Shown here: one piece after another, positions 1-64,000 of the stretch | How positions within the stretch are numbered: position 1 is the stretch's first letter | How the letters are laid out: each line of letters begins with the position of its first letter | Origin: Acidobacteriaceae bacterium | GTDB taxonomy: Bacteria; Acidobacteriota; Terriglobia; Terriglobales; Acidobacteriaceae | NCBI GenBank assembly: GCA_025462735.1 | Contig: JAOAPC010000008.1 | Span: forward strand, 186,001 to 250,000 | Reading direction: 5' to 3' | Length of the DNA: 64,000 nt | Position numbers and translations under genes: made by a program | The notes under the pieces: model-generated | Database searches by the model: none | The model's input: the letters and a program-made list of their open reading frames with translations, nothing else | What the model was told of the DNA's origin: nothing

Positions 1-966
1 ATGGTCGCTGCCGCAGCGTTGCTGGGCATATTGACTCTGCTCGGTCATGTCACGCCGTGGCTGCTGGTGGTATTTACATTTCTGCTCGGGCTGGGCGCTG
101 TCGTCAATGATCCGGCTTGGCAGGCCATCACCCCGGAGGTCGCGTCACCACAGAATCACGCCAGCGCAGTCGCTCTCAACTCAGCTGCATTCAACGTTGC
201 GCGCGCGGTTGGCCCCGCTATCGGCGGTTTTGTGATTGCTGCTACGAACTCAGGAGTCGCATTCCTGATGAATTCTGCGGGCTTCTTCGGCGTGATTCTT
301 TTTCTATATCGCTGGAAGCGACCAAACCTGGAAGGGACCAAGGCTGGCCGCCTATCCGAGTCACTGTGGGCAGGTCTTCGTTACGTACGCTCGGCCACGT
401 TCGTGCATTGCGTTCTGATTCGAACCGCGGCATTTAGTGTCGCGGCCAGTTCTTTGCTGGCCCTGCTGCCGATTATTGCCCGTCCATTCGGGGCGTCTGG
501 ATACGGTCTGCTGCTTGGCTTTTTCGGCCTGGGTGCGCTGGCCGGGGCCGGGCTGCTTCCACTTTTCCGAACCAGGCTGTCTGTGGATGGGCTGGTCGCG
601 GCCGCGATTATTTTCTTTGCTTTCGCCACATTTGCTGCAGGCCGTACCCGAAGCTTCGGCTGGCTCGCCGTCATTCTATTCGCGGGCGGAATGGCATGGA
701 TTGGCATTGTCGCCTGCCTGAATGTAGCTGCGCAAACCATGACCCCGAGCTGGATGCGAGCGCGCGCGATATCCATGTATTTGCTGGTGCTGCAAGGCGG
801 AATGGCGCTGGGCAGCGCCGGTTGGGGCGCGCTGGCGACAAAATTCGGCGTGCCAACTACAATGCTGTGTTCGGCGGTGGCTCTTATCGCAGGCCTGGCT
901 ACTGTCCGCCGTTTTCGGCTTACGGTCGGAGAGCCGGAGTTAGCTCATTCCATTAGTACCGATTGA
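1..966 (+). CDS. MFS transporter, C-terminal part (5' end outside window)
   Basis: Integral membrane transporter of the major facilitator superfamily, most like the EntS/MFS_3 exporters; the substrate cannot be told. The 321 residues visible begin inside the gene: a usual MFS_3 protein is about 400 residues, and here the first two to three helices are missing. Position 1 happens to be an ATG but is not a credible start. About nine hydrophobic segments remain. The stretch NDPAWQAITPEV followed by ALNSAAFNVARAVGPAIGG is the loop and helix typical of this exporter branch (asparagine/alanine-rich helix after a proline-rich loop). The gene ends four bases before a run leading into the DinB-like gene, so the two may be co-transcribed. 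Confidence 0.85.
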   Translation: MVAAAALLGILTLLGHVTPWLLVVFTFLLGLGAVVNDPAWQAITPEVASPQNHASAVALNSAAFNVARAVGPAIGGFVIAATNSGVAFLMNSAGFFGVILFLYRWKRPNLEGTKAGRLSESLWAGLRYVRSATFVHCVLIRTAAFSVAASSLLALLPIIARPFGASGYGLLLGFFGLGALAGAGLLPLFRTRLSVDGLVAAAIIFFAFATFAAGRTRSFGWLAVILFAGGMAWIGIVACLNVAAQTMTPSWMRARAISMYLLVLQGGMALGSAGWGALATKFGVPTTMLCSAVALIAGLATVRRFRLTVGEPELAHSISTD

Positions 967-1024
967 CCAATTGGGAATCATTACCTTCTGGGGCAAGACA
1001 ACTTTCAACCTGAGGAGAAACACT

Positions 1025-1600
1025 ATGCGCAATAAGAAACTACTGCTGGGAGCTTTCGTTGTGCTCTGTTGTTCTGGATTCGCGTTCAGTCAAATGCCCA
1101 CGCCACCACCCGCAAAGACTCCGGGAGACGCACTCAATGCGGTTTTGAACATTGCCGAGCATGAATTCGTCTCTGCAGCAGACGCCATGCCGGAAGACAA
1201 GTATTCGTTCGCTCCCAGCGCGGGCGAGTTCAAAGGTGTTCGTACCTTCGCGGAGCAAGTGAAACACGTGGCTGCGATCAACTACATATTTGGCGCCAGC
1301 GTTTTGCAGGAAAAACCGCCGGTCGATACGGGCGAGGAAAAAGGACCAGCCACGGTCAAGAGTAAGGCTGAAATCATGAAGTTCCTGAATGACTCTTTCG
1401 CATATTTGCACAAGGCCCTGGCTTCGATAAGCGACAAAAATGAATTAGACCAGGTAACCGTATTTGGTGAGATGAAAATGGCTCGCCTCAGCGTGGGTTC
1501 GTTCTCGGTTGCCCATCCCATGGACCATTACGGGCAGATGGTCGAATATCTCCGGATGAATGGAATCGTGCCGCCGGCCAGCCGTCCACAGAGCAAGTAG
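1025..1600 (+). CDS. Secreted DinB-family protein
   Basis: Protein of 191 residues with a cleavable signal peptide (MRNKKLLLGAFVV... ending near FAFSQ, about residues 1-23) followed by a four-helix DinB fold. The putative metal ligands of the family are visible: a histidine in the second helix (EQVKHVAA) and an HxxxH pair near the C-terminus (AHPMDHYGQ). DinB-like proteins are often thiol- or metal-dependent enzymes of unknown substrate; a periplasmic location is unusual for the best studied members but common among predicted acidobacterial ones. An in-frame start lies 54 bases upstream, but the ATG at 1025 is preceded by GAGGAG at good spacing and exposes the signal peptide, so it is preferred. 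Function beyond the fold is unknown. Confidence 0.85.
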   Translation: MRNKKLLLGAFVVLCCSGFAFSQMPTPPPAKTPGDALNAVLNIAEHEFVSAADAMPEDKYSFAPSAGEFKGVRTFAEQVKHVAAINYIFGASVLQEKPPVDTGEEKGPATVKSKAEIMKFLNDSFAYLHKALASISDKNELDQVTVFGEMKMARLSVGSFSVAHPMDHYGQMVEYLRMNGIVPPASRPQSK

Positions 1601-1607
1601 GAATCTG

Positions 1608-1683
1608 CCACGGATTGCGCGGACTATCACGGAGTGAAGCTGAATCCTAATTAAAATCCGCGAAAATCTGTGCAAATCCGTGG
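1608..1683. repeat. Palindromic intergenic repeat (CCACGGATT family)
   Basis: A 76-base element bounded by a perfect 9-base inverted repeat, CCACGGATT at 1608-1616 and AATCCGTGG at 1675-1683, with internal remnants of the same words (GCGCGG, AAAATCCGCG). This resembles the interspersed repeats scattered in acidobacterial genomes. It lies just after the DinB-like gene and could fold as a hairpin in its transcript. Confidence 0.6.
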
Positions 1684-2101
1684 CTGGTGCGTGATTCGTC
1701 CGAAGGCAACCTTAGTACCATCTTTTTCGCCCACCCCCCTTGCGAAGTTGCCCGATTTTGCCTAGCATCCCAAATGAAAGCCGACCTGCAAGGTTGGTGA
1801 TGGCGGTAACCGATTTTTGAACCAATGCTTGAATGAACGGGGCCTGACTCGTATTTGATCTGGTGTGCCATGCTCCGCCATGCGGAGAGGCCTAAAGGAT
1901 CTCGGAGGGCCCCAAACGTCTACCGACGGTTCATTCTCGGCCCGTCACACGGTCAAGTGGGTCGGTTTTTTTCTCTATACCTGCGAAACCGAGCATCGTC
2001 TCCCAGCACTGCTCGGAAATCCGTAAATAGAATAAAATCAGATCAGATGCGCGGATACCTTGCGAACGACTTTCGCGTTGTGCTCTGCATCTAATTAATC
2101 A
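1684..2101. other. Intergenic stretch without a credible gene
   Basis: About 420 bases between the repeat and lgt. The only open frames here are short and lack ribosome-binding sites and a protein-like composition. A small perfect hairpin, CTCCGC-CAT-GCGGAG, lies near 1872-1886. No convincing promoter for lgt was recognised. Confidence 0.5.
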
Positions 2102-2905
2102 GTGTTTCCCAGACTCTTCCAAATCGGCAATTTCGGCATACCCACCTATGGTGTCCTAGTCGCGTTAGGCGTACTTCTCGGCCTTTGGATCAGCGTCCGC
2201 AACTCCGCCAAGCAAGGAATCAAGCGTGAGAATGCGTGGGATTTTGGTATCGCGGTTGTACTTGCGGGAATCGTAGGCTCGAAGCTTCTCTACCTTTTAG
2301 TCGACTGGCATTTCTATCTTGACCATCCCGGAGAAATCTTCAGCTTCGCCACCTTGCAAGCTGGGGGCATCTTTTCTGGCGGCCTGATTGGAGCGTTTGC
2401 TGTCGCCGCCTGGTATCTACGCAAGCACCAGATGCCGGCACTGGCCACGTGCGACGCGTTTGCGCCCGGTCTCGCAATTGGGCACTCAATTGGACGACTC
2501 GGTTGCTTTGCGGCAGGATGCTGCTATGGAAAAGCGACAGACCACTTCTGGGGCGTGACATTTACCAATCCGCTCGCGCAACAACTCGTCGGAACTCCAT
2601 TGGGGCATGCCCTTGAACCCACGCAGTTGTTCGAGTCCGCTGTGGAATTGAGCATCTTCTTTCTTCTCACCTGGATGTTTAAGCGCAAGAAATTCGACGG
2701 CCAGATTTTTGGGGCATACCTTTTCCTTTACGGAGTCGCCCGCTTCTTCCTTGAGTTTCTGCGGGATGATCCCGGCCGCGGCTCCGTGTTCGGAGGCGTC
2801 ATGACCGGAACCCAACTCATCGCAATCTGCCTCGTGCTCACCGGCGGGCTTATCTGGTATCTTCGGCCCGCACCGAAAGTCGTTTTAGCAACGGCCACGC
2901 GCTAG
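2102..2905 (+). CDS. lgt: Prolipoprotein diacylglyceryl transferase
   Basis: Inner-membrane enzyme that moves diacylglycerol from phosphatidylglycerol onto the lipobox cysteine of prolipoproteins, the first step of lipoprotein maturation. 267 residues, seven or so membrane helices. The N-terminal sequence MFPRLFQIGNFGIPTYGVL and the central signature HSIGRLGCFAAGCCYG match the family; the classical form of the signature is GRxGNFxNxE, and the GCFxAGCCYG variant occurs in many non-proteobacterial homologues. The C-terminal RFFLEFLRDDPGRG motif is also typical. GTG start at 2102. It stands alone, followed by an intergenic repeat. Confidence 0.9.
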   Translation: MFPRLFQIGNFGIPTYGVLVALGVLLGLWISVRNSAKQGIKRENAWDFGIAVVLAGIVGSKLLYLLVDWHFYLDHPGEIFSFATLQAGGIFSGGLIGAFAVAAWYLRKHQMPALATCDAFAPGLAIGHSIGRLGCFAAGCCYGKATDHFWGVTFTNPLAQQLVGTPLGHALEPTQLFESAVELSIFFLLTWMFKRKKFDGQIFGAYLFLYGVARFFLEFLRDDPGRGSVFGGVMTGTQLIAICLVLTGGLIWYLRPAPKVVLATATR

Positions 2906-2931
2906 GGCAACTTTCACTCCTTATCCAAAAT

Positions 2932-3129
2932 TGTCATCCTGAGCAAAGCAAGTGCTTTTGCTCGCGAGAGCATTTTAGATCCGCACCAACGCTTCCTGGA
3001 GTTCTCACACGTAATCCAGCTTCGGCGCGGTTGTAGAAATTCCCATCGAGGTTCTTCCTTGTGCGAAGATCAAAGGGGTTCTTCGACTCGGGGCCGGCAC
3101 AAAGCCGGCCCGCTTCGCTCAGAATGACA
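2932..3129. repeat. Palindrome-bounded intergenic repeat upstream of rluD
   Basis: The segment starts TGTCATCCTGAGC (2932-2944) and ends GCTCAGAATGACA (3117-3129), a 12 of 13 inverted match. The interior holds short palindromes (GGCCGGC, TTTGCTCGC/GCGAGAGCA). This is the arrangement of the common acidobacterial interspersed repeats. Its right end contains the ATG used as the probable start of the next gene. Confidence 0.65.
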
Positions 3130-4131
3130 GCGAATAATTTCATTGTGGAAACGAAAACACTCACCGTCGACTCGGAACACTCCGGTCGCCGGCTGGATCA
3201 CTTCCTAGTCTCGCAACTTCCTGACAACAGCCGCTCGTGGATCCAGCAACTCATCTCGCAGAAAAAAGTGCTGGTGGATGGAAAGCCAGCCAAAGCTTCG
3301 CTGCCTCTGCGCGGTGGAGAGCGCATTGAAATTGTCGGTGAGGTTGAACGTCCGCCACTGCGGGCTATTGCGGAAGAGATTCCACTGGATGTTATCTACG
3401 AAGATGATGATCTCGCCGTCGTTAACAAGCCGGCTGGAATGATGGTTCACGCAGGCGCCGGAGGGACGGACGAGGAACGAAACCGCGGAACTTTAGTCAA
3501 CGCTCTGCTGCACAGGTTCGGTGCGCTATCCGGCGTAGGGGGCGAACTGCGCCCCGGAATTGTTCATCGCCTGGACAAAGACACCAGCGGCCTGATTGTG
3601 GTCGCAAAAAATGACACTGCGCATCGGAAGCTGGGAGCTGAGTTTTCCGGGCGAAGGGTAAAGAAAACTTACATCGCCCTCGTCCACGGCTGGCTTAAGG
3701 ATGATCATGGCACAATTTCCAGCCCAATCAGCCGTGATGCCATTCGTCGTATCCGCATGACCACCCGCAGAAGCGGTGGCCGTGAGGCCGTCACGAAGTA
3801 TGTTGTTGAGCGACGAATTCAGTCCGAATTCGGCAAGTTCACGCTGGTCAAAGTCAAAATCGAAACCGGCCGCACCCATCAGATTCGCGTCCACATGGCT
3901 TCGCTCGGCCACCCGGTGGCAGGGGACGCACTCTACGGCGCGCCACGTGAGATCCGCGCCAAATCCGGGGCGGTAATTTCCCTGCCCCGAAATTTTCTCC
4001 ACTCCGCCGAACTTCAGTTCGAGCATCCGCACAGCGGAGAGCTACTGAGCTTTTCGTCTCCTATTCCAGAACCTCTCGTAGAATTTTTGCGCGATTTGGA
4101 GCTGAATCGCGCCATGGAGAAGCGGCTATAA
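3124..4131 (+). CDS. rluD: Large-subunit rRNA pseudouridine synthase, RluD type
   Basis: Isomerises uridines in 23S rRNA to pseudouridine. From the ATG at 3124 it has 335 residues: an S4 RNA-binding domain (about 18-80: GRRLDHFLVSQ, QKKVLVDGKPAK) followed by the RluA/C/D catalytic domain with the signature HRLDKDTSGL, whose aspartate (about residue 151) is the catalytic residue, and the C-terminal GRTHQIRVHMA motif. The open frame extends upstream to 3061, but that extension is simply translated repeat DNA and should not be included. A GTG at 3145 is another possible start; neither has a strong ribosome-binding site. Confidence 0.9.
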   Translation: MTANNFIVETKTLTVDSEHSGRRLDHFLVSQLPDNSRSWIQQLISQKKVLVDGKPAKASLPLRGGERIEIVGEVERPPLRAIAEEIPLDVIYEDDDLAVVNKPAGMMVHAGAGGTDEERNRGTLVNALLHRFGALSGVGGELRPGIVHRLDKDTSGLIVVAKNDTAHRKLGAEFSGRRVKKTYIALVHGWLKDDHGTISSPISRDAIRRIRMTTRRSGGREAVTKYVVERRIQSEFGKFTLVKVKIETGRTHQIRVHMASLGHPVAGDALYGAPREIRAKSGAVISLPRNFLHSAELQFEHPHSGELLSFSSPIPEPLVEFLRDLELNRAMEKRL

Positions 4132-4141
4132 TGAGGTTCTC

Positions 4142-5275
4142 ATGCATCGGTTCCGGCCCACTCGCCTTGTCCTCACTGCGGCGTTTTTGAGCGTTTCTCT
4201 CTTTGTCTTTGCTCAGACCTCCGCACAGAACTCGGCTCAAACTGCGGACGAGCTGCCCTCAGCACCTTCAGCCGTGGTGCAGCAAAAGCCAGCACCGCAA
4301 AAAGCCGCTGCAGCCCCACCAACCGAGGAGCAGCCGGCTCAGACTCAGCCAACCGATCCGGCACAGCAGGGTTCCGACCCGACCGCAGGTAACAGCGATA
4401 CCCCTTCGGATGAGCCTTCAAAGACTCAAGGCGATTCGACCTTCGTCAAAACCGTCAATGAGGTTCCAGTTGTCTTCACAGTCACGGACAAACACAACCA
4501 CTATGTGCGTGATCTCAGTAAGAATGATTTCAAGGTAATGGACGACGGCAGGCCTGTCGTCGACGTTCGCAGCTTCCGTCGCGAGACCGATCTACCCTTG
4601 CGGGTCGCGCTTCTGATCGACTCCAGCGCTTCGGTTCGCGGCCGCTTCAAGTTCGAACAAGAAGCCGCGATCGAGTTCATGAACCAAACCATCCGCCCCA
4701 AATACGACCAGGCATTCGTAATGGGCTTCGATTCCACTCTTGAGGTTACGCAGGAGTTCACCGGCGATACCGAGCTGCTCTCGAAAGGCATCCGCAGCTT
4801 GCGTCCCGGAAATAGTACCCGGCTCTACGATGCCATCTTCTACGCCTGCCGCGAACGGCTGCTGAATACGCCGGAAACGATCTCGGTGCGCAAAGCCATA
4901 GTTCTGATAACTGACGGAGAAGACAATTCCAGCCGTTCGACCCGGGAAGAAGCCATTGACATGGCGCTGCGGGCGAATGTGATTGTTTATACGATCAGTA
5001 CCAATTTCCCTGGATATTCAGAAAGCAGCAAGTATGACAAGATCCTGCAGCGCATTGCGGACGCCACTGGCGGGCGTTGGTTTGAGCCGTTTCAGGTGAC
5101 CGACGTTGCCAACGCCTTTGCTCAGATACAGGCCGATCTACGCAGTCAATATGCGCTGGCATACCGCCCCGCCGACTTTAAGCATGATGGCCGATATCGC
5201 ACGATCGAAATCTTAGCTGAGCATAAAGGTTTGAAGGTTCACAGCCGGCACGGGTATTACGCTCCGACGGAGTAA
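4142..5275 (+). CDS. Secreted VWFA-domain protein, acidobacterial type
   Basis: Exported protein of 377 residues. A signal peptide (residues 1-24, ending FVFAQ) is followed by a low-complexity linker rich in Ala, Pro, Gln, Ser and Thr (about 25-105), a short beta domain of the kind that precedes the VWFA module (VFTVTDKHNHYVRDLSKNDF), and a von Willebrand A domain with a complete MIDAS start, LLIDSSASV (DxSxS). The order matches the VWFA-related family first described from Acidobacteria, which is expanded in that phylum. Likely adhesive or scaffolding; partner unknown. Starts 10 bases after rluD and is probably co-transcribed. Confidence 0.88.
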   Translation: MHRFRPTRLVLTAAFLSVSLFVFAQTSAQNSAQTADELPSAPSAVVQQKPAPQKAAAAPPTEEQPAQTQPTDPAQQGSDPTAGNSDTPSDEPSKTQGDSTFVKTVNEVPVVFTVTDKHNHYVRDLSKNDFKVMDDGRPVVDVRSFRRETDLPLRVALLIDSSASVRGRFKFEQEAAIEFMNQTIRPKYDQAFVMGFDSTLEVTQEFTGDTELLSKGIRSLRPGNSTRLYDAIFYACRERLLNTPETISVRKAIVLITDGEDNSSRSTREEAIDMALRANVIVYTISTNFPGYSESSKYDKILQRIADATGGRWFEPFQVTDVANAFAQIQADLRSQYALAYRPADFKHDGRYRTIEILAEHKGLKVHSRHGYYAPTE

Positions 5276-5427
5276 ATACGTCGTGGTTCGTTGGCCATTG
5301 GCCGAACAGATTCGCGACAAGCGCGAGCTAAAAATCAAACCCGGTGCCCAAATCCCGGTTTTCGCGAACGACCGACGACGAACGACCAATGACGATTTTC
5401 CAAATGAACTATTTCGAAAGGTAAAAA

Positions 5428-6702
5428 GTGAGCCCAACCGAAACCACACCCAGTACTAAACGCGAGATAGAAGTTGAAATTCCTCAAGAGGAGGTATCGC
5501 GTGAGACTGAGGTGCTGATCCAGAAATATCAAAAGCTGGCGCGCATCCCGGGTTTTCGCCGCGGCCATGTGCCCGCCTCCATCATTCGCCAGCGTTTTTC
5601 ACAAGACATTCAGAATGACGTAATCGACGCGCTGGTGCCCAAATACTTCCGCAAGGAAACCGAACGTCTGGGCGTAGTTCCAATCTCCCAGCCTCGCGTG
5701 ACTGAGTTGCAGAGCCCCGAAGGCAAGCCATTGCACTTTAAGGCCAGCTTCGAGGTCATGCCTGAGATCAAGGTCGAAGGCTACAAAGAACTTCGCGCCG
5801 ACCACCCTGAAATTTCTGTGTCCAACGAGGAAGTTGAGGAATCGCTCAAGAGCTTACAGGAGCAGAAGGCAACCTTCTCTCCGATTGAAGGTCGGGCCAT
5901 TGCCGAGGGCGACTACGCCCAAGTTTCGCTTGACGGCACCCCTAAGAAGGAAGAGGAAGGAACCAAGCCCGTCCACATGGATGACGTGCTGGTCGAAATC
6001 GGCGGCAAGGCCACAATGCCGGAATTTACCGAGAACCTGCGGGGAGCCAGCGCTGGCGAAGAACGTACGTTTGATGTTCTTTATCCTGAGGATTTTTCTG
6101 ACGAGCGGCTTCGGGGCAAGACCTTCAGCTACAAAGTCAAAGTGAATGCGATCAAGCAGAAAAGCTTACCCGAGCTGAATGACGATTTCGCCAAGGAAAT
6201 CGGTGAATTTTCCACGTTAGAAGAAGTTCGACAACGTATTCGCGAAGGCATGGAGAACGAACGCCGTCAAACGGCAGAGCGCGAGGCCAAAGACAAATTG
6301 CTGACGGAACTCATCCGGCGCAACGAATTCGAGATTCCAGAAGCACTGGTCGAGCATCAAATCGATATACGCCTAGAACGTGGCCTTCGCGCCCTTGCAG
6401 CCCAGGGGATGAGCTCCGAACACATGAAAAAAATGGACCTGGCTCGCCTTCGTGCTGGCCAGCGTGACCAGGCTGTTCAGGAGGTCAAGGCTGCTTTGCT
6501 GCTGGAAAAGATCGCCGAAGAAGAAAAAATTGAGGTCGGCGACGAGGAAATTAGCCACGAGATTGAGGCATTGGCCACGCAGACAAATCAGGCGCCGGAT
6601 GCGATTCGCGCACGTTTGACACGTGATGGAGCGCTCGATAGAATCCGGAACAGGATCCGCAACGAAAAGGCCCTCGATTTACTGTATCGTCAATCTGCTT
6701 AG
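5428..6702 (+). CDS. tig: Trigger factor (ribosome-associated chaperone)
   Basis: Chaperone that binds the ribosomal exit tunnel and shields nascent chains. 424 residues, normal for the family: N-terminal ribosome-binding domain with the signature PGFRRGHVP (the GFRxGxxP motif, about residues 38-46), a central FKBP-type peptidyl-prolyl isomerase domain (about 150-240) and a long helical C-terminal chaperone domain. GTG start at 5428 with GAAAGG just upstream. Heads a conserved proteostasis run tig-clpP-clpX-lon, the usual bacterial order. Confidence 0.96.
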   Translation: MSPTETTPSTKREIEVEIPQEEVSRETEVLIQKYQKLARIPGFRRGHVPASIIRQRFSQDIQNDVIDALVPKYFRKETERLGVVPISQPRVTELQSPEGKPLHFKASFEVMPEIKVEGYKELRADHPEISVSNEEVEESLKSLQEQKATFSPIEGRAIAEGDYAQVSLDGTPKKEEEGTKPVHMDDVLVEIGGKATMPEFTENLRGASAGEERTFDVLYPEDFSDERLRGKTFSYKVKVNAIKQKSLPELNDDFAKEIGEFSTLEEVRQRIREGMENERRQTAEREAKDKLLTELIRRNEFEIPEALVEHQIDIRLERGLRALAAQGMSSEHMKKMDLARLRAGQRDQAVQEVKAALLLEKIAEEEKIEVGDEEISHEIEALATQTNQAPDAIRARLTRDGALDRIRNRIRNEKALDLLYRQSA

Positions 6703-6757
6703 GCAGAGCGCTTCCAATCCCCCCATCATCCGGAATTTCCGGGCAGGAGTGTGAGAA

Positions 6758-7366
6758 GTGAGTGAGAAAGACGCACGCATGATGCTGGTCCCCATGGTTA
6801 TCGAACAAACCGGCCGGGGTGAGCGGGCCTATGACATTTACTCGCGCCTGCTGCGCGACAATATTATTTTTATCGGGACGCCGATCGACGACAACGTCGC
6901 CAATCTGGTAATCGCGCAGATGCTGTTCCTGGCACAGGAAGACCCCGAGAAGGACATTCAGCTCTATATAAATTCTCCCGGTGGGTCGATTACTTCGGGT
7001 ATGGCAATTTACGACACGATGCAGTACGTGAAGAACGACGTGACTACAATATGCATTGGACAGGCGGCCAGCATGGCGGCCACTCTGCTCGCAGCGGGAG
7101 AACCAAAGAAGAGGTTGGCGTTGCCTAATTCAAGAATTTTAATCCACCAACCGCACATGGGCGGGCTGTCAGGACAGGCGACCGATATTGACATTCATGC
7201 GCGCGAAATCCTGAGGATGCGTGACATTACGAATCAATTGCTCTCTAAACACACCGGGCAAAAGCTCGAAAAAGTAGAAAAAGACGTCGAGCGCGATTTC
7301 ATTATGAATGCCCAGCAGGCCAAGGAGTACGGAATCATTGACGATATCATCTACAAGACCAGATAG
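6758..7366 (+). CDS. clpP: ATP-dependent Clp protease, proteolytic subunit
   Basis: Serine peptidase that forms the tetradecameric degradation chamber docked by ClpX. 202 residues. The catalytic serine is in GQAASMAA (about residue 105), the histidine in [10 protein letters not shown] (about 130), spaced 25 residues apart as in Escherichia coli ClpP, and the acidic residue lies in the KDVERDF region near 176-180. The N-terminal [19 protein letters not shown] is standard. GTG start at 6758 after GGAGTGTGAGAA. 55 bases downstream of tig and 110 upstream of clpX. Confidence 0.97.
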
Positions 7367-7373
7367 GTTGTAT

Positions 7374-7392
7374 GATCGGCCTTTCGCCGATC
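7374..7392 (+). other. Hairpin between clpP and clpX
   Basis: Perfect 7-base stem GATCGGC / GCCGATC with a CTTTC loop starting seven bases after the clpP stop. There is no run of T after it, so it is not a classical terminator. It may be a processing or stabilising element setting the relative level of clpP and clpX. Confidence 0.4.
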
Positions 7393-7476
7393 AACTTCCC
7401 GGGGCAAGAGATCTGGCGGGTGGGATAGCAGAGAAAACAAGGCGGCCAGAAATGGCACCTAAAGGAGTGGGGCTGA

Positions 7477-8751
7477 GTGAAAAACAAGACCGGAACTGAA
7501 GAAATTCTTCGCTGCTCGTTCTGCCATAAGTCGCAGGACGCGGTCGCCAAGCTGATCTCCTCTCCGAGCGACTACCCGCGGGCGTACATTTGCGACGAGT
7601 GTGTTGCAGTCTGCAATTCCATTCTGGAAGATGACCGCGCAGCCACTCCGGCGGCAACAACTCCGAACCAACTCCCCAAGCCGGCTGAGGTCAAGACTTT
7701 CCTCGATGAGTACGTGATTGGACAGGAACAAACCAAGAAGAAGCTCGCCGTCGCAGTTTACAACCACTACAAGCGTATCTACATGAACCGGCAGCGTGCC
7801 GGGGACGGTATTGAGCTCACAAAATCGAACATCATGCTGATCGGTCCAACCGGGACTGGAAAGACTCTAATGGCGCAGACACTCGCGCGCATGCTCGACG
7901 TGCCCTTCGCCATCGTGGACGCGACTACTCTGACTGAGGCTGGATACGTCGGCGAAGACGTTGAGAACATTATTCTGAAGCTGCTTCAGGCAGCCGACGG
8001 CGATGTAGGCCGGGCACAAACTGGAATCATCTACATCGACGAAGTGGATAAGATCGGGCGCAAAGACGAGAATCCCTCCATCACCCGTGATGTGTCCGGT
8101 GAAGGTGTACAGCAAGCGCTTCTGAAGATATTGGAAGGGACGATCGCCAATGTTCCTCCCCAGGGTGGGCGCAAGCACCCACACCAGGAATTCACCCCTG
8201 TAGATACCACCAACATTCTCTTTATCTGTGGCGGCGCGTTCGTTGGCCTGGACAAGATCATTGGCCGGCGCGCTGGCCGGAAAGCCCTGGGCTTCAAGGC
8301 TGATGATGACCAGACGCAAGATGTAGTCCCAGATCGCAAGCGCAGTTTTGAGCTGTTAAACGAAATACAGCCAGAAGACCTGATCAAATTTGGACTAATT
8401 CCAGAGTTCGTAGGCCGTTTGCCTGTGGTGGGCGTATTGGAAGACCTCGACGAAGCTGCCCTCATGGAAATCCTCACTCGGCCCAAGAATGCGATCGTCA
8501 AACAGTACCAGCGTCTCTTCGAGTTCGAGAACGTACGCCTCAAGTTCAGCGAGGACGCTCTCCGCGCAGTTGCCCGGCAAGCCATGGTCCGGAAAGTCGG
8601 CGCCCGCGGTTTGCGCATGATTCTCGAAGAGCTCATGCTTGACCTCATGTATCACCTGCCAAGCCAAAAGAAAGTAAAAGAATTCGAAGTCACTCGCGAA
8701 ATGGTTGAAAAACGCAACGTTTCGCTTACTATGATGGAGAAGGCAGGGTAA
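7477..8751 (+). CDS. clpX: ClpX ATPase, substrate-unfolding subunit of ClpXP
   Basis: AAA+ unfoldase that recognises tagged substrates and threads them into ClpP. 424 residues. An N-terminal zinc-binding domain with four cysteines (CSFC... CDEC, residues 13-42) is followed by a Walker A motif GPTGTGKT (about 123-130), the ClpX signature [10 protein letters not shown], Walker [11 protein letters not shown] and the sensor-2 region GARGLR. GTG start at 7477 preceded by AAAGGAG. Normal length, no anomalies. Confidence 0.97.
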
Positions 8752-8857
8752 GAAGCTCGTTGGTTGTTTAGCTGTAGCTGCGGGCTTGAATCGCGCTCTG
8801 CTCAATAAAGGTTTAAGCTAGTAGCTGGAGCTAAACCCAAGTCGTTCGGGAGTTTTC

Positions 8858-11266
8858 GTGACCACACCCAAGGAAAAATTCGAGACCAGAAAGCTACCCA
8901 TGATGCCCATTCGGGACGTGGTCATCTTCCCTTACATGATGACGCCGTTCGTGGTGGGTCGTGAATCGAGTGTTCGCGCGCTGGAAGAAGCGCTGGCCTC
9001 GGACAAGAAGATATTTCTCGCCACTCAGCACGACGCCAGCGTCGATGAACCCAAGGCGAACGAGATTTATCAGATTGGTACTGTGGTCAACATCGTGCAG
9101 AGCCTCAAACTGCCCGATGGCAATATCAAGGTCCTGGTAGAAGGCATCGAACGCGCCAAGGTCCTCCAGATAATTGATACCGAAGGGTTCATGCAGGCGA
9201 CGGTCCGCCTCGCCCGTTATACAGTCGAAACCAACGCGCAACTCGAAGCTGCAATGCAGCGGGTCACTTCTCTATTTGAGCAATATGTGAAGCTCTGCCA
9301 ATCGCTCAACTACGAGACCATGATCGCGGCTGTGCGCATGGAAGATCCGGCCAAGCTAACCGATACTATTGCGGCGAACCTTCAGCTTTCGATTGAGGAA
9401 AAACAAGAACTGCTGGAAATTTTTGATCCTGCCGAGCGCCTCACCCGCATTGCGGATGTTCTCGATATCGAAATCGAAAAGCTGAACATGGACCGCACCA
9501 TCCAGTCGCGAGTGAAGCGGCAGATGGAACGGGCGCAAAAAGAGTACTACCTCAACGAAAAGATCAAGGCCATTCAGAAAGAGCTAGGGCGCGGCGAGAA
9601 GAGCGAATTCGATGAACTGAAGAAAAAAGTTGAAAAAGCAGGCATGCCGAAAGAGGTCCGCGAGAAGGCGTTGCAGGAACTCAAGAAGCTTGAGGCCATG
9701 CCGCCAATGTCAGCTGAGTCCACGGTCTCGCGCAACTACCTGGATTGGCTGCTCGCGGTTCCATGGAAAAAGCGCTCCAAAGAAATTCGCAATATATCGC
9801 GCGCTGAAAAGGTTCTGAACGAAGATCATTACGGGCTGGAAAAAATCAAGGAGCGAATCCTTGAATTTCTCGCGGTCCGTCAGCTGGTAAAAAACCCGAA
9901 AGGTTCGATTCTTTGCTTCGTTGGCCCTCCGGGTGTCGGCAAGACTTCGCTGGGAATGTCCATCGCCAAGGCCACGGGCCGCAAGTTTGTTCGCATGTCG
10001 CTGGGCGGGGTCCGCGATGAAGCCGAAATTCGTGGACATCGCCGAACTTACATTGGCGCGCTCCCCGGTCAGATCATTCAAATGATGAAGAAGGCGGGGA
10101 CCAAGAACCCGGTCTTCATGCTCGACGAAGTGGACAAAATGTCCATGGATTTTCGTGGCGATCCGTCCGCCGCACTGCTGGAAGTACTCGACCCCGAACA
10201 GAATTTCATGTTTGTCGACCACTATCTTGACGTTGAATACGACCTCTCACAGGTCTTCTTCGTAGCGACCGCCAATGTTCTGCACACCATTCCTCCTGCT
10301 CTTCAGGACCGCATGGAAGTTCTGCGGCTGCACGGTTACACCGAGGCCGAAAAGGTTGAAATCGCAAAACAGTTCCTGGTTAAGAAACAGATGGAGCAGG
10401 CCGGACTCAACGAGAAGAACATCAAGTTCACGGACGAAGCGATCACAACGTTGATTCGCAACTATACCCGGGAAGCTGGGGTCCGCAACCTCGAGCGTGA
10501 GATCGGCAATATCTGCCGCAAGATTGCGCGCAAAGTTGTTAAAGAAGGCGCGAACTACACAATAACAATCGCGGCCGAGACCGTGAATGATTTCCTTGGC
10601 GTGCTCAAGTTCCGCGACACGCTCGCCCATGAAAAGAGCGAGATCGGGTTGGTGACTGGATTGGCTTGGACTGAAGTCGGTGGCTCCATCCTGAGCACCG
10701 AGGCCAGCGTGGTTGATGGCAAAGGCAAGCTGACCCTTACGGGAAAGCTTGGAGACGTGATGCAGGAGTCCGCTCACGCGGCGATGTCCTACACTCGCTC
10801 CCGGGCACAACGACTGGGTTTGACTCGCGAGTTCTATCGCAATTTCGACATTCACGTGCACGTGCCAGAAGGCGCGATCCCAAAAGACGGCCCGTCCGCC
10901 GGTATCACCATCGCCACAGCAATCGCTAGCGCACTAAGTAAGATCCCCGTGCGTCGAGACATTGCCATGACCGGCGAAATTACGCTTCGAGGCAAAGTCC
11001 TTCCGATTGGCGGATTGAAAGAAAAGCTGCTGGCTGCGCACCGCGCCGGCCTTTTTGAGGTCATCCTTCCCAAGGACAATGAAAAAGACCTGGCAGAGGT
11101 TCCTGAAAATTTGCGCAGCGCCATGAAATTGCACTTTGTTGAGACCATGGACCAAGTGCTTACGCTGGCGCTGGAACACCCATTGCCCGAGACAGACATT
11201 CCGGTCGAAGGCTCCCAAACCATTCCTTTGAGTGGTCCTGCAGAAGGCCCCGCCGCGCACCAGTAG
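8858..11266 (+). CDS. lon: Lon ATP-dependent protease
   Basis: Hexameric AAA+ serine protease degrading misfolded and regulatory proteins. 802 residues: N-terminal substrate-binding LAN domain ([15 protein letters not shown], residues 14-28, through about 210), coiled-coil linker, AAA+ module with Walker A GPPGVGKT (about residue 356) and Walker [12 protein letters not shown], and the C-terminal protease domain with the catalytic serine in KDGPSAGI (about 678) and the lysine in [12 protein letters not shown] (about 720). GTG start at 8858. Last member of the quality-control run. Confidence 0.97.
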
Positions 11267-11400
11267 AGCAAGTAAACCCAATAAGCTGCCGCATGGGATA
11301 TGTGCGCCCGGACTTTTCGCAAACTTCGGCCTGCGCGCAATCTCTACACAAGGCCTCTCCAGAGGAACTACAATTTCAATATTGTTGCATGCTTCCACGG

Positions 11401-11610
11401 ATGTCGATCCACGTAAAGGGCACGACTGGGCTGGTGATTGCCGCCGTAATCATGATTGCCGTATTAGTCGCCTTCCCTGCCTACCGTCTATTCCTGGCGA
11501 TCAGTGTCGCCATCGGTATCGTCTTTGCTCTCATCTTTCATTTGCGCAATCGATACCGTCCGGTCGAAGACAAAGACGTCGACAATAAACGTCCGTTGGG
11601 CCTGGACTAG
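11401..11610 (+). CDS. Small membrane protein of unknown function
   Basis: Sixty-nine residues from the ATG at 11401; a second ATG 12 bases upstream (11389) is equally possible. After a short polar start (MSIHVKGTTG) come two hydrophobic segments (about residues 9-22 and 27-46) and a charged tail RNRYRPVEDKDVDNKRP. I do not recognise the family. It lies between lon and engB on the same strand, with spacing that fits co-transcription. The basis for calling it a gene is the coherent two-helix topology with a positive-then-acidic tail, not a family match. Confidence 0.6.
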   Translation: MSIHVKGTTGLVIAAVIMIAVLVAFPAYRLFLAISVAIGIVFALIFHLRNRYRPVEDKDVDNKRPLGLD

Positions 11611-11655
11611 ATTGCTGCGACTTGCAAGTTCCGGCGAGAACCCGGAAACTGGGCT

Positions 11656-12276
11656 GTGCGAGTCCTTTCAAGATTCATGACCTCGGCCATGGCAGTCGAC
11701 CAGTTTCCCACCCCCGCCATTCCGGAAGTCGCTTTTCTCGGTCGCTCGAACGTGGGCAAGTCGAGCGTGATTAATTCTCTTCTGGGCTCGAAAATAGCCA
11801 AGACCAGTTCGACCCCAGGCCGCACACGTTCCATTAATTTTTTCGAGGTGCGCTGGCCGGGAAAACCGCAGGCAGAGGTTGTGTTCTCCGATCTTCCCGG
11901 CTACGGCTACGCTCGCGTTCCTCGCGAGCTCACCAGCCAGTGGTCGGGATTTATTGAGCCCTATCTTAAAGACCGGCGATCCCTGGCGCTCTGCCTTGCG
12001 CTCGTGGATTTGAATGTGCCTCCCCAAGAAAGTGACAAGCAACTCCTGGCATTCCTGAACTCAATCAGTCGACCATTTCTTATGGTCGGGACCAAAGCCG
12101 ATAAGCTCTCCGGCAACACTCTGCGGAAATCCATCGAGGCATTCACTCAACACCTGCCCGGATTACGGATCGTGCCTTATTCTGCTCGGACGGGCATTGG
12201 ACGGGAAGAACTCTGGCATGAAATTCGGACCGCTACTCAGGATTTTCAATCGCAATCACGAGGACTCGCGCTTTGA
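11656..12276 (+). CDS. engB: Ribosome-biogenesis GTPase EngB/YsxC
   Basis: Essential small GTPase needed for assembly of the 50S ribosomal subunit. About 206 residues from the GTG at 11656. The G motifs are in order: G1 GRSNVGKSS, G2 region TPGRTRSINFF, G3 DLPGYGYA, G4 GTKADKL and G5-like YSARTG. Normal length. The exact start is uncertain: GTG 11656 gives a short extra N-terminus, and the ATG at 11677 (MTSAMAVDQFP) also fits. It follows the small membrane protein by 45 bases. Confidence 0.95.
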   Translation: MRVLSRFMTSAMAVDQFPTPAIPEVAFLGRSNVGKSSVINSLLGSKIAKTSSTPGRTRSINFFEVRWPGKPQAEVVFSDLPGYGYARVPRELTSQWSGFIEPYLKDRRSLALCLALVDLNVPPQESDKQLLAFLNSISRPFLMVGTKADKLSGNTLRKSIEAFTQHLPGLRIVPYSARTGIGREELWHEIRTATQDFQSQSRGLAL

Positions 12277-12362
12277 GCATTCCCGCTTTGCTTGTCGTCT
12301 AGCCCTGCGCGGAGTTACTTTTGGCACCCAATCGCATCAGCTCGTATTCGGTATATTGAATC

Positions 12363-13319
12363 GTGGCCGTTTACCTCATCACAGGAATTGCGGGATTCAT
12401 CGGTTCATCACTGGCGCGGGCAGTTCTGGCACAGGGCGACCAGGTCCGGGGCATTGATAACTTTTCTACCGGCAAACGCGAGAACCTCGCGGAAATACTC
12501 CCTCGGATCGATTTCCGCGAAGCCGATCTGCTCAACCTGGACGCCCTTCAGGGGGCCTGCCGTGGCGTGGATTACATCTTTCACGAAGCCGCCATACCTT
12601 CGGTGCCAAAATCTGTGCTCGATCCGTTAGGCAGCAACCGCGCAAACGTGGACGGAACTGTGAACCTGCTGGTTGCCGCTCGCGACGCCAAGGTGAGGCG
12701 GATCGTGTATGCTGCGTCGTCCTCTGCTTATGGAGACACCCCGACACTTCCTAAGCACGAAGGAATGGTGCCCAATCCGATCTCTCCATATGCGGTAGCG
12801 AAGCTTACGGGCGAGTACTACATGACCTCGTTCTATCGATGTTATGGACTCGAAACCGTGTCCCTCCGCTATTTCAATATTTTCGGACCACGACAAGACC
12901 CCACCTCGCCGTATTCCGGAGTGCTGGCGAAGTTCATCACGAACATGCTGAACGGCGAGCAGCCGACCATCTTCGGCGATGGCACGCAGAGTCGCGATTT
13001 CACCTACATCGACAATGCAGTGGACGCGAATCTACTGGCGATGAAAGCGCCGGCCTCACAAGTTGCTGGACAAATATTCAATGTGGCAACCGGCAAGCGC
13101 GCTGACCTGAACCAGGCGTTCCAACTTTTGAAAAAAATCATCGGCTACCCCGGAGAAGTAAAGTACGGGCCGACTCGCTCTGGAGACGTCAAGCATTCGC
13201 TTGCGGATTTATCGCGTGTCGAAAACCATCTCGGCTACATACCTAAAGTAGATTTTGAGGAAGGCCTGCGACGCACCGTGGAATGGTACAGAGGTCAATT
13301 TAAGGCGGCAGAAGCCTAA
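12363..13319 (+). CDS. NAD-dependent nucleotide-sugar epimerase/dehydratase (SDR)
   Basis: Extended short-chain dehydrogenase acting on nucleotide sugars, most like UDP-glucose/UDP-N-acetylglucosamine 4-epimerases (WbpP/GalE group). 318 residues. The dinucleotide-binding motif GIAGFIGSS is at residues 7-15, the catalytic YxxxK is in SPYAVAKLTGEYY, and the substrate loop LRYFNIFGPRQDP and GDGTQSRDFTYIDN are typical. GTG start at 12363 with no strong ribosome-binding site. Its product would feed surface polysaccharide synthesis, though it lies 12 kb from the exopolysaccharide locus. Substrate not resolvable from sequence alone. Confidence 0.85.
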   Translation: MAVYLITGIAGFIGSSLARAVLAQGDQVRGIDNFSTGKRENLAEILPRIDFREADLLNLDALQGACRGVDYIFHEAAIPSVPKSVLDPLGSNRANVDGTVNLLVAARDAKVRRIVYAASSSAYGDTPTLPKHEGMVPNPISPYAVAKLTGEYYMTSFYRCYGLETVSLRYFNIFGPRQDPTSPYSGVLAKFITNMLNGEQPTIFGDGTQSRDFTYIDNAVDANLLAMKAPASQVAGQIFNVATGKRADLNQAFQLLKKIIGYPGEVKYGPTRSGDVKHSLADLSRVENHLGYIPKVDFEEGLRRTVEWYRGQFKAAEA

Positions 13320-13408
13320 CCGGCTGCTCGCAACGGCGCAACCAAGGTCAGCGCTTCGGGTTACCTCGGGCACTTTCTCCCATCGCAGGCTGGGGATAAA
13401 GTCAAAGC

Positions 13409-13609
13409 ATGAGCTCCAGCGCCGGAACTGCCAAAACCTACATCTGCTTGCAATGCGAAATGCCCGAGGCGAAGTGCTCGTGCGAGAAATACTGCTGCAC
13501 TTGCCAGAGCCAGCTCAGCATACGTCTTTGCGAAGACGGGCTTCTTTATTGCGCCGCCTGTCGCGAAGCTTGCGGGCACAATGCCCCTCCAGAAGAAGAA
13601 CAACAATAA
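13409..13609 (+). CDS. Small cysteine-rich (zinc-binding-like) protein
   Basis: Sixty-six residues with ten cysteines: CLQC, a CxC pair, CCTC, a single C before EDG, CAAC and a final C in EACG. Pairs of CxxC flanking short loops suggest one or two zinc-ribbon or treble-clef-like knuckles. The rest is polar with an acidic C-terminus (PPEEEQQ). I do not recognise a named family; similar short Cys-rich proteins occur in acidobacterial genomes. It lies between the epimerase and the convergent mutase gene. ATG at 13409; no close ribosome-binding site is obvious. Confidence 0.65.
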   Translation: MSSSAGTAKTYICLQCEMPEAKCSCEKYCCTCQSQLSIRLCEDGLLYCAACREACGHNAPPEEEQQ

Positions 13610-13675
13610 TCAAGGTCCAAGCAACACATTAAGTTCGCGTCGCGCACTCGTGGTTTTTGTCTCCGGCGTTCCGTT

Positions 13676-15289
13676 TCAGATCACCACTGTTTCCTGATAC
13701 TCCCCAAAAACAGCTCGCATGGCGTCTGAGATTTCTCCGACAGTCGCATACGCCTCAACCGCATCTACGATCTTTGGCATTAAATTCTCGCCGGAGCGTG
13801 CCGCGTTTTGAATCATCTCAATCTTTTTCTTCCACATCTTTTGATCTCGTTTTGCGCGCAATGCGCGCAGCCGCTCCACCTGTTTGCGCTCCAGTGACTC
13901 GTCGACGCGCTGAATCGGCACCTGGCCACTGCTTTCCTGCGTGAAGCGATTTACCCCAACCACCGTTGCTTCTCCGCTCTCCACCGACTTCTGCTGTTCG
14001 TATGCCGCGTTCTGAATTTCCTGCTGCACGAATCCGCGCTCGATAGCTTTCAACATGCCGCCCAAGGCCTCGATTTTCTGTAAATATTCGTTGGCGCGTT
14101 TTTCTATTTCATCGGTCAATGACTCAATAAAATATGAGCCTGCCAGCGGGTCGATGGTATTCGGAACGCCCGATTCGAAGGCGACAATCTGCTGCGTTCG
14201 TAGCGCGATCCGCGCCGCCTGCTCCGTCGGCAGAGACAGCGCTTCGTCGTAGGAATTGGTGTGCAGGGATTGCGTGCCCCCCAATACAGCCGCCATCGCC
14301 TGGATCGCGGTGCGCACAATGTTATTTTCAGGCTGCTGCGCGGTGAGCGTGGATCCGGCGGTTTGCGCATGGAAACGCAGCATCCATGAGCGCGGGTTTT
14401 TTGCACCAAGTTTCTCGCGCATGATTCGCGCCCACATGCGCCGGGCGGCGCGGAACTTGGCGACTTCCTCTAGAAAATTATTGTGAGCATTGAAGAAGAA
14501 AGATAGCCGTGGCGCGAAGACATCGACATCCAGTCCGGCGCGCAACGCGGCCTCAACGTATGCGCAGCCGTTGCCCAGCGTGAATGCAACTTCCTGGACC
14601 GCGGTCGCCCCGGCTTCACGTATGTGGTATCCAGAAATGGAGATTGTGTTCCACTCAGGCACATGCTGATTCGACCAGGCAAACAAATCTGTGACCAGCC
14701 GCATTGCATGGGAAATCGGGTAGATGTAGGTTCCGCGCGCAATGTACTCCTTCAGTACATCATTCTGTACGGTGCCGGAGAGCTTTCGGATATCTGCGCC
14801 CTTCTTGCGTGCGACCGCGACGTACAGCGCCAGAAGAATCGGGGCAGTCGCGTTAATGGTCATAGAAGTTGAAGTTTTCGTGAGATCAATTCCATCGAAA
14901 AGACGTTCAATGTCTTCGAGCGAGTCGATCGCCACGCCCACTTTGCCTACTTCACCCGCAGCCAGCGGATGGTCGGAATCGAGACCGATTTGCGTGGGAA
15001 GGTCAAATGCCACCGATAGCCCGGTCGTCCCGTGGCCCAAAAGGTATTTGTAGCGTTTGTTAGACTCCTCGGCATCGCCCATGCCCGCGTACTGGCGCAT
15101 GGTCCACAGCCGCCCGCGATACATCGTCGGCTGCACGCCGCGGGTATAGGGAAAATCACCGGGATAGCCGGCTTGTTCGTCGTAGTCCCAATTGTCCAGA
15201 TCAACCGGGGTATAAAGCTGGCGAACTGATATGTGGGACGAGGTTTCAGGATCTACGGAAGCGGCAGACGGTTTGGTCTTTTCAGGCAA
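13676..15289 (-). CDS. mutA: Methylmalonyl-CoA mutase large subunit (catalytic domain only)
   Basis: Coenzyme-B12-dependent enzyme interconverting methylmalonyl-CoA and succinyl-CoA. 537 residues covering the acyl-CoA-binding TIM barrel; the C-terminal cobalamin domain of the usual 700-plus-residue form is absent, so a separate small B12 subunit must exist outside the window. Signatures: [21 protein letters not shown] (Tyr67), [20 protein letters not shown] (Arg185) and [13 protein letters not shown]. Tyr and Arg, 118 residues apart, match Tyr89 and Arg207 of the Propionibacterium enzyme, the pair that binds the methylmalonyl carboxylate. This supports a true methylmalonyl-CoA mutase, in contrast to the paralogue at 60658. 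Confidence 0.9.
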
Positions 15290-15291
15290 GA

Positions 15292-15624
15292 TTATTTTCT
15301 TCGGCGCGCTCTGGAGAACGAGCTAAACCCAAACCAGGCAAACATCAGGGTGAATCCGGCGGCAGCAGCTACTCTCGATCCTGCGGCTTTGCCGGCATGA
15401 TAGGCCGCGTACTCCTTCAACCCTTCAACTAATCCGACTGCTGCAAATGCAACAAAAACAAAGCCCGTCACCTCCAACCAGAGCTGCCGCACAATTCCGG
15501 CGAAGTGCATAAAGGTTGTTCGCGCTCCGCTTAATACTGCGCCATAGGTACGGCTCCGCTTCACCTGCTGACCGGCAATCCGGGCAGCAATGCCGATCTT
15601 CCTGGATGTGGAGATGTTTGCCAT
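15292..15624 (-). CDS. Small membrane protein of unknown function
   Basis: About 110 residues from the ATG at 15624, which has GAGGAG a few bases upstream; the open frame continues further upstream but that start is better. The first 40 residues are basic ([20 protein letters not shown]), then two hydrophobic segments (about 48-66 and 84-101) and an Arg/Lys tail RARRRK. Looks like a small inner-membrane protein. It is immediately upstream of the mutase (2-base gap), so probably in the same operon, but I do not recognise a family. Confidence 0.65.
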
Positions 15625-15684
15625 TTGCTCCTCGATTTTACCAATCTCTGGGTTTAGAATAATTTTTGAGGAAGGTGCGAGCCT

Positions 15685-16029
15685 ATGCGAGCGACGCGGG
15701 CCGCATCCAAGAGATCGTCGTTCGCAAGACCGGGGGACTTCGTGGATCAGCAACTTAAGCATTTAATGAAGGAATTGGGCGAAGCAATCAATGAATCCCT
15801 CGCAGATTCTGAGCAGATTGCCGATGTCGTTTCCCGGATCAAAGATGGGGGCTACGACATTTTTCTCGTTCTCGAAGCCACAATCGGCGTAAGCCGCCCA
15901 GGCGAAAAGTCTCACGATAAGACCTCTATGGTGACAACTCTTTCCAGCAATCCTGAGCTTAAGGTCAGCGATCAGGACCTGAAATTCTTGAAGTCATTGC
16001 GGATCAAGATCGAAGACGACGCAGCCTAG
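15685..16029 (+). CDS. Conserved-looking small soluble protein, unknown function
   Basis: 114 residues from the ATG at 15685, which has GAGGAAGG upstream. The well-formed part starts at VDQQLKHLMKELGEAI, so a GTG at 15742 is an alternative start giving 95 residues. The sequence is helical and charged in the first half (two predicted amphipathic helices), then a beta-like stretch GYDIFLVLEATIGVSR and a C-terminal helix SDQDLKFLKSLRI. No family recognised. Divergent from the small membrane protein, with a 60-base shared upstream region. Confidence 0.65.
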   Translation: MRATRAASKRSSFARPGDFVDQQLKHLMKELGEAINESLADSEQIADVVSRIKDGGYDIFLVLEATIGVSRPGEKSHDKTSMVTTLSSNPELKVSDQDLKFLKSLRIKIEDDAA

Positions 16030-16128
16030 CTCCGCTCGCGACCCATTCCGGCAACTCTCACCATTTCATCTTTAGGGCAACGGCCGTACTTTGTACCTGA
16101 ATCCAATCCCCGTCCAGATCGGGGGACC

Positions 16129-17064
16129 ATGGCCGAATCTAACCTCACCACTACGGAGCAGGTATCCACAATCTGGAACCTCGGCGGCCTCACACTACGC
16201 CAGTTCGTGAAAAAAGTCATAGCTGGAATCGAAGAAGACAATTTGACCGGCCGCGCCGGCGAGTTGGCCTTCAATTTCGTTCTCGCCTTGTTTCCGTTGT
16301 TCATTTTCCTGCTGTCGCTTCTTGGGTTGTTTGCAGCCAGGGGCAGCGCACTTCGTGAGGGTCTGTTTAGATATGTTTACGAGGTCCTTCCTCCCGCCGC
16401 GGCCCAGGTGATCGGAGACACTCTTCGTGAAGTAATGCACAATGCCAGCGATGGCAAACTCACCTTTGGTATCGTGCTGACAATTTGGTTTGCCTCGGGC
16501 GGCATGAATTCTATGATGTCGGCCCTGAACGGAGTCTATGCAGTTAGAGAGAGGCGTTCCTGGTTGAAGGTCCGGGCGATTTCGTTTGTCCTGACCATCA
16601 CGATTTCGTTCCTCATAATCGCCGCGCTTGTGGTGGTTCTCTCCGGCGGCTATGTGGCCAACAGGGTGGGCAGCTACTACGGCCTCCAACATGCTGCGGT
16701 TGTCGCCTGGAAAGTTGGAGAGTCTTTGGTAGCCCTCACGTTCGTCACGCTTTCTTTTTCGCTGATTTACTATTTCGCGCCTGATCTGGAAGAGCAGCAC
16801 TGGTACTGGATCACGCCCGGCGCGGTGTTCGGCGTTTTGCTCTGGGTCGCCGCATCCTTCGCCTTCCGCGCCTATCTGCACTTCTTCAACACCTACAGCC
16901 GCACCTACGGATCGCTTGGCGCGGTCATGATCTTGCTAATGTGGCTTTACGTGACTGGGTTCGCTTTCCTGCTTGGCGGCGAGATTAACGCTCAAATCGA
17001 GCACGCCGCTGCCCGACGTGGGCATCCCGAGGCAAAGGCACCGGGAGAGAAAAAAGCCGCCTGA
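16129..17064 (+). CDS. YihY/BrkB-family inner-membrane protein
   Basis: 311 residues with six predicted membrane helices. Signatures of the family formerly called ribonuclease BN/BrkB: GRAGELAFNFVLALFPLFIF near the first helix, FASGGMNSMMSALNGVY in the middle, and RTYGSLGAVMILLMWLY followed by GGEINAQIE at the C-terminus. The family is widespread; its biochemical role is not established (it is not ribonuclease BN). ATG start at 16129. Downstream it runs straight into the first tRNA-Ala-like segment, so the gene marks the left chromosomal boundary of the small integrated region. Confidence 0.9.
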   Translation: MAESNLTTTEQVSTIWNLGGLTLRQFVKKVIAGIEEDNLTGRAGELAFNFVLALFPLFIFLLSLLGLFAARGSALREGLFRYVYEVLPPAAAQVIGDTLREVMHNASDGKLTFGIVLTIWFASGGMNSMMSALNGVYAVRERRSWLKVRAISFVLTITISFLIIAALVVVLSGGYVANRVGSYYGLQHAAVVAWKVGESLVALTFVTLSFSLIYYFAPDLEEQHWYWITPGAVFGVLLWVAASFAFRAYLHFFNTYSRTYGSLGAVMILLMWLYVTGFAFLLGGEINAQIEHAAARRGHPEAKAPGEKKAA

Positions 17065-17072
17065 ATAAGGGA

Positions 17073-17118
17073 TGGTGGACCTGGTCGGGATCGAACCGAC
17101 GACCTCTTTCACGCCATG
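17073..17118 (-). repeat. Partial tRNA-Ala 3' half (left attachment-site-like copy)
   Basis: Forty-six bases matching the 3' half of the intact tRNA-Ala at 20247 (CCA end, acceptor strand, T arm and part of the anticodon arm) with two mismatches. The first 36 bases are identical. After position 17118 similarity stops, so there is no D arm and no functional tRNA. Interpreted as an att site. Confidence 0.8.
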
Positions 17119-17198
17119 AATGAAGAGGTGAAAGTCAGCTTGGACTTGGTTCATTGCAAGCCTTAGCGAAGGTTGTCAGGTCCTTAATATCAGGAATA

Positions 17199-17789
17199 TC
17201 AGGAACGCCGGACATCTCGTTCGAGATATGCTTCGAGAAATGACCTGACGGAAAGCAATGCTTCGCGATCCTTTTCGATGCGGCTGATCATGAGTGCGCC
17301 CTCAAGCGAGGAAACGATGAGAGTCGCTACGTTTCCGGGGACGACCCTGGGCCTTATCTCTCTGGCCTTGATTCCGGCCTTAACAATCGACTCAAGCCGC
17401 CCCAGCCATTGGCGAAACGCGTTCCGAGCGCGATCGCGCAGAACTGGATTACCATCATCCGCGTCGACTGCCGTGTTCAAGATCGGGCAACCACCTGGAA
17501 CCGATGACCGACGCTCAACGAAGTTTGCTATGAACAACTTCAATTTATCTACACTATTAGGGAGACTATCCAAATCGCGGATTCGAGCTTCGGTGGCGAT
17601 CTTCAATGCGTAGTCGAACGCCTCGGCGGCGATTTCCTCCTTGCTGGAGAAATGCCGGTATATCCCGCCCTTCTCTAAACCTGTCGCTTCCATGAGAGCC
17701 GACATCGAGCCACCCTCGAAACCCTTCTGGTTGAATAGCCCTGCTGCTTCTGTCACGATTCGTTGCTTTGTATCGTCTCCTCTGGACAT
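17199..17789 (-). CDS. TetR-family transcriptional repressor
   Basis: 196 residues from the ATG at 17789 (the open frame extends upstream, but MSRGDDTKQRIVTEAA is the natural family start). N-terminal helix-turn-helix about residues 7-50: GLFNQKGFEGGSMSALMEATGLEKGGIYRHFSSKEE, shown here only as a description of helix 2, turn and recognition helix with the YRHF signature. The C-terminal ligand domain has FVERRSSVPGGCPILNTA, of the group that includes NemR/AcuR-like regulators of electrophile or aldehyde responses. It is divergent from the zinc alcohol dehydrogenase, and two palindromes lie between them, so it most likely represses that gene and itself. Confidence 0.88.
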   Translation of the reverse strand: MSRGDDTKQRIVTEAAGLFNQKGFEGGSMSALMEATGLEKGGIYRHFSSKEEIAAEAFDYALKIATEARIRDLDSLPNSVDKLKLFIANFVERRSSVPGGCPILNTAVDADDGNPVLRDRARNAFRQWLGRLESIVKAGIKAREIRPRVVPGNVATLIVSSLEGALMISRIEKDREALLSVRSFLEAYLERDVRRS

Positions 17790-17807
17790 AAGCTCGTTTC
17801 TCCGATA

Positions 17808-17867
17808 GAGACCATTCGGTCTCAGCCTCCAGCATAGCAGCTTTAATTTGCGACCGAACGGTCTCAC
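17808..17867. promoter_or_regulatory. Two palindromic TetR operators between regulator and dehydrogenase
   Basis: Site 1 (17808-17823) is GAGACC-ATTC-GGTCTC, a perfect 6-base inverted repeat. Site 2 (17851-17867) contains GACCG-AA-CGGTC. Both fit ACC-N4-GGTCTCA and are about 42 bases apart, close to four helical turns. Placed between divergent regulator and target, they are the expected operators. Confidence 0.65.
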
Positions 17868-17938
17868 AGGCAATCAAAGCATTCGAAGAGCAGGAGCACA
17901 TCTACTCACGCATCCGGCCCTCACAAAGGAGTTTTTGA

Positions 17939-18985
17939 ATGAAAGACACATACAAAGCAGTAGAAGTCTCAGCACCTGGCGAGCTTAGAGTAGTGGAACG
18001 GCAAGTATCTGAGCCTGGCGCTGGTCAGGTTCGAATCCGGGTGGAAGCATGCGGAATATGTCACACCGATGCCGCCACCGTCATGGGCATATATCCCGGG
18101 TTGACTCTGCCGCGTGTTCCTGGACACGAGGTGATTGGCCGCATTGAAGCGATCGGTAGCGGAGTGTCGAAGTGGAAAATCGGTCAACGGGTCGGTGTCG
18201 GCCTCATCGCGGGCGATGATGGGGTCTGTGAATCGTGCCGGCGCGGAGACGCCGTGAATTGTCAGAACCCCGTGGTCTCCGGAGTAACCGCGGATGGAGG
18301 ATACGCGGAGGTGATGATCGCTGAAGCCCGCGGCCTCGCTTCCATTCCTGACAAACTCACATCCGCAGAAGCCGCTCCTCTCCTCTGCGCGGGCGTCACT
18401 ACCTACAACGCTCTTCGCAACGCCGGCTTGCGCGGCGGAGATTTGGTAGCTGTTCAGGGCATTGGCGGCCTTGGGCATCTCGGTGTCCAGTTTGCGCGCC
18501 ACCTGGGTTTCCACACCGTCGCAATCGGAAAGGGACGCGACAAGGAAAAGCTTGCGAAAGACTTGGGCGCGCACGTCTATGTCGACACTGCTGTCGACGA
18601 TGCGGCCGTGGCGCTGCAGCGTATGGGCGGGGCCAGGGCGATTCTGGCAACCGCTCCCAGTGGCAGCGCTATGGGACCGCTGATGTCCGGTCTCGCGACA
18701 CGAGGCAAGCTGATCGTAGTGGGGGTTCCAAACGATGAAATCCGCCTGAATGCCTTCCCGCTCGTCTTTGGAGGACGCTCCGTTTACGGGTCACTCACCG
18801 GCACGCCGATTGATAGCGAGGACACCCTTGACTTCAGCGTGCTGGAGCACATCCGCCCGATGATCGAGACAGTGCCTCTCGAACAGGCTGCTGAGGGCTA
18901 CGCTCGCATGATGGAAGGTAAAGCGCGTTTTCGCATGGTACTGGTTACAAAGGATGGAGCTGCTCAAACGGCACCTGTAAACTGA
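17939..18985 (+). CDS. Zinc-dependent alcohol dehydrogenase (AdhP-like)
   Basis: Medium-chain dehydrogenase, 348 residues, oxidising alcohols or reducing aldehydes with NAD(P). Catalytic zinc site: CGICHTD (Cys and adjacent residues about 38-44) and GHEVIG (His about 63). Rossmann motif VQGIGGLGHLGVQFA (about 175-189). In the lobe that normally binds a structural zinc through four cysteines (CxxCxxCx7C), the first position is Asp (DGVCESC...NC), so only three cysteines remain. The TetR regulator reads divergently from 150 bases upstream. Likely an inducible aldehyde or alcohol detoxification enzyme carried as cargo; substrate unknown. Confidence 0.88.
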   Translation: MKDTYKAVEVSAPGELRVVERQVSEPGAGQVRIRVEACGICHTDAATVMGIYPGLTLPRVPGHEVIGRIEAIGSGVSKWKIGQRVGVGLIAGDDGVCESCRRGDAVNCQNPVVSGVTADGGYAEVMIAEARGLASIPDKLTSAEAAPLLCAGVTTYNALRNAGLRGGDLVAVQGIGGLGHLGVQFARHLGFHTVAIGKGRDKEKLAKDLGAHVYVDTAVDDAAVALQRMGGARAILATAPSGSAMGPLMSGLATRGKLIVVGVPNDEIRLNAFPLVFGGRSVYGSLTGTPIDSEDTLDFSVLEHIRPMIETVPLEQAAEGYARMMEGKARFRMVLVTKDGAAQTAPVN

Positions 18986-19046
18986 ACCATTTGGAGTGTT
19001 TGTGAGAACTTGTCCCCGAACTGGGGACTCGGACGTAGTTCAGAAA

Positions 19047-19091
19047 TGGTGGACCTGATCGGGATCGAACCGACGACCTCTTCCATGCCAT
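19047..19091 (-). repeat. Partial tRNA-Ala 3' half (internal attachment-site-like copy)
   Basis: Forty-five bases matching the 3' half of the intact tRNA-Ala at 20247 with one mismatch (A for G in the acceptor/T-arm junction). Similarity extends through the anticodon-arm word CCATGCCAT and then stops. Divides the integrated region in two. Confidence 0.8.
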
Positions 19092-19427
19092 TTCTCATCT
19101 TGAAGTGGAGTAGAAGAATACAGACAAACCGCAGGTGATACTAAGGGGCAGTGTTCCTGCCCTTTTCGCGGCGAGTCTCTGACACCTGTCCTTTCCCGAG
19201 TAACACTATCCGAGACATCCAGACCCGAATGGGATGGCGGGGTTGCGACACAAAATGCGACACAATGTTTGGAGTCCTACGAATGGCCGCCCCCGTGGGG
19301 AATCCCCCGCCTCCTCGAAAATACGCGGGTAGTGGCAACGCAAGGCGCATCCACGTGCGCCGAAGGTCGCCCGAACAACTGAAACAATGGCCCGGTGTAG
19401 AAACTCACAATATGTAAGAATTGACGC
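19092..19427. other. Intergenic stretch with a possible integrase-tail trace
   Basis: No convincing gene. At 19237-19254 the word GGCGGGGTTGCGACACAA matches 17 of 18 bases of a stretch at 20188-20205, just beyond the integrase stump. Read in one frame it gives GCDTKCDTM, reminiscent of the short Tyr/Asp-Thr-Asn/Lys tails that end some tyrosine recombinases. Evidence is thin. Confidence 0.35.
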
Positions 19428-20072
19428 ATGCAGTTCATCAGTGAGGACGATCTCCAGACTTTCGAGGGTTGGGCTACGTATCAGTGCCTTGACCTAAGTT
19501 CACCAGAAGAACTGGAAACGTGGCGTGGCGTGTTCGATGAGATGCGGCAGCGCAGCTCTGGCAGCCCTAAGGTCGGGCTGATGAAGCTTAAGCCAACGCC
19601 CGGTGAATACAGATATGCTGTGGCTGTTCGTGATGCTGGTTTGTGGTTAGCGTTGTGGGTTCGGCGTTCACCGAAGGGTGAATTCTTCGTTCTAAAACCG
19701 AGTGCGGGCGGGTCGGATGTTCACGCGAGTTATCACCTCGACGGCACCCTTCACTTGAAGAGCGATGGCGGCAAGGCCCTTCGCCCAGAGAAACGTCAAC
19801 CCTTGACTGGCGTATTCCATGGATCGGAGACCCTTATAACTTTTGCTGGATACGGGCCGAAAAGAGTCGGCGCGATTTGTGATCCAACGGCGTTCTCCGA
19901 GGTTGTCGAAATTCCGCACGGTATTCTGGGACCACGCGACGGTCAGATCACGGTAGATTTGGTCGAGCCAAATTGTGAACCAGCAGCTTTCCCTTGGACA
20001 CAGATCGCCTGCCGCAAAGTCTTCCGTGACGTTGTGCCGTGGGTCGTAGTAACAGTAGGCTCATGCGGTTAG
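19428..20072 (+). CDS. Hypothetical protein carried in the integrated region
   Basis: 214 residues, soluble, no signal peptide and no membrane segment. The composition is normal and the frame is open without unusual codons, so it is probably a real gene. The sequence alternates short beta-like stretches (YRYAVAVRDAGLWLALWVRR, FFVLKPSAGG, ASYHLDGTLHLKS) suggesting a mostly beta fold. I do not recognise a family. It occupies the second interval of the tRNA-Ala scar and its stop codon lies only six bases before the integrase stump, in the same reading frame. Function unknown. Confidence 0.6.
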   Translation: MQFISEDDLQTFEGWATYQCLDLSSPEELETWRGVFDEMRQRSSGSPKVGLMKLKPTPGEYRYAVAVRDAGLWLALWVRRSPKGEFFVLKPSAGGSDVHASYHLDGTLHLKSDGGKALRPEKRQPLTGVFHGSETLITFAGYGPKRVGAICDPTAFSEVVEIPHGILGPRDGQITVDLVEPNCEPAAFPWTQIACRKVFRDVVPWVVVTVGSCG

Positions 20073-20078
20073 TTAATC

Positions 20079-20240
20079 ATGGCAATTGCCGGACACCTAA
20101 GCCGTTGCATGTTGGAACGGTACAGCCACGTACGGATGGAAGCGGAGCGAACAGCGATGGAAGCCCTTGCTGTGAGCACCAAACCGGCGGGGTTACGACA
20201 CAAACACCGTCGTTACCGTTCGTCCCGTCTAAGTTGCTAT
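20079..20240 (+). pseudogene. C-terminal stump of a tyrosine recombinase (integrase)
   Basis: The first 30 residues read MAIAGHLSRCMLERYSHVR then MEAERTAMEAL. This is the end of a tyrosine recombinase catalytic domain: GH is the last His of the active-site set and the Tyr of ERYSH the nucleophile. Everything upstream (Arg and Lys boxes, arm- and core-binding domains) is missing, and the tail after about 20175 seems out of frame. The stump points at the intact tRNA 70 bases away, the usual position of an integrase gene relative to its attR tRNA. Non-functional. Confidence 0.75.
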
Positions 20241-20246
20241 GAGAAT

Positions 20247-20322
20247 TGGTGGACCTGGTCGGGATCGAACCGACGACCTCTTCCATGCCATGGAAGCGCG
20301 CTCCCAGCTGCGCCACAGGCCC
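20247..20322 (-). tRNA. tRNA-Ala (GGC)
   Basis: Seventy-six bases on the minus strand with the CCA encoded. The acceptor stem GGGCCTG pairs with CAGGTCC (one G-T pair). The anticodon stem is CTTCC / GGAAG around the loop ATGGCAT, giving anticodon GGC. T arm GTCGG-TTCGATC-CCGAC is standard. It is the intact target of the two att-like copies at 17073 and 19047. Confidence 0.95.
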
Positions 20323-20490
20323 ATTCAAAGGGATTGCTTATCAATTCTCACGCACGTGCTGTGGTTAGTCAAACCCAGCAGGTCGAAAGACACTCGGGCG
20401 TTGATATCCGTACGAGGGCCGTGCCCTTCCAACTGGAAGCAAGTTGCGAAACCTGTGAAAATGAGTATGCTGAGTCGGAAGAGACCAAAT

Positions 20491-21171
20491 ATGAACTGTC
20501 GATACTTCCCTGCTATTTTATGTTTGCTGATGTCCGCCGCCGTGTGCGTGGCCCAGGCTCCGGCTCCCCCCGTGTCTTACTCATCGATTTCCGAACTCAA
20601 CCAATTGCTCGGAGGTCTGCAGCAGACCTCCGAGGCGATTCAGGGCGATCTCGCTCATTTTCGAGTCGAGAAATGGAAGACGGACTCCGGCACGAAACGG
20701 CAAACCGAGGGCGACGTAGAGTCCCTTCAGCGAAACCTGCAATCAGCGCTGCCGGGAATGTTGAATGATTTAAAAAACTCACCCGAGAGCACTCCTCTTA
20801 CCTTCAAGGTTTACCGCAATCTCGACGCCTTGTATGACGTCATGAGTTCAGTAGTTGAATCGGCAGGCGCTTTTGGAAGCAAAGATGAGTTTCAATCGCT
20901 GAACAAAGATCTCGGTTCTCTCGAAGAATCACGCCGCGCTTTTGCCGGTCGAATGGACAAGATCGCGTCCGCCAAGGAAACCGAAATCTCGCAACTCCGC
21001 GCCGCATTGCAAACCGCACGCGCCGAGCTTCCTCCAAAGAAGACGGTTGTGGATGACACCCAGCCTGGCACTACGAAAAAGCCTACGAAACGCAAGAAAC
21101 CCCCAACCGTACCCAAGCCGCAGGAGTCGCAGGCCACCCCTTCCGGTGCGACTCAAGCTCCGCAGCATTAA
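20491..21171 (+). CDS. Secreted coiled-coil protein, unknown function
   Basis: 226 residues from the ATG at 20491, chosen because GGAAG lies 10 bases upstream and the protein then starts with a signal peptide (MNCRYFPAILCLLMSAAVCVAQ). An ATG at 20461 is an alternative. The mature part is helical and Leu/Gln/Glu-rich (ELNQLLGGLQQTSEAI... SLNKDLGSLEESRRAFAGRMD), suggesting coiled coils, and ends with a Lys/Pro/Thr-rich tail (KKPTKRKKPPTVPKPQ). No family recognised. It precedes the sigma/anti-sigma pair by 118 bases on the same strand. Confidence 0.7.
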   Translation: MNCRYFPAILCLLMSAAVCVAQAPAPPVSYSSISELNQLLGGLQQTSEAIQGDLAHFRVEKWKTDSGTKRQTEGDVESLQRNLQSALPGMLNDLKNSPESTPLTFKVYRNLDALYDVMSSVVESAGAFGSKDEFQSLNKDLGSLEESRRAFAGRMDKIASAKETEISQLRAALQTARAELPPKKTVVDDTQPGTTKKPTKRKKPPTVPKPQESQATPSGATQAPQH

Positions 21172-21289
21172 CTACCCCGGTAACCGGATGCAGGCCTGAG
21201 ACTTAGGTTTATGGAACCTGAACACCCGCTGCGGGGTCTAACAATACAGGCAGAGTTTTGCGCCTGGAATATAATTGGGGAGTTCCACC

Positions 21290-22027
21290 GTGGCAGGAAT
21301 GGCGGGAGCGGCCAATTTGGGCGAGTTTGCAGGCGCAATCGGAATCCGTGCGCAAGAATCGGCTCTGATTCAAGAACTGAAGGCGGGGTCGGAAGACGCG
21401 TATGCGTGGCTGGTCGGAGAATTCCATCAGCCGGTTTACAGCCTCGTCTACCGCATTCTGACAGACCCTGCTGATGCCGCTGATACCACCCAAGACGTTT
21501 TTCTCAAAATATTTCGGGGGATGAAGCATTTTCACGGCGAGTCCAGCCTCAAGACCTGGATTTATCGTATTGCGATCCATGAAGCCTCAAACCGCCGCCG
21601 CTGGTGGTTCCGTCACAAATCTAAAGAAACTTCTGTTGAGCAAACCGAAGGTGGCTCACAGCACTGCTCCATGGCAGAACTGAACTCCGCGCTGGTGGAT
21701 CGGCATAAGTCGCCGTTCGACACCGTGGCCGATCACGAGGTCCAAGCTCGGGTCGAGGATGAACTCAGGAAGGTTCCGGAGCCGTATCGCACGGCAGTTG
21801 TACTCCGCGACATTGAAGACCTTTCTTATGACCAGATCGCCGAAATCATGCAGGTTTCCCTGGGCACGGTGAAATCCCGCATCACCCGCGGGCGCGACGC
21901 TCTCAAAAAACGGCTTACCGAATACGTTAGAGAAATTGGACCAGAACTTGGTTTGAGCGCTGTCGGCGTTTTTCCTGAGAAGGACAGCCGACGCGGTTGT
22001 GGCAAGCGAATCGAGGTTGCGTCGTGA
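21290..22027 (+). CDS. ECF-type RNA polymerase sigma factor
   Basis: Extracytoplasmic-function sigma factor, 245 residues. Sigma region 2 runs from about residue 28 to 100 (YAWLVGEFHQPVYSLVYRIL, DAADTTQDVFLKIFRG, SSLKTWIYRIAIHEASNRRR) and region 4 from about 155 to 210 (YRTAVVLRDIEDLSYDQIA, VSLGTVKSRITRGRDALKK). GTG at 21290 is preferred because GGGGAG lies just upstream; a TTG at 21275 is also in frame. A linker of about 50 residues separates the two regions. The stop overlaps the start of the anti-sigma gene (GTGA), so the two are translationally coupled. Confidence 0.93.
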   Translation: MAGMAGAANLGEFAGAIGIRAQESALIQELKAGSEDAYAWLVGEFHQPVYSLVYRILTDPADAADTTQDVFLKIFRGMKHFHGESSLKTWIYRIAIHEASNRRRWWFRHKSKETSVEQTEGGSQHCSMAELNSALVDRHKSPFDTVADHEVQARVEDELRKVPEPYRTAVVLRDIEDLSYDQIAEIMQVSLGTVKSRITRGRDALKKRLTEYVREIGPELGLSAVGVFPEKDSRRGCGKRIEVAS

Positions 22028-22692
22028 CCTGCAAACGGTCAAAATCGATGCTTTCCGCCTACCTGGATGGTGTGCTTACAGGTAAGCAGATGCATGCTCT
22101 CGACCAGCATTTGCGGCAATGCTCGCTATGCGAACGCGAGTATCAGTTCCTTTCCCGGACGCAATCCTTACTTGCGCGAATCGGCCCGGCACGTGTTCCT
22201 GAAGACCTGTCGCTCAAGGTGCGTTTGGCAATATCGCATGAAGCCGCGCGCCGTCGAAGCGTATATCTCGGCAACTTGATTTTGCACATTGACAACGCGC
22301 TTCGCGCTTTTATGGTCCCTGCCACCACCGGACTAGTGGCTACTATTTTGGTTTTTGGCGTGTTGTTGGGCCTGCTGACGTCGCCACCGGCCGTCCATGC
22401 GAATGCCTCAGACGTACCTCTGATGTTCGTTACCGACCCCGAACTGCAACCCAGCAGTTTCGGATTCACCATGGGAGCAGTCGGCGAGGACTCTTTAGTG
22501 ATCGAAGCTTATGTGGACGCAAACGGACGCGTTCAAGATTATCGAATCCTCTCCGGAGCGGAAAACCCCAGAGATGTTCGCGAATTGAAAAATATGTTGA
22601 TCTTGACCACCTTCAGGCCGGCGACCTGGATGGGAACTCCGCGACCGGGCACTGCAATCCTCTCTTTCTCCAAAATCAGCGTCAAAGGCTGA
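22024..22692 (+). CDS. Membrane-anchored anti-sigma factor with zinc-finger domain
   Basis: 222 residues starting at the GTG that overlaps the sigma stop by four bases. The N-terminus is an anti-sigma zinc domain of the zf-HC2 type: an early Cys (MTCKRSK), then HLRQCSLC, the HxxxCxxC core. One membrane segment follows at about residues 96-120 (PATTGLVATILVFGVLLGLL). The periplasmic part ends in a TonB-C-like beta module (LVIEAYVDANGRVQDYRILSG, ILTTFRPATWMGTP). It should hold the upstream sigma factor inactive until an envelope signal releases it. Confidence 0.88.
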   Translation: MTCKRSKSMLSAYLDGVLTGKQMHALDQHLRQCSLCEREYQFLSRTQSLLARIGPARVPEDLSLKVRLAISHEAARRRSVYLGNLILHIDNALRAFMVPATTGLVATILVFGVLLGLLTSPPAVHANASDVPLMFVTDPELQPSSFGFTMGAVGEDSLVIEAYVDANGRVQDYRILSGAENPRDVRELKNMLILTTFRPATWMGTPRPGTAILSFSKISVKG

Positions 22693-22770
22693 ACCGCTTG
22701 GCGTAACCAATCCCGGATCGGGCGCATCGTACGTAGGTAAATAGCTTACGGCTCAGTTCCTCGCGTCCTG

Positions 22771-22797
22771 TTGCAAACTTCTCGGCGGAACTATAAT
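22771..22797 (+). promoter_or_regulatory. Probable promoter of the beta-barrel gene
   Basis: A perfect -10 hexamer TATAAT (22792-22797) with TTGCAA (22771-22776) 15 bases upstream as a possible -35. The spacer is shorter than ideal. Start of transcription would be near 22804, leaving a leader of about 53 bases with AGGAGA before the start codon. Confidence 0.5.
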
Positions 22798-22856
22798 GCA
22801 TGTTCCGGGTTGAAAAGGTAATTGAGCAGTGAGCCCATCTCTTTTAGGAGATTCTC

Positions 22857-23474
22857 TTGAGAAAGTTACTGACTTGTGGTGTTTTCGCAGCGGCTCTCGT
22901 GTTCGCGCTAGGGGCACAAGCCCAGGAGTTTCACGGGGCTTTCGGCTTCGGAACAGTCAAAGCGCCCGGAACAACGACCAACAGCGCTGGCACAACATTT
23001 CCCTCCGTGAGTGGAGGGCTCTATCCCAGTTTCAGTGGCTTCTTCATTTTGAAGCATCACATCGGTTTCGGCGGCGAGGTCGCTTGGCGTGCGCACCGGG
23101 CCCTTTACACCGAGGCGGGCTCCAATTTCCTGTTTCAGGCCCCATATCGCCCCATTTTTTATGACGTCGATGCAGTTTATGGAGGCAACTTAGGCAAGAA
23201 GTTTGGTGGCGATGTGATGGCTGGAATCGGCGGAGAAGACCTACGGTTTTACACACCGTACTACACCTGCGGCTTCACCTCTTGCACCAATTACCAGAGC
23301 AGCAATCACTTTGCCGGACACTTCGGTGCCGACATTCGCTACTACTTCTGGGGGCATGCATTCATTCGGCCGGAAGCCCATTACTACGTGATTCGCAATA
23401 ACGTGGAGTTCAACGGCGCGAATGTATCACGATTCGCAGTATCAATCGGATACTCGTTCATGCCGGGATTCTAG
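22857..23474 (+). CDS. Outer-membrane beta-barrel protein
   Basis: 205 residues. TTG start at 22857, supported by AGGAGATTCTC directly upstream and by a clean signal peptide (MRKLLTCGVFAAALVFALGAQA, cleaved before QEFHG). The mature part alternates hydrophobic and polar residues in strands rich in Gly, Tyr and Phe (YPSFSGFFILKHHIGFGGEV, FGADIRYYFWGHAFIRPEAHYY) and ends with SIGYSFMPGF, a terminal aromatic as expected for BAM-inserted barrels. About eight strands, OmpA/OmpW size. Ligand unknown. Has its own promoter and is followed by a strong terminator. Confidence 0.85.
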   Translation: MRKLLTCGVFAAALVFALGAQAQEFHGAFGFGTVKAPGTTTNSAGTTFPSVSGGLYPSFSGFFILKHHIGFGGEVAWRAHRALYTEAGSNFLFQAPYRPIFYDVDAVYGGNLGKKFGGDVMAGIGGEDLRFYTPYYTCGFTSCTNYQSSNHFAGHFGADIRYYFWGHAFIRPEAHYYVIRNNVEFNGANVSRFAVSIGYSFMPGF

Positions 23475-23516
23475 CGCTACACCACTTTGGGAACCCATTT
23501 GGTTGGAAACAAGCAA

Positions 23517-23546
23517 AGACGGGCGACTTCGCCCGTCTTTCTATTT
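23517..23546 (+). terminator. Intrinsic terminator after the beta-barrel gene
   Basis: Perfect 8-base stem AGACGGGC / GCCCGTCT with a GACTTC loop (23517-23538), followed by TTCTATTT. It lies 43 bases beyond the stop of the barrel gene. Confidence 0.85.
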
Positions 23547-23667
23547 GTGATCCGCACACCAGCGTGCTTAACCCAGGTTCAGTTACGGTCGTGATGAATT
23601 CGCGTACCCTGCGGCGAAAGACCTTTCTACGAATTCCGCCGACTGAATCCTGATGTTATGATGCGAA

Positions 23668-23844
23668 ATGTTGGGAACAAACGATAAGCAGGAAAACCAC
23701 GAATACCGCGAGGAGCGGCGTAGCACTCCCGCGCCTGACGCTTCGCAGTTTTGCCCGAACTGCTCGTCGCGGCTGGTAGATCACCGCTGCAAGTTGAAGT
23801 GTCCGCAATGCGGATACTTCCTCAGCTGCTCAGATTTTTATTAA
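23668..23844 (+). CDS. Tiny zinc-ribbon protein (58 residues)
   Basis: A 58-codon open frame from the ATG at 23668 to a TAA. The first half is polar and charged ([13 protein letters not shown]). The second half holds five cysteines in zinc-ribbon order: FCPNC, then [15 protein letters not shown] before the end SDFY. Two CPxC pairs about 17 residues apart are what a zinc ribbon needs. Very short proteins ending CGYFxSCSDF are, to my recollection, recurrent in Acidobacteria and related phyla, without a known function. It ends 22 bases before the convergent OsmC gene. Confidence 0.7.
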
Positions 23845-23865
23845 TCACGCTCAGAGTTCGCTTGA

Positions 23866-24291
23866 TCAGCGCTCTAGCTTCGCGCTCATTGTGATCTTCG
23901 CGTTGAGCACCTTCGAAACCGGACATCCAGCCTTCGCATCCCCAGCGGCTTTCTGAAAGGCGGCATCGTCGGCTTTGGGAACCCGCGCGCTCACATCCAG
24001 ATGGACTGAAGTAATTGCCCATCCCGCATCCAGTTTTTCCATCTTTAAATTTGCGGTCGTATTAATACTCTCGGGCGTGAGATTCGCCGCTCCGAGCTGG
24101 GCCGAAAGCGCCATCGAGAAGCACGCCGCATGTGCTGCCGCGATCAGCTCTTCCGGGTTGGTCCCCGGCGCATCTTCAAAACGCGTCTTGAATGAATAAG
24201 GGACATGAGAAAAAACCCCGCTGGGGGCTGAAAATTCGCCCTTGCCGTCTTTGAGACCACCCTTCCAGACTGCGCTGGCCTTGCGTTCCAT
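23866..24291 (-). CDS. OsmC/Ohr-family peroxiredoxin
   Basis: Thiol peroxidase-like protein reducing organic hydroperoxides. 141 residues. The two reactive cysteines of the family are present: AAAHAACFSMALS (about residue 57) and AGCPVSKVLNA (about residue 124). The N-terminal Arg-bearing strand region (RKASAVWKGGLKDGKG) and the TNPEELIAAAHA stretch match the OsmC subgroup (YhfA/OsmC) rather than classic Ohr. ATG at 24291 with GGAG upstream on the minus strand. Monocistronic. Confidence 0.9.
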   Translation of the reverse strand: MERKASAVWKGGLKDGKGEFSAPSGVFSHVPYSFKTRFEDAPGTNPEELIAAAHAACFSMALSAQLGAANLTPESINTTANLKMEKLDAGWAITSVHLDVSARVPKADDAAFQKAAGDAKAGCPVSKVLNAKITMSAKLER

Positions 24292-24388
24292 AGATTCACT
24301 TTCTCCTTAACAAAATGGGCGAAACAGACAAACATTCTAGACTAACCCTTTAAAAGCCGCCGCCGACACCTTCGATGAGACACCGACC

Positions 24389-24655
24389 TCACTCTTCGCT
24401 CATAGATCGCAGCAGCCTTCTGATTTCACGGTTAATGCGTGCTGCTTCGTCTGAAGATGCCTCAAGCAACTGCGCCCACCGCTTGCTCTCTCCTTCCAGT
24501 TTGACCTGCCCGAGGAGATAGGAGGCTTGCATGATCGCTTCCAAAGAATTGCTCAAGTCATGAGCCAGCGCACGCAACCGCACGATCCCCTTCTCGACCT
24601 CAATTTTCTGCTTCTGGGCTTCAGGTTTCCCCCTGATGGTGGGCTTCTCAGACAT
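24389..24655 (-). CDS. Stand-alone histidine-kinase dimerisation-like (H-box) protein
   Basis: Eighty-eight residues from the ATG at 24655, preceded by GGGAGG at good spacing. It contains LRALAHDLSNSLEAIMQASYLL, which looks like the H-box of a sensor histidine kinase (HD followed by hydrophobic/polar heptads), then a second helix (RWAQLLEASSDEAARINREIRRLL). Together these make the two helices of a dimerisation and phosphotransfer hairpin. There is no ATPase domain and no sensor. It could be a phosphotransfer protein or a kinase fragment; the clean start and stop favour a small gene. Longer upstream starts would add non-conserved sequence. Confidence 0.6.
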   Translation of the reverse strand: MSEKPTIRGKPEAQKQKIEVEKGIVRLRALAHDLSNSLEAIMQASYLLGQVKLEGESKRWAQLLEASSDEAARINREIRRLLRSMSEE

Positions 24656-24720
24656 CCTCCCTGCCCCCTCTGATCGAATTGGAATCATTCGGTGCTTGCC
24701 TGCACGATTCCTTGTACAGG

Positions 24721-24763
24721 GTTTGACATTCAGTCCATGCTGATAAGAATAGATATCGTAGTC
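24721..24763 (+). promoter_or_regulatory. Promoter-like segment, similar to the one before tRNA-Leu
   Basis: TTGACA at 24723-24728 and AAGAAT at 24745-24750, spacer 16. The segment matches 41971-42014 at 16 of the first 20 bases and 17 of 19 bases around TAAGAATAGAT. Weaker similarity continues for 30-40 bases. Could drive transcription toward the exopolysaccharide locus. Confidence 0.45.
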
Positions 24764-25144
24764 TGTTCCTTCAAGGCTGGCCACATAGTAAGCATTCGGT
24801 CGGCAGATCTCAGAGATATGCAATCGTCGGTCTGGTTATGGAATAAATCGCAGCGTGGTGCCTGGGACAAAGCTTTTTCCGATAGTAACAACCGTATGAA
24901 AAGACAAACGTGCCATTTCCAGAGTAGTCGGTCTCGCGCTTTGCCCTGGTGCGTTGTTTGGTTGAGTCGGAATCTGAGACCTCGCAAGTAACTTCTTTGT
25001 CGCTGGCGGGGTTAACCTCGCAGCGTAGGATGCTGTAAATCCTATTTGGGATCGCTATCGCCGAGCAGAAGTGCTCACAAAAACTTAAGCTGTGATTCGA
25101 CATTGCGGTGTTATGCGATGTACTCTAGTTGCTGGTAAATCTCA

Positions 25145-25180
25145 GGTTTTGGCCCCCCGCTTCAAGCGGCTCCTAAAACC
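25145..25180 (+). other. Stem-loop in the leader of the export gene
   Basis: GGTTTTGG pairs with CCTAAAACC (one G-T) around an inner stem CCGCT-TCA-AGCGG. It is 80 bases before the start of the SLBB export gene. No T-run follows, so it is a structured leader rather than a terminator. Function not known. Confidence 0.4.
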
Positions 25181-25261
25181 AGCGTTGTAAATTCCTCGGT
25201 ATGTTTACGCGTCCGCTAGAACCGGCGTTTTGCACGTTCCTCTCCGCAAGGTAGTGAGTAG

Positions 25262-28200
25262 GTGAAATTCGTCAGTATTTCCGTTGTCAGGCGTTCAGCT
25301 CTTTCTATCGGAATAGGCCTGTCGATTGGCCTCTCGCTCTTCGCACAAACACAGCAGCAGACTCGGGTTTCACAATCCGAGTTAGCGCGTCAGAATATGG
25401 CGCAAGTTGCCGCATCAGTCGGTCAGATCCTTACGATTCTTCACAGAGATCCCGGACTGATGGTCGAACTGAAACGCTGGATTGCGAAGGATGCCACTGA
25501 CCACGGCCAACTGGTTTCTGAATCCGATCTGACGGACGAAGCGATTCTAGATCGCCTGGAAAATGACATCAGCTTCCGTTCTGAAGCAACTGGGCTGCTG
25601 CAGAAGTATGGATACCTGCAACCTAATGTGAACCCTGACTCGGTGCTGGCCAAAGAGCAGGAATTGCTCATGCGCGAGCGGGTGAGATGGGTTGCGCAAC
25701 AGGAAGAGCAGGATCGGGCAAGGTCGCAAAACCAGAGAGCAGCGCAGCAGCGTCGAGCGTGCGATCAAGACGGCAACTGCCCTCGGCAAAACGCAACTTC
25801 CTCCCGTCAGACCTTGCCGCAGCAGCAGCAGCCCGGAGAGAATCAGTTTCCCGCACAGGGCCCAGAGGAGGAGACGCTGCCTTCCAATCCTTCGATCAGG
25901 CCTTCCACGCCGGCACCGCAAAAACCCAACACTGACTTTACTCAACTCATGAGAACCAGTGGCGAAGATCCGTTGCTGGCGGAATCATCCGGCGGCGCAA
26001 CATTCGGTAATTCTTCCTCGTACGGATTAGATTCGGCGGTGGCGCCGGACCAAGATGTTTCGGGCGCAAGCGCTGGAAGGCGGGGGCGCGATCGGGGCGC
26101 GGGTGACACAGAGTTTGCAGACTTGTCATTGAATTCTGATTTTGCGGATGACAACTTAAACCCATTTTCGAGCAGTGAACGTTCCGTCACCAGTTCCTCT
26201 GCCACGGGATCGAGTGATGTGGGAAGTAGAGCGACAACTTACGACGCGATGGGAATTAGCAGCAGGAGTTCAACGAACGATAGATGGCGCAGAGATAGAG
26301 AATCGTTAACGCCAGGCCAGCGGCTCCTACGCCGGCGAAATCCTTACAATGAGATTCCTTCTCTGTACGACATGTATCTGCAAGCCGCAGCACGGCCACC
26401 AGCCGTCGATCGATTTGGCATGCAGGTTTTCGAGAACGGCACCCGCGACATGCAGATGATTCCGATGGATCTCCCGGTTGGCCCCGAGTACGTCTTGGGG
26501 CCGGGAGACGGACTGTCGGTCGATTTGTGGGGCGGAGTCTCGCGGCGCTTCTATCGCGTGGTTGACCGCGAGGGACGAGTCAGTCTGCCGGAGGTGGGTC
26601 CGCTTCTCGTGGCAGGAAAGTCATTGGCAGAAGTGCAGGAGTCTTTCCAAAAAACATTGCGCACTCAGTTCCGCGATGTTTCCGCCGATGTATCACTTTC
26701 ACGATTGCGGACGGTCCGAGTCTATGTCGTTGGCGATGTGCGGCGGCCTGGAGCGTACGACGTCAGCTCGCTGTCTACTCCGCTGAACGCACTGTTTGCA
26801 GCGGGAGGGCCGACCGGTCGCGGTTCTCTACGAGTTCTCAAGCACTTCCGTGGGAACCAGCTCGTGCAGGATGTCGACGTATACGACCTGCTTCTGCATG
26901 GCGTAAAGGGCGACATGCAACGGCTCGAAAACGGTGACTCAGTCCTGGTGCCACCGCTGGGGCCGGAGATCACAATCGAGGGAATGGTGCGGCGCCCGGC
27001 GGTTTATGAGCAGAAGAGTGAAAAATCGCTGGCCGATGCATTTGCTTTAGCTGGCGGATTACTTCCGTCCGCCATGTTGCAGCACGTCGAAGTGCAGCGA
27101 GTCGTTGCACACGACAAGCACACCATGCTTAGCTTCGACATCCCGCAGGATGATCCGTCTGACACCATCACTAAACAGCTTGACTCCTTCCGGATCCAGG
27201 ATGGGGACAAGATTCGCGTTTTCCCCATCGCTCCGTACGCACAGGATGCGGTGTACCTGGAGGGCCATGTAATCCGGCCAGGAAAGTATTCCTATCGGCA
27301 AGGCATGCGCGTAACTGACATACTCAGTTCCTACAAAGACCTTCTGCCAGAACCGGCGCTCCAATATGCCGAAATCATTCGTCTCAGCGAGCCGGATTTC
27401 CGTCCCACGGTTCAGAGCTTCAACATAGAACAGGCGTTGGCCGATCCAAAAAAGGCCCCGGAATTAAAGCGTCTAGACACAGTCCAAATTTTCGGACGCT
27501 ATGATTTCGAAGATCCGCCGAGTGTCTCGGTGTGGGGTGATGTGCGCGCCCCTGGAACTTACCCGACTTCCGGCGATGTTCATATCAGCGATGCTATCCA
27601 CCTGGCCGGCGGCCTTGAGCCTGACGCCGCGTCCGAGGACGCGCAGGTGTTTCGCTATATGCCGGATAGCACTTTGAAAATTCTCAACGTGAAGTTGAGC
27701 GGCGCACTGCAGGGGAATCCCCAGGACAATGTCGTTTTGAGTTCGCGGGACCGTGTGCTGGTGCACAAGAATCCTGCGGCGGTCGATCCTGCCACGGTTT
27801 CCGTGAAAGGCGAAGTAGAGCATCCCGGACGCTATCCGCTTACCGCAGACATGCGGATCTCTGATTTGATACGCGTAGCCGGTGGCTTGAAGCAGAGCGC
27901 TGACACAAACAGTGCCGACCTTACGCATTACTACTGGAAAGACGATAAGCAAGTGCTCGGCAAGCAGGAGGATGTCTTGCTGGCCGACGCAATGCTCGGC
28001 AACCCCGGCAAAAATCCTGAGTTGAACAACGGTGACGTGCTTGCCATCCGACAGGTTCCGGGTTGGACCGATTTAGGGGCTTCCATCTCATTACGCGGAG
28101 AAGTAACTCATCCGGGCAGTTACGGGATTCGTCCTGGGGAGCGTCTCAGTTCTGTATTGTTGCGAGCAGGAGGTTTTGGCCCAGGAGCCTATCCTTACGG

Positions 28201-28840
28201 AGCAGTGCTCATGCGGCCCGAAGTGCAGAAACTCGAGCAGCGGTCGTACGGAGAATTGGTCCAGCGCGTACGGGAACAGCAAGCCACGCTGAAGTTGACC
28301 GCTACCAGCGCTAGTGATCCCGATCAAAGGATTTCCGCGGAATCAGCGTTCGTTCAGTGGCAGACGACATTGGAAAACCTGATGAGCAGCCCGCCCACTG
28401 GCCGCGTGAGCATCCAGATTTCTTCGAACATCAAAACCTGGGCTAACGGTCCGCGTGACGTCCCAGTGCGCGCAGGAGACATTCTCGTGGTTCCGAAACG
28501 CCCCAGCTACGTTCTGGTGCAGGGGCAAGTGTACGGGCCGACTGCGGTCGCCTATCGTCCCGGCAGAAGCGCCAACTGGTATCTGACTCAGGCCGGTGGA
28601 ACGACCAATATGGCGAACAAACGCGCCATTTTCGTAGTTCGGGCGGACGGGACTGTGATCGGGAGCCACAGCTCGTTCTGGCTGTCGGGCAGTGCTATGA
28701 GTGTGGCGCTGCAGCCGGGAGACATGGTTGTGGCGCCGGAGAAGGCGCTGGGTGGGCCGCCAATCTGGAAGACCTTGTTCCAGAACGCGCAAGTTCTGAG
28801 CTCGATCACCACCAGCGCGATCCTTGCCGCCCACTACTGA
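25262..28840 (+). CDS. Giant SLBB-repeat polysaccharide export protein (Wza-like)
   Basis: Outer-membrane/periplasmic export protein, 1192 residues, about three times a classical Wza. Signal peptide residues 1-29 (ending SLFAQ). Residues about 40-400 are a helical then low-complexity, probably disordered, region rich in Gln, Ser, Arg and Asp. A Poly_export domain starts near residue 408 (PEYVLGPGDGLSVDLWG). Then come seven SLBB modules starting near residues 485, 569, 663, 754, 845, 941 and 1083, each with the pattern xGxVxxPGxY and an xxAGG end; the third and seventh are the most divergent. GTG start at 25262. First gene of the locus; should form or line the export channel with the Wzi-like and GumC-like partners downstream. 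Confidence 0.9.
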   Translation: MKFVSISVVRRSALSIGIGLSIGLSLFAQTQQQTRVSQSELARQNMAQVAASVGQILTILHRDPGLMVELKRWIAKDATDHGQLVSESDLTDEAILDRLENDISFRSEATGLLQKYGYLQPNVNPDSVLAKEQELLMRERVRWVAQQEEQDRARSQNQRAAQQRRACDQDGNCPRQNATSSRQTLPQQQQPGENQFPAQGPEEETLPSNPSIRPSTPAPQKPNTDFTQLMRTSGEDPLLAESSGGATFGNSSSYGLDSAVAPDQDVSGASAGRRGRDRGAGDTEFADLSLNSDFADDNLNPFSSSERSVTSSSATGSSDVGSRATTYDAMGISSRSSTNDRWRRDRESLTPGQRLLRRRNPYNEIPSLYDMYLQAAARPPAVDRFGMQVFENGTRDMQMIPMDLPVGPEYVLGPGDGLSVDLWGGVSRRFYRVVDREGRVSLPEVGPLLVAGKSLAEVQESFQKTLRTQFRDVSADVSLSRLRTVRVYVVGDVRRPGAYDVSSLSTPLNALFAAGGPTGRGSLRVLKHFRGNQLVQDVDVYDLLLHGVKGDMQRLENGDSVLVPPLGPEITIEGMVRRPAVYEQKSEKSLADAFALAGGLLPSAMLQHVEVQRVVAHDKHTMLSFDIPQDDPSDTITKQLDSFRIQDGDKIRVFPIAPYAQDAVYLEGHVIRPGKYSYRQGMRVTDILSSYKDLLPEPALQYAEIIRLSEPDFRPTVQSFNIEQALADPKKAPELKRLDTVQIFGRYDFEDPPSVSVWGDVRAPGTYPTSGDVHISDAIHLAGGLEPDAASEDAQVFRYMPDSTLKILNVKLSGALQGNPQDNVVLSSRDRVLVHKNPAAVDPATVSVKGEVEHPGRYPLTADMRISDLIRVAGGLKQSADTNSADLTHYYWKDDKQVLGKQEDVLLADAMLGNPGKNPELNNGDVLAIRQVPGWTDLGASISLRGEVTHPGSYGIRPGERLSSVLLRAGGFGPGAYPYGAVLMRPEVQKLEQRSYGELVQRVREQQATLKLTATSASDPDQRISAESAFVQWQTTLENLMSSPPTGRVSIQISSNIKTWANGPRDVPVRAGDILVVPKRPSYVLVQGQVYGPTAVAYRPGRSANWYLTQAGGTTNMANKRAIFVVRADGTVIGSHSSFWLSGSAMSVALQPGDMVVAPEKALGGPPIWKTLFQNAQVLSSITTSAILAAHY

Positions 28841-28847
28841 GGACATT

Positions 28848-31388
28848 TTGTTAGTCAGCCGGTTTCCGAGGTGCGTGCAATGCCTGTTGCTGGCGAGTGC
28901 AGTCACGGCGTTCGGGCAGTCGACAAGCCCATCGCACTCGGGCGATGCTGGATCCAACGCGCCGGGCCAGCAGAACAGCAGCGGATCTCCATCCGATTCC
29001 GGGGCTGTTCCCGACAACCCTCAGCCGGACGATTCTGAAAACAAGCTCGTAATACTGCCACGGCAACTTCTGCGGGATCAGATCGGTATGTGGACAAGTC
29101 CTGCCAGACTGCGACTGCCGGACGCAACCTGGCTGGTTCCGTTAGGGGGATTTACGGCGGCGCTGTTCGCCACAGACACCGACGTGAGCCGGCACCTTTC
29201 CACCGCACCAAATACGCTCTTACGCTATCGTCACATTTCAGACTACGGCGTGTATTCAATGGCAGGCGGAGCCGGGGGGCTCTATCTATTAGGTCTGATG
29301 ACACACAACGATCACCAGCGGGAGACGGGCTTCCTGAGCGGGGAAGCCGCCCTCGATGGCCTAGCGGCCGTGGAAGCTATTAAGTTCGCTACAGGCAGGG
29401 AGCGGCCATTTCAGGACAACGCCAGTGGAAAATTCTGGCAGGGCGGAACTTCATTCCCGTCTGAGCACTCCGCTCTCTCTTGGTCGATCGCCGGAATCGT
29501 AGCTCACGAGTATCCGAGCCCGTTTACGAAATTTCTGTCGTACGGGGCAGCGACCGCAATCAGCGCGTCTCGGATTACCGCCAAGCAACACTTCCCCTCA
29601 GACGTCCTGGTTGGCGCGGCTATTGGATATCTGACCAGCGAGTACGTTTACCGGCACCATCACGATCCAGAGTTGCGGGGTGGAGGCTGGGAACTACCAG
29701 CCGTCCGGCCAGAGCCCCCGTCACACTGGGAGCCGAACCATATGGGCTCGCCGTACGTGCCCTTGGACACTTGGATTTACCCCGCGCTGGATCGCTTGGC
29801 AGCGCTCGGGTATGTGAACAGCGCCACTACCGGCATGCGGCCATGGACTCGGTTGGAGTGCGCCCGGCAAATAGAAGAGGCCTCGGAGCGGATATCGGAC
29901 GACGAGGAAGGCCCGGGTGAAGCGGCCCGCCTCTACCAGAACCTGCAGAGCGAGTTCAGCCATGAAGTGAGTTTGCTTAGCGGCGGAGAAAACGGTGAGG
30001 TCCGCGTAGAGTCGGTGTATTCCCGCTCTACTGAGATCGTGGGCAAGCCGCTCACCGACGGCTATCACTTCGGACAGACCGTAATTAATGACTATGGCAG
30101 GCCCGAAGAACAAGGCTTTAATAATGTTTCGGGCTTGTCGGGATGGGCTGCCGCTGGTCCATTCGCGGCATATGTAAGAGCTGAATACCAGCGTTCCCCA
30201 TCGGCCTCTGCTTTTCCTCTGACTGCGCGCGAAGCCATCTCTCAAGCAGACTTCGGGGGTTCTATTGTCCGTCCGCCATTCCCCGTACCATCGGGCACGC
30301 CGACACCATCGCTGAGTCGGGCGCATCTCTTGGATTCGTACGTAGCAATGAACCTCTCCGATTGGCAGCTTTCTTACGGAAAGCAGAGCTTGTGGTGGGG
30401 ACCCGATGCTGGTGGAGCATTGATGTTAAGCGATAACGCCGAGCCACTGAGGATGTTCCGAATCAACCGGGTTACGCCTCTCAAGCTTCCCGGGTTTCTA
30501 GGCCTGCTGGGACCGACGCGAGTAGAGTTCTTTATCGGGCAGTATGCCGGGTACAATTTTGTCTTCACACCTAAGGGACTCATTGGCGGATATGACCGGT
30601 CATTGAGTCCGGAGCCAATTGTGCACGGCGAGAGACTCAGCTTCAAGCCAACGACCAATCTCGAAATCGGCCTTTCCCGGACCACGGATTACGGCGGACC
30701 AAATTACCCTTTGACCTTGCATACATTCTTCCGAAGCGCATTTTCAACCAGCAATACCATACCCGGCGCGCCGAACAAGCCAGGTTCGCGCCGCTCTGGT
30801 ATGGACTTTAACTATCGAGTACCGGGTTTCAGGAATGCGTTGACTTTGTATGCCGAGGGCATGGCTGAGCACAACGAGATCACCCCGCTTCTCGGCCCTG
30901 ACGTTGCAGCGTGGCTTGCAGGTATCTATGTTCCCCGATTACCAGTTCGGAAAATGGACTTGCGGGTGGAAGGCGTTTATACGGACCCGCCAATTGGCGG
31001 AAACGTAGGCCATGGCTTCTTTTATTATGATCCGACCTGGATCACTGGATATCAGAACTCCGGCCATTTGATGGGAAATTGGGTAGGTCGCCAAGGCCAG
31101 GGGGTGCAAGCCTGGACCACCTATTGGTTCAACCCGCGTGACAAACTTCAGTTCGGGTTCAGGCATCAGAAAGTCAGTCACCAGTTCATTCCCAACGGCG
31201 GTACGGTGAGTGATGCCAGTGTCCGGGCGGAAGTTTGGAGACGGTCCATCCTGAGCCTCTCGGCCATGGTTCAGTACGAAGCCTGGACGTTCCCGGTAAT
31301 CACGCCCAACAGGCAGTCGAATGTGACGTCGTCGGTAGAAGTGTCTTTCTGGCCGAAGAGCATTGTGAGCAGGACTCCGAGTCAATAG
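28848..31388 (+). CDS. PAP2 phosphatase fused to Wzi-like capsule-assembly barrel
   Basis: 846 residues from the TTG at 28848, which has GAGGA six bases upstream; a TTG at 28824 is also in frame. Signal peptide to about residue 24 (AVTAFGQ). Residues about 70-285 form a PAP2 acid-phosphatase domain with all three motifs: KFATGRERP, FPSEHSALSW and SRITAKQHFPSDV. From about residue 305 a Wzi/CapA-type domain follows (DTWIYPALDRLAALGYV, then YGKQSLWWGPDAGGALMLSDN and FFIGQYAGYNF), ending in a barrel whose last residues are hydrophobic. PAP2 enzymes dephosphorylate polyprenyl pyrophosphate; Wzi anchors capsule at the surface. Overlaps nothing and follows the export gene by 7 bases. Confidence 0.88.
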   Translation: MLVSRFPRCVQCLLLASAVTAFGQSTSPSHSGDAGSNAPGQQNSSGSPSDSGAVPDNPQPDDSENKLVILPRQLLRDQIGMWTSPARLRLPDATWLVPLGGFTAALFATDTDVSRHLSTAPNTLLRYRHISDYGVYSMAGGAGGLYLLGLMTHNDHQRETGFLSGEAALDGLAAVEAIKFATGRERPFQDNASGKFWQGGTSFPSEHSALSWSIAGIVAHEYPSPFTKFLSYGAATAISASRITAKQHFPSDVLVGAAIGYLTSEYVYRHHHDPELRGGGWELPAVRPEPPSHWEPNHMGSPYVPLDTWIYPALDRLAALGYVNSATTGMRPWTRLECARQIEEASERISDDEEGPGEAARLYQNLQSEFSHEVSLLSGGENGEVRVESVYSRSTEIVGKPLTDGYHFGQTVINDYGRPEEQGFNNVSGLSGWAAAGPFAAYVRAEYQRSPSASAFPLTAREAISQADFGGSIVRPPFPVPSGTPTPSLSRAHLLDSYVAMNLSDWQLSYGKQSLWWGPDAGGALMLSDNAEPLRMFRINRVTPLKLPGFLGLLGPTRVEFFIGQYAGYNFVFTPKGLIGGYDRSLSPEPIVHGERLSFKPTTNLEIGLSRTTDYGGPNYPLTLHTFFRSAFSTSNTIPGAPNKPGSRRSGMDFNYRVPGFRNALTLYAEGMAEHNEITPLLGPDVAAWLAGIYVPRLPVRKMDLRVEGVYTDPPIGGNVGHGFFYYDPTWITGYQNSGHLMGNWVGRQGQGVQAWTTYWFNPRDKLQFGFRHQKVSHQFIPNGGTVSDASVRAEVWRRSILSLSAMVQYEAWTFPVITPNRQSNVTSSVEVSFWPKSIVSRTPSQ

Positions 31389-31426
31389 TTGCCATATATG
31401 GTGATGTCGGATTCTGCTAGGAATTC

Positions 31427-32845
31427 ATGGCGATAAGAGAAATTGCGAAGCGCGACACCAGATTCACCGAGCCTGATCTCGACCAAGAAATTATTGTCGA
31501 GTCAGACGTGACGGTTGGTCGCGCCCGAACCATTGAACGACTTACGACCCTCTGGCAGCAAAGAAATTTTATGGCTCGCTGCGCCGCTGTGGGCCTGCTT
31601 CTGTCGGTCATTGTCGCTTTCCTGCTTCCCGTGCGCTTCACCTCCACCACGCGTCTAATGCCGCCAGATCAGGCAGGAGGATTGGCGTCGATGTTGGCGA
31701 CCCTGGGCAAAGGCGGCTCTGGTTCAGGTTCAGGGCCTGACCTCGGAGTTCTCGGCGGCGAACTGTTCGGCCTGCGAACCACAAGCGACCTGTTCGTGGG
31801 AGTTCTGCAGAGCCGGACAATTGAAGACGATCTCATCAACAAATTTGACCTTCGCAAAGTCTATGGCGTTCGCCGCATGGAAGATGCGCGCAAGAAGTTG
31901 GCAAGTCGGACCGATATCACTTCCGAGCGCAAGAGTGGAATCATCACCGTCAAGGTCAGTGACCGCAGCTCCAAACGTGCGGCATCCCTGGCAAAAGAAT
32001 ACGTAGCCGGGTTGGACCGAATCGTGGTCACATTGAATACTTCCTCAGCCCACAAAGAGAGGGTGTTCCTCGAGCAACGGTTGGCAGAAGTGCAGCAGGA
32101 CCTGGAAAAATCAGAAAAGAACTTCAGCGAATTTGCCAGCAAGCACAGCACTATCGACATCAAGGAACAAGGGAAAGCCATGATCGGCGCGGCCGCCGAC
32201 CTGGAAGGCCAACTGATCGCGACCCAGACGGAACTGCAAGGACTTCGCCAGATTTACACCGAGAACAATGTGCGCGTGCGGTCGCTGCAGGCGCGAGTAA
32301 ATGAACTTCAAAAGCAATTAAAAAATCTTGGCGGCAAAGACGAGTCATCCAACAGTTCCGCTTCACTACAGACCGAAGACCTATATCCCTCAATTCGCAA
32401 GCTGCCTATTTTAGGCGTGACATATGCCGATCTCTTTCGACAAGGGAAAGTAGAAGAAGCGATTTTCGAAGCCCTTACGAGGGAATACGAAATGGCCAAA
32501 GTCGAAGAGGCCCGCGAGATCCCCAGCGTCAAGGTATTGGACGAAGGAGACGTGCCCGAAACAAAATCTTTTCCACCAAGAATGCTCTTGATCGGGTTAG
32601 GCGTATTCCTTTTTGTTGCCGGCGGCTGCCTCTGGACACTGTTAAATGCCCGTTGGCAGGAAATTGACTCGCAGCATCCGGGCAAACTGCTCGCCCTGGA
32701 TGTTTTCCAAGTTCTTCGAAATGCACCCGGAATTTCGCGCATTCACGCCTTCCAAGGTAATGGTTCCGTGTCCAGTTTTCGCTCTGAGGTTCAACGCTCC
32801 TCGCACGAAGAGACCGCGGAAGAGCCTCGCGATACCGGCACGTAA
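31427..32845 (+). CDS. Polysaccharide chain-length determinant (GumC/Wzz family)
   Basis: 472 residues. A cytoplasmic N-terminus (about 1-50), a first membrane segment (CAAVGLLLSVIVAFLLPVRF, about 48-67), a large periplasmic part with long coiled coils (about 205-300: ERVFLEQRLAEVQQDLEKSEKN, ELQGLRQIY), the proline-containing motif before the second segment, and a second membrane helix (MLLIGLGVFLFVAGGCLWTL, about 386-405). The C-terminal tail has no tyrosine-kinase domain and no tyrosine cluster, so any BY-kinase would have to be encoded elsewhere. Controls export and length of the polymer together with the SLBB protein. Confidence 0.9.
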   Translation: MAIREIAKRDTRFTEPDLDQEIIVESDVTVGRARTIERLTTLWQQRNFMARCAAVGLLLSVIVAFLLPVRFTSTTRLMPPDQAGGLASMLATLGKGGSGSGSGPDLGVLGGELFGLRTTSDLFVGVLQSRTIEDDLINKFDLRKVYGVRRMEDARKKLASRTDITSERKSGIITVKVSDRSSKRAASLAKEYVAGLDRIVVTLNTSSAHKERVFLEQRLAEVQQDLEKSEKNFSEFASKHSTIDIKEQGKAMIGAAADLEGQLIATQTELQGLRQIYTENNVRVRSLQARVNELQKQLKNLGGKDESSNSSASLQTEDLYPSIRKLPILGVTYADLFRQGKVEEAIFEALTREYEMAKVEEAREIPSVKVLDEGDVPETKSFPPRMLLIGLGVFLFVAGGCLWTLLNARWQEIDSQHPGKLLALDVFQVLRNAPGISRIHAFQGNGSVSSFRSEVQRSSHEETAEEPRDTGT

Positions 32846-32902
32846 CGAGATTCGAGTGGATGTGTTTGCTAAATGCAATAGCGTTCAGGAAAGGAACTTT
32901 GT

Positions 32903-34234
32903 TTGCCTCTGCTGAACCCAACTCGACGAAAGCTGATTGGCAATATGTTCTGGCTCTACATGCTACAAGGCCTGAACTATGTCATTCCTCTGGCGGTGTT
33001 GCCTTACCTGTTGCGGGTGTTGGGAGTTGAGCGTTACGGGCTTGTCGCATTCGCTCAGGCATTCGCGCAATATTTCGTACTCGTCACTGATTATGGGTTC
33101 AACCTATCGGCGACCAAGCAGATCGCAATAATCCGTCGCGACCGCGAGCGTGTCTCACGCCTCTTCTGGTGCGTGGTTCTCATCAAGCTGGCACTCATGC
33201 TGCTTGGTGCATTGGTGACCGCCTGCACAGTGTTGATGGTTCCGCGATTTCGTGCCGATGCCGGGCTCTATGCAATCGCATATCTGGCTGTTTTAGGAAG
33301 CGTTTTTTTCCCTACTTGGCTCTTTCAAGGGATGGAACAAATGCGGTACATCTCCGTGGTCAGCGGCGGAGCCAAGCTCTTTTCGGCGTTGATGCTCTTC
33401 GTTTTAGTCCATCAAAGGTCGGATTATGTACTTGCACTCGCAATCCAATCTGGCGGTTTGCTCTTAGCGGGAGTTGCAGGATTATGGATCGCAATTAGGC
33501 ATTTCAGAATCTCTTACTCGCAGCCCTCGAAGAACGAACTCGTACAGACATTGCGCGACGGCTGGCATCTGTTTGTGTCAAATGCTGCCGCTGCGCTCTA
33601 CGCGACGAGCTATGTGTTTTTCGTCGGATTGCTGGCCGGGAACACTCAAGCTGGCTATTACAGTGCGGCAGAGAAAATAGTGAGAGGCATTCAGGGAACG
33701 CTGGGCCCTATGACTGGAGCAATCTACCCGCATGTGAGCGAATTGGCCGCAAAGTCTGGTGAAATGGCATTGTCCTTTATTCGGAAAATTCTCGTATGGA
33801 TCGCTTTGGTTTCATTCATTCCCTCGGCTGCCCTGCTCTTGTTTGCGCGGCCTATCACTCGGACTCTGTTCGGGAATGCCGCTGACGGCATTGTTGCACC
33901 ACTAAGTTGGACTGCTGCGTTGCCGTTTGTGGTCGCCATAAGTGCAGTCTTCGCTATTCAAACGATGATTCCATTTGGTTTAGAAAAACAGCTGAGCCGC
34001 ATTTACGTGGTGGCAGGATTGGGAAGCCTGATCTTCTGTTTGCCGCTTATCCATTATTTCGGTGCCGCAGGAGCCGGAGCTGGGGTTCTGGTCGTCGAGA
34101 CCAGTGTAGTTCTGGCCATGTGGAGAGTCCTCACCGCTCACGGCCTCCATTTCGGGCGTAGAGGCACGGTACTGGCAGGAATCGCAGGCGCTAGTCCGGG
34201 AGCGAAGGTTTCTCGAGATGTACTGTCCTGTTAG
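32903..34234 (+). CDS. Oligosaccharide flippase (Wzx, polysaccharide transporter family)
   Basis: 443 residues with about twelve membrane helices; it moves the lipid-linked repeat unit across the inner membrane. The N-terminal stretch MFWLYMLQGLNYVIPLAVLPYLLRVLG and the motifs RYGLVAFAQAFAQY and DYGFNLSATKQIA are the hallmark of the Polysacc_synt family. TTG start at 32903 preceded by AAAGGAAC. The first Met codon inside (32945) would cut into the first helix, so the TTG is preferred. Conserved Arg and Lys lining residues cannot be checked without an alignment. Confidence 0.9.
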   Translation: MPLLNPTRRKLIGNMFWLYMLQGLNYVIPLAVLPYLLRVLGVERYGLVAFAQAFAQYFVLVTDYGFNLSATKQIAIIRRDRERVSRLFWCVVLIKLALMLLGALVTACTVLMVPRFRADAGLYAIAYLAVLGSVFFPTWLFQGMEQMRYISVVSGGAKLFSALMLFVLVHQRSDYVLALAIQSGGLLLAGVAGLWIAIRHFRISYSQPSKNELVQTLRDGWHLFVSNAAAALYATSYVFFVGLLAGNTQAGYYSAAEKIVRGIQGTLGPMTGAIYPHVSELAAKSGEMALSFIRKILVWIALVSFIPSAALLLFARPITRTLFGNAADGIVAPLSWTAALPFVVAISAVFAIQTMIPFGLEKQLSRIYVVAGLGSLIFCLPLIHYFGAAGAGAGVLVVETSVVLAMWRVLTAHGLHFGRRGTVLAGIAGASPGAKVSRDVLSC

Positions 34235-34245
34235 AGCGAGCGCTG

Positions 34246-35190
34246 GTGATTGTCGCGATGGCGCTGGAGAGAATCATGGGTAGCGTGTACCGCGGCTGGA
34301 ACTCTCTTAGGTCATTTGGGCCACGTTACACGTTTTGGCGGCTGAGGAAAGTCGTCTTTGGCGGGCAGTTAAGGAAAGGCGCGTTTAGCGGTCGCCGACT
34401 TCTGTCGAATTTTTGCGGCGCTGGACTCGAAATAGGCGGCCCCAGTCAATTTTTTCAGCCCGGGAGAGAATTCCCAATTTATTCAGTAGCCGAGAATATC
34501 GACAACGTCAATTACAGTGCGACGACCTTTTGGGAGGGTGCGCTAAACGAAGGCAGAAACTTTAGATATAACGCCAACAAAGCGCCTGGCCATCAGTTCA
34601 TTTGTGAAGCAAGCGATTTATCCGCTATCTCAGACTGCACGTACGACTTTGTTGCTTCTTGTCACACATTGGAACACTGTGCCAACCCCATTAAGTCCCT
34701 TACCGAGTGGCGGCGAGTGTTAAAAAGCAAAGGCTGGTTCGCCTTGGTTCTGCCTCACAAAGAAGGAACATTCGACCATCGCAGGAAGGTGACCGAGTTC
34801 GAACATTTGCTTGAAGATTATCGACACGGCGTCACCGAAGACGATACAACTCATTTTGCTGAAATATTAGCAATTCACGATTTGGCCCGAGATCCGGCAC
34901 AGAAATCAAGGCAGGGCTTCGAGAAATGGATTAGCGAAAACACCGTGACCAGGGGCGCTCATCATCATGTGTTTGATCCGGCGCTGGCAATCACGCTCGT
35001 CGACCACGCCGGCTTCGAACTGGTTAGTGCTGAGGCCTTGATGCCATTCCACATCTTTATCGTGGCTCAAAAATCATCTAAGCGCCGCGAAGAAAAAGAA
35101 CAAATACGTCTTCAGACATTGCGTGCCTGTTGCGAACGAAGCCCGTTCAAGTCCGATCGGGAGCGCGATCTATCGGAATCATTTGGTTGA
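34246..35190 (+). CDS. SAM-dependent methyltransferase of the exopolysaccharide locus
   Basis: 314 residues (GTG at 34246; an ATG at 34258 is nearly as good). The class I methyltransferase core is visible: GLEIGGPS (SAM-binding motif, about residue 63), FICEASDLSAI (acidic residue), and DFVASCHTLEHCANP (motif IV, about 140-155), followed by EWRRVLKSKGWFALVLPHKEGT. This resembles sugar- or lipid-linked glycan methyltransferases. It ends inside the convergent polymerase gene (44-base tail overlap). Likely adds a methyl group to the repeat unit; acceptor position unknown. Confidence 0.82.
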   Translation: MIVAMALERIMGSVYRGWNSLRSFGPRYTFWRLRKVVFGGQLRKGAFSGRRLLSNFCGAGLEIGGPSQFFQPGREFPIYSVAENIDNVNYSATTFWEGALNEGRNFRYNANKAPGHQFICEASDLSAISDCTYDFVASCHTLEHCANPIKSLTEWRRVLKSKGWFALVLPHKEGTFDHRRKVTEFEHLLEDYRHGVTEDDTTHFAEILAIHDLARDPAQKSRQGFEKWISENTVTRGAHHHVFDPALAITLVDHAGFELVSAEALMPFHIFIVAQKSSKRREEKEQIRLQTLRACCERSPFKSDRERDLSESFG

Positions 35191-36523
35191 TCGGATTTTT
35201 CGGAACCTTCAATGCTGCTACGTTGCTGTGCCCAAATTTGCGCTGTACCTGAGATCCAGCGAGCAGAAACAGAAATGCCATGACCTTATAAGCGTTATGG
35301 GAGTCAACCATTAACATGTTAATTGCCAAGACGAATACCGCCATCGCACACGAGAGACCGATATTCGAAATCTTACGCAGAAGCACGATAAAGGCTATCG
35401 TACCCACGATGCCAGTCTCGCTAAGTACCCGGAGCCATCCGCCGTCCAGGGCGGGCGTCAGAGCTCCTGGACCAACACCAACAATCCAGGTGATCCATGA
35501 GCCCGCAAGCATGATTTTTATGACCTGCGCCCACTTGAAACCCCGCATATACCAGCTTGCGTCTACATCCTCCGGTGCGTCTTCGGGCGCACCGCCGGCT
35601 GCGAATCCAGTGAACTGCTTGTCGACAGGGATCCTGTCGTATAAGTCTCGGAAGCTCTGGAAATTCTGTTGTGAAAACAGCGCTGCAGATCGTTCTTTGA
35701 TGGGATTGGGAGTTGCAACAACAATTGACACCAGCAACCCGGACACGAAAGCGACCTTGAGGACAAAGCTCGTCCGATTTTTCGAATGCCGGTAAATGTA
35801 AATCAAGGTGAGGAGGCAATGAGCGAAAAGGGCGGTTCTGGAACCAGTGAAAAAAATGCATAGCGCGACCAGTGAGCACCAATACCAAAATTCGCTGGCT
35901 GTTTTGGTCGCAAAAACCAAAGCGGCGAATAACAAATTGAGAAGCGCTCCCATCTCCGCAGGATGGTTTGTTGACAGACCGAATGGCCGATCCAGTGCTG
36001 ATTCATATCCATCAGCGGTGAACCCGCCAATGACGCCGGCATATTGAAGGACAATAAAGGCGCAGTTAACAGCAATCAGCACCTTTACCAGCGAGATGAA
36101 ATTGTGTCGAGACTGTACCAGTGCCTTTCCCGCCCAGAAAAACACGAGATATTCGGCTAAGCGCAAGGAATAGAGAATATTAGAGTGACTTATATTTATT
36201 AGATTAGACAAGCAGAACACGCCCACAGCAAGGAGCGTTGCCGAAGGAATTGCTTCGATCGTAAACTCCATGTCCACGATCCAGCTACCAACCAGAAACG
36301 TGGCAACGGTTAGGAGGATTAAGTCGTCGAACCTTATTCCGGCAGTTTCATTTCGAAACCCAATAAGATTGATTTTTGGAATGAAGAACAAAAGCACGGG
36401 CCAAAGCGAGACCTTTGCAAGCAGCGTCGCGGGTTTTTTCAGAGATCGGTAGACGAAGTCTGCAACTCTTACAAAGGCGAAAATGGCCGCTTGGATTTGC
36501 TCTTCTTGCGCGTGTGAAGGCAC
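35147..36523 (-). CDS. O-antigen/exopolysaccharide polymerase (Wzy-like)
   Basis: 458 residues, ten or more membrane helices, with a large periplasmic loop between the later helices (about residues 275-365: KERSAALFSQQNFQSFRDL through SWITWIVGVGPG). The end of that loop, WIVGVGPGALTP, is the Wzy_C-type signature region. It joins repeat units at the reducing end on the periplasmic side. GTG start at 36523 on the minus strand. It is the only gene of the locus on this strand, and its 3' end overlaps the methyltransferase by 44 bases. Wzy proteins are poorly conserved, so the call rests on topology, loop and context. Confidence 0.8.
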   Translation of the reverse strand: MPSHAQEEQIQAAIFAFVRVADFVYRSLKKPATLLAKVSLWPVLLFFIPKINLIGFRNETAGIRFDDLILLTVATFLVGSWIVDMEFTIEAIPSATLLAVGVFCLSNLINISHSNILYSLRLAEYLVFFWAGKALVQSRHNFISLVKVLIAVNCAFIVLQYAGVIGGFTADGYESALDRPFGLSTNHPAEMGALLNLLFAALVFATKTASEFWYWCSLVALCIFFTGSRTALFAHCLLTLIYIYRHSKNRTSFVLKVAFVSGLLVSIVVATPNPIKERSAALFSQQNFQSFRDLYDRIPVDKQFTGFAAGGAPEDAPEDVDASWYMRGFKWAQVIKIMLAGSWITWIVGVGPGALTPALDGGWLRVLSETGIVGTIAFIVLLRKISNIGLSCAMAVFVLAINMLMVDSHNAYKVMAFLFLLAGSQVQRKFGHSNVAALKVPKNPINQMIPIDRAPDRT

Positions 36524-36677
36524 GATACGCGGGTCTCGGAAGGTAGCATCATTCTATCGGGCGAAAACAATTGCGGTCAAACTTGCCGAGAGAACCTCAT
36601 CGAGTGTGTCGGGGTAAAACAGAGACGCACAAAGCACCTCATGTAATGCGTGCCGAAAACCGGTGGAACGTTAGTCG

Positions 36678-37667
36678 ATGGTAGAGACGTTTTCAATTGC
36701 GAGCGTGACGGTGGCATATAACGGCGTAAAGGTCCTGCCAAGTCACTTAGACGGCCTTAAAAAGCAAAGTCGAGAGCTGGATGAAATTATCATCGTCGAT
36801 AACGCTTCCACAGACACGACTTCTGAGTTGCTCAAGGCTAAATACCCGAAAGTCACAGTTCTAAGTCAGCCAGAGAACGGCGGAGTTGGTGGCGGATTTG
36901 CCGTCGGCCTGGCATACGCCGCAATCCAAAAACAATACGACTGGATATGGTTGTTCGACCAGGATAGCGTCCCAAAGCCCGATGCCCTCGAGGTTTTACT
37001 ATCTGCGCTTCACCGCCTGGAGAATGCCGCGAGCACAGCCATTCTGGCCCCGGTCGGCGTGAACAAGGAAAGTGATCTCGCGTACTCCGGCCACGTATGG
37101 CGGAATGGACTGCGTCCGGTCACTGGAAAGCCTGCGGAGCACGAGATTTGTTTTGTCGATGCAGTCATTTCTTCGGGTACATTGATCCGCAGAGAAGCAG
37201 TCGAGAAGATCGGTCTGCCACGCGCGGACTTCTTCATGGATTTCGTCGACTACGAATACTGCCTCCGCCTGCGGCGTCAGGGCTACACAATCGCAATGGT
37301 ACCTGGCAGTCGCATCGATCACGCCATCGGAAATCCCTTAAAAGTTACCGCTTTCGGGCTTCACAAAGTTTGGACCAGCCACCCTCCCTGGCGGGAGTAC
37401 TACATGACGAGGAACCAGATCTTTACGGTCTGGAACTATTGTCCGGACTGGAAAGCGAAGTCCGCGACTATGCTTCAATTGCTTCGTCATTCGATTGCGT
37501 TGCTCCTGTTTGGCAAGCGCAAACTGGCTTGTTTGAAAATGATCTTTCGCGGAGTTTCGGACGGTCTGTCGGGAAGACTTGGCATCCGGCCATTTGGCGA
37601 TCAGCAGATGAGGCGATGCTCAACGACAGCGTGCACGGATAAAACCCATGAACTCACCGTCCCCTGA
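36678..37667 (+). CDS. Family 2 glycosyltransferase (rhamnosyltransferase-like)
   Basis: 329 residues. GT-A fold with SVTVAYNG at the N-terminus, VDNASTDTT (about 41-49), NGGVGGGFAVGL and the DxD-type site LFDQDSVPKP (about 94-103). The sequence and FFMDFVDYEYCLRLRRQGY resemble rhamnosyl- and galactofuranosyl-transferases (RfbN/GlfT2 group). ATG at 36678; the 3' end overlaps the next glycosyltransferase by 20 bases. Adds one sugar to the lipid-linked repeat unit; the sugar is a guess. Confidence 0.85.
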   Translation: MVETFSIASVTVAYNGVKVLPSHLDGLKKQSRELDEIIIVDNASTDTTSELLKAKYPKVTVLSQPENGGVGGGFAVGLAYAAIQKQYDWIWLFDQDSVPKPDALEVLLSALHRLENAASTAILAPVGVNKESDLAYSGHVWRNGLRPVTGKPAEHEICFVDAVISSGTLIRREAVEKIGLPRADFFMDFVDYEYCLRLRRQGYTIAMVPGSRIDHAIGNPLKVTAFGLHKVWTSHPPWREYYMTRNQIFTVWNYCPDWKAKSATMLQLLRHSIALLLFGKRKLACLKMIFRGVSDGLSGRLGIRPFGDQQMRRCSTTACTDKTHELTVP

Positions 37668-38589
37668 AATCGAAGTTCTGATGGCGACATGGAACGGCAG
37701 CCGATTCCTGGAGGAGCAGCTCGATTCCCTGTTCTCCCAGAGTTTTCAAAATTTCAGGATCACCGTCCGCGACGATGCTTCGACAGATTCGACTTTGAAT
37801 ATTGTTGAGAAATATCGTTCCCGTTATCCGAAGCGTATCGTTGTTCACCGAAATCATGCGCGGCTGGGCGCATGCGCCACCTTTGGGCTGCTGGTGCAGC
37901 ACTCTGATGCTCCCTACGTTGCCTTCTCCGACCAAGATGACATTTGGCGCAACGACAAGCTGGACATTAGTTTTCGTGAAATGCAGACCGTTGAAGCAAA
38001 ACACGGCGCCAATACACCAGTCCTCGTATTCTCGGACATGGAACTCATGGAAGAAGACTGCACTCCCATAAATTCTTCATTGTGGAAGATGGCTCGCGTA
38101 AACCCGGCTCGAGCCCGATTGGGAACAATGCTGGCTCAAAATCTGGTCAGCGGATGCACTGCCCTGGCAAATCGCAGCTTGATCCTGAAAGGACGCCCGA
38201 TACCGCACGACGCAACCATGCACGATGCTTGGCTAGGACTGGTGGCTGCGGCTTTTGGGATCCTGCATCCTCTGTACGAAACGACAATTCAGTACCGACA
38301 GCACGAGGGGAATGCAATAGGTGCCGGCCGCGGTTGGAAAGTTGCAGACGCGTTACGACGTTTGATTGTCGATCAGCAGTTTTCCGACGAAGTGCAGTCC
38401 TCGCGACGACAGGCGTCTAACTTTGCCGTGAGATATGCGAATGAATTAGACGAAGCGCAACGGCGAGTGCTGAACACCTGGTCGACCTCGCAGGATTTAC
38501 CAGCCATAGTTCGTCATTGGACTCTGTATCGCAATGGATTGCGCCGGACGCATTGGTTAAACACGATTGGGTTCTTTGTGAGAGTTTGA
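37648..38589 (+). CDS. Family 2 glycosyltransferase
   Basis: 313 residues. N-terminal EVLMATWNGSRFLEEQLDSL, the nucleotide-sugar motif VRDDASTDST (about 40-49) and the metal-binding AFSDQDDIW (about 92-100) are classic for GT2 enzymes of the group that adds rhamnose or related sugars in O-antigen synthesis. The C-terminal third is helical. Starts inside the preceding gene, pointing to translational coupling. Linkage and sugar not determinable. Confidence 0.87.
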   Translation: MNSPSPEIEVLMATWNGSRFLEEQLDSLFSQSFQNFRITVRDDASTDSTLNIVEKYRSRYPKRIVVHRNHARLGACATFGLLVQHSDAPYVAFSDQDDIWRNDKLDISFREMQTVEAKHGANTPVLVFSDMELMEEDCTPINSSLWKMARVNPARARLGTMLAQNLVSGCTALANRSLILKGRPIPHDATMHDAWLGLVAAAFGILHPLYETTIQYRQHEGNAIGAGRGWKVADALRRLIVDQQFSDEVQSSRRQASNFAVRYANELDEAQRRVLNTWSTSQDLPAIVRHWTLYRNGLRRTHWLNTIGFFVRV

Positions 38590-38606
38590 TTTGTGATCGA
38601 CTCATA

Positions 38607-39506
38607 ATGATCGGCGACTTACGTACTCTCGACGCGCGACGACCGAGCAACCCGGCGCTCTCGGTGTTAGTTCGGTTGAAGAACGAACGGCCATCCCTCG
38701 ACGAATTTTGGGCACGTCTTTCATCTCAAACCCTCTTCCCCGAAACCGAAGTCCTGTTTCTGGACAGCGGCAGCACGGATGGCACCTTACAGTTTCTGGA
38801 AAAGTTAGCCGTGAGCATATACCAGATGTCCCCGGAAGACTTCTGCTTTGGCGCGAGTTGCAACCAGTTGCTATCGATCTCGCGGGCACCTGTCGCATGC
38901 TTCTTGTCGGCTCACGTACTGCTAGAAGACAGGGATGCACTGGAAAAAGTGCACTCCGCGTTGGCCGGCAAGACCCGGACCGCCGCGTATCTCCGGCAAG
39001 TGCCAAACGAGATTTTTGGCGCTACCTTTTACGAGCGCGCCTATCTCCGGAAGAGGTATCCCCCTCGCTCGCAATTGGACCTGATAGAAATGGCCACTCC
39101 CGCAGGATTCTCGAACGCGGCGTCAGCTCTGACGCGCGATTGCTGGGAACAAAATCTATTTCCTGAAATCCACGGCAGCGAGGATTTTATCTGGGCGAAA
39201 AGGCACTTAGCCTTGGGTGGAAAAATTTATTATCTACCGCGGGTAACAGTAATGCATTCCCATGCAGACCCACCCGATGCGGTGTATGAGAGGGTCCGGT
39301 TAAACGTTAATGCACGGAAACTCACCCGTTCTTATTCGAGAGCTCTGTATTTGTTCTCTGGAGTACTAATGGCGATGCTGGCCGAAGGATCGCCCTGGAT
39401 TGAAGCGTTCCGTTATGCAAGCAGTCATGCGCGAGCATATGCTCCAGAAACATCGGATGCTAGCAACCTTCCTTCGCCTTCTGATGTCGAACGCAGTATG
39501 CGATGA
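38607..39506 (+). CDS. Family 2 glycosyltransferase
   Basis: About 299 residues from the ATG at 38607; a start at 38517 within the previous gene is possible but the conserved GT2 region begins later (ALSVLVRLKNERPSLDEFWARL). Motifs: FLDSGSTDGT (about 51-60) and FCFGASCNQLL, then ACFLSAHVLLEDRDALE in the place of the DxD motif, which here reads SAH with no DxD. Otherwise a GT2 of the rhamnosyl-like group. The missing DxD is worth noting but is seen in some members. Confidence 0.8.
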   Translation: MIGDLRTLDARRPSNPALSVLVRLKNERPSLDEFWARLSSQTLFPETEVLFLDSGSTDGTLQFLEKLAVSIYQMSPEDFCFGASCNQLLSISRAPVACFLSAHVLLEDRDALEKVHSALAGKTRTAAYLRQVPNEIFGATFYERAYLRKRYPPRSQLDLIEMATPAGFSNAASALTRDCWEQNLFPEIHGSEDFIWAKRHLALGGKIYYLPRVTVMHSHADPPDAVYERVRLNVNARKLTRSYSRALYLFSGVLMAMLAEGSPWIEAFRYASSHARAYAPETSDASNLPSPSDVERSMR

Positions 39507-39595
39507 AGTCAATCCAAGACTGATGACCTCATGAAAGGATGCGGACCGGCGCTCTAGCCTATTAGATCGACGACCGCATCCTACTGCGGACTTAA

Positions 39596-40510
39596 ATGAT
39601 AGACGTCTCCATTCTTCTCCTCACTAAAAACGGCGCACAAGACCTTAAGGCTGTCTTGCCGGCGGTTTTTAGTCAGAAGTCCATGCCACGATTCGAGTTG
39701 ATCGCTGTCGATTCCGGTTCAACAGACGAGACCCTTCAAATTCTGCGGCAGTTCCCGGTGCGTATCGAGCAGATACCGGCGCAAGCATTCCATCATGCCC
39801 GCACGCGAAATCTTGCTGCTGGCCTTGCGGAGGGCGAAGTATTGATCTTCCTATCCCAGGACGCAATTCCAGCTTCCGAGGAGTGGCTGAAAGCGATGCT
39901 GGTTAATTTTTCTGATTCAAGCGTGGGCGCCGTCTATGGCCGCCAACTCCCGAAGCCAGGCTGTTCACTGGAGCGTCAGGACGCGCTAGATGCTGTCTAT
40001 GGTCACAAGCGGATTGTGAAAGACCCGGCACGCCCCAATGATACGGGATATCGCTTCTATCATTTCTCGGATGCCAACGCCGCCATTCGGCGCAGCGTAT
40101 GGGAGAGAACCCGCTTTCCTGAGGATTGCATAGTGTTCGAGGATTTGGGTATTGCCAAGCTGATCCTCGATGCCGGATATAAAATTATTTACGAGCCTCA
40201 GTCTCCTGTGTTTCACTCGCATCATCACACAACTGTGGCTTTATTGAAGCGGTACTTTGATATTGGTTGCACACTAAAGCGTTTAAAAATCTGGGATGCT
40301 CCGGGGACACGTTTGTCTCTGGTGCGGGATGGGAGGAAACTTTTTTTACGAAAGCTGAGGCGCGTGGTTGAGGGGGGCGCCGGTCGACCGGAAAGGGCGG
40401 CAGTTAGGCAATACCTGGCCAAGTCGGCAGGATTATTCCTGGGAGTTAACCAAAGCTACTTACCTGTTTCCGTGAAGCGGCATCTTAGCGCACACGGAAT
40501 TTTCGAATAG
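39596..40510 (+). CDS. Family 2 glycosyltransferase (rhamnosyltransferase-like)
   Basis: 304 residues. MIDVSILLLTKNGAQDLKAV, VDSGSTDETL (about 40-49), HHARTRNLAAGLAEGEVLIFLSQDAIP (SQDA in the DxD place, about 85-89) and DANAAIRRSVWERTRFPED. This N-terminal arrangement is close to WbbL-like and related rhamnosyltransferases. ATG at 39596, 89 bases after the preceding gene. Length typical. Confidence 0.86.
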   Translation: MIDVSILLLTKNGAQDLKAVLPAVFSQKSMPRFELIAVDSGSTDETLQILRQFPVRIEQIPAQAFHHARTRNLAAGLAEGEVLIFLSQDAIPASEEWLKAMLVNFSDSSVGAVYGRQLPKPGCSLERQDALDAVYGHKRIVKDPARPNDTGYRFYHFSDANAAIRRSVWERTRFPEDCIVFEDLGIAKLILDAGYKIIYEPQSPVFHSHHHTTVALLKRYFDIGCTLKRLKIWDAPGTRLSLVRDGRKLFLRKLRRVVEGGAGRPERAAVRQYLAKSAGLFLGVNQSYLPVSVKRHLSAHGIFE

Positions 40511-40559
40511 ATCAAGTCCAGGCACCTCCTCAATAAGGGAAGTAGAAAGTGAAGTTGCA

Positions 40560-41954
40560 GTGATCCGCAGTCGTCTGAGCTATGCACGTTTTTACCTTAG
40601 AATTTTGACCTTGCTGTTGCCCGCCTTTGCCTATTTCATGGCAGTAAAAATCCGCTTCGGCATTAACTTTTTTCTTACGCGAACTTCTCCCGCAGGCCTG
40701 CCTTCGTACTGGGGCATCTTGCTGTTGACCACTGTGGTTTGGGCGATCGCCGCCGAAGAGGCCGGGCTGTGGAATGTCGAGCAACTGTATTCGCCGGGCG
40801 GAAAAAGCCGGCGCCTTCTTGAAGCATTATCGTTCACCTATGTGGTGGTGATGGCGGCGGGCTTCCTCTACAGAGGCGCCAGCTACTCGCGGACCGTGAT
40901 TGTCATCAGCGCGGGTGCTCTGTTTATTCTCGCAACGATTTCACGGATCGGGTTTCGGGTCGTCCTAGAGTTCCTGCGCAACCGCAACGGAAACGAAGTC
41001 AAAATTCTCTTGGTGGGAACAGACCGCTTCGCGCACCGCGTCGCGGCTTCACTGCAAAACGGTGAGGTCCTCCCTTGCAGGATAGCTGGCTTCGTCCGTC
41101 TTCCGGATCAGGAAATTGCGGTCGAAGGTCCAGTATACGAATCCGATCAGATACCGGTCTTCTCAAATGGCCACTCGATAGACGACATCATCATTGCCTT
41201 ACCTCCTAGCCGACTCGCCGACGTGCAAAAGATCACGCCTTCCTTGGAGAAACTTTGCGTGCCCACCCGGGTAGTCATTGATCTGGGGGAAGGAGTAGGA
41301 CTTCGCGAGCGCCTCATCGACCTGGGCGGGATCCACATGTTAGATCTGCGGCCGACGCTGGCTGAAAGCGGCCCTTATCTTTTTCAGAAGCGCATCTTCG
41401 ATATCCTTTTCTCGACGATTGTTCTGCTGCTCACCGCACCCCTAACCCTTCCCATCGCCTTAGCCATCAAGCTCACCAGCCGCGGGCCATTGTTTTTCAT
41501 TCAGGAGCGCGTTGGGCTCAACGGACGTGTATTCCGCATGATCAAATTTCGTACGATGAAACTGGGAAGTAAGCAAGAAGGGGACACCTATTGGACATCG
41601 GCGAACGATCCCCGCTGCACGTTGGTTGGGGCTTTTCTCCGCAAGATCAATCTGGACGAACTGCCGCAGTTCTTCAATGTCCTCATGGGTCATATGAGCA
41701 TCGTTGGGCCGCGGCCGGAGCGCCCGTATTTTGTGGAGAGGTTCCTCGAACAATTTGAAAGATATAACTCGCGGCACATGTTCAAGGTGGGAATTACCGG
41801 CTGGGCGCAAGTCAACGGCTGGCGAGGAGACACCTCAATCGCGAAGCGCGTGGAGTACGATCTGTATTATCTTCGCAATTGGAGCCTTACCTTTGATCTT
41901 CAAATCATCGTTATAACTTTGCTGCGGATGTTCTCCAGCAAAAATGCGTATTGA
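40560..41954 (+). CDS. Initiating polyprenyl-phosphate hexose-1-phosphate transferase
   Basis: 464 residues. The first half has four or so membrane helices and a Rossmann-like cytoplasmic region ([18 protein letters not shown]). The second half is the bacterial sugar-transferase domain: [19 protein letters not shown] (the reentrant membrane helix), [23 protein letters not shown] and [12 protein letters not shown]. This is the WcaJ/WbaP polytopic type that loads the first sugar-1-phosphate, commonly glucose or galactose, onto undecaprenyl phosphate. GTG at 40560. Last gene of the locus, 100 bases before tRNA-Leu. Confidence 0.92.
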
Positions 41955-41970
41955 TATCCCTCGCGCCAAA

Positions 41971-42014
41971 GTTTGACACTCAGTCTGCGCCTTGTAAGAA
42001 TAGATGTCGAAGTT
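41971..42014 (+). promoter_or_regulatory. Probable tRNA-Leu promoter
   Basis: TTGACA (41973-41978) and AAGAAT (41996-42001) with an ideal 17-base spacer, about 55 bases upstream of the tRNA. Nearly the same sequence occurs at 24721 on the other side of the exopolysaccharide locus. Confidence 0.6.
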
Positions 42015-42056
42015 TCTCCTTGAAAGCGGCGGGGCCACCCGCTAAGCAACTCACTT

Positions 42057-42143
42057 GCCGAAGTGGCGGAATTGGCAGACGCGCATGGTTCAGGTCCATG
42101 TACCCGCAAGGGTGTGGGGGTTCGAGTCCCTTCTTCGGCACCA
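42057..42143 (+). tRNA. tRNA-Leu (CAG)
   Basis: Eighty-seven bases including the encoded CCA. Acceptor stem GCCGAAG / CTTCGGC, long variable arm (CCCGCAAGGGTGTGGG region), T arm GGG-TTCGAGT-CCC. The anticodon stem CATGG / CCATG holds loop TTCAGGT, anticodon CAG. Class II with the leucine-type variable arm. Confidence 0.95.
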
Positions 42144-42226
42144 TTACTTTTCCTCGAGCAGTCACGTTGTGAATCTTTCCGTAGTCGCGGCGAATCTTCA
42201 AGGAGAGAAGCGCAGGAGGAAAGCGG

Positions 42227-42700
42227 ATGGCACTGACTTTGACCGTCGTTATTTGTTGTGTTGCAGCGCTGGGGCTCCTGATCTTTTTACGAACCAAACG
42301 CACAAAGGACCGAAATGCCATAGAACAGCACACCATCACGGCGGCGGAACTCCATTCCTTATTGGCCTCCAATAAAGACGTACTTCTGTTTGACGTTCGA
42401 CAGCCGCTCGACCTGTTAGCGTATCCGGAGATCATTCCTTCCGCACGCAGAATTCCACCAGACGAAGTGCTTCAAAACCCATCCCTCATCCCCAAAGAGA
42501 AAGATACAGTGGTGTACTGTACCTGTCCCAGCGACAAGACCAGCCGGGCAATTTTGCGGCGCGCTCTGGGGCTGCATTTCCTCCGCATCAAGTTCCTCAG
42601 AGGCGGACTGGCAGCTTGGAAAATGAATGGCTATCCAGTCGAGTCATACCGAGAGTCTTTTCATCTCTACACTCCGAGCTTAGTTTCGCCATCCAAGTAA
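42227..42700 (+). CDS. Membrane-anchored rhodanese-domain protein
   Basis: 157 residues. One N-terminal membrane helix (TLTVVICCVAALGLLIFLR, residues 3-21) and a rhodanese fold (about 35-145: ITAAELHSLL, LLFDVRQPLDLLAYPEIIPSARRIPPDE, VVYCTCPSDKTS, LRGGLAAWKMNGYPVE). The putative active-site loop is CTCPSDKTS; the Cys of the VVYC motif is the likely sulfur carrier. Excellent ribosome-binding site AGGAGGAAAGCGG before the ATG. Role: sulfur transfer or a regulatory rhodanese; unknown. Confidence 0.85.
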   Translation: MALTLTVVICCVAALGLLIFLRTKRTKDRNAIEQHTITAAELHSLLASNKDVLLFDVRQPLDLLAYPEIIPSARRIPPDEVLQNPSLIPKEKDTVVYCTCPSDKTSRAILRRALGLHFLRIKFLRGGLAAWKMNGYPVESYRESFHLYTPSLVSPSK

Positions 42701-42917
42701 CCCTCAACGAAAAGACATCCCAAAATTCGGCACCTGCTTGAAACAGAATTTGTTGGGCGGACCGCAAGGCCCACGTCGATCCACGCAGGGAGCATGTACC
42801 TTCGAGTGCCATAAAGCCCGTTTTTTGTTGGATATAACTATCTCAAAACATAGAATCCTTGCCAATTAAGCTGCAGCATAGCAGCGATCTCAAAAAGCAT
42901 TTTGCTGGAGATGTGCA

Positions 42918-44006
42918 ATGAGCGTTGGGAAGCTTTTCGCAATCGTGTGCTTGTGCACTGCTACCGGGCTCCCGGCGGCGGCCGGAATTTGGGTCTCGGC
43001 CCCGGGCAGCGCCAGCGTTTCAACTTCAGGGAGCGCTACCGCTACCTCTCCGGTCCATTTCGTAGCCTCAGCCAATTCGCCAGCGTGTTCGAAGGGCGTG
43101 TCCCGGATCGAAATCTACACCACTCCGAACTCGCTGGCTTATACAGTTAATGCATCAAGCTTGGATACGAAGATTGCGCTGAATGCCGGCACCTACAATG
43201 TTGCCGTTCAGGAGTGGGACAATTGCGGCTGGTCCTCGAAGGCCATGCTCACGCTCACCGTCGGAAGTTCTACGTCAGGCAATCCTCCGCCGTCTTCCGG
43301 GATGTCATTTCCTAACCTGCAAAATCAGAAAGGCTGGTCGGGATATGCGTTGCTGCCGCCTAGCTGGGGAATTTGCGCCTCATGCACCCCCGCTGGGCCG
43401 CAACTGAAGTGGTCGTGGACACAAAACGTCAGCTCCCCGTCAATGGATGGAGTTTCAACCAAGAGTGTTTATGGCGGTGGAACTTATCAGTGGGGCGATG
43501 TGCTCTGGAACAATCATCTCATCGGCAGTTTTTCCTCGCAAGGACTTCCGGACACAAGCCACACATTGAATCCCACGCTTCACAATTTCACTTATGACGT
43601 TTATTTTTGGGTGAAGGACGCAAGCGTCTCACAGGCACTGGAGTTCGACATCAATCAGTTCACCGGCGGAAAGTCGTACATTTGGGGTCACGAGTGCCGA
43701 ATCGCGGGCGGGCACCAGTGGGACATCTACGACGACGTCAATCGTAAGTGGGTACCGACCGGCGTCCCCTGCAACCCGATCAGCGGCGCATGGAACCACC
43801 TCACCCTTGTCGTGCAACGGACGTCTAGCAATCAGTTGCTCTTCAAAACCATCACTCTCAACGGCCAGACCGCGACTATCAACCATACCGAGCCCCCCAC
43901 TTCCACGTCTTGGAATGGGGTCACAATCAATTACCAACTGGATGGGAGCCGCACGGGGACGCCGTACGAGGTGTACCTGGACAAGCTGACATTCACCATG
44001 CAGTAG
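42918..44006 (+). CDS. Secreted Ig-like/lectin-like protein
   Basis: 362 residues with signal peptide (MSVGKLFAIVCLCTATGLPAAAG). Residues about 25-115 form an Ig-like domain (IWVSAPGSASVSTSGSATATS, ALNAGTYNVAVQEWDNCGWSS, LTLTVG), typical of exported acidobacterial proteins, followed by a short Ser/Pro linker and a concanavalin-like C-terminal domain (about 130-362: FWVKDASVSQALEFDINQF, DLDG-like GTPYEVYLDKLTF at the end). Could be a surface or biofilm component. Stands alone; start ATG 42918. Confidence 0.75.
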   Translation: MSVGKLFAIVCLCTATGLPAAAGIWVSAPGSASVSTSGSATATSPVHFVASANSPACSKGVSRIEIYTTPNSLAYTVNASSLDTKIALNAGTYNVAVQEWDNCGWSSKAMLTLTVGSSTSGNPPPSSGMSFPNLQNQKGWSGYALLPPSWGICASCTPAGPQLKWSWTQNVSSPSMDGVSTKSVYGGGTYQWGDVLWNNHLIGSFSSQGLPDTSHTLNPTLHNFTYDVYFWVKDASVSQALEFDINQFTGGKSYIWGHECRIAGGHQWDIYDDVNRKWVPTGVPCNPISGAWNHLTLVVQRTSSNQLLFKTITLNGQTATINHTEPPTSTSWNGVTINYQLDGSRTGTPYEVYLDKLTFTMQ

Positions 44007-44064
44007 TGGCGATAATCCACACCAGCTCAGACACCGCGTCGCCTGGACAGCCTATGCGGAGTCA

Positions 44065-44653
44065 CTAGTGAAAACTGACAGACCACCGCATGGCTGTGAG
44101 TTTTCTGCGTACTATCCATGCCATACCGACCAGCCCGGTTCCAAGGAGCCCGAATGTTCCCGGTTCCGGAATTGACGCAACGTCAATGCTGCCCGTCAAG
44201 TTTGCTGAGCAGTGTTGATGTATACAATGGGGCAGACCCATATAAAGCTGTCTCTCCAATCAGGAAGATAAAATGGTCGGTTGCACCAAAGCCATTTTGA
44301 CCCGGGCCATTCACGGCCATACCAGTGAATTGCCATTCCAGCAGTCCGCCGATGTTGTTCATTACCCACGTTCCGGTCCGGAACGGCTGGTCAAAAATGA
44401 CGGAGCCGGTCGGCGAGACCCATTTTAGGTCGCCCCCTGCCCCGAAGCTTCCGCTGCTGGTGTTATTGAACGTGGGGAATACACCGGTCAGCGTCCCCAT
44501 ATTGTTGCTTAGCGTGGCGGTGAAGCTGGCAGAATTGGCCGTCCAATTGAAGGTGCCGCTCGTGAAAGTGATGAACGTATCGACGCTGTCAGCCTGCGCT
44601 GCCAGAGGCAACACAAGCGCGGCGAACAGCACTACAAGAATCGTTCGTTTCAT
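44065..44653 (-). pseudogene. PEP-CTERM protein gene with a frameshift before the sorting tail
   Basis: Start at 44653 (MKRTILVVLFAALVLPLAAQA, a signal peptide). The first frame carries about 150 residues of a Gly/Thr/Asn-rich beta protein and then reads LLSKLDGQH and stops at 44183. The next frame immediately continues with ANLTGSIDVASIPEPGTFGLLG, a membrane stretch and VRRKLTAMRW, a textbook PEP-CTERM tail ending at 44065. A one-base shift near 44195-44215 would restore a complete, conventional PEP-CTERM protein. Either a real mutation or a sequencing error. Sorting would need an exosortase; none is in the window. Confidence 0.75.
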
Positions 44654-45087
44654 AATATTGTCCTGATATGTCCTGGGGACGTGAAGTTGCGTTCTTAATC
44701 CACAAGACTCTGCCTCTAGACGGCCAATTTTGCAAGTTAAATACGACGTTTCCAAGGTCAATCTAACGAATTGTGCAAGAGTTTGCGTAGAAAATGAAAA
44801 TCTATCGTTTAAGTCCCAACGTCTGTGCGATTTGTGGCTCGTCGCTCGATTCCGAACCTCAGTGCGGACCACCTAAGGTAACCGACATTGCTGTCCTCGA
44901 GCAGTCCGGTGATGGCGGAATGCCGCATGTCCTCAAGCCGCAACCCGGAAACATCGAGTCCGCTCTCAACCGCTTTCTTGATGATGAATTTGGAATCTCT
45001 GGTGCAGGCGTTTAGTCCGCTCCTTGAATGGGAGTTCTGGAGCCGTGATCACATCAGGCGCAGGCCGGGACCGTCCCGGCCTCGCTC
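44654..45087. other. Intergenic region between the PEP-CTERM gene and ppdK
   Basis: About 430 bases. One 73-codon frame (44794-45015, plus strand) with two CxxC-like cysteines has no ribosome-binding site and is not called. Near the ppdK end there is a strong hairpin, GGCCGGGA-CCG-TCCCGGCC (45063-45081), seven bases beyond the ppdK stop, which probably ends that transcript although no T-run follows. Confidence 0.5.
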
Positions 45088-47850
<2,763 letters not shown>

Positions 47851-47904
47851 ATGAGTGCGTTCCTTTTTTTGAATTCTGGTGTCTGTGTCCTTAAATATTC
47901 GGCT

Positions 47905-47944
47905 GTCATTCCGAACAGCTTCAGCTGTGAGGAATCTGCTGTTC
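47905..47944. repeat. Half of a palindromic interspersed repeat
   Basis: GTCATTCCGAACAGC ... GAGGAATCTGCTGTTC. It shares the 16-base word GAGGAATCTGCTGTTC and the CATTCCGAA end with the full element at 60559-60640. Lies between glyS and ppdK. Confidence 0.6.
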
Positions 47945-47963
47945 CCAGACAGTCTGTGAGAAG

Positions 47964-50129
47964 CTACGACTTCCCTTCTGTCACAATTTCCGAGAAATCG
48001 GCAATCACTGAAAACTCTTTCAACAACTTCATAAGGAGTGCGAGGCGGTTCTTCCGAATTTCCGGATCCTCGTCCATTACTAAGACATGATCAAAGAATT
48101 GAGTAATTGTATCGTTCAGACCGTACACCCATCCAAGCGCACCGACGTAATCTTTCGCCTCTATGAGCTCTGTGGATTTTTTAGCATTGAACTGCATTCG
48201 CTTATGGAGCTCGAGCTCATAGTTATCCCGCAGAAGTTCTGGTCTAAAACTGCTCGGCTCTATGGAGCCCCCCTCTGGCGCTTTCTCCAGAATGTTTTTG
48301 ATCCGCTTAAAGTCTCGGCAGACTGCGAGAAAACCGGGCAAGCCTTGGCTCTGCGTGCTTATCCTCACCTCGTTCACCGCTTTAGCTCTCGCAACCGCAT
48401 CTACAACGTCATCTGCGCCTGCCGCGAGCACCGCGTTGACAACGTCGTACTTGTAACCCAGCTGTTCCTTGAGGTAGAACTCCAGCCGCTCCCGGAAAAA
48501 TGCCCGCAGGGAGTCTTCGAAATCGACCCCGCGCGCGAACTTCTTCTCCGCTTCGCCCCCTCTGTACGTTTCCCGCGCAAGTTCGAATAAGCGCGCTAAA
48601 CCAATAGGCAATTTATGTTCGGCAATTGTCCTTACAATTCCATTTGCCTGCCGTCGCAGTGCAAACGGATCTTTCGATCCCGTCGGTTGCAGACCCAGCG
48701 CGAACATTCCAGCGATCGTGTCTGCTTTGTCTGCAATCGAAAGTACCGCGCCTTCAACTTTGTGCGGAACCGAATCTTCGGCCGATTGGGGCTTGTATTG
48801 GTCGTAGATGGTTTGCGCGATTGCCTGCCGCGTCTCGTCTGGCATGCCGTGATCGAGGTCTTGCACCCTCGCATACAATCCGCCGACTATCCCCTGCAAT
48901 TCTGTAAACTCTTTCACAAGTTCGGTGGTGAGGTCAGTCTTGGCCAGGCATGCGGCCTTGTGCACCACTCCAGGCCGGACCGGCAAGCCCGCGTCGCGGA
49001 TGAGTTCGCAGGTCCAGCTGCACAGCCTCTGCACCCGCATCGTCTTGTCGTAGTAGCTGCCAAGGTCTTTCTGGAACGTCACGCTTTTCAGCCAAGCCAC
49101 GCGTTCGCGCAACGGATGCTTCTGGTCCGTCTGCCAGAAGAATCGCGCATCGTTGAACCGCGCCCGCAGCACGCGCTCATTGCCATGCCGAATGAGGCCT
49201 TGCGGGTCTCCATCGGTGTTCAACACCGTAAGAAAATTCGGCAGCAGCTTGCCTTTCGCATCCTCTAGCGCAAAATATTTCTGGTGATCGCGCATCACCG
49301 TTACCAGCACTTCCTCTGGAAGTTGCAAATATTCGCGATCAAAACTGCCAAGAACAACCGACGGCCACTCGGTGAGATTTACCACGGTTTCAAGCAGAGA
49401 CTTGTCCTCGCGCCAGCGCGCGCCGGGAATCGCCCGAGTAGCGGCATCGAGATCCCTGCGAATTTGCTGTTCGCGTTCTCGCCTGCCCAGAACCTTTTCT
49501 GAACGCAATGCTTCCACATACGCACCCCCGGCCCGCGGAATCGCGACTTTGCCGCCGGAAAGAATGCGATGCCCACGCGACTCCTTACCCGCGCGAACTC
49601 CGTCGAACTCCAGCGGAACAACCTGGTCATCCAGCATCGCCACTACCCAGCGTACCGGGCGCACGAATCGCTCACTCGGCTTTCGCCAGTACATGTTCTT
49701 GGGCCAATAAACCGAGGCGATTTCCCGTGGAAGCGATTCCGCCAAGATCTCCGCTGCCCGCCGGCCTTTGCTCGTGATTTTTGCCGAAAGATATTCGCCC
49801 TTCGGAGTGGTGACCCGCTCCAACTGCGAGACGTCCACCCCTGCTTTTTTGGCGAAAGCATGCGCGGCGGGAGTAGGTTGGCCGTTCTTGAAGGCCACGC
49901 TTGCCGCCGGGCCGGTAATCTGTTCCGTCAAGTCGGGCTGAGAGGCGGGAACTTCGCGCGCGATCACAGACAACCGACGCGGAGTGTCGAAACTCACGAG
50001 TGTCCCTGCTGCCGGGAGCCGCTCCCGCTTCAGCAGATCGCTTAGCCGGCGCTGCAAATCCTCCTGCGCTGCCGCGATCATGCGCGCGGGAATTTCTTCA
50101 GTTCCGATCTCTAACAGGAAATCAGGCAT
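47964..50129 (-). CDS. glyS: Glycyl-tRNA synthetase beta subunit
   Basis: With GlyQ forms the alpha2-beta2 enzyme that charges tRNA-Gly; beta carries the tRNA-binding and HD-like domains. 721 residues, usual size. N-terminus MPDFLLEIGTEEIPARMI is diagnostic. Further motifs: RRLSVIAREVP, HRILSGGKV, MRDHQKYFALED and the C-terminal anticodon-binding region (FFDHVLVMDEDPEIRKNRLALL). ATG at 50129. Follows glyQ after 41 bases. Confidence 0.96.
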   Translation of the reverse strand: MPDFLLEIGTEEIPARMIAAAQEDLQRRLSDLLKRERLPAAGTLVSFDTPRRLSVIAREVPASQPDLTEQITGPAASVAFKNGQPTPAAHAFAKKAGVDVSQLERVTTPKGEYLSAKITSKGRRAAEILAESLPREIASVYWPKNMYWRKPSERFVRPVRWVVAMLDDQVVPLEFDGVRAGKESRGHRILSGGKVAIPRAGGAYVEALRSEKVLGRREREQQIRRDLDAATRAIPGARWREDKSLLETVVNLTEWPSVVLGSFDREYLQLPEEVLVTVMRDHQKYFALEDAKGKLLPNFLTVLNTDGDPQGLIRHGNERVLRARFNDARFFWQTDQKHPLRERVAWLKSVTFQKDLGSYYDKTMRVQRLCSWTCELIRDAGLPVRPGVVHKAACLAKTDLTTELVKEFTELQGIVGGLYARVQDLDHGMPDETRQAIAQTIYDQYKPQSAEDSVPHKVEGAVLSIADKADTIAGMFALGLQPTGSKDPFALRRQANGIVRTIAEHKLPIGLARLFELARETYRGGEAEKKFARGVDFEDSLRAFFRERLEFYLKEQLGYKYDVVNAVLAAGADDVVDAVARAKAVNEVRISTQSQGLPGFLAVCRDFKRIKNILEKAPEGGSIEPSSFRPELLRDNYELELHKRMQFNAKKSTELIEAKDYVGALGWVYGLNDTITQFFDHVLVMDEDPEIRKNRLALLMKLLKEFSVIADFSEIVTEGKS

Positions 50130-50170
50130 TCTCTTATCTCTTCATCATCTGCCCAAATTGCAGCAAACAT

Positions 50171-51232
50171 CTACCGTGCCGACGAAACAACCTGCAGCCT
50201 TCTCTTTTCACCAACAGCTTTGTCTGGTTCGGTGTCAGCTTCTGGCGGCGACTCAGCCTTCTGCTGATCGACCCAGGCCTTCGCAACCCCAACCGCAAGG
50301 CCCCGCACACGCGCGATCACTCCTACTCGTTCGGTCACGGAAATAGCGCCGCGGGCATCGAGAATATTGAACAGATGCGAGCACTTGAGGCAAAGCTCGT
50401 AAGCCGCAAGCAGCGGAAATCGATTCTTTTCACTCGCCGGGTGCCCCGTCCTTGTCTCTCCGTCGTTTGGGGAGACAGGGCGGGGATTTTGACTTTTGGT
50501 CAAATTGGCGTACTGCTCCAACAGCGCCTTACACTCGGCTTCACACAGTTCGAAATGCTTCCACGTTTTTTCCACATCGGCCATTTCGAAGTTGTACACC
50601 GACATTTGCAATTCGTCGGCGAGGCGCACATCGCCATACCTCGTCACGTGCCCGGTCTCCGGATCGCGCGCCCACACGATGTCATAAATCGAATCGACAT
50701 CCTGCAAGAACGCGGCAATCCTCTCCAGCCCGTAGGTCAATTCCGCCGAGATGGGAAAAAGATCTACTCCACCGCACTGCTGGAAATAAGTGAACTGCGT
50801 GATCTCCAGACCATCGAGCATCACCTGCCAGCCGATGCCCCAGGCACCCAGCGTCGGCGACTCCCAATTGTCTTCTTCAAACTTGATGTCGTGCTGGCGC
50901 AGATCAATACCCATCGCGCCCAGCGATTCCAGGTAGAGTTCCTGAACACTTTCCGGCGGGGGTTTCAGGATCACCTGCAACTGCATGTGCTTATACAGGC
51001 GGTTCGGGTTCTCGCCATATCGACCATCGGCGGGTCTCCGCGAAGGCTGCACATAGGCTACTTTGTACGGCTTCGGCCCTAGCACTCGCAGAAAAGTCTC
51101 GGGAGCCATGGTTCCTGCGCCCACTTCAAGGTCATATGGCTGCTGCAAGACGCAGCCGCGCTCCGCCCAGAACGTCTGCAGGCGCAGAACGAGTTCCTGG
51201 AAAGTTGGCGGATTGGGCTTGGCTGGATTCAT
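50171..51232 (-). CDS. glyQ: Glycyl-tRNA synthetase alpha subunit with repeat-derived insertion
   Basis: Catalytic subunit of the bacterial heterotetrameric enzyme. 353 residues from the ATG at 51232 (the frame extends further, but [19 protein letters not shown] starts here). Class II motifs: [57 protein letters not shown]. About residues 243-267 ([20 protein letters not shown] and flanks) are absent from a normal GlyQ such as that of E. coli, where the helix ending ...LLE runs straight into the LPAYE segment. The extra DNA is a palindromic intergenic repeat. The insertion sits between helices away from the catalytic motifs, so activity may be kept. Confidence 0.95.
50444..50485. repeat. Palindromic repeat inside glyQ
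   Basis: Left arm 50444-50458 (CCCCGTCCTTGTCTC) pairs with right arm 50472-50485 (GAGACAGGGCGGGG) with one bulge and one mismatch, loop about 13 bases. Flanked by GGGTG and ATTTTGAC as in acidobacterial intergenic repeats of the GGGTGCCCC type. Here it lies within the glyQ reading frame and is translated. Confidence 0.7.
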
Positions 51233-51366
51233 CGAGTTCGAGCGAAAAAAGTTGCTCTTAGCCGCTAGCTTCTGGCAAGCCATGAGCTTTCGACGAGAGG
51301 CAATGTCTCAGTAGCTATGCGGGCGGAGAGTTAATCAACGATTGTAACGGATGCCATGGGCAGGCG

Positions 51367-53120
51367 TCAGCTATCGGCTGCTTGGCTTTCATCGGCAGGC
51401 AAGTCTGGATGCTCGACTTGGCTTACGTCAATTCCGTACCTTTTCACGCGGAGTGCATTAATGTTCGATTCCCTGCCAATACGACGGAGCGCGTCTTTGG
51501 CGAGCCTCGATATCGCCCTCATCTCATCTGAGGCATTCCCAATATTATCGAATTGTAGGCAGGTCGCCAGAATGCGATGGAGATCGCGGCCTTTCGTTTT
51601 CTTAAGAAGCTGGTAGTACTCGTCCACGGTAAGATTCGCAAGGGTCTTTATGTCCTCCGGATTCCAGCCGTTCATCTCCGCCATCCTTAGCAGGATGGTC
51701 TCCGGATTCCCTTTATCCTGCGGGTAGCTCGCGTATTTGTCAGCAAATGCTTTTATGACGTCCGTGTCCTTGAGATCACCAAATATCTGGTACCCCTTCA
51801 AATTGAACAGCTCGCGATCAGATCCACGGCTGGCCACGTAAAGGCGTAGAATTTCCGCGGCGATGTCCGGTCTCCCAAGCTCTTTAAATAAGGTTATAGT
51901 GCCGCTCAGATTTAGCGGCGTAATATTTTGGACGTCGTCGATAAAGGACTGATAAACAGCATCGAGTACTTCCTGTTGATTCTCATCGAAGGAATCGTGG
52001 TACGTTGCCCACGCTCGCTGGAACGAGCTATCTAGCGCGGCCGCCTTGAATCGCTTGTCCAGTTCCAGGCCCCGCTGCTCTACGAGGTGTCGGTCAAAAA
52101 ATCCATTTCTAATTCCATCGAGTAAAGCCAGATCAAATTCGTCCATTGTCAAAAACCCATATGCGTCAAGTAATGCATTCCATGTCGCGTCACTCTCCGG
52201 AGCAGTTGAATCTTGGTCCATTCCGAAGGGATTCGCTGACCGCCGTTTCAGAAGGTAATCAAGCGAGGGTGCTCTGCCTGGCTCGTATATGCTCCAGCCT
52301 AAGAGGGACAGCGACTGCACGGCTTGGTGTGAAACCTGTTTGTCGAACCTGTTCAACATGGGCTTGACCATTCGAACCGATCGCTCGATCCTTTTGATGA
52401 GTCGTATGTTAGAGATACCGAGGCTAATGCAGCATTTCGCGAGCAATGCGTCACACTCGTCTTGCCTGTTATCGCGATACGGACGCAGTCCACGGGCGAC
52501 GGCTCAAATTTCAGGGAAGTGTCGACCACTTTTTCGAGATATTTTCGGAAATCCTTATCTTCCTCAGAATCCAGGGCCTCATCGTTCAGAATTAGGCAAA
52601 CTTTGCATCCCTTGTGCTCCTTCAAGTTCGAAATTAGACCTAGTACGTCGCGTACCCGGAGGCCCTCGCCGCGACGCTCGATGTCATCAACGCACACGAT
52701 CATGTTCCGAACCGAAAGGAACCATACCGGTCCGAGGCCACCGATGTGATTTTTTATGAACGGCAGCTGCTGTAAAAACCAAAGTGATTTCCTTCCAAGC
52801 CGTTCGGCAGTGGCGGACGTGTTGGAGCGTAACGTTTCAAGGTTAGGTTCGACGTCAATTTCCGAACATCGTACAGAGTTCTCAAAAATTGAGTACTTGA
52901 GCTCATCCAAGCTGTTCACGCCGAAAAGAGACACATAGGAGTAACGCTTTAGCGCAATCGCGGACTTAGACTGGGCATCTTTCAGGAACCGATTCCACGC
53001 GAACGTCTTCCCAACGCCCCAACGGCCGCTCACGCAAACCACTTCTGATTCGTCAGTGGAGAGGAATCGCCGTATCTCTTCCTCAATAAGGACGATCGAC
53101 ACGTCACCTCCAGATGGCAC
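51367..53120 (-). pseudogene. KAP-like P-loop NTPase, split by a frameshift
   Basis: Two overlapping frames together make a protein of about 580 residues. The first (53120 to 52353) has Walker A GRWGVGKTFAW (about residue 32), Walker B NMIVCVDDIERR (about 139) and the alpha-helical region LRVRDVLGLISNLKEHKGC, the pattern of KAP-family NTPases (Kidins220 and the phage-exclusion protein PifA). It then loses the frame; the second frame picks up at YRDNRQDECDALLAKCC and runs to 51367 with a helical C-terminal domain. The shift lies between 52446 and 52506. Start GTG 53120 or 53102 (GGAGGTGAC upstream). Wedged between recO and glyQ, with 8 bases to recO. Accessory, possibly a defence-type gene, now broken unless the shift is an error. 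Confidence 0.7.
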
Positions 53121-53128
53121 GCCTAAAG

Positions 53129-53872
53129 CTAGCAGGTCATTCTCTCCAGCATTCCGCGCGTTACCAGCTTTTTCTCAATGTGGCGCTCAAGAGTTTGCAG
53201 CAAGAACTTTCTCAAGTCCGCCCCTGGCAATTTTGCGAATGACGCGGGATCGACCGCCGAAAGCGGTAATTTCAACATCAACGCCGCCATTTTTCGCGAC
53301 TCAGCCGACATCTCAGATGACGCCAGCCGCTTGTGCTCCGGGCACACCAAACCATCCGCGAGCGCATGAAAAAAAGCCCTGCTTCCGTTCAGCGCCCGCC
53401 CGCATGTCAGGCACTCGGAAATGTCTGGCAAGTAGCCCATCAGCCGGGCCATCCACAAATCGAAATACGTAATCGGGAGCCAGTACTCGGTGCCTCTGAG
53501 GTGCGATAAAACCGAGACCCCCAGCCGGAAGACTGCGTCGTTGGCCTCACGGTCAGGCAAGAGTTCGTCCAGCAACTCGGCCACATGCCCCAGCGCAACC
53601 GCCCGCTGATAAGTCACTTCGGAAGCCAGCGGCGACTCCAGCACTTCGCACGCGTCAAGTCGCGCCAGTTCCTGCCGCTCGCGGTCCTCATACGTCACCT
53701 TGACGTAGGTGAGCGGCTCCAATGCTCCACCGAACCGGCGGCGGGATTTCTTCGCCGCGCGAGCTACTCCGCGCACCTTTCCCTCGAGCCTGGTGAAGAG
53801 AGTGACCAGCAGGTCCGACTCACGAAAAGGGTAAGTCCGCAGAACAATCGCTTCCGATTCTTTCAGCGGCAT
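53129..53872 (-). CDS. recO: DNA repair protein RecO
   Basis: Mediator of RecFOR recombination: loads RecA on single-stranded DNA and anneals strands. 247 residues. N-terminal OB domain (ESEAIVLRTYPFRESDLLVTLFT, about 5-27, and GVARAAKKSRRRFGGALEPLT) and C-terminal helical domain with a zinc-binding CLTCG (about 165) and VCPEHK (about 185). Normal length. ATG 53872. Followed eight bases later by the KAP-like gene. Confidence 0.94.
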   Translation of the reverse strand: MPLKESEAIVLRTYPFRESDLLVTLFTRLEGKVRGVARAAKKSRRRFGGALEPLTYVKVTYEDRERQELARLDACEVLESPLASEVTYQRAVALGHVAELLDELLPDREANDAVFRLGVSVLSHLRGTEYWLPITYFDLWMARLMGYLPDISECLTCGRALNGSRAFFHALADGLVCPEHKRLASSEMSAESRKMAALMLKLPLSAVDPASFAKLPGADLRKFLLQTLERHIEKKLVTRGMLERMTC

Positions 53873-53889
53873 GAAAGGAGAATACAGCC

Positions 53890-54038
53890 GTCAGCCATCA
53901 GCCGTCAGCTTGATGCCAATGGACAAGCGAACCCGGTCGAAAGGGTCCCGAATTGTTACCTCAAAAACAAAAAGCGCATGCCTTTTCTAGACATGCACCC
54001 AAAGGTCGAACAACCCATCCTGACGGCTGATGGCTGAC
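53890..54038. repeat. 18-base inverted repeat between recO and ferredoxin genes
   Basis: GTCAGCCATCAGCCGTCA at 53890-53907 is the exact reverse complement of 54021-54038. The two arms are 113 bases apart. Related words (GCTGACGGCTGA) recur at 56597. Interspersed-repeat type; the spacing makes a simple terminator unlikely. Confidence 0.6.
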
Positions 54039-54047
54039 AGCTAAAAG

Positions 54048-54308
54048 CTATCTTCCGAAATACTTGGCGTTCCGCTCGGCGTAACTCTTCCACTTTTCCG
54101 GCAGGTCATCGAGTGCGAAAATCGCTGACACCGGGCAAACGGGTACGCACGCGCCGCAGTCAATGCACTCCACCGGGTCGATATAGAGCATCTCTTCGCC
54201 AGCGAACTTCGGGTCTTCCTTCTTAGGATGAATGCAATCGACCGGGCAGGCGTCCACGCAGGCGGCGTCTTTGGTGCCGATGCACGGCTCTGCAATCACA
54301 TAGGCCAT
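54048..54308 (-). CDS. Ferredoxin with two iron-sulfur cluster motifs
   Basis: Small electron carrier, 86 residues. Cluster motifs: CIGTKDAACVDACPVDC (first motif, with an insertion between the first and second Cys, so this may be a 3Fe-4S/4Fe-4S type) and CIDCGACVPVCPVSA (second, complete CxxCxxCxxxCP). Resembles seven-iron ferredoxins of the FdxA type. The C-terminal helix DDLPEKWKSYAERNAKYFGR is typical. ATG 54308 with GGAG upstream. Confidence 0.93.
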   Translation of the reverse strand: MAYVIAEPCIGTKDAACVDACPVDCIHPKKEDPKFAGEEMLYIDPVECIDCGACVPVCPVSAIFALDDLPEKWKSYAERNAKYFGR

Positions 54309-54506
54309 GACTAATTCTCTCCTGTAACTGGCTGAACTCTACGGAAAAATCAATTCTAGCAAGAATCGAACAAAGCGGTATAGGAGGGTTCATCCGGCTG
54401 CTGAGTTGCGAACCTTAGCGGCTATATCGGTTGTTAGCCTGCGAATTCGCTCGCACCGCTCAACGTCTCTCGGGCTGAATAATTCGTATTTCCGCAACAG
54501 GAAGAC

Positions 54507-56540
54507 CTAAGCGTGAACTAATTCCCGCTCTTCACTGGGTTCGTATTCCACGATGTAGCCGGCAACCGCGCTAGCGGCGACCGTCAGTGGGCTTGCCAGA
54601 TACATTTGTCCGGGCCCGCTGCGTCCGGGGAAATTTCGGTTCTGCGCACTGATCACAACCTGGTCAGGCCGCGTGGAGACTCCCGGCCCGGCATTGATGC
54701 ATGCGCCACAACTGGGTTCAATCACGTGCGCCCCGGCTTTAGCAAAGGTCTCCAGATAACCCTTCCGGATGCAGTATTCTCGCGTTTCCTGCGATCCGAA
54801 CTGAATGTAAAACTGCACCGAATCAGCCACCCGCTTACCGTTCTTCAGGGCATCCGCCAGTACTCGCGCGTACATATCCATGTCTTCATTCTTCCCGGCC
54901 GTGCAAGTTCCGCCGTAGGCCAATTCCACCGGAACAGGAGTGTTCAGCTCCCGAATGTACTTGCCATTACCGGGGTCACCAGGAGTCGCAATCATTGGTG
55001 TGATCTCCGCCGCATCGAGTTCGATGACCTGCGCGTATTCAGCGCCGGGATCACCTTTGAGACCTTCAATCATCTGCTGCGCATCCCGCCGATTCATCCC
55101 GCGCCGCTCCACCAGAAATTCGACGGCTTTCTGGTCGGGAGCAACAATTCCAGTGAACCCGCCAATTTCCGCAGCCATATTCGTCATAGTGGCACGTTCG
55201 TCGACACTCAGTTCTTCGATGGCTTCGCCAGAATATTCGATGACTTTGGCGAGGGCCTTACCGCTGCGAACATAATCCAGGCTTAGGATTTTGAGAATAA
55301 GATCTTTCGCCGTCACGTTCGGATGTTTGTTGCCGCGAATGACGACCTTCACCGACTCCGGCACACGTACCCGGACATCTTTCGTAATCCAGGAATTGAA
55401 TACATCTGTGGTGCCGATTCCGAAGGCTACACAACCAATTGCGCCCGAGTGAGGCGTGTGTGAATCCGAGCCAACAATGAGCTGCCCCGGCAGAGCGTAA
55501 CTTTCAAGCACAACCGAGTGACAAATTCCTTCTGCGCCCTTCCGGTCCTTCAATTCACCATGCAAACGAATTCCCTTGCGCTGCGCGAACTCGCCCTGCT
55601 TCAGCATAAGCTGGGTGGCCAGGTCCAGGAGGCCCATTTTGCGCTTCTGCTCGGAAAGAACTTCGTCAAGGAAGGTCAGATGATCGCGGAAAAATAATAC
55701 CGAGGCTGGATCATTTACCGGCGCATCTCGTCCCACAAGCTGATCGAAAAAAATGGCCGCCATAGGTGTGACGTACTCGTGGCTGAAGCGCAGGTCAGTG
55801 CGAGCAAAACCGGCATCGCCGGGCTTAACAGCTTCGACGCCGATAGTGCCATCTCGCGCGATCATATGTCGCGCAAAGATTTTCTCTGCCAAGGTCATTG
55901 AGCGCTTGCCGGTTTCAATCGGCGGCAGCGACACCTTCCCCTGCAAGCGCGCAACATTGAAATGGAAGAGCCCGCCGTATTCGATGATCTGACGGGTGAT
56001 CTCATCTTCGCCTTTGGTGAATTCTGTCAGGGAGATTTCGGCGCCGGAACGGATTTTCTCGATCAGAGAAAAATCCGTAGAAGTGAGCACTCCAAGGTTC
56101 TGGCAATTCTGCCTGTAAATTCGCTCTATGTTTTCGGCGACTACAAGTTTGATACCCGCACAAAGTTCCGCGTAGGGCGACTGCTCCCGGCTTGAACCCT
56201 TGCCACGGCGCTTACCGCTAACCGCAGCGATAAAGCCACCGCGTTTAACGTCCCCACGCTGAATGGGCACTTCGTTGCCGCATTTCAATCCCGTGTACGG
56301 GAAGTCGCCAAGTGTCTCGTCGAAAAAAAAGCAGATGTGTGCAGGAGTGATTTCGTCAGTCGAAATGTCGTCGCGCAGCTTAGGATTGTTCTGCGGATTT
56401 CTCGTGTCCCAAGCTAGGTCCTCTCCCTCAAGCTGGCGTTTGATCAGCTCAGGGTCTTCGGTGAGAAAAAGGACTCTCCCCTTGAGCCGCACTGTATTAG
56501 GTCTTTTTTCGATTTTTCTCTTCAGCAGCGCATCAATCAC
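54507..56540 (-). CDS. Aconitase-family hydro-lyase, swivel domain first
   Basis: 677 residues. The swivel (small-subunit-like) domain is at the N-terminus (DDISTDEITPAHIC about 58-71; SGKRRGKGSSREQSPYAE; NCQNLGVLTSTD), followed by the catalytic domain with GSDSHTPHSGAIGC (about 360), YGGTCTAGKNEDM and EPSCGACINAGPG, i.e. the three cysteine ligands of a 4Fe-4S cluster. The swivel-then-catalytic order is that of AcnB, but the N-terminal HEAT-like domain of AcnB is missing. Could be aconitase, 2-methylcitrate or homoaconitate hydratase; substrate not resolved. Alone in its operon or with ferredoxin downstream. Confidence 0.85.
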   Translation of the reverse strand: MIDALLKRKIEKRPNTVRLKGRVLFLTEDPELIKRQLEGEDLAWDTRNPQNNPKLRDDISTDEITPAHICFFFDETLGDFPYTGLKCGNEVPIQRGDVKRGGFIAAVSGKRRGKGSSREQSPYAELCAGIKLVVAENIERIYRQNCQNLGVLTSTDFSLIEKIRSGAEISLTEFTKGEDEITRQIIEYGGLFHFNVARLQGKVSLPPIETGKRSMTLAEKIFARHMIARDGTIGVEAVKPGDAGFARTDLRFSHEYVTPMAAIFFDQLVGRDAPVNDPASVLFFRDHLTFLDEVLSEQKRKMGLLDLATQLMLKQGEFAQRKGIRLHGELKDRKGAEGICHSVVLESYALPGQLIVGSDSHTPHSGAIGCVAFGIGTTDVFNSWITKDVRVRVPESVKVVIRGNKHPNVTAKDLILKILSLDYVRSGKALAKVIEYSGEAIEELSVDERATMTNMAAEIGGFTGIVAPDQKAVEFLVERRGMNRRDAQQMIEGLKGDPGAEYAQVIELDAAEITPMIATPGDPGNGKYIRELNTPVPVELAYGGTCTAGKNEDMDMYARVLADALKNGKRVADSVQFYIQFGSQETREYCIRKGYLETFAKAGAHVIEPSCGACINAGPGVSTRPDQVVISAQNRNFPGRSGPGQMYLASPLTVAASAVAGYIVEYEPSEERELVHA

Positions 56541-56596
56541 TGAATCGCCTCGCGCCCCAGAGACCTATTTTACCCCCTTGCCGGACATTGGGTTTT

Positions 56597-56627
56597 GCTG
56601 ACGGCTGACGGCTGAAAGCTGACGGCT
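56597..56627. repeat. Short tandem GCTGACG repeat
   Basis: GCTGACG appears twice in tandem, then GCTGAAA and GCTGACG again. Same word family as the inverted repeat at 53890/54021. Lies immediately beyond the stop of the DUF1684 gene. Confidence 0.5.
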
Positions 56628-57527
56628 CTAATGGTGCCCGTGCGTCCGGTCATACTTCTCCCCGGCGGAAACCGCGACCGGCAGCCGGTTTTCTTTCGGC
56701 GCTAGCGGGCACGTGGCGTATGCCGTTACCGCGCACGGCGGGTTGTAAGCGCGATTGAAATCCAGGACCACTTTGCCGTCCACCACGGGATCGGTATCCA
56801 GGAACCTTCCGCCGGGATACGTGTCCGTTTTGCTGGTCAGATCGCCTATCACGAAGCTCACGCCCTTTGCTGGATCGCCGCTCAGAGCCGTCAACGTAAG
56901 TTCCTGCCCATTGACTTTGAAATGCACTTCACCGGCAATCGGAGTCGGAGTGACATCTCCGAGAACGTTGGGAACATCGACAGTTTTCTTCCCATCGGAC
57001 GGCACAAACGTCCCAGTGACCCGATAAGTCATGTCGATCGGGAAGAACATTGGTCCAGCGTAGTTGCGAGCGGCTTCGCTGTTCAGGTCTTTCAATCGGA
57101 TTCCCAGCCGTGCACCGCGTTGGATCACATACATGCGAAGGCTGCCCATCTCTATCACCGTCGGTTTACCTGTCACGTCAGCTTGGAGCTTGGCTGATCC
57201 CGGCGATTGGCCGTCGATCTTCGCCGCCGCCCCCTTTTGAAATTCGACCGAAACCTCGTCACCTTGCATTTGAAAAACGCCCGCGTGCGTCGGACCGGAC
57301 GGAAACACGATCGCATTGTCGCTGGCGCTGCCAAACGTATTCGCGCCCGGTTTCAACCAAAACAGACCCGCCAGAACCAGCCAATTCTGCTTCAGATCGT
57401 CAACTAATTCCGCTTTCCACTTTTCAAATGATTGCAGATAAGCCGCATCGGGCGGCTGGACAGCGGCAGTCGCGACCGCGAGGAGTGCACATCCCGCGGC
57501 GAGGATCACGATCTGTTTTCTAACCAT
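56628..57527 (-). CDS. Exported DUF1684-like protein
   Basis: 299 residues from the ATG at 57527, preceded by GAGGAAG. Signal peptide about 1-21 (IVILAAGCALLAVATAA). The body matches the DUF1684 pattern: WLVLAGLFWLKPGANTFGS near the N-terminus, and near the C-terminus RFLDTDPVVDGKVVLDFNRAYNPPC (here described, not complete) followed by CPLAPKENRLPV. Biochemical role unknown in the family. Downstream of an inositol-phosphatase-like gene with 44 bases between. Confidence 0.85.
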   Translation of the reverse strand: MVRKQIVILAAGCALLAVATAAVQPPDAAYLQSFEKWKAELVDDLKQNWLVLAGLFWLKPGANTFGSASDNAIVFPSGPTHAGVFQMQGDEVSVEFQKGAAAKIDGQSPGSAKLQADVTGKPTVIEMGSLRMYVIQRGARLGIRLKDLNSEAARNYAGPMFFPIDMTYRVTGTFVPSDGKKTVDVPNVLGDVTPTPIAGEVHFKVNGQELTLTALSGDPAKGVSFVIGDLTSKTDTYPGGRFLDTDPVVDGKVVLDFNRAYNPPCAVTAYATCPLAPKENRLPVAVSAGEKYDRTHGHH

Positions 57528-57570
57528 CAAATTCTTCCTCGCGTTCCACTGCCCTGCGACCATAAGCCGA

Positions 57571-58452
57571 CTAGTCTTTCTTCGCATATTCTCTCGGATC
57601 AGGCAACACCTCTAGCCCACGTCCGGCAAAAATCTGCTGGAACTCGTTTACCAGCGCACCGTGAATCAACCCATTCGAAGCCACGGTTTCGCGGCTATCC
57701 AAATGAAACGGGCCGCCACCGAAATCCGTGACTCGACCGCCAGCTTCCTCCACCATCAACACTCCCGCCGCGGTGTCCCACGGATTCAGATTGAATTCCC
57801 AGAATCCATCAAAGCGTCCACAAGCCACGGCGCACAAATCCAGCGCCGCCGATCCGGCCCGCCTGACTCCATGCGACCGCAACGTGATCTGATGATAAAA
57901 GTAGATGTTGGGGTTTTTGTGGCGTTTGTGGCTCGGAAAACCGGTAGCCAAGAGCGACTCTGCAAGATTCGTGATCTTTGACACATGGATTAGTTGCTCG
58001 TTGAGGTAAGCTCCCTTGCCTCGTTCAGCTGCGAACATTTCATCACGAGTCGGATCGTAGCAAACGCCGGCAATCATCTCCTGCCTCTTTTGCAGCCCCA
58101 TGGAAACGCAGAACACGGGGTACCCGTGAGCGAAATTCGTGGTGCCATCGAGTGGGTCAACGTACCAGCGATATTCGCTGCCGGTATCACGCAGTCCTTC
58201 TTCTTCGCCCAGAACGTCATGTCCCGGCCAGAGCTCACGGATGCGCTCACGAATGAGCGCCTCCGATTTGCGGTCGGCGGCGGTGACCAAATCCGCCTCA
58301 CCTTTATATTCAATCTTGATATTGCGGTCGAAGTACTGCATAAGCAGCGCGCCGGCTTCACGCGCAATGGCGCCCATCGCGGGAACGTACTCAAACTTTG
58401 CCCTTGAGGAACTCAAGCGCTCAGTTTCGCAGATGTCGCCACGCAAAGGCAA
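57571..58452 (-). CDS. suhB: Inositol-monophosphatase-family protein (SuhB-like)
   Basis: Metal-dependent phosphatase. 293 residues from a TTG at 58452; a shorter start at ATG 58377 is possible. Motifs: GEEEG (Glu, metal site), YVDPLDGTTNFAHG (signature, about 98-111), and WDTAAGVLMVEEAGGRVTDFGG (second signature, about 223-244). Member of the IMPase/FBPase superfamily; inositol-1-phosphatase or 3'(2'),5'-bisphosphate nucleotidase activity cannot be separated by reading. Convergent to nothing; next to proBA on the opposite strand. Confidence 0.88.
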   Translation of the reverse strand: MPLRGDICETERLSSSRAKFEYVPAMGAIAREAGALLMQYFDRNIKIEYKGEADLVTAADRKSEALIRERIRELWPGHDVLGEEEGLRDTGSEYRWYVDPLDGTTNFAHGYPVFCVSMGLQKRQEMIAGVCYDPTRDEMFAAERGKGAYLNEQLIHVSKITNLAESLLATGFPSHKRHKNPNIYFYHQITLRSHGVRRAGSAALDLCAVACGRFDGFWEFNLNPWDTAAGVLMVEEAGGRVTDFGGGPFHLDSRETVASNGLIHGALVNEFQQIFAGRGLEVLPDPREYAKKD

Positions 58453-58537
58453 AATCTAATCGCTCTCGGCCATTGAAGACATTCGTAGAATCGATGCGGG
58501 AATAGCGTTCCGCTTGCTAAAGTATGTAGGTCAGCAA

Positions 58538-59296
58538 ATGCGTCTGGTAATCAAAGTCGGAACCAGCCTGATCGCGCCGGGTGGGCGGATCGATACCAAA
58601 CAACTGCGCTCGCTCGTAGATCAACTTGACCTTCCGCATCACGAATTCCTGATCGTAAGCTCTGGCGCAATTGCTTCGGGCATGGCGAACCTTGGCTTGA
58701 ACGAAGACCAGCGGCCCTCGAGCGTGCCCCTAATGCAGGCCTGCGCCGCCGTCGGACAAAGTGCGCTGATGCACACCTACGAACAATTGTTTTTCGGCAA
58801 GAAGATCGTGGCCCAACTGCTGTTTTCAAATGATGACTTCACTTCTCCTCCGCGATATAAGAATCTGCAGAACACGTTGAACCAATTGCTCAAGCTCGGC
58901 GTAGTGCCGATTGTGAACGAAAACGACAGCGTCTCCGTACGCGAACTGGTCGGCGCTTTCGGCGATAATGACGAACTGAGCGCGCTGCTGGCCGCCGCCG
59001 TAGGTGCAGATTGGCTGCTGCTGCTCACCGATGTGGACGGCTTCTACGCTTCGAATGGAAAACGTCCACGCCTGGTCCGCACGATTCGTCAGCTGACGCC
59101 GGAAATGGAAGCCCTCTGCAATGGTCATGGCAAACTGGGCCGCGGAGGAATGCGTTCGAAACTTCGCGCGGCAAAGACCGCGAGCGATGCCGGAGTGAAC
59201 GTCGCCATTGTGAACGGACGCGACCCAAATGCGATCGCAAAAGCAATCGCACGCAAGATCGGGACCTACTTCCCTCCGAAGAAGGAGAAGGCCTGA
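58538..59296 (+). CDS. proB: Glutamate 5-kinase
   Basis: First step of proline synthesis: phosphorylates glutamate. 252 residues from the ATG at 58538 (MRLVIKVGTSLIAPGGRID). The amino-acid kinase domain is complete (VSSGAIASGMANLG, NENDSVSVRELVGAFGDNDELSALLA, LLTDVDGFY, GRGGMRSKLRAAK), but the C-terminal PUA domain found in E. coli ProB is absent, as in several other phyla. One base separates it from proA, so the two are co-translated. Confidence 0.93.
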   Translation: MRLVIKVGTSLIAPGGRIDTKQLRSLVDQLDLPHHEFLIVSSGAIASGMANLGLNEDQRPSSVPLMQACAAVGQSALMHTYEQLFFGKKIVAQLLFSNDDFTSPPRYKNLQNTLNQLLKLGVVPIVNENDSVSVRELVGAFGDNDELSALLAAAVGADWLLLLTDVDGFYASNGKRPRLVRTIRQLTPEMEALCNGHGKLGRGGMRSKLRAAKTASDAGVNVAIVNGRDPNAIAKAIARKIGTYFPPKKEKA

Positions 59297-59297
59297 T

Positions 59298-60548
59298 ATG
59301 GCCGGCAGCCCTGCAGTCGCGTTCTCAACCCGCGAAAAGCTGGAACGTGCGCGAGTTGCATCGGCTACGCTGGCGCAGCTTTCGACTGAGCAGAAAAACG
59401 ACTGCCTCCTTCAGATTGCACGCGCCCTCGAAACCCACGCTGGACGTATTGTTCGCGCCAATGAAGAGGACATCCAGCGTTCCAATCTAGCCGGAGCAAT
59501 GCGCGATCGCCTGCTACTGACTCCCGAAAGAATTTCGCAAATGGCGGACGCGGTTCGCGATGCTGCTGCACTTCCGGATCCGGTAAATGAAGTCCTCGAA
59601 GAATGGACCCGCCCAAACGGCCTGCTCATTCGCAAAATTCGCGTGCCGCTGGGTGTGGTGGGAATCGTTTATGAATCCCGCCCGAACGTCACCGTGGACG
59701 CCGCAACGCTTTGTCTGAAAACCGGAAACGCGGTCGTTCTGCGTGGAGGAAAAGAAGCGAGCGCCAGCAATCAGGTCCTGGCTGAAATCATGGCCGAAGT
59801 TGACGGCGTTCCCGCCGGCGCGATTGAATTGCTTGATTCGACCAGCCGAAACAGCGTGCAAGAACTGATTCGCGCTCGCGGCCTGGTCGACGTTGTCATC
59901 CCTCGCGGCGGTCCTGGGCTGATAGCCCACGTAATGGAGAACGCGCTGGTTCCTGTGATTGAAACCGGCGCCGGCAACTGCCACATATTCGTCGATGAAT
60001 CTGCGGATTTCGAAATGGCGAATCGCATCATCCTCAACGCCAAAACCCAGCGCCCTTCAGTCTGCAATGCTGCCGAGAAGCTGCTTGTGCACTCGCGAAT
60101 TGCTTCTACTTTTATTCCGCAGATCGTGCGCCAACTGATTGAGGCTGGAGTAGAAGTGCGCGGAGACCGGGAAAGCAGCAGCCTAGCGCGCGATGTCGCG
60201 CTTGCGAAGGAAGACGACTGGGGAGAAGAATACTTGCGCCTTTGCATCGCAATTCGGGTGGTTGCCGGCTTGGATGAAGCCATCGAGCACATTAAACGCT
60301 ATTCCACAAAGCACTCGGAGGTAATCATCACCAGGGATGAGCCGAACGCGAACAAATTTCTACGGCTGGTCGATTCGGCAGCAGTCTACTGGAACGCCTC
60401 AACGCGATTTACCGACGGCGGCGAGTTCGGCTTTGGCGCAGAGATGGGAGTCAGCACGCAGAAACTGCACTGCCGCGGACCGTTTGCATTGAAGGAACTG
60501 ACCTCCACCAAGTATCAGGTGATAGGAACCGGACAAACACGTGAATAG
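59298..60548 (+). CDS. proA: Gamma-glutamyl phosphate reductase
   Basis: Second step of proline synthesis, NADPH-dependent reduction of glutamyl phosphate. 416 residues from the ATG at 59298; the frame is open further upstream inside proB but MAGSPAVAFSTREKLERARV is the family start. Motifs: PLGVVGIVYESRPNVTVDAA, LRGGKEASASNQ and the catalytic cysteine region KTQRPSVCNAAEKLLVH. Full length. The gene ends before a palindromic repeat that separates it from the convergent mutase. Confidence 0.95.
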   Translation: MAGSPAVAFSTREKLERARVASATLAQLSTEQKNDCLLQIARALETHAGRIVRANEEDIQRSNLAGAMRDRLLLTPERISQMADAVRDAAALPDPVNEVLEEWTRPNGLLIRKIRVPLGVVGIVYESRPNVTVDAATLCLKTGNAVVLRGGKEASASNQVLAEIMAEVDGVPAGAIELLDSTSRNSVQELIRARGLVDVVIPRGGPGLIAHVMENALVPVIETGAGNCHIFVDESADFEMANRIILNAKTQRPSVCNAAEKLLVHSRIASTFIPQIVRQLIEAGVEVRGDRESSSLARDVALAKEDDWGEEYLRLCIAIRVVAGLDEAIEHIKRYSTKHSEVIITRDEPNANKFLRLVDSAAVYWNASTRFTDGGEFGFGAEMGVSTQKLHCRGPFALKELTSTKYQVIGTGQTRE

Positions 60549-60558
60549 AACTCGATGC

Positions 60559-60640
60559 CATTCCGAAGCCCTTTAGGGCTGAGGAATCTGCTGTTCTGAA
60601 ATTCAAGCAGATTCCTCCCGAATATAGCTCTTCCGGAATG
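60559..60640. repeat. Full palindromic interspersed repeat
   Basis: Outer ends CATTCCG (60559-60565) and CGGAATG (60634-60640) are inverted, as are the inner arms AGGAATCTGCT (60582-60592) and AGCAGATTCCT (60606-60616), perfect over 11 bases. Placed between convergent genes, it could terminate both transcripts. Half of the same element is at 47905. Confidence 0.7.
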
Positions 60641-60657
60641 ACAAAGTTTTGTTTGGG

Positions 60658-62466
60658 TTAGGTGACGCTCACTTCCGTATACGTCCCATAAACCTGGCGC
60701 AGCGCTTCGCAAATCTCGCCCACAGTCGCGTAGGCGCGGACCGCATCCACGATGTACGGCATGGTGTTGGCCGAGGAAATATTTCCGTTCGACTCAGCAG
60801 CTGGCTCTTGCGCCGCCGCTTTCTTTAGCTCATCAAGCCTGCGCCGCACTTCTTCGTTTGACCTGCGGGCGCGCAACGTTTTCAATTTTGCGGACTGGTG
60901 CGTTGCCACGGACTCGTCAATGTAAAGCGTCTTTGGCGACTCCTCATCTATGGTGAATTCATTCACCCCGACGATGATCTTTTCCTTCGCCTCAACTGCC
61001 CGCTGATATTGATACGAGGCCTCGGCAATTTCCTTCTGCGGATATCCACGCTCGATCGCCTTGACCATACCTCCAATAGCGTCGAGCTTGCCGAAGTAGT
61101 CGAACGCGCCCTTTTCCATTTCCAGGGTAAGGTTCTCCAGAAAGTACGAGCCAGCTAGAGGATCAACCGTCTGGGTCACCCCGGATTCATAAGCAATGAT
61201 CTGCTGCGTCCGGAGGGCGATACGCGCGGCTTCTTCCGTAGGAAGCGCGAGCGCTTCGTCGTACGCGTCAGTATGCAGGGACTGCGTTCCACCCATCACC
61301 GCCGCCAAAGCCTGAATGGCAACCCGCGCAATATTATTCATCGGCTGTTGCGCCGGCAGCGAGACTCCTGCAGTCTGCGTATGAAATCGCATAAGCCACG
61401 TGCGTTGGTTCTTGGCGCCGAAACGGTCTTTCATTACCTGGTACCAGATCTTGCGGGCGGCTCGATATTTTGCGATCTCCTCGAAGAAATCGTTGTGCGC
61501 GTTAAAAAAGAAACTGAGCCGCGGGCCAAAGTCATCGACATCCAGGCCGCGTTTCTGCGCCCACTCAACATATTCAACGCCGTCGTAAAGCGTGAACGCG
61601 AGTTCCTGCAGCGCCGTCGACCCTGCCTCGCGAATGTGGTATCCGCTGATGGAAATGGTGTTGAAGCGCGGCGTGAATTTCGAGCCAAACTCGAATGTGT
61701 CGATGACGAGGCGCATAGAGGGCGCCGGCGGGTAGATGTACTCCTTCTGTGCAATGTATTCCTTCAAAATATCGTTCTGGATCGTGCCGGAGATTTTCTT
61801 CCAATCTGCACCTTGCTTTTCCGCAACTACCAAATACATTGCCCACAGAATCGATGCCGGGGAATTGATGGTCATTGACACCGTGGTCTTCTCGAGGTCG
61901 ATTCCGTTGAAGAGGATTTCCATGTCCTCGAGCGAATCGATGGCCACACCGCATTTGCCCACTTCCCCCTCGCTCGCCGGATGGTCGGAGTCGTAGCCCA
62001 TCAAGGTTGGCAAGTCGAAGGCCACCGAAAGTCCGCTGCCGCCATGTTCGAGCAAATATTTGTAGCGGCGATTGGTTTCCTCAGGAGATGCGAATCCCGA
62101 AAACTGCCGCATGGTGAAAAGCTTGCCGCGATAGCCGGTGGCATGAATTCCGCGCGTGAAAGGCGGGTGGCCGGGATAGCCGAGATACTTGTCGTAATCC
62201 CAATCTTCGGGCAGGTCCGCTTGCGTATAGAGACGCCGGACTGGAACGCCAGAAATGCTGGTGAAGCGGGCCCTTCCATGATCGTCCAGGTTTGTGCCAG
62301 TGGGCGCGCCGATTGGCTTTTCGGGAGATTTCTCCAGCGCAGGAAGCAACGTTTTTTCTGCCCAGCTCTTTTCGGAATCCGAAGGGTGGCGGTCTTCACT
62401 TACATCCGCTATGGGAGACTCTTTGACCGGAGTGTCAGGATTTTGTGATCGCTTCTTCTCCGCCAT
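60658..62466 (-). CDS. icmA: Acyl-CoA mutase large subunit, isobutyryl-CoA mutase type
   Basis: 602 residues: an extra, polar and probably disordered N-terminus of about 70 residues, then the B12-dependent mutase barrel ([69 protein letters not shown] written in parts). Phe122 replaces the Tyr of methylmalonyl-CoA mutase and Gln240 replaces the Arg; they are 118 residues apart. Known isobutyryl-CoA mutases have exactly Phe80 and Gln198, 118 apart. So it probably interconverts isobutyryl- and butyryl-CoA rather than methylmalonyl-CoA. No C-terminal cobalamin domain; the small subunit is elsewhere. Confidence 0.85.
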
Positions 62467-62556
62467 TTTCGCCTTTCTCGGCCTCCATCGTGCTCCGCTC
62501 CGATCATAGGAGAGGCCCAGCGCAGGAGCAAGCCGCGGAGGCGACCGCTTGGTCGG

Positions 62557-63333
62557 TCAGGAACGCCTGTCACGCGAGAGTTCCCACGCCTTGGCGTATT
62601 TCCACGACACATAAACCGCGTGATAAAGGTGCAGCAGAAAGCCTTCGCGGCCATCAAGAAAACCGAGGCGGAAAATGTAGTTGTACATGAACGTGAGTTT
62701 TGGGCGGACGATGATGTTCAGTAGATTGAAACCGCGATGGCCTCTCGCAACGGCGACTTCGGCGCCCGACGACGAATAGCTGTTCATGTGGTCGATGTAA
62801 CCGCTCAACGTCGGATAAGCATTGTGAATTAGGGCGTGCTTGAGCGTTCCGGTGGGACCATTCACTTTGATCGTGGGATGCGCTCCATATTCTTCGAATT
62901 TTCCCGCACAACGCCGGATCAGGCGCAGCTTAGGATCGGGATAAAATCCACCGTGCTTCATCCATCGACCAAGAAAGAAATTCTTGCGAGGAATCCAGTA
63001 ACCGACCAAGTCTCCGGCTCGTTCTAATACGCTCTCAATTTCTTCGGCGAGTTCTTTTTCCAGCGCCTCATCAGCGTCCAATTGCACCACCCAATCTCCG
63101 CTCGCTTTCTCCATCGCGGAATTTTTCTGCGCGGCAAAACCTTTCCATGGTTCGATGAAAATTTTTGCCCCATGCGAGCGCGCAATCTCTAGGGTGCGAT
63201 CGCTCGATCCCGAATCTACGACGATGATTTCGCCGTTACCGTCGCGCACCAGCTGCATCACGCTTTCGAGGGTGCGCGGGAGATTTACTTCTTCATTGAG
63301 GGTGATAAGGGCGATCGAAAGTTTCACGCCCAA
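62557..63333 (-). CDS. Family 2 glycosyltransferase (LPS-core WaaE-like)
   Basis: 258 residues; start TTG 63333 or GTG 63327. GT2 signature LSIALITLNEEVNLPRTLESV, IIVVDSGSSDRTLEIARSHGA and VVQLDADEALEKEL (the DxD-like LDADE), all in the first 95 residues, then WIPRKNFFLGRWMKHGGFYPDPKLRLIRR, a form typical of WaaE/KdtX beta-1,4-glucosyltransferases acting on heptose or lipid-A core. C-terminal half hydrophobic but without clear membrane helices. Alone on the minus strand after the mutase. Confidence 0.85.
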   Translation of the reverse strand: MGVKLSIALITLNEEVNLPRTLESVMQLVRDGNGEIIVVDSGSSDRTLEIARSHGAKIFIEPWKGFAAQKNSAMEKASGDWVVQLDADEALEKELAEEIESVLERAGDLVGYWIPRKNFFLGRWMKHGGFYPDPKLRLIRRCAGKFEEYGAHPTIKVNGPTGTLKHALIHNAYPTLSGYIDHMNSYSSSGAEVAVARGHRGFNLLNIIVRPKLTFMYNYIFRLGFLDGREGFLLHLYHAVYVSWKYAKAWELSRDRRS

Positions 63334-63370
63334 TGAATATACCGCGACTGAAACAAGTTCCCGTTACAAA

Positions 63371-63401
63371 AGAAAAAGCGCGGAGTGCAAGCCTCCGCGC
63401 T
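63371..63401 (-). terminator. Intrinsic terminator of the small secreted protein gene
   Basis: Reading the minus strand: perfect 9-base stem AGCGCGGAG / CTCCGCGCT around GCTTGCA, followed by TTTTCTTTT. It lies 19 bases beyond the stop of the gene at 63420. Confidence 0.85.
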
Positions 63402-63419
63402 GATCACGTTTTCGGTGGC

Positions 63420-63872
63420 CTAGTGTTGTCCGCCCGACGCAGACGCAATGGTCGTGTTTGCCGGCCGCTCTTGGGTCAACCGGCTAACCTTGGTGGATTT
63501 CGGCATTGAATAAGTGAGGGTAACTCCGGAATCACCGAGACACAGTGCCCGCACCCAAACCCCAGCTTCCGATTTCGACAGTAGTAACTTTGTGCCTTGG
63601 TCCGGCTTGGCGTCAGAACTGCCTTCTGCCATAGCCATCCCGCTCCATCCTGATTCTTTGGAGCGAACCGTCACCATTTTCCCGAAAGCGTCACTGTCCA
63701 TGGTGAATTCGTACGCACCAGGAGCGAGCAGTAACTTGCCCCAGTGAGTTTCGGCCGTTAGGTTGAAGCTTCCACGCAATGTCTCCGCGCTTCCCAAAGT
63801 CGAAAGCAGGCTGACTGCGCACAGTGTGAGAAATACAGCTCGAACTACGAAATACTTTCCATTCGGTTTCAT
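63420..63872 (-). CDS. Small secreted protein, unknown function
   Basis: 150 residues from the ATG at 63872, with AGGAGA seven bases upstream. Signal peptide about 1-29 (VVRAVFLTLCAVSLLSTLGSA). The mature part is a short beta-rich domain (LRGSFNLTAETHWGKLLLAPGAYEF, FGKMVTVRSK) with a basic Lys/Arg patch near the end. Small exported proteins with an LRGSFxL-start and LAPGxYEF motif are, as I recall, frequent in Acidobacteria; no function is assigned. Its promoter must lie in the last 130 bases of the window and is not obvious. Confidence 0.75.
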   Translation of the reverse strand: MKPNGKYFVVRAVFLTLCAVSLLSTLGSAETLRGSFNLTAETHWGKLLLAPGAYEFTMDSDAFGKMVTVRSKESGWSGMAMAEGSSDAKPDQGTKLLLSKSEAGVWVRALCLGDSGVTLTYSMPKSTKVSRLTQERPANTTIASASGGQH

Positions 63873-64000
63873 TGTGAGTCTCCTGTTGAGCTGGAAAGAC
63901 ACCACGGCGCAAAGCTACAAGCCGAGAGTCTTCAGTTGTCGGGATTGACTACGAGGTCCGGATGGTACTAGGTGCCCAACCCTGGGCTGCGGTCGAACTT

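Follow-up and report, generated by a model that had tools for sequence, protein, structure and literature searches.

A probable tandem pair of decayed integrative islands at a tRNA-Ala(GGC) gene of an Acidobacteriaceae bacterium

Tandem accretion of mobile elements has been described for streptococcal arrays of ICEs and IMEs, where integration is followed by decay to an att-flanked CIME without integration and transfer genes, and then by integration of a neighbour (PMC5704250, citing Pavlovic 2004). Among the 3919 islands of the Islander survey, 2083 have att sites centred on the anticodon, and 125 tandem arrays were recorded (PMC4383910). Our search of the literature on mobile elements of the phylum Acidobacteriota found no specific report.

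The locus described here lies in a window of 64,000 nucleotides from an Acidobacteriaceae bacterium (G000:C11:186001-250000; contig JAOAPC010000008.1 of assembly GCA_025462735.1), which was compared with a set of genomes that includes seven relatives of the same genus. Very probably, two decayed integrative islands stand in tandem here at a single tRNA-Ala(GGC) gene (Table 1); so read, the region is a clear example, backed by genome comparison, of islands accreting and decaying in tandem in a phylum whose mobile elements have received little published attention. Two displaced tRNA halves delimit an outer interval and an inner interval, and each interval has att sequences on both sides and no integrase or transfer genes. 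This recalls the streptococcal CIMEs, as does the tandem placement at one tRNA after a later integration. However, the host is an acidobacterium, and mobilisation by a related island is only putative here. Derivation by deletion from an integrase-bearing island is apparent for the inner interval only, the outer one having no trace of it. The complete relative that was scanned has no recognisable conjugation gene, and the ancestor may not have been an ICE. As it may have been neither conjugative nor mobilisable, the scar is called CIME-like, rather than a CIME in the strict sense.

Table 1. Features of the locus, in window coordinates
Feature	Position	Strand	Remarks
att copy 3, displaced 3' half of tRNA-Ala(GGC)	17073-17118	minus	46 nt, 2 mismatches; distal boundary of outer interval
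TetR-family regulator	17199-17783	minus	Pfam TetR_N, TetR_C_13
Zinc-dependent alcohol dehydrogenase	17939-18985	plus	Pfam ADH_N, ADH_zinc_N
att copy 2, displaced 3' half of tRNA-Ala(GGC)	19047-19091	minus	45 nt, 1 mismatch
att copy 2 plus distal island arm	19047-19318		71% over 275 aligned columns to distal end of G034 island, E 6e-26
Two GACACAA direct repeats, distal arm	19247-19265 (starts 19247, 19259)		12 bp apart; presumed arm-type integrase sites
214-aa ORF of unknown family	19428-20072	plus	Between the two retained island ends
3' end of tyrosine integrase gene	20075-20232	plus	Matches residues 332-375 of the 387-aa G034 integrase, 80% identical
Single remaining GACACAA, proximal arm	20197-20203		Intact relatives have two
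Intact tRNA-Ala, anticodon GGC	20247-20322	minus	ARAGORN; presumed regenerated integration target

A 45-nt probe from the tRNA matches one strand of the window at 17073-17117 (2 mismatches), 19047-19091 (1) and 20247-20291 (0), whereas 100 dinucleotide-preserving shuffles contained zero copies. Together with the ARAGORN call, this bears out the initial annotation, which had described two partial halves (46 and 45 nt, two and one mismatches) in the same orientation as the intact gene. In the tRNA sense, each copy covers the sequence from the first bases of the anticodon loop (ATGGCAT or ATGGCGT) through to the very 3' terminus of the tRNA, with its CCA. In copy 2 the one mismatch disrupts a pair of the T stem, which fits a piece freed from selection. 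Selection on the tRNA has ceased to act on displaced halves, and the differing mismatches and unequal spacing previously advanced in favour of two separate integrations are for this reason weak arguments.

The inner interval (19047-20247) is where the comparative evidence is most direct. Against the complete island of genome G034, the window gives two aligned blocks, one at each island end. The left block is 272 nt long, and after att copy 2 it contains 227 nt of arm in common with G034; the right 248 nt (20075-20322) align to the integrase/tRNA end at 81% (E 2e-70). Between 19318 and 20075 there is no alignment to the G034 island. As both ends align and the middle does not, the inner interval is a collapsed island, its interior deleted or replaced, and it is directly shown to be the scar of a tyrosine-integrase island. 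The integrase remnant, IMAIAGHLSRCMLERYSHVRMEAERTAMEALAVST, matches the G034 integrase from residue 332 on, with ~45 codons left. It retains the catalytic Tyr, has lost the other catalytic boxes, and is frame-shifted ahead of the old stop codon. This remnant, which adjoins the tRNA directly, had not been spotted in the initial annotation. We call the interval a scar and not an island because the integrase is reduced to a 3' fragment.

Like Islander-type islands, the window has an intact tRNA gene and, on its 3' side, a displaced 3' fragment in the right order and orientation, with an anticodon crossover, and the ends of the inner interval are homologous to those of an island. Unlike them, it has no integrase gene within the inner interval, which is also shorter than Islander's 2-kb limit, so that the Islander algorithm would reject it for want of an integrase ORF and for its size. 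Very short, integrase-free scars of this kind, dropped by standard island finders, are thus recognisable through their arms. The 214-aa ORF ends 3 nt ahead of the integrase block and may have arrived as cargo. Of 300 genomes of the bacterial family, three contain such an ORF, the window's among them, and in the other two it does not lie beside tRNA-Ala. It has no match in Pfam, PHROGs, NCBIfam or plasmid sequences, and its predicted structure (pLDDT 36, built from two sequences) gives no usable fold.

The suggestion that full-length elements should be sought at the same tRNA proved productive. G034 has a complete 15.6-kb island between an intact tRNA-Ala and an exact 45-bp copy, G247 has a complete 8.4-kb island at tRNA-Ala(GGC) with a window-type integrase, and a further complete island occurs in G215. 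These three islands share the tRNA-Ala(GGC) target, the integrase 3' end and GACACAA repeats with the window, and the distal arm is shared by G034 and G247. They differ in retaining whole integrases (386-398 aa), whereas the window keeps two ends only. The window's remnant matches integrases that lie beside tRNA-Ala in G034, G006, G018, G215 and G247. In G247 (L241:3-595 and 551-9068, on G247:C346), the C-terminus of an integrase of another type is followed by an att copy, the 8.4-kb island and the intact tRNA, which is a tandem array of the kind proposed for the window.

Window-type integrases form a family with tRNA-Ala(GGC) as its main target, and the ends of its islands are mapped here. 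On GTDB contigs, 6 of 10 loci of the family directly adjoin a tRNA-Ala(GGC) att site, one more reaches a contig edge within such a site, and two (L260 and L262) adjoin a different tRNA, identified by ARAGORN in L262 as tRNA-Val(GAC). The named records are mostly MAGs labelled Acidobacteriaceae, Terriglobia or Candidatus Sulfotelmatobacter. The anticodon-stem region of this different tRNA resembles that of tRNA-Ala(GGC), and a change of target is possible. The G247 island also encodes an AAA_25 ATPase, an HTH_17 protein and a Sel1-repeat protein. A Pfam scan of nine proteins from the 8.4-kb island and its neighbour found no relaxase and no T4SS, and neither the G247 island nor the G034 island, the proteins of the latter judged by eye, has a recognisable phage structural gene. 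Among IMG/VR viral contigs, the integrase has matches of just 25-34% identity.

The complete G034 and G247 islands have a GACACAA pair, its members 12 bp apart, once near each end, and GACACAA occurs nowhere else on the same strand of either. The proximal pair sits in the last codons of the integrase gene, where it encodes GYDTNHDTN. Across eight integrase genes, synonymous differences in the nine repeat codons amount to 3.6% of same-residue codon comparisons, versus 40% in the twenty upstream codons, which points to constraint on these codons at the DNA level. Most simply, the repeats are putative arm-type sites bound by the integrase. The window keeps two distal copies and one proximal copy, and loss of the other proximal copy, a net 11 nt, accounts for the frame shift in the integrase. 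The repeat GGCGGGGTTGCGACACAAA at 19236 and 20186 was considered as the tail of a second integrase and rejected, as the comparison with G034 identified paired arm repeats.

Of the 37 family genomes in the first sample, 11 have a displaced tRNA-Ala half (G000, G002, G003, G006, G013, G016, G018, G022, G026, G028 and G034), as do more of those examined later. Nearly all of these halves extend from the tRNA 3' terminus for 45-56 nt, as far as the anticodon loop or stem, and the two window copies fall in that range; such sites belong to the anticodon-centred class of Islander. In G022, G025, G026 and G038, intact integrase genes of other types finish beside tRNA-Ala. tRNA-Ala(GGC) is therefore a hot spot in the family.

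Could slippage or unequal crossing-over, with no integration involved, nevertheless have produced the partial copies in the window as degenerate duplicates of the tRNA? Direct copies of 24 and 34 nt, 75-145 bp from the tRNA, do exist in L226 and L155, although they fall short of the anticodon, while copy boundaries cluster at the anticodon in many genomes and complete integrase islands lie between such copies. The initial annotation had named degenerate tRNAs unrelated to integration as the finding that would overturn it, and for copy 2 the alignment of the adjoining sequence with the G034 arm already refutes this. We consider such duplication extremely improbable. The original reading as an attachment-site scar was right: the ends of the inner interval align to both ends of a complete island, and the boundary is that seen in many relatives' islands.

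The outer interval likewise has one att copy on each side. Its gene content had been described correctly as a TetR regulator and a dehydrogenase, with an unrecognised gene in the second interval, apart from the overlooked integrase 3' end. The TetR gene is missing from all seven same-genus genomes and is sporadic in the family (41 of 200 genomes), and the dehydrogenase has same-genus matches of 53-59% identity, with its closest relative (75-89%) in another genus. On this basis, and mainly on that of the att copy, the outer interval is likely to represent a second integration, and probably an earlier one. Of the two separate integrations suggested initially, the inner is demonstrated, and the outer is likely, given att copies and genus-absent cargo with neither an integrase nor a known arm.

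Alternatively, only one real integration may have occurred: the outer att copy would then stem from a chromosomal rearrangement or a composite, TetR and the dehydrogenase would be ordinary chromosome, and there would have been no outer island. There is indeed no integrase trace between 17073 and 19047. A DNA search of 300 family genomes and the collected loci with the outer arm (17118-17260) returned nothing beyond the tRNA half, and the inner end of the interval (18960-19046) has no relative in the family genomes searched or the collected loci. TetR and the dehydrogenase were traced in G137, G103 and G021 for a complete outer island, revealing no att site and no conserved pairing. The TetR relatives examined adjoin neither a dehydrogenase of the window type nor an att site, which we count against two islands. 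Gene order around the left edge also varies among relatives, and yihY is an unusual neighbour. However, copy 3 has the same limits, tRNA 3' end and anticodon loop, as the halves displaced by many islands at this tRNA, and the genus relatives have neither the TetR gene nor a close relative of the dehydrogenase. We regard a single integration as unlikely, if clearly less so than duplication without integration.

The two flanks differ in their conservation. On the right, the tRNA, a protein at 20491, an ECF sigma factor and an anti-sigma factor are conserved family-wide. On the left, att copy 3 begins 8 nt past the yihY stop codon, at the end of a methylmalonyl-CoA mutase-yihY block (13676-17064). 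In G005 and G006, yihY is followed by ilvD, which in the window's genome follows ilvC and ilvB, ~130 kb to the right. The tRNA neighbourhood of G002 and G003 has a TIM-barrel isomerase, the counterpart of which is on another contig in the window's genome. The left edge of the scar thus coincides with a break in gene order. Since ilvD is so distant and yihY is not beside tRNA-Ala in relatives, a rearrangement or assembly error is possible there.

The comparison with empty sites that had been proposed gave no relative with yihY beside tRNA-Ala, so there is no exact empty site for the left edge, but near-empty and occupied loci sharing a flank, the Lhr helicase, were found in other genera. The tRNA is 0.6 kb from Lhr in G105 and 1.8 kb in G032, with no anticodon-length copy, whereas in G018 a displaced half and 5.3 kb precede the tRNA, and in G013 a displaced half lies on the Lhr side. 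As G105 and G032 contain tRNA-end copies of 24 and 30 nt near the tRNA, they are near-empty and not perfect empty sites.

Taking two integrations as the preferred reading, we infer the following history. Islands of this type encode a tyrosine integrase whose gene finishes beside the tRNA. By recombining in the anticodon loop (7-bp ATGGCAT), such an island supplies the host 5' half with its own tRNA 3' half, which keeps the tRNA functional, and displaces the old 3' half to its far end. New islands enter at the intact tRNA, as the known mechanism implies, so the outer island (17073-19047) should be the older and was most likely the first arrival. The inner island, of the G034/G247/G215 integrase family, would later have integrated at the regenerated tRNA and then lost nearly everything between its 272-nt distal arm and the last integrase codons, leaving the 214-aa ORF. 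The outer island presumably brought in the TetR/alcohol dehydrogenase pair as cargo, kept it, and lost its integrase. Neither remnant would now be able to move alone.

The locus is a well-preserved but ordinary case of island pile-up and decay at a favoured site; what it usefully adds is a set of complete relatives, a hot spot, and arm repeats that lie within the integrase gene. We would only tentatively go further, and propose that this hot spot is previously unreported, that several integrase types share it and stack there, and that the near-invariance of one type's arm repeats inside its integrase gene might let a newcomer mobilise scars that have lost their enzyme.

Three other kinds of locus at tRNA-Ala deserve mention. 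Copies of 24-34 nt of the tRNA 3' end, ending short of the anticodon, lie 66-145 bp from the intact tRNA-Ala in L155, L226 and L148, and may have a different origin. G022 has an apparent ~107-kb island (G022:C24:53926-161526; L174/L149) that extends from a displaced half to the intact tRNA-Ala gene, next to which lies an integrase of another type. A further short scar, at L237:17210-18794 (G138:C10), spans the 1.5 kb between a displaced half of 56 nt and the intact tRNA-Ala.

Follow-up and report, generated by a model that had tools for sequence, protein, structure and literature searches.

According to an extract of a 2025 review (PMC12220298), it is not exactly known how Wzy-dependent capsules are retained on Gram-negative cells. 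The pairing of OPX exporters with Wzi-type outer-membrane barrels has been described (extract of PMC9603273), and for the Wzi protein of E. coli both the N-terminal helical bundle and the C terminus are placed in the periplasm (extract of PMC3791409). On the side of the PAP2 phosphatases, soluble versions arose from membrane forms (PMC12419801, in part), and since Pho18, a secreted PAP2 enzyme from soil, has phosphatase/phytase activity (PMC6355987, in part), a PAP2 enzyme that is not embedded in a membrane has precedent. We found no description of a PAP2-Wzi fusion in the literature searched; domain databases may list the architecture.

The protein studied here is encoded in a stretch of 64,000 nucleotides of the genome of an Acidobacteriaceae bacterium from soil, in the following called the window, and the coordinates of its features are collected in Table 1. 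Its reading frame is uninterrupted from TTG 28824 to the stop at 31388, with alternative starts inside, including TTG 28848 and others further in. Pfam assigns residues 181-278 to PAP2 (PF01569, E 9.4e-19, 67.9 bits with a cut-off of 27.2) and residues 407-833 to Caps_assemb_Wzi (PF14052, E 5.8e-98, 328.9 bits), the latter match spanning profile positions 8-390 of 392 and so the full barrel. Both matches lie in one intact frame, which bears out the original prediction of a PAP2 and a Wzi-type domain in one chain. The gene is the sole Wzi match in its genome, and a PHROGs search gave no match.

Table 1. Features of the fusion gene and its neighbours (positions within the window)
Feature	Coordinates	Strand	Remarks
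OPX protein, Poly_export and SLBB repeats	25262..28840	+	1192 aa; directly upstream, reaching as far as the start of the fusion
Whole fusion gene, with PAP2, putative Wzi plug and Wzi barrel	28824..31388	+	854 aa from TTG 28824
Signal-peptide-like N terminus	28845..28917	+	holds the window of highest hydropathy in the protein (1.45); putative cleavage site
Ser/Pro-rich linker in the fusion protein	after the signal-like N terminus, to about residue 74	+	
PAP2 domain, six-helix phosphatase core	29046..29691	+	Pfam; model of the stretch; PDB matches
PAP2 motif 1, KFATGRERP	29382..29408	+	K187...R194 P195
PAP2 motif 2, FPSEHS	29454..29471	+	H215
PAP2 motif 3, SRITAKQHFPSD	29568..29603	+	R250, H256, D260
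Putative helical plug in the Wzi part	29745..29963	+	common to 60 aligned Wzi frames; distant likeness to OmpM SLH domain
Wzi-type outer-membrane beta-barrel	30042..31322	+	PF14052 E 5.8e-98; E. coli Wzi 2ynk E 1.6e-11
Wzz-type polysaccharide co-polymerase (PCP)	31427..32845	+	PF02706 E 4.4e-6
Wzx-type flippase	32903..34234	+	PF01943 E 4.3e-53
Wzy/O-antigen-ligase-like protein (Wzy_C-type)	35147..36523	-	PF04932 E 3.9e-7, 30.4 bits, slightly below the cut-off of 31.7
Initiating sugar-phosphate transferase (Bac_transf)	40560..41954	+	PF02397 E 3e-68

The expected Wzx/Wzy polysaccharide export gene set was found around the fusion gene, with OPX, PCP, Wzx, Wzy_C-like, GT2 and Bac_transf genes all present; a methyltransferase and four GT2 glycosyltransferases also lie downstream. 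A phosphodiester-forming enzyme was not seen in the scanned neighbourhood of the fusion gene, and no Wza_C domain was found in the OPX protein at E 0.1.

The distribution of the fusion was determined by several searches. Of 297 genomes from the phylum scanned with PF14052, 56 gave a match, in 46 of them over the cut-off, and a protein search of genomes gave 11 relatives of the fusion protein, all from Acidobacteria-type MAGs. Following removal of duplicates, fragments and weak matches with E above 1e-60, a set of 60 different Wzi frames was obtained, 27 of them (838-974 aa, Acidobacteriota) carrying PAP2 in the same frame and 33 being bare. One fused frame (L009), which is broken near its C-terminal end and contains unread bases, was kept in the 27 and excluded from the tree and structure alignments. 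Fused genes occurred in 15 of the 297 scanned genomes, all 15 belonging to the window's own family, from which 31 genomes were scanned. This is a conserved, lineage-restricted fusion of two known families.

Every PAP2 match in the Wzi loci sat inside a Wzi frame, and a profile of the fused PAP2 part detected no separate PAP2 gene beside the bare Wzi genes within the fetched stretches. Outside the window's family PAP2 was absent from the Wzi loci of nine genomes (ten loci checked: L040, L041, L086-L093), while for the remaining Wzi matches outside this family its absence was judged from frame length alone. Three plasmid records matched the fusion protein over the Wzi part only, none of them covering PAP2, and two scans of viral contigs gave no relative of the fusion protein. 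Longer PAP2 frames from other families (e.g. L117, 735 aa) were considered as another fusion and discarded, as their PAP2 part has a signal-like start of its own, towards the end of a GC-rich run-on frame.

A frameshift or mis-assembly joining two genes, which the original prediction had named as the finding that would speak against it, can be given a negligible probability. The same joint is present in 27 unique frames from many genomes, and dN/dS is low on both sides of it, with values of 0.04-0.16 for the PAP2 part, computable for 10 of the 13 pairs chosen, and 0.04-0.15 for the barrel. The PAP2 domain is constrained by purifying selection in all pairs measured.

The canonical PAP2 motifs are K-x6-RP, PSxH and SR-x5-H-x3-D. 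As predicted, all three are present in the window protein (KFATGRERP, PSEH and SRITAKQHFPSD) with all seven catalytic residues kept, the usual G of motif 2 being replaced by E. The same seven residues are kept in 19 of the 27 fused proteins, and the motif-1 Arg, the motif-2 Ser, the motif-3 Arg and the nucleophile His in all 27. The motif-1 Lys is lost in six proteins (L003, L006, L007, L010, L011 and L044), the motif-2 His in one (L008), and the motif-3 Asp is changed to Glu in one (L012). Loss of catalytic residues in homologues had likewise been named in advance as evidence against the prediction, and it was found in part: 8/27 homologues depart at one of the seven positions and the others are intact. 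For the 26 fused rows on the tree of the Wzi part the state of the motif-1 Lys needs at least 5 changes. Five of the pairs with a computable dN/dS include an altered protein, and the value for the PAP2 part is not raised in them (0.06-0.11). Catalysis may thus differ or be lost in some lineages, as judged from these residues.

The recurrent loss of the motif-1 Lys, the single loss of the motif-2 His and the low dN/dS in the altered pairs would all fit a PAP2 part that has ceased to be an enzyme in all or some of the proteins and acts beneath the barrel as a structural or partner-binding module, for example in docking to OPX. We consider this unlikely, given the majority of fused proteins, including the window protein, in which the catalytic set is complete, and the nucleophile His and the motif Arg residues, which all 27 retain.

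The topology of such a chain was raised as a question in the original prediction, with PAP2 enzymes acting at the inner membrane and Wzi sitting in the outer membrane. The fusion itself is real; the conflict is weakened, as it presumes a membrane-embedded PAP2 domain, which would be hard to assemble on an outer-membrane barrel. No 19-residue window of the PAP2 part of the window protein reaches a hydropathy of 1.6, and the same holds for 25 of the 27 fused proteins, the two exceptions reaching 1.61 and 1.62; the mean hydropathy of the fused PAP2 part is near zero. By the same measure PgpB, YbjG and LpxT of E. coli each contain four windows of at least 1.6, so that the number of membrane-spanning helices, judged from hydropathy windows only, is 0 in the fusion PAP2 versus 4 in each of these three proteins.

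The kin of the PAP2 part point in the same direction. Its family was found by profile in 62 of 199 genomes of the phylum, mostly as frames of 230-360 aa outside fusions, and 13 stand-alone loci that were read singly mostly have signal-like N termini. Within the fetched stretches of these 13 loci there was no match to a barrel, OPX or PCP. One stand-alone, signal-bearing relative (L080, E 4.5e-40) is encoded in the window's own genome. The stand-alone PAP2 relatives of the phylum are apparently secreted; examples are L080/L084 (9163-10086, - strand) and L125-L129. Several of them, such as L129, have a short C-terminal tail with an aromatic last residue, which could be a sign that these proteins too are associated with the outer membrane.

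The topological puzzle is largely resolved, because the PAP2 part is weakly hydrophobic and its kin are apparently secreted. The simplest arrangement would be a signal peptide, a soluble periplasmic PAP2 domain, a plug and a barrel following one export path, and with the N terminus of E. coli Wzi being periplasmic such an arrangement is plausible.

The original prediction had further suggested that the PAP2 part acts on a substrate other than the polyprenyl pyrophosphate of the inner membrane, and this gains support from the lack of membrane-grade hydropathy and from the signal-bearing stand-alone kin. Recycling of undecaprenyl pyrophosphate at the inner membrane in the classical way, provided for by the polysaccharide locus itself, would agree with membership of the PAP2 superfamily and with the Wzx/Wzy context. 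A weak likeness to undecaprenyl-diphosphatases was indeed found with the NCBIfam models (E 0.016), at 15.1 bits, which is far under the cut-offs of 229 and 250. Helices of membrane grade are missing from the PAP2 part, and its short link to an outer-membrane barrel should keep this domain away from the inner membrane. Recycling was rejected as the main reading on the missed NCBIfam cut-offs and the low hydropathy, and we regard it as very improbable. The window protein also scored only 12.3 bits against the NCBIfam PgpB model (cut-off 261) and 11 bits against the class A acid phosphatase model APhasePhoC (cut-off 430).

Structure prediction was carried out on the whole chain and on the PAP2 stretch. 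The whole-chain model, made from 11 rows, had a pLDDT of 34.5 and was unusable. The model of the PAP2 stretch reached a pLDDT of 68 and a pTM of 0.70, with the first 32 residues and the loop 120-135 poorly modelled. The closest folds to this model are bsPgpB (Z 16.1) and LpxE (Z 15.7), which are also among the smallest chains listed; the soluble PhoN/PhoC, which have the PAP2 fold in common with these two, follow at about 10.6 and vanadium haloperoxidases at about 10. Since the two closest folds are those of membrane enzymes, the argument for a soluble PAP2 domain rests on hydropathy and kin and not on the fold.

These fold matches, together with LpxE as the best sequence match among solved PAP2 structures (E 1.8e-6), would be in line with an outer-membrane lipid phosphatase, in which the tethered PAP2 domain acts in an LpxE-like manner on phosphatidate, PGP or lipid A phosphates of the inner leaflet and thereby tunes the polymer-binding surface. 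The matches span the generic catalytic core only, however, and the PAP2 helices are not membrane grade. Lipid A resides mainly in the outer leaflet, which also counts against this proposal. It is a possibility that we place on the unlikely side.

Our preferred reading, which we hold to be somewhat probable, is that the fusion is a Wzi-type outer-membrane protein, belonging to a locus for the export of exopolysaccharide or capsule and carrying a water-soluble periplasmic PAP2 phosphatase that acts on phosphomonoesters and not on the undecaprenyl pyrophosphate of the inner membrane. We infer the localisation, enzymatic activity and substrate of the PAP2 part as follows. Following Sec export the PAP2 domain would fold in the periplasm, and the C-terminal barrel would enter the outer membrane with the plug facing the periplasm. 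A link of about 20-25 residues would then hold the phosphatase just beneath the barrel and near the OPX exporter, where it would most likely strip phosphate from phosphomonoesters reaching the inner face of the outer membrane. As a first guess the substrate would be phosphate-bearing termini or substituents on the exported glycan, and as a second guess phospholipids of the inner leaflet. In a more specific version, which we consider doubtful, the tethered PAP2 domain would remove terminal or carrier-derived phosphate from the Wzx/Wzy polymer arriving via OPX, and thereby set release versus retention by the barrel. If true, this version would mean an enzymatic release/retention step at the outer membrane in Acidobacteriota.

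The neighbourhoods of fused and bare Wzi genes were compared in a survey that the original prediction had proposed. An OPX or PCP gene was found nearby in 22/26 fused loci versus 4/19 bare loci (Fisher p 3.7e-5, a value that overstates independence as the rows are related). This count was made on fetched flanks only and left out L008 (on a 3.3 kb contig), the duplicate L049 and 14 of the 33 bare Wzi genes with short flanks. The fused gene is immediately preceded by an OPX frame of the same strand in 10 of these 26 loci, including L009, where OPX is split over two frames. Some bare Wzi genes (L043, L052, L061 and L063) also have OPX/PCP beside them, and no PAP2 gene was detected in the stretches fetched there, so that such loci can do without the PAP2 part, which is optional.

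Mapping the fused state onto a tree of the Wzi part takes 4 changes, no fewer than 3 when judged by the starred branches, and a single fused clade was rejected (p-AU 4.8e-5). Fusion or splitting has therefore recurred: the PAP2 domain was acquired or dropped on more than one occasion, and the tree gives no direction. The Wzi proteins of the window's family fall into very distant groups on this tree, one of which comprises 25 bare rows. In this group no OPX/PCP match was found near any of the 11 members counted, and its proteins may do something other than retain a capsule. One genome with two intact Wzi genes also carries, at L077 7741-8169 (G155:C10), a 142-aa Wzi remnant that contains an in-frame TGA.

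Between the two domains, residues 308-380 form a segment that the original prediction had overlooked. It is conserved in the aligned Wzi frames and helical, the helices being taken from the poor whole-chain model only, and it occupies the position of the periplasmic plug of Wzi. The plug of E. coli Wzi aligns weakly at the same place (hhalign E 0.005, one pair). After RPW the fused proteins read TRxE in this segment, and the large bare clade mostly TRRS and similar. A plug profile of 33 rows matched SLH domains of OmpM-type chains at E 2.3e-5, 5e-4 and 5e-4, with no other convincing match, and Pfam SLH gave no match in any of the 33 members. We take the matched PDB chains to be OmpM, a type of tether in which a long coiled coil connects an N-terminal SLH domain with a barrel. 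A PDB code named in an extract of PMC10628300 agrees with this identity, and the same extract describes OmpM as absent from Gracilicutes. We read the segment as the probable Wzi plug, with a possible distant kinship to SLH domains as far as profile comparison suggests. An SLH-like outer-membrane tether in Acidobacteriota would then be possible, and would deserve attention given that OmpM has been called absent from Gracilicutes.

In this one family of Acidobacteriota, a PAP2 family that is found across the phylum and is apparently secreted has been joined to an outer-membrane barrel. A retention barrel with its own phosphatase makes this lineage a tangible case for studying whether retention involves phosphate chemistry at the outer membrane, and the related genomes supply natural controls in the form of fused, bare and catalytically altered versions.

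Compared with known systems, the fusion shares the six-helix PAP2 fold with the compact lipid phosphatases bsPgpB and LpxE, which differ from it in being integral membrane proteins, the helices of the fused PAP2 domain being weakly hydrophobic. With PhoN/PhoC, matched by fold as given above, and with Pho18 it has in common a PAP2 part that would not be embedded; those are free proteins without an outer-membrane barrel, and motif 2 of the fusion reads PSEH instead of PSGH. The stand-alone PAP2 proteins of Acidobacteriota (e.g. L080) belong to the same profile family, with similar motifs, a similar N-terminal stretch before the first helix and a signal-like N terminus, but have no barrel, and their 13 stretches hold no OPX, PCP or Wzi match. 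Another known Wzi-like barrel likewise has an extra domain in its chain, although both this domain and its context differ from those of the fusion. The Wzi lectin of the E. coli/Klebsiella group 1 capsules (2ynk) shares the PF14052 barrel, the OPX/PCP neighbours and probably the helical segment on the N-terminal side of the barrel, whereas the fusion has a much longer chain, extended at its N terminus by a PAP2 domain of about 215 aa.
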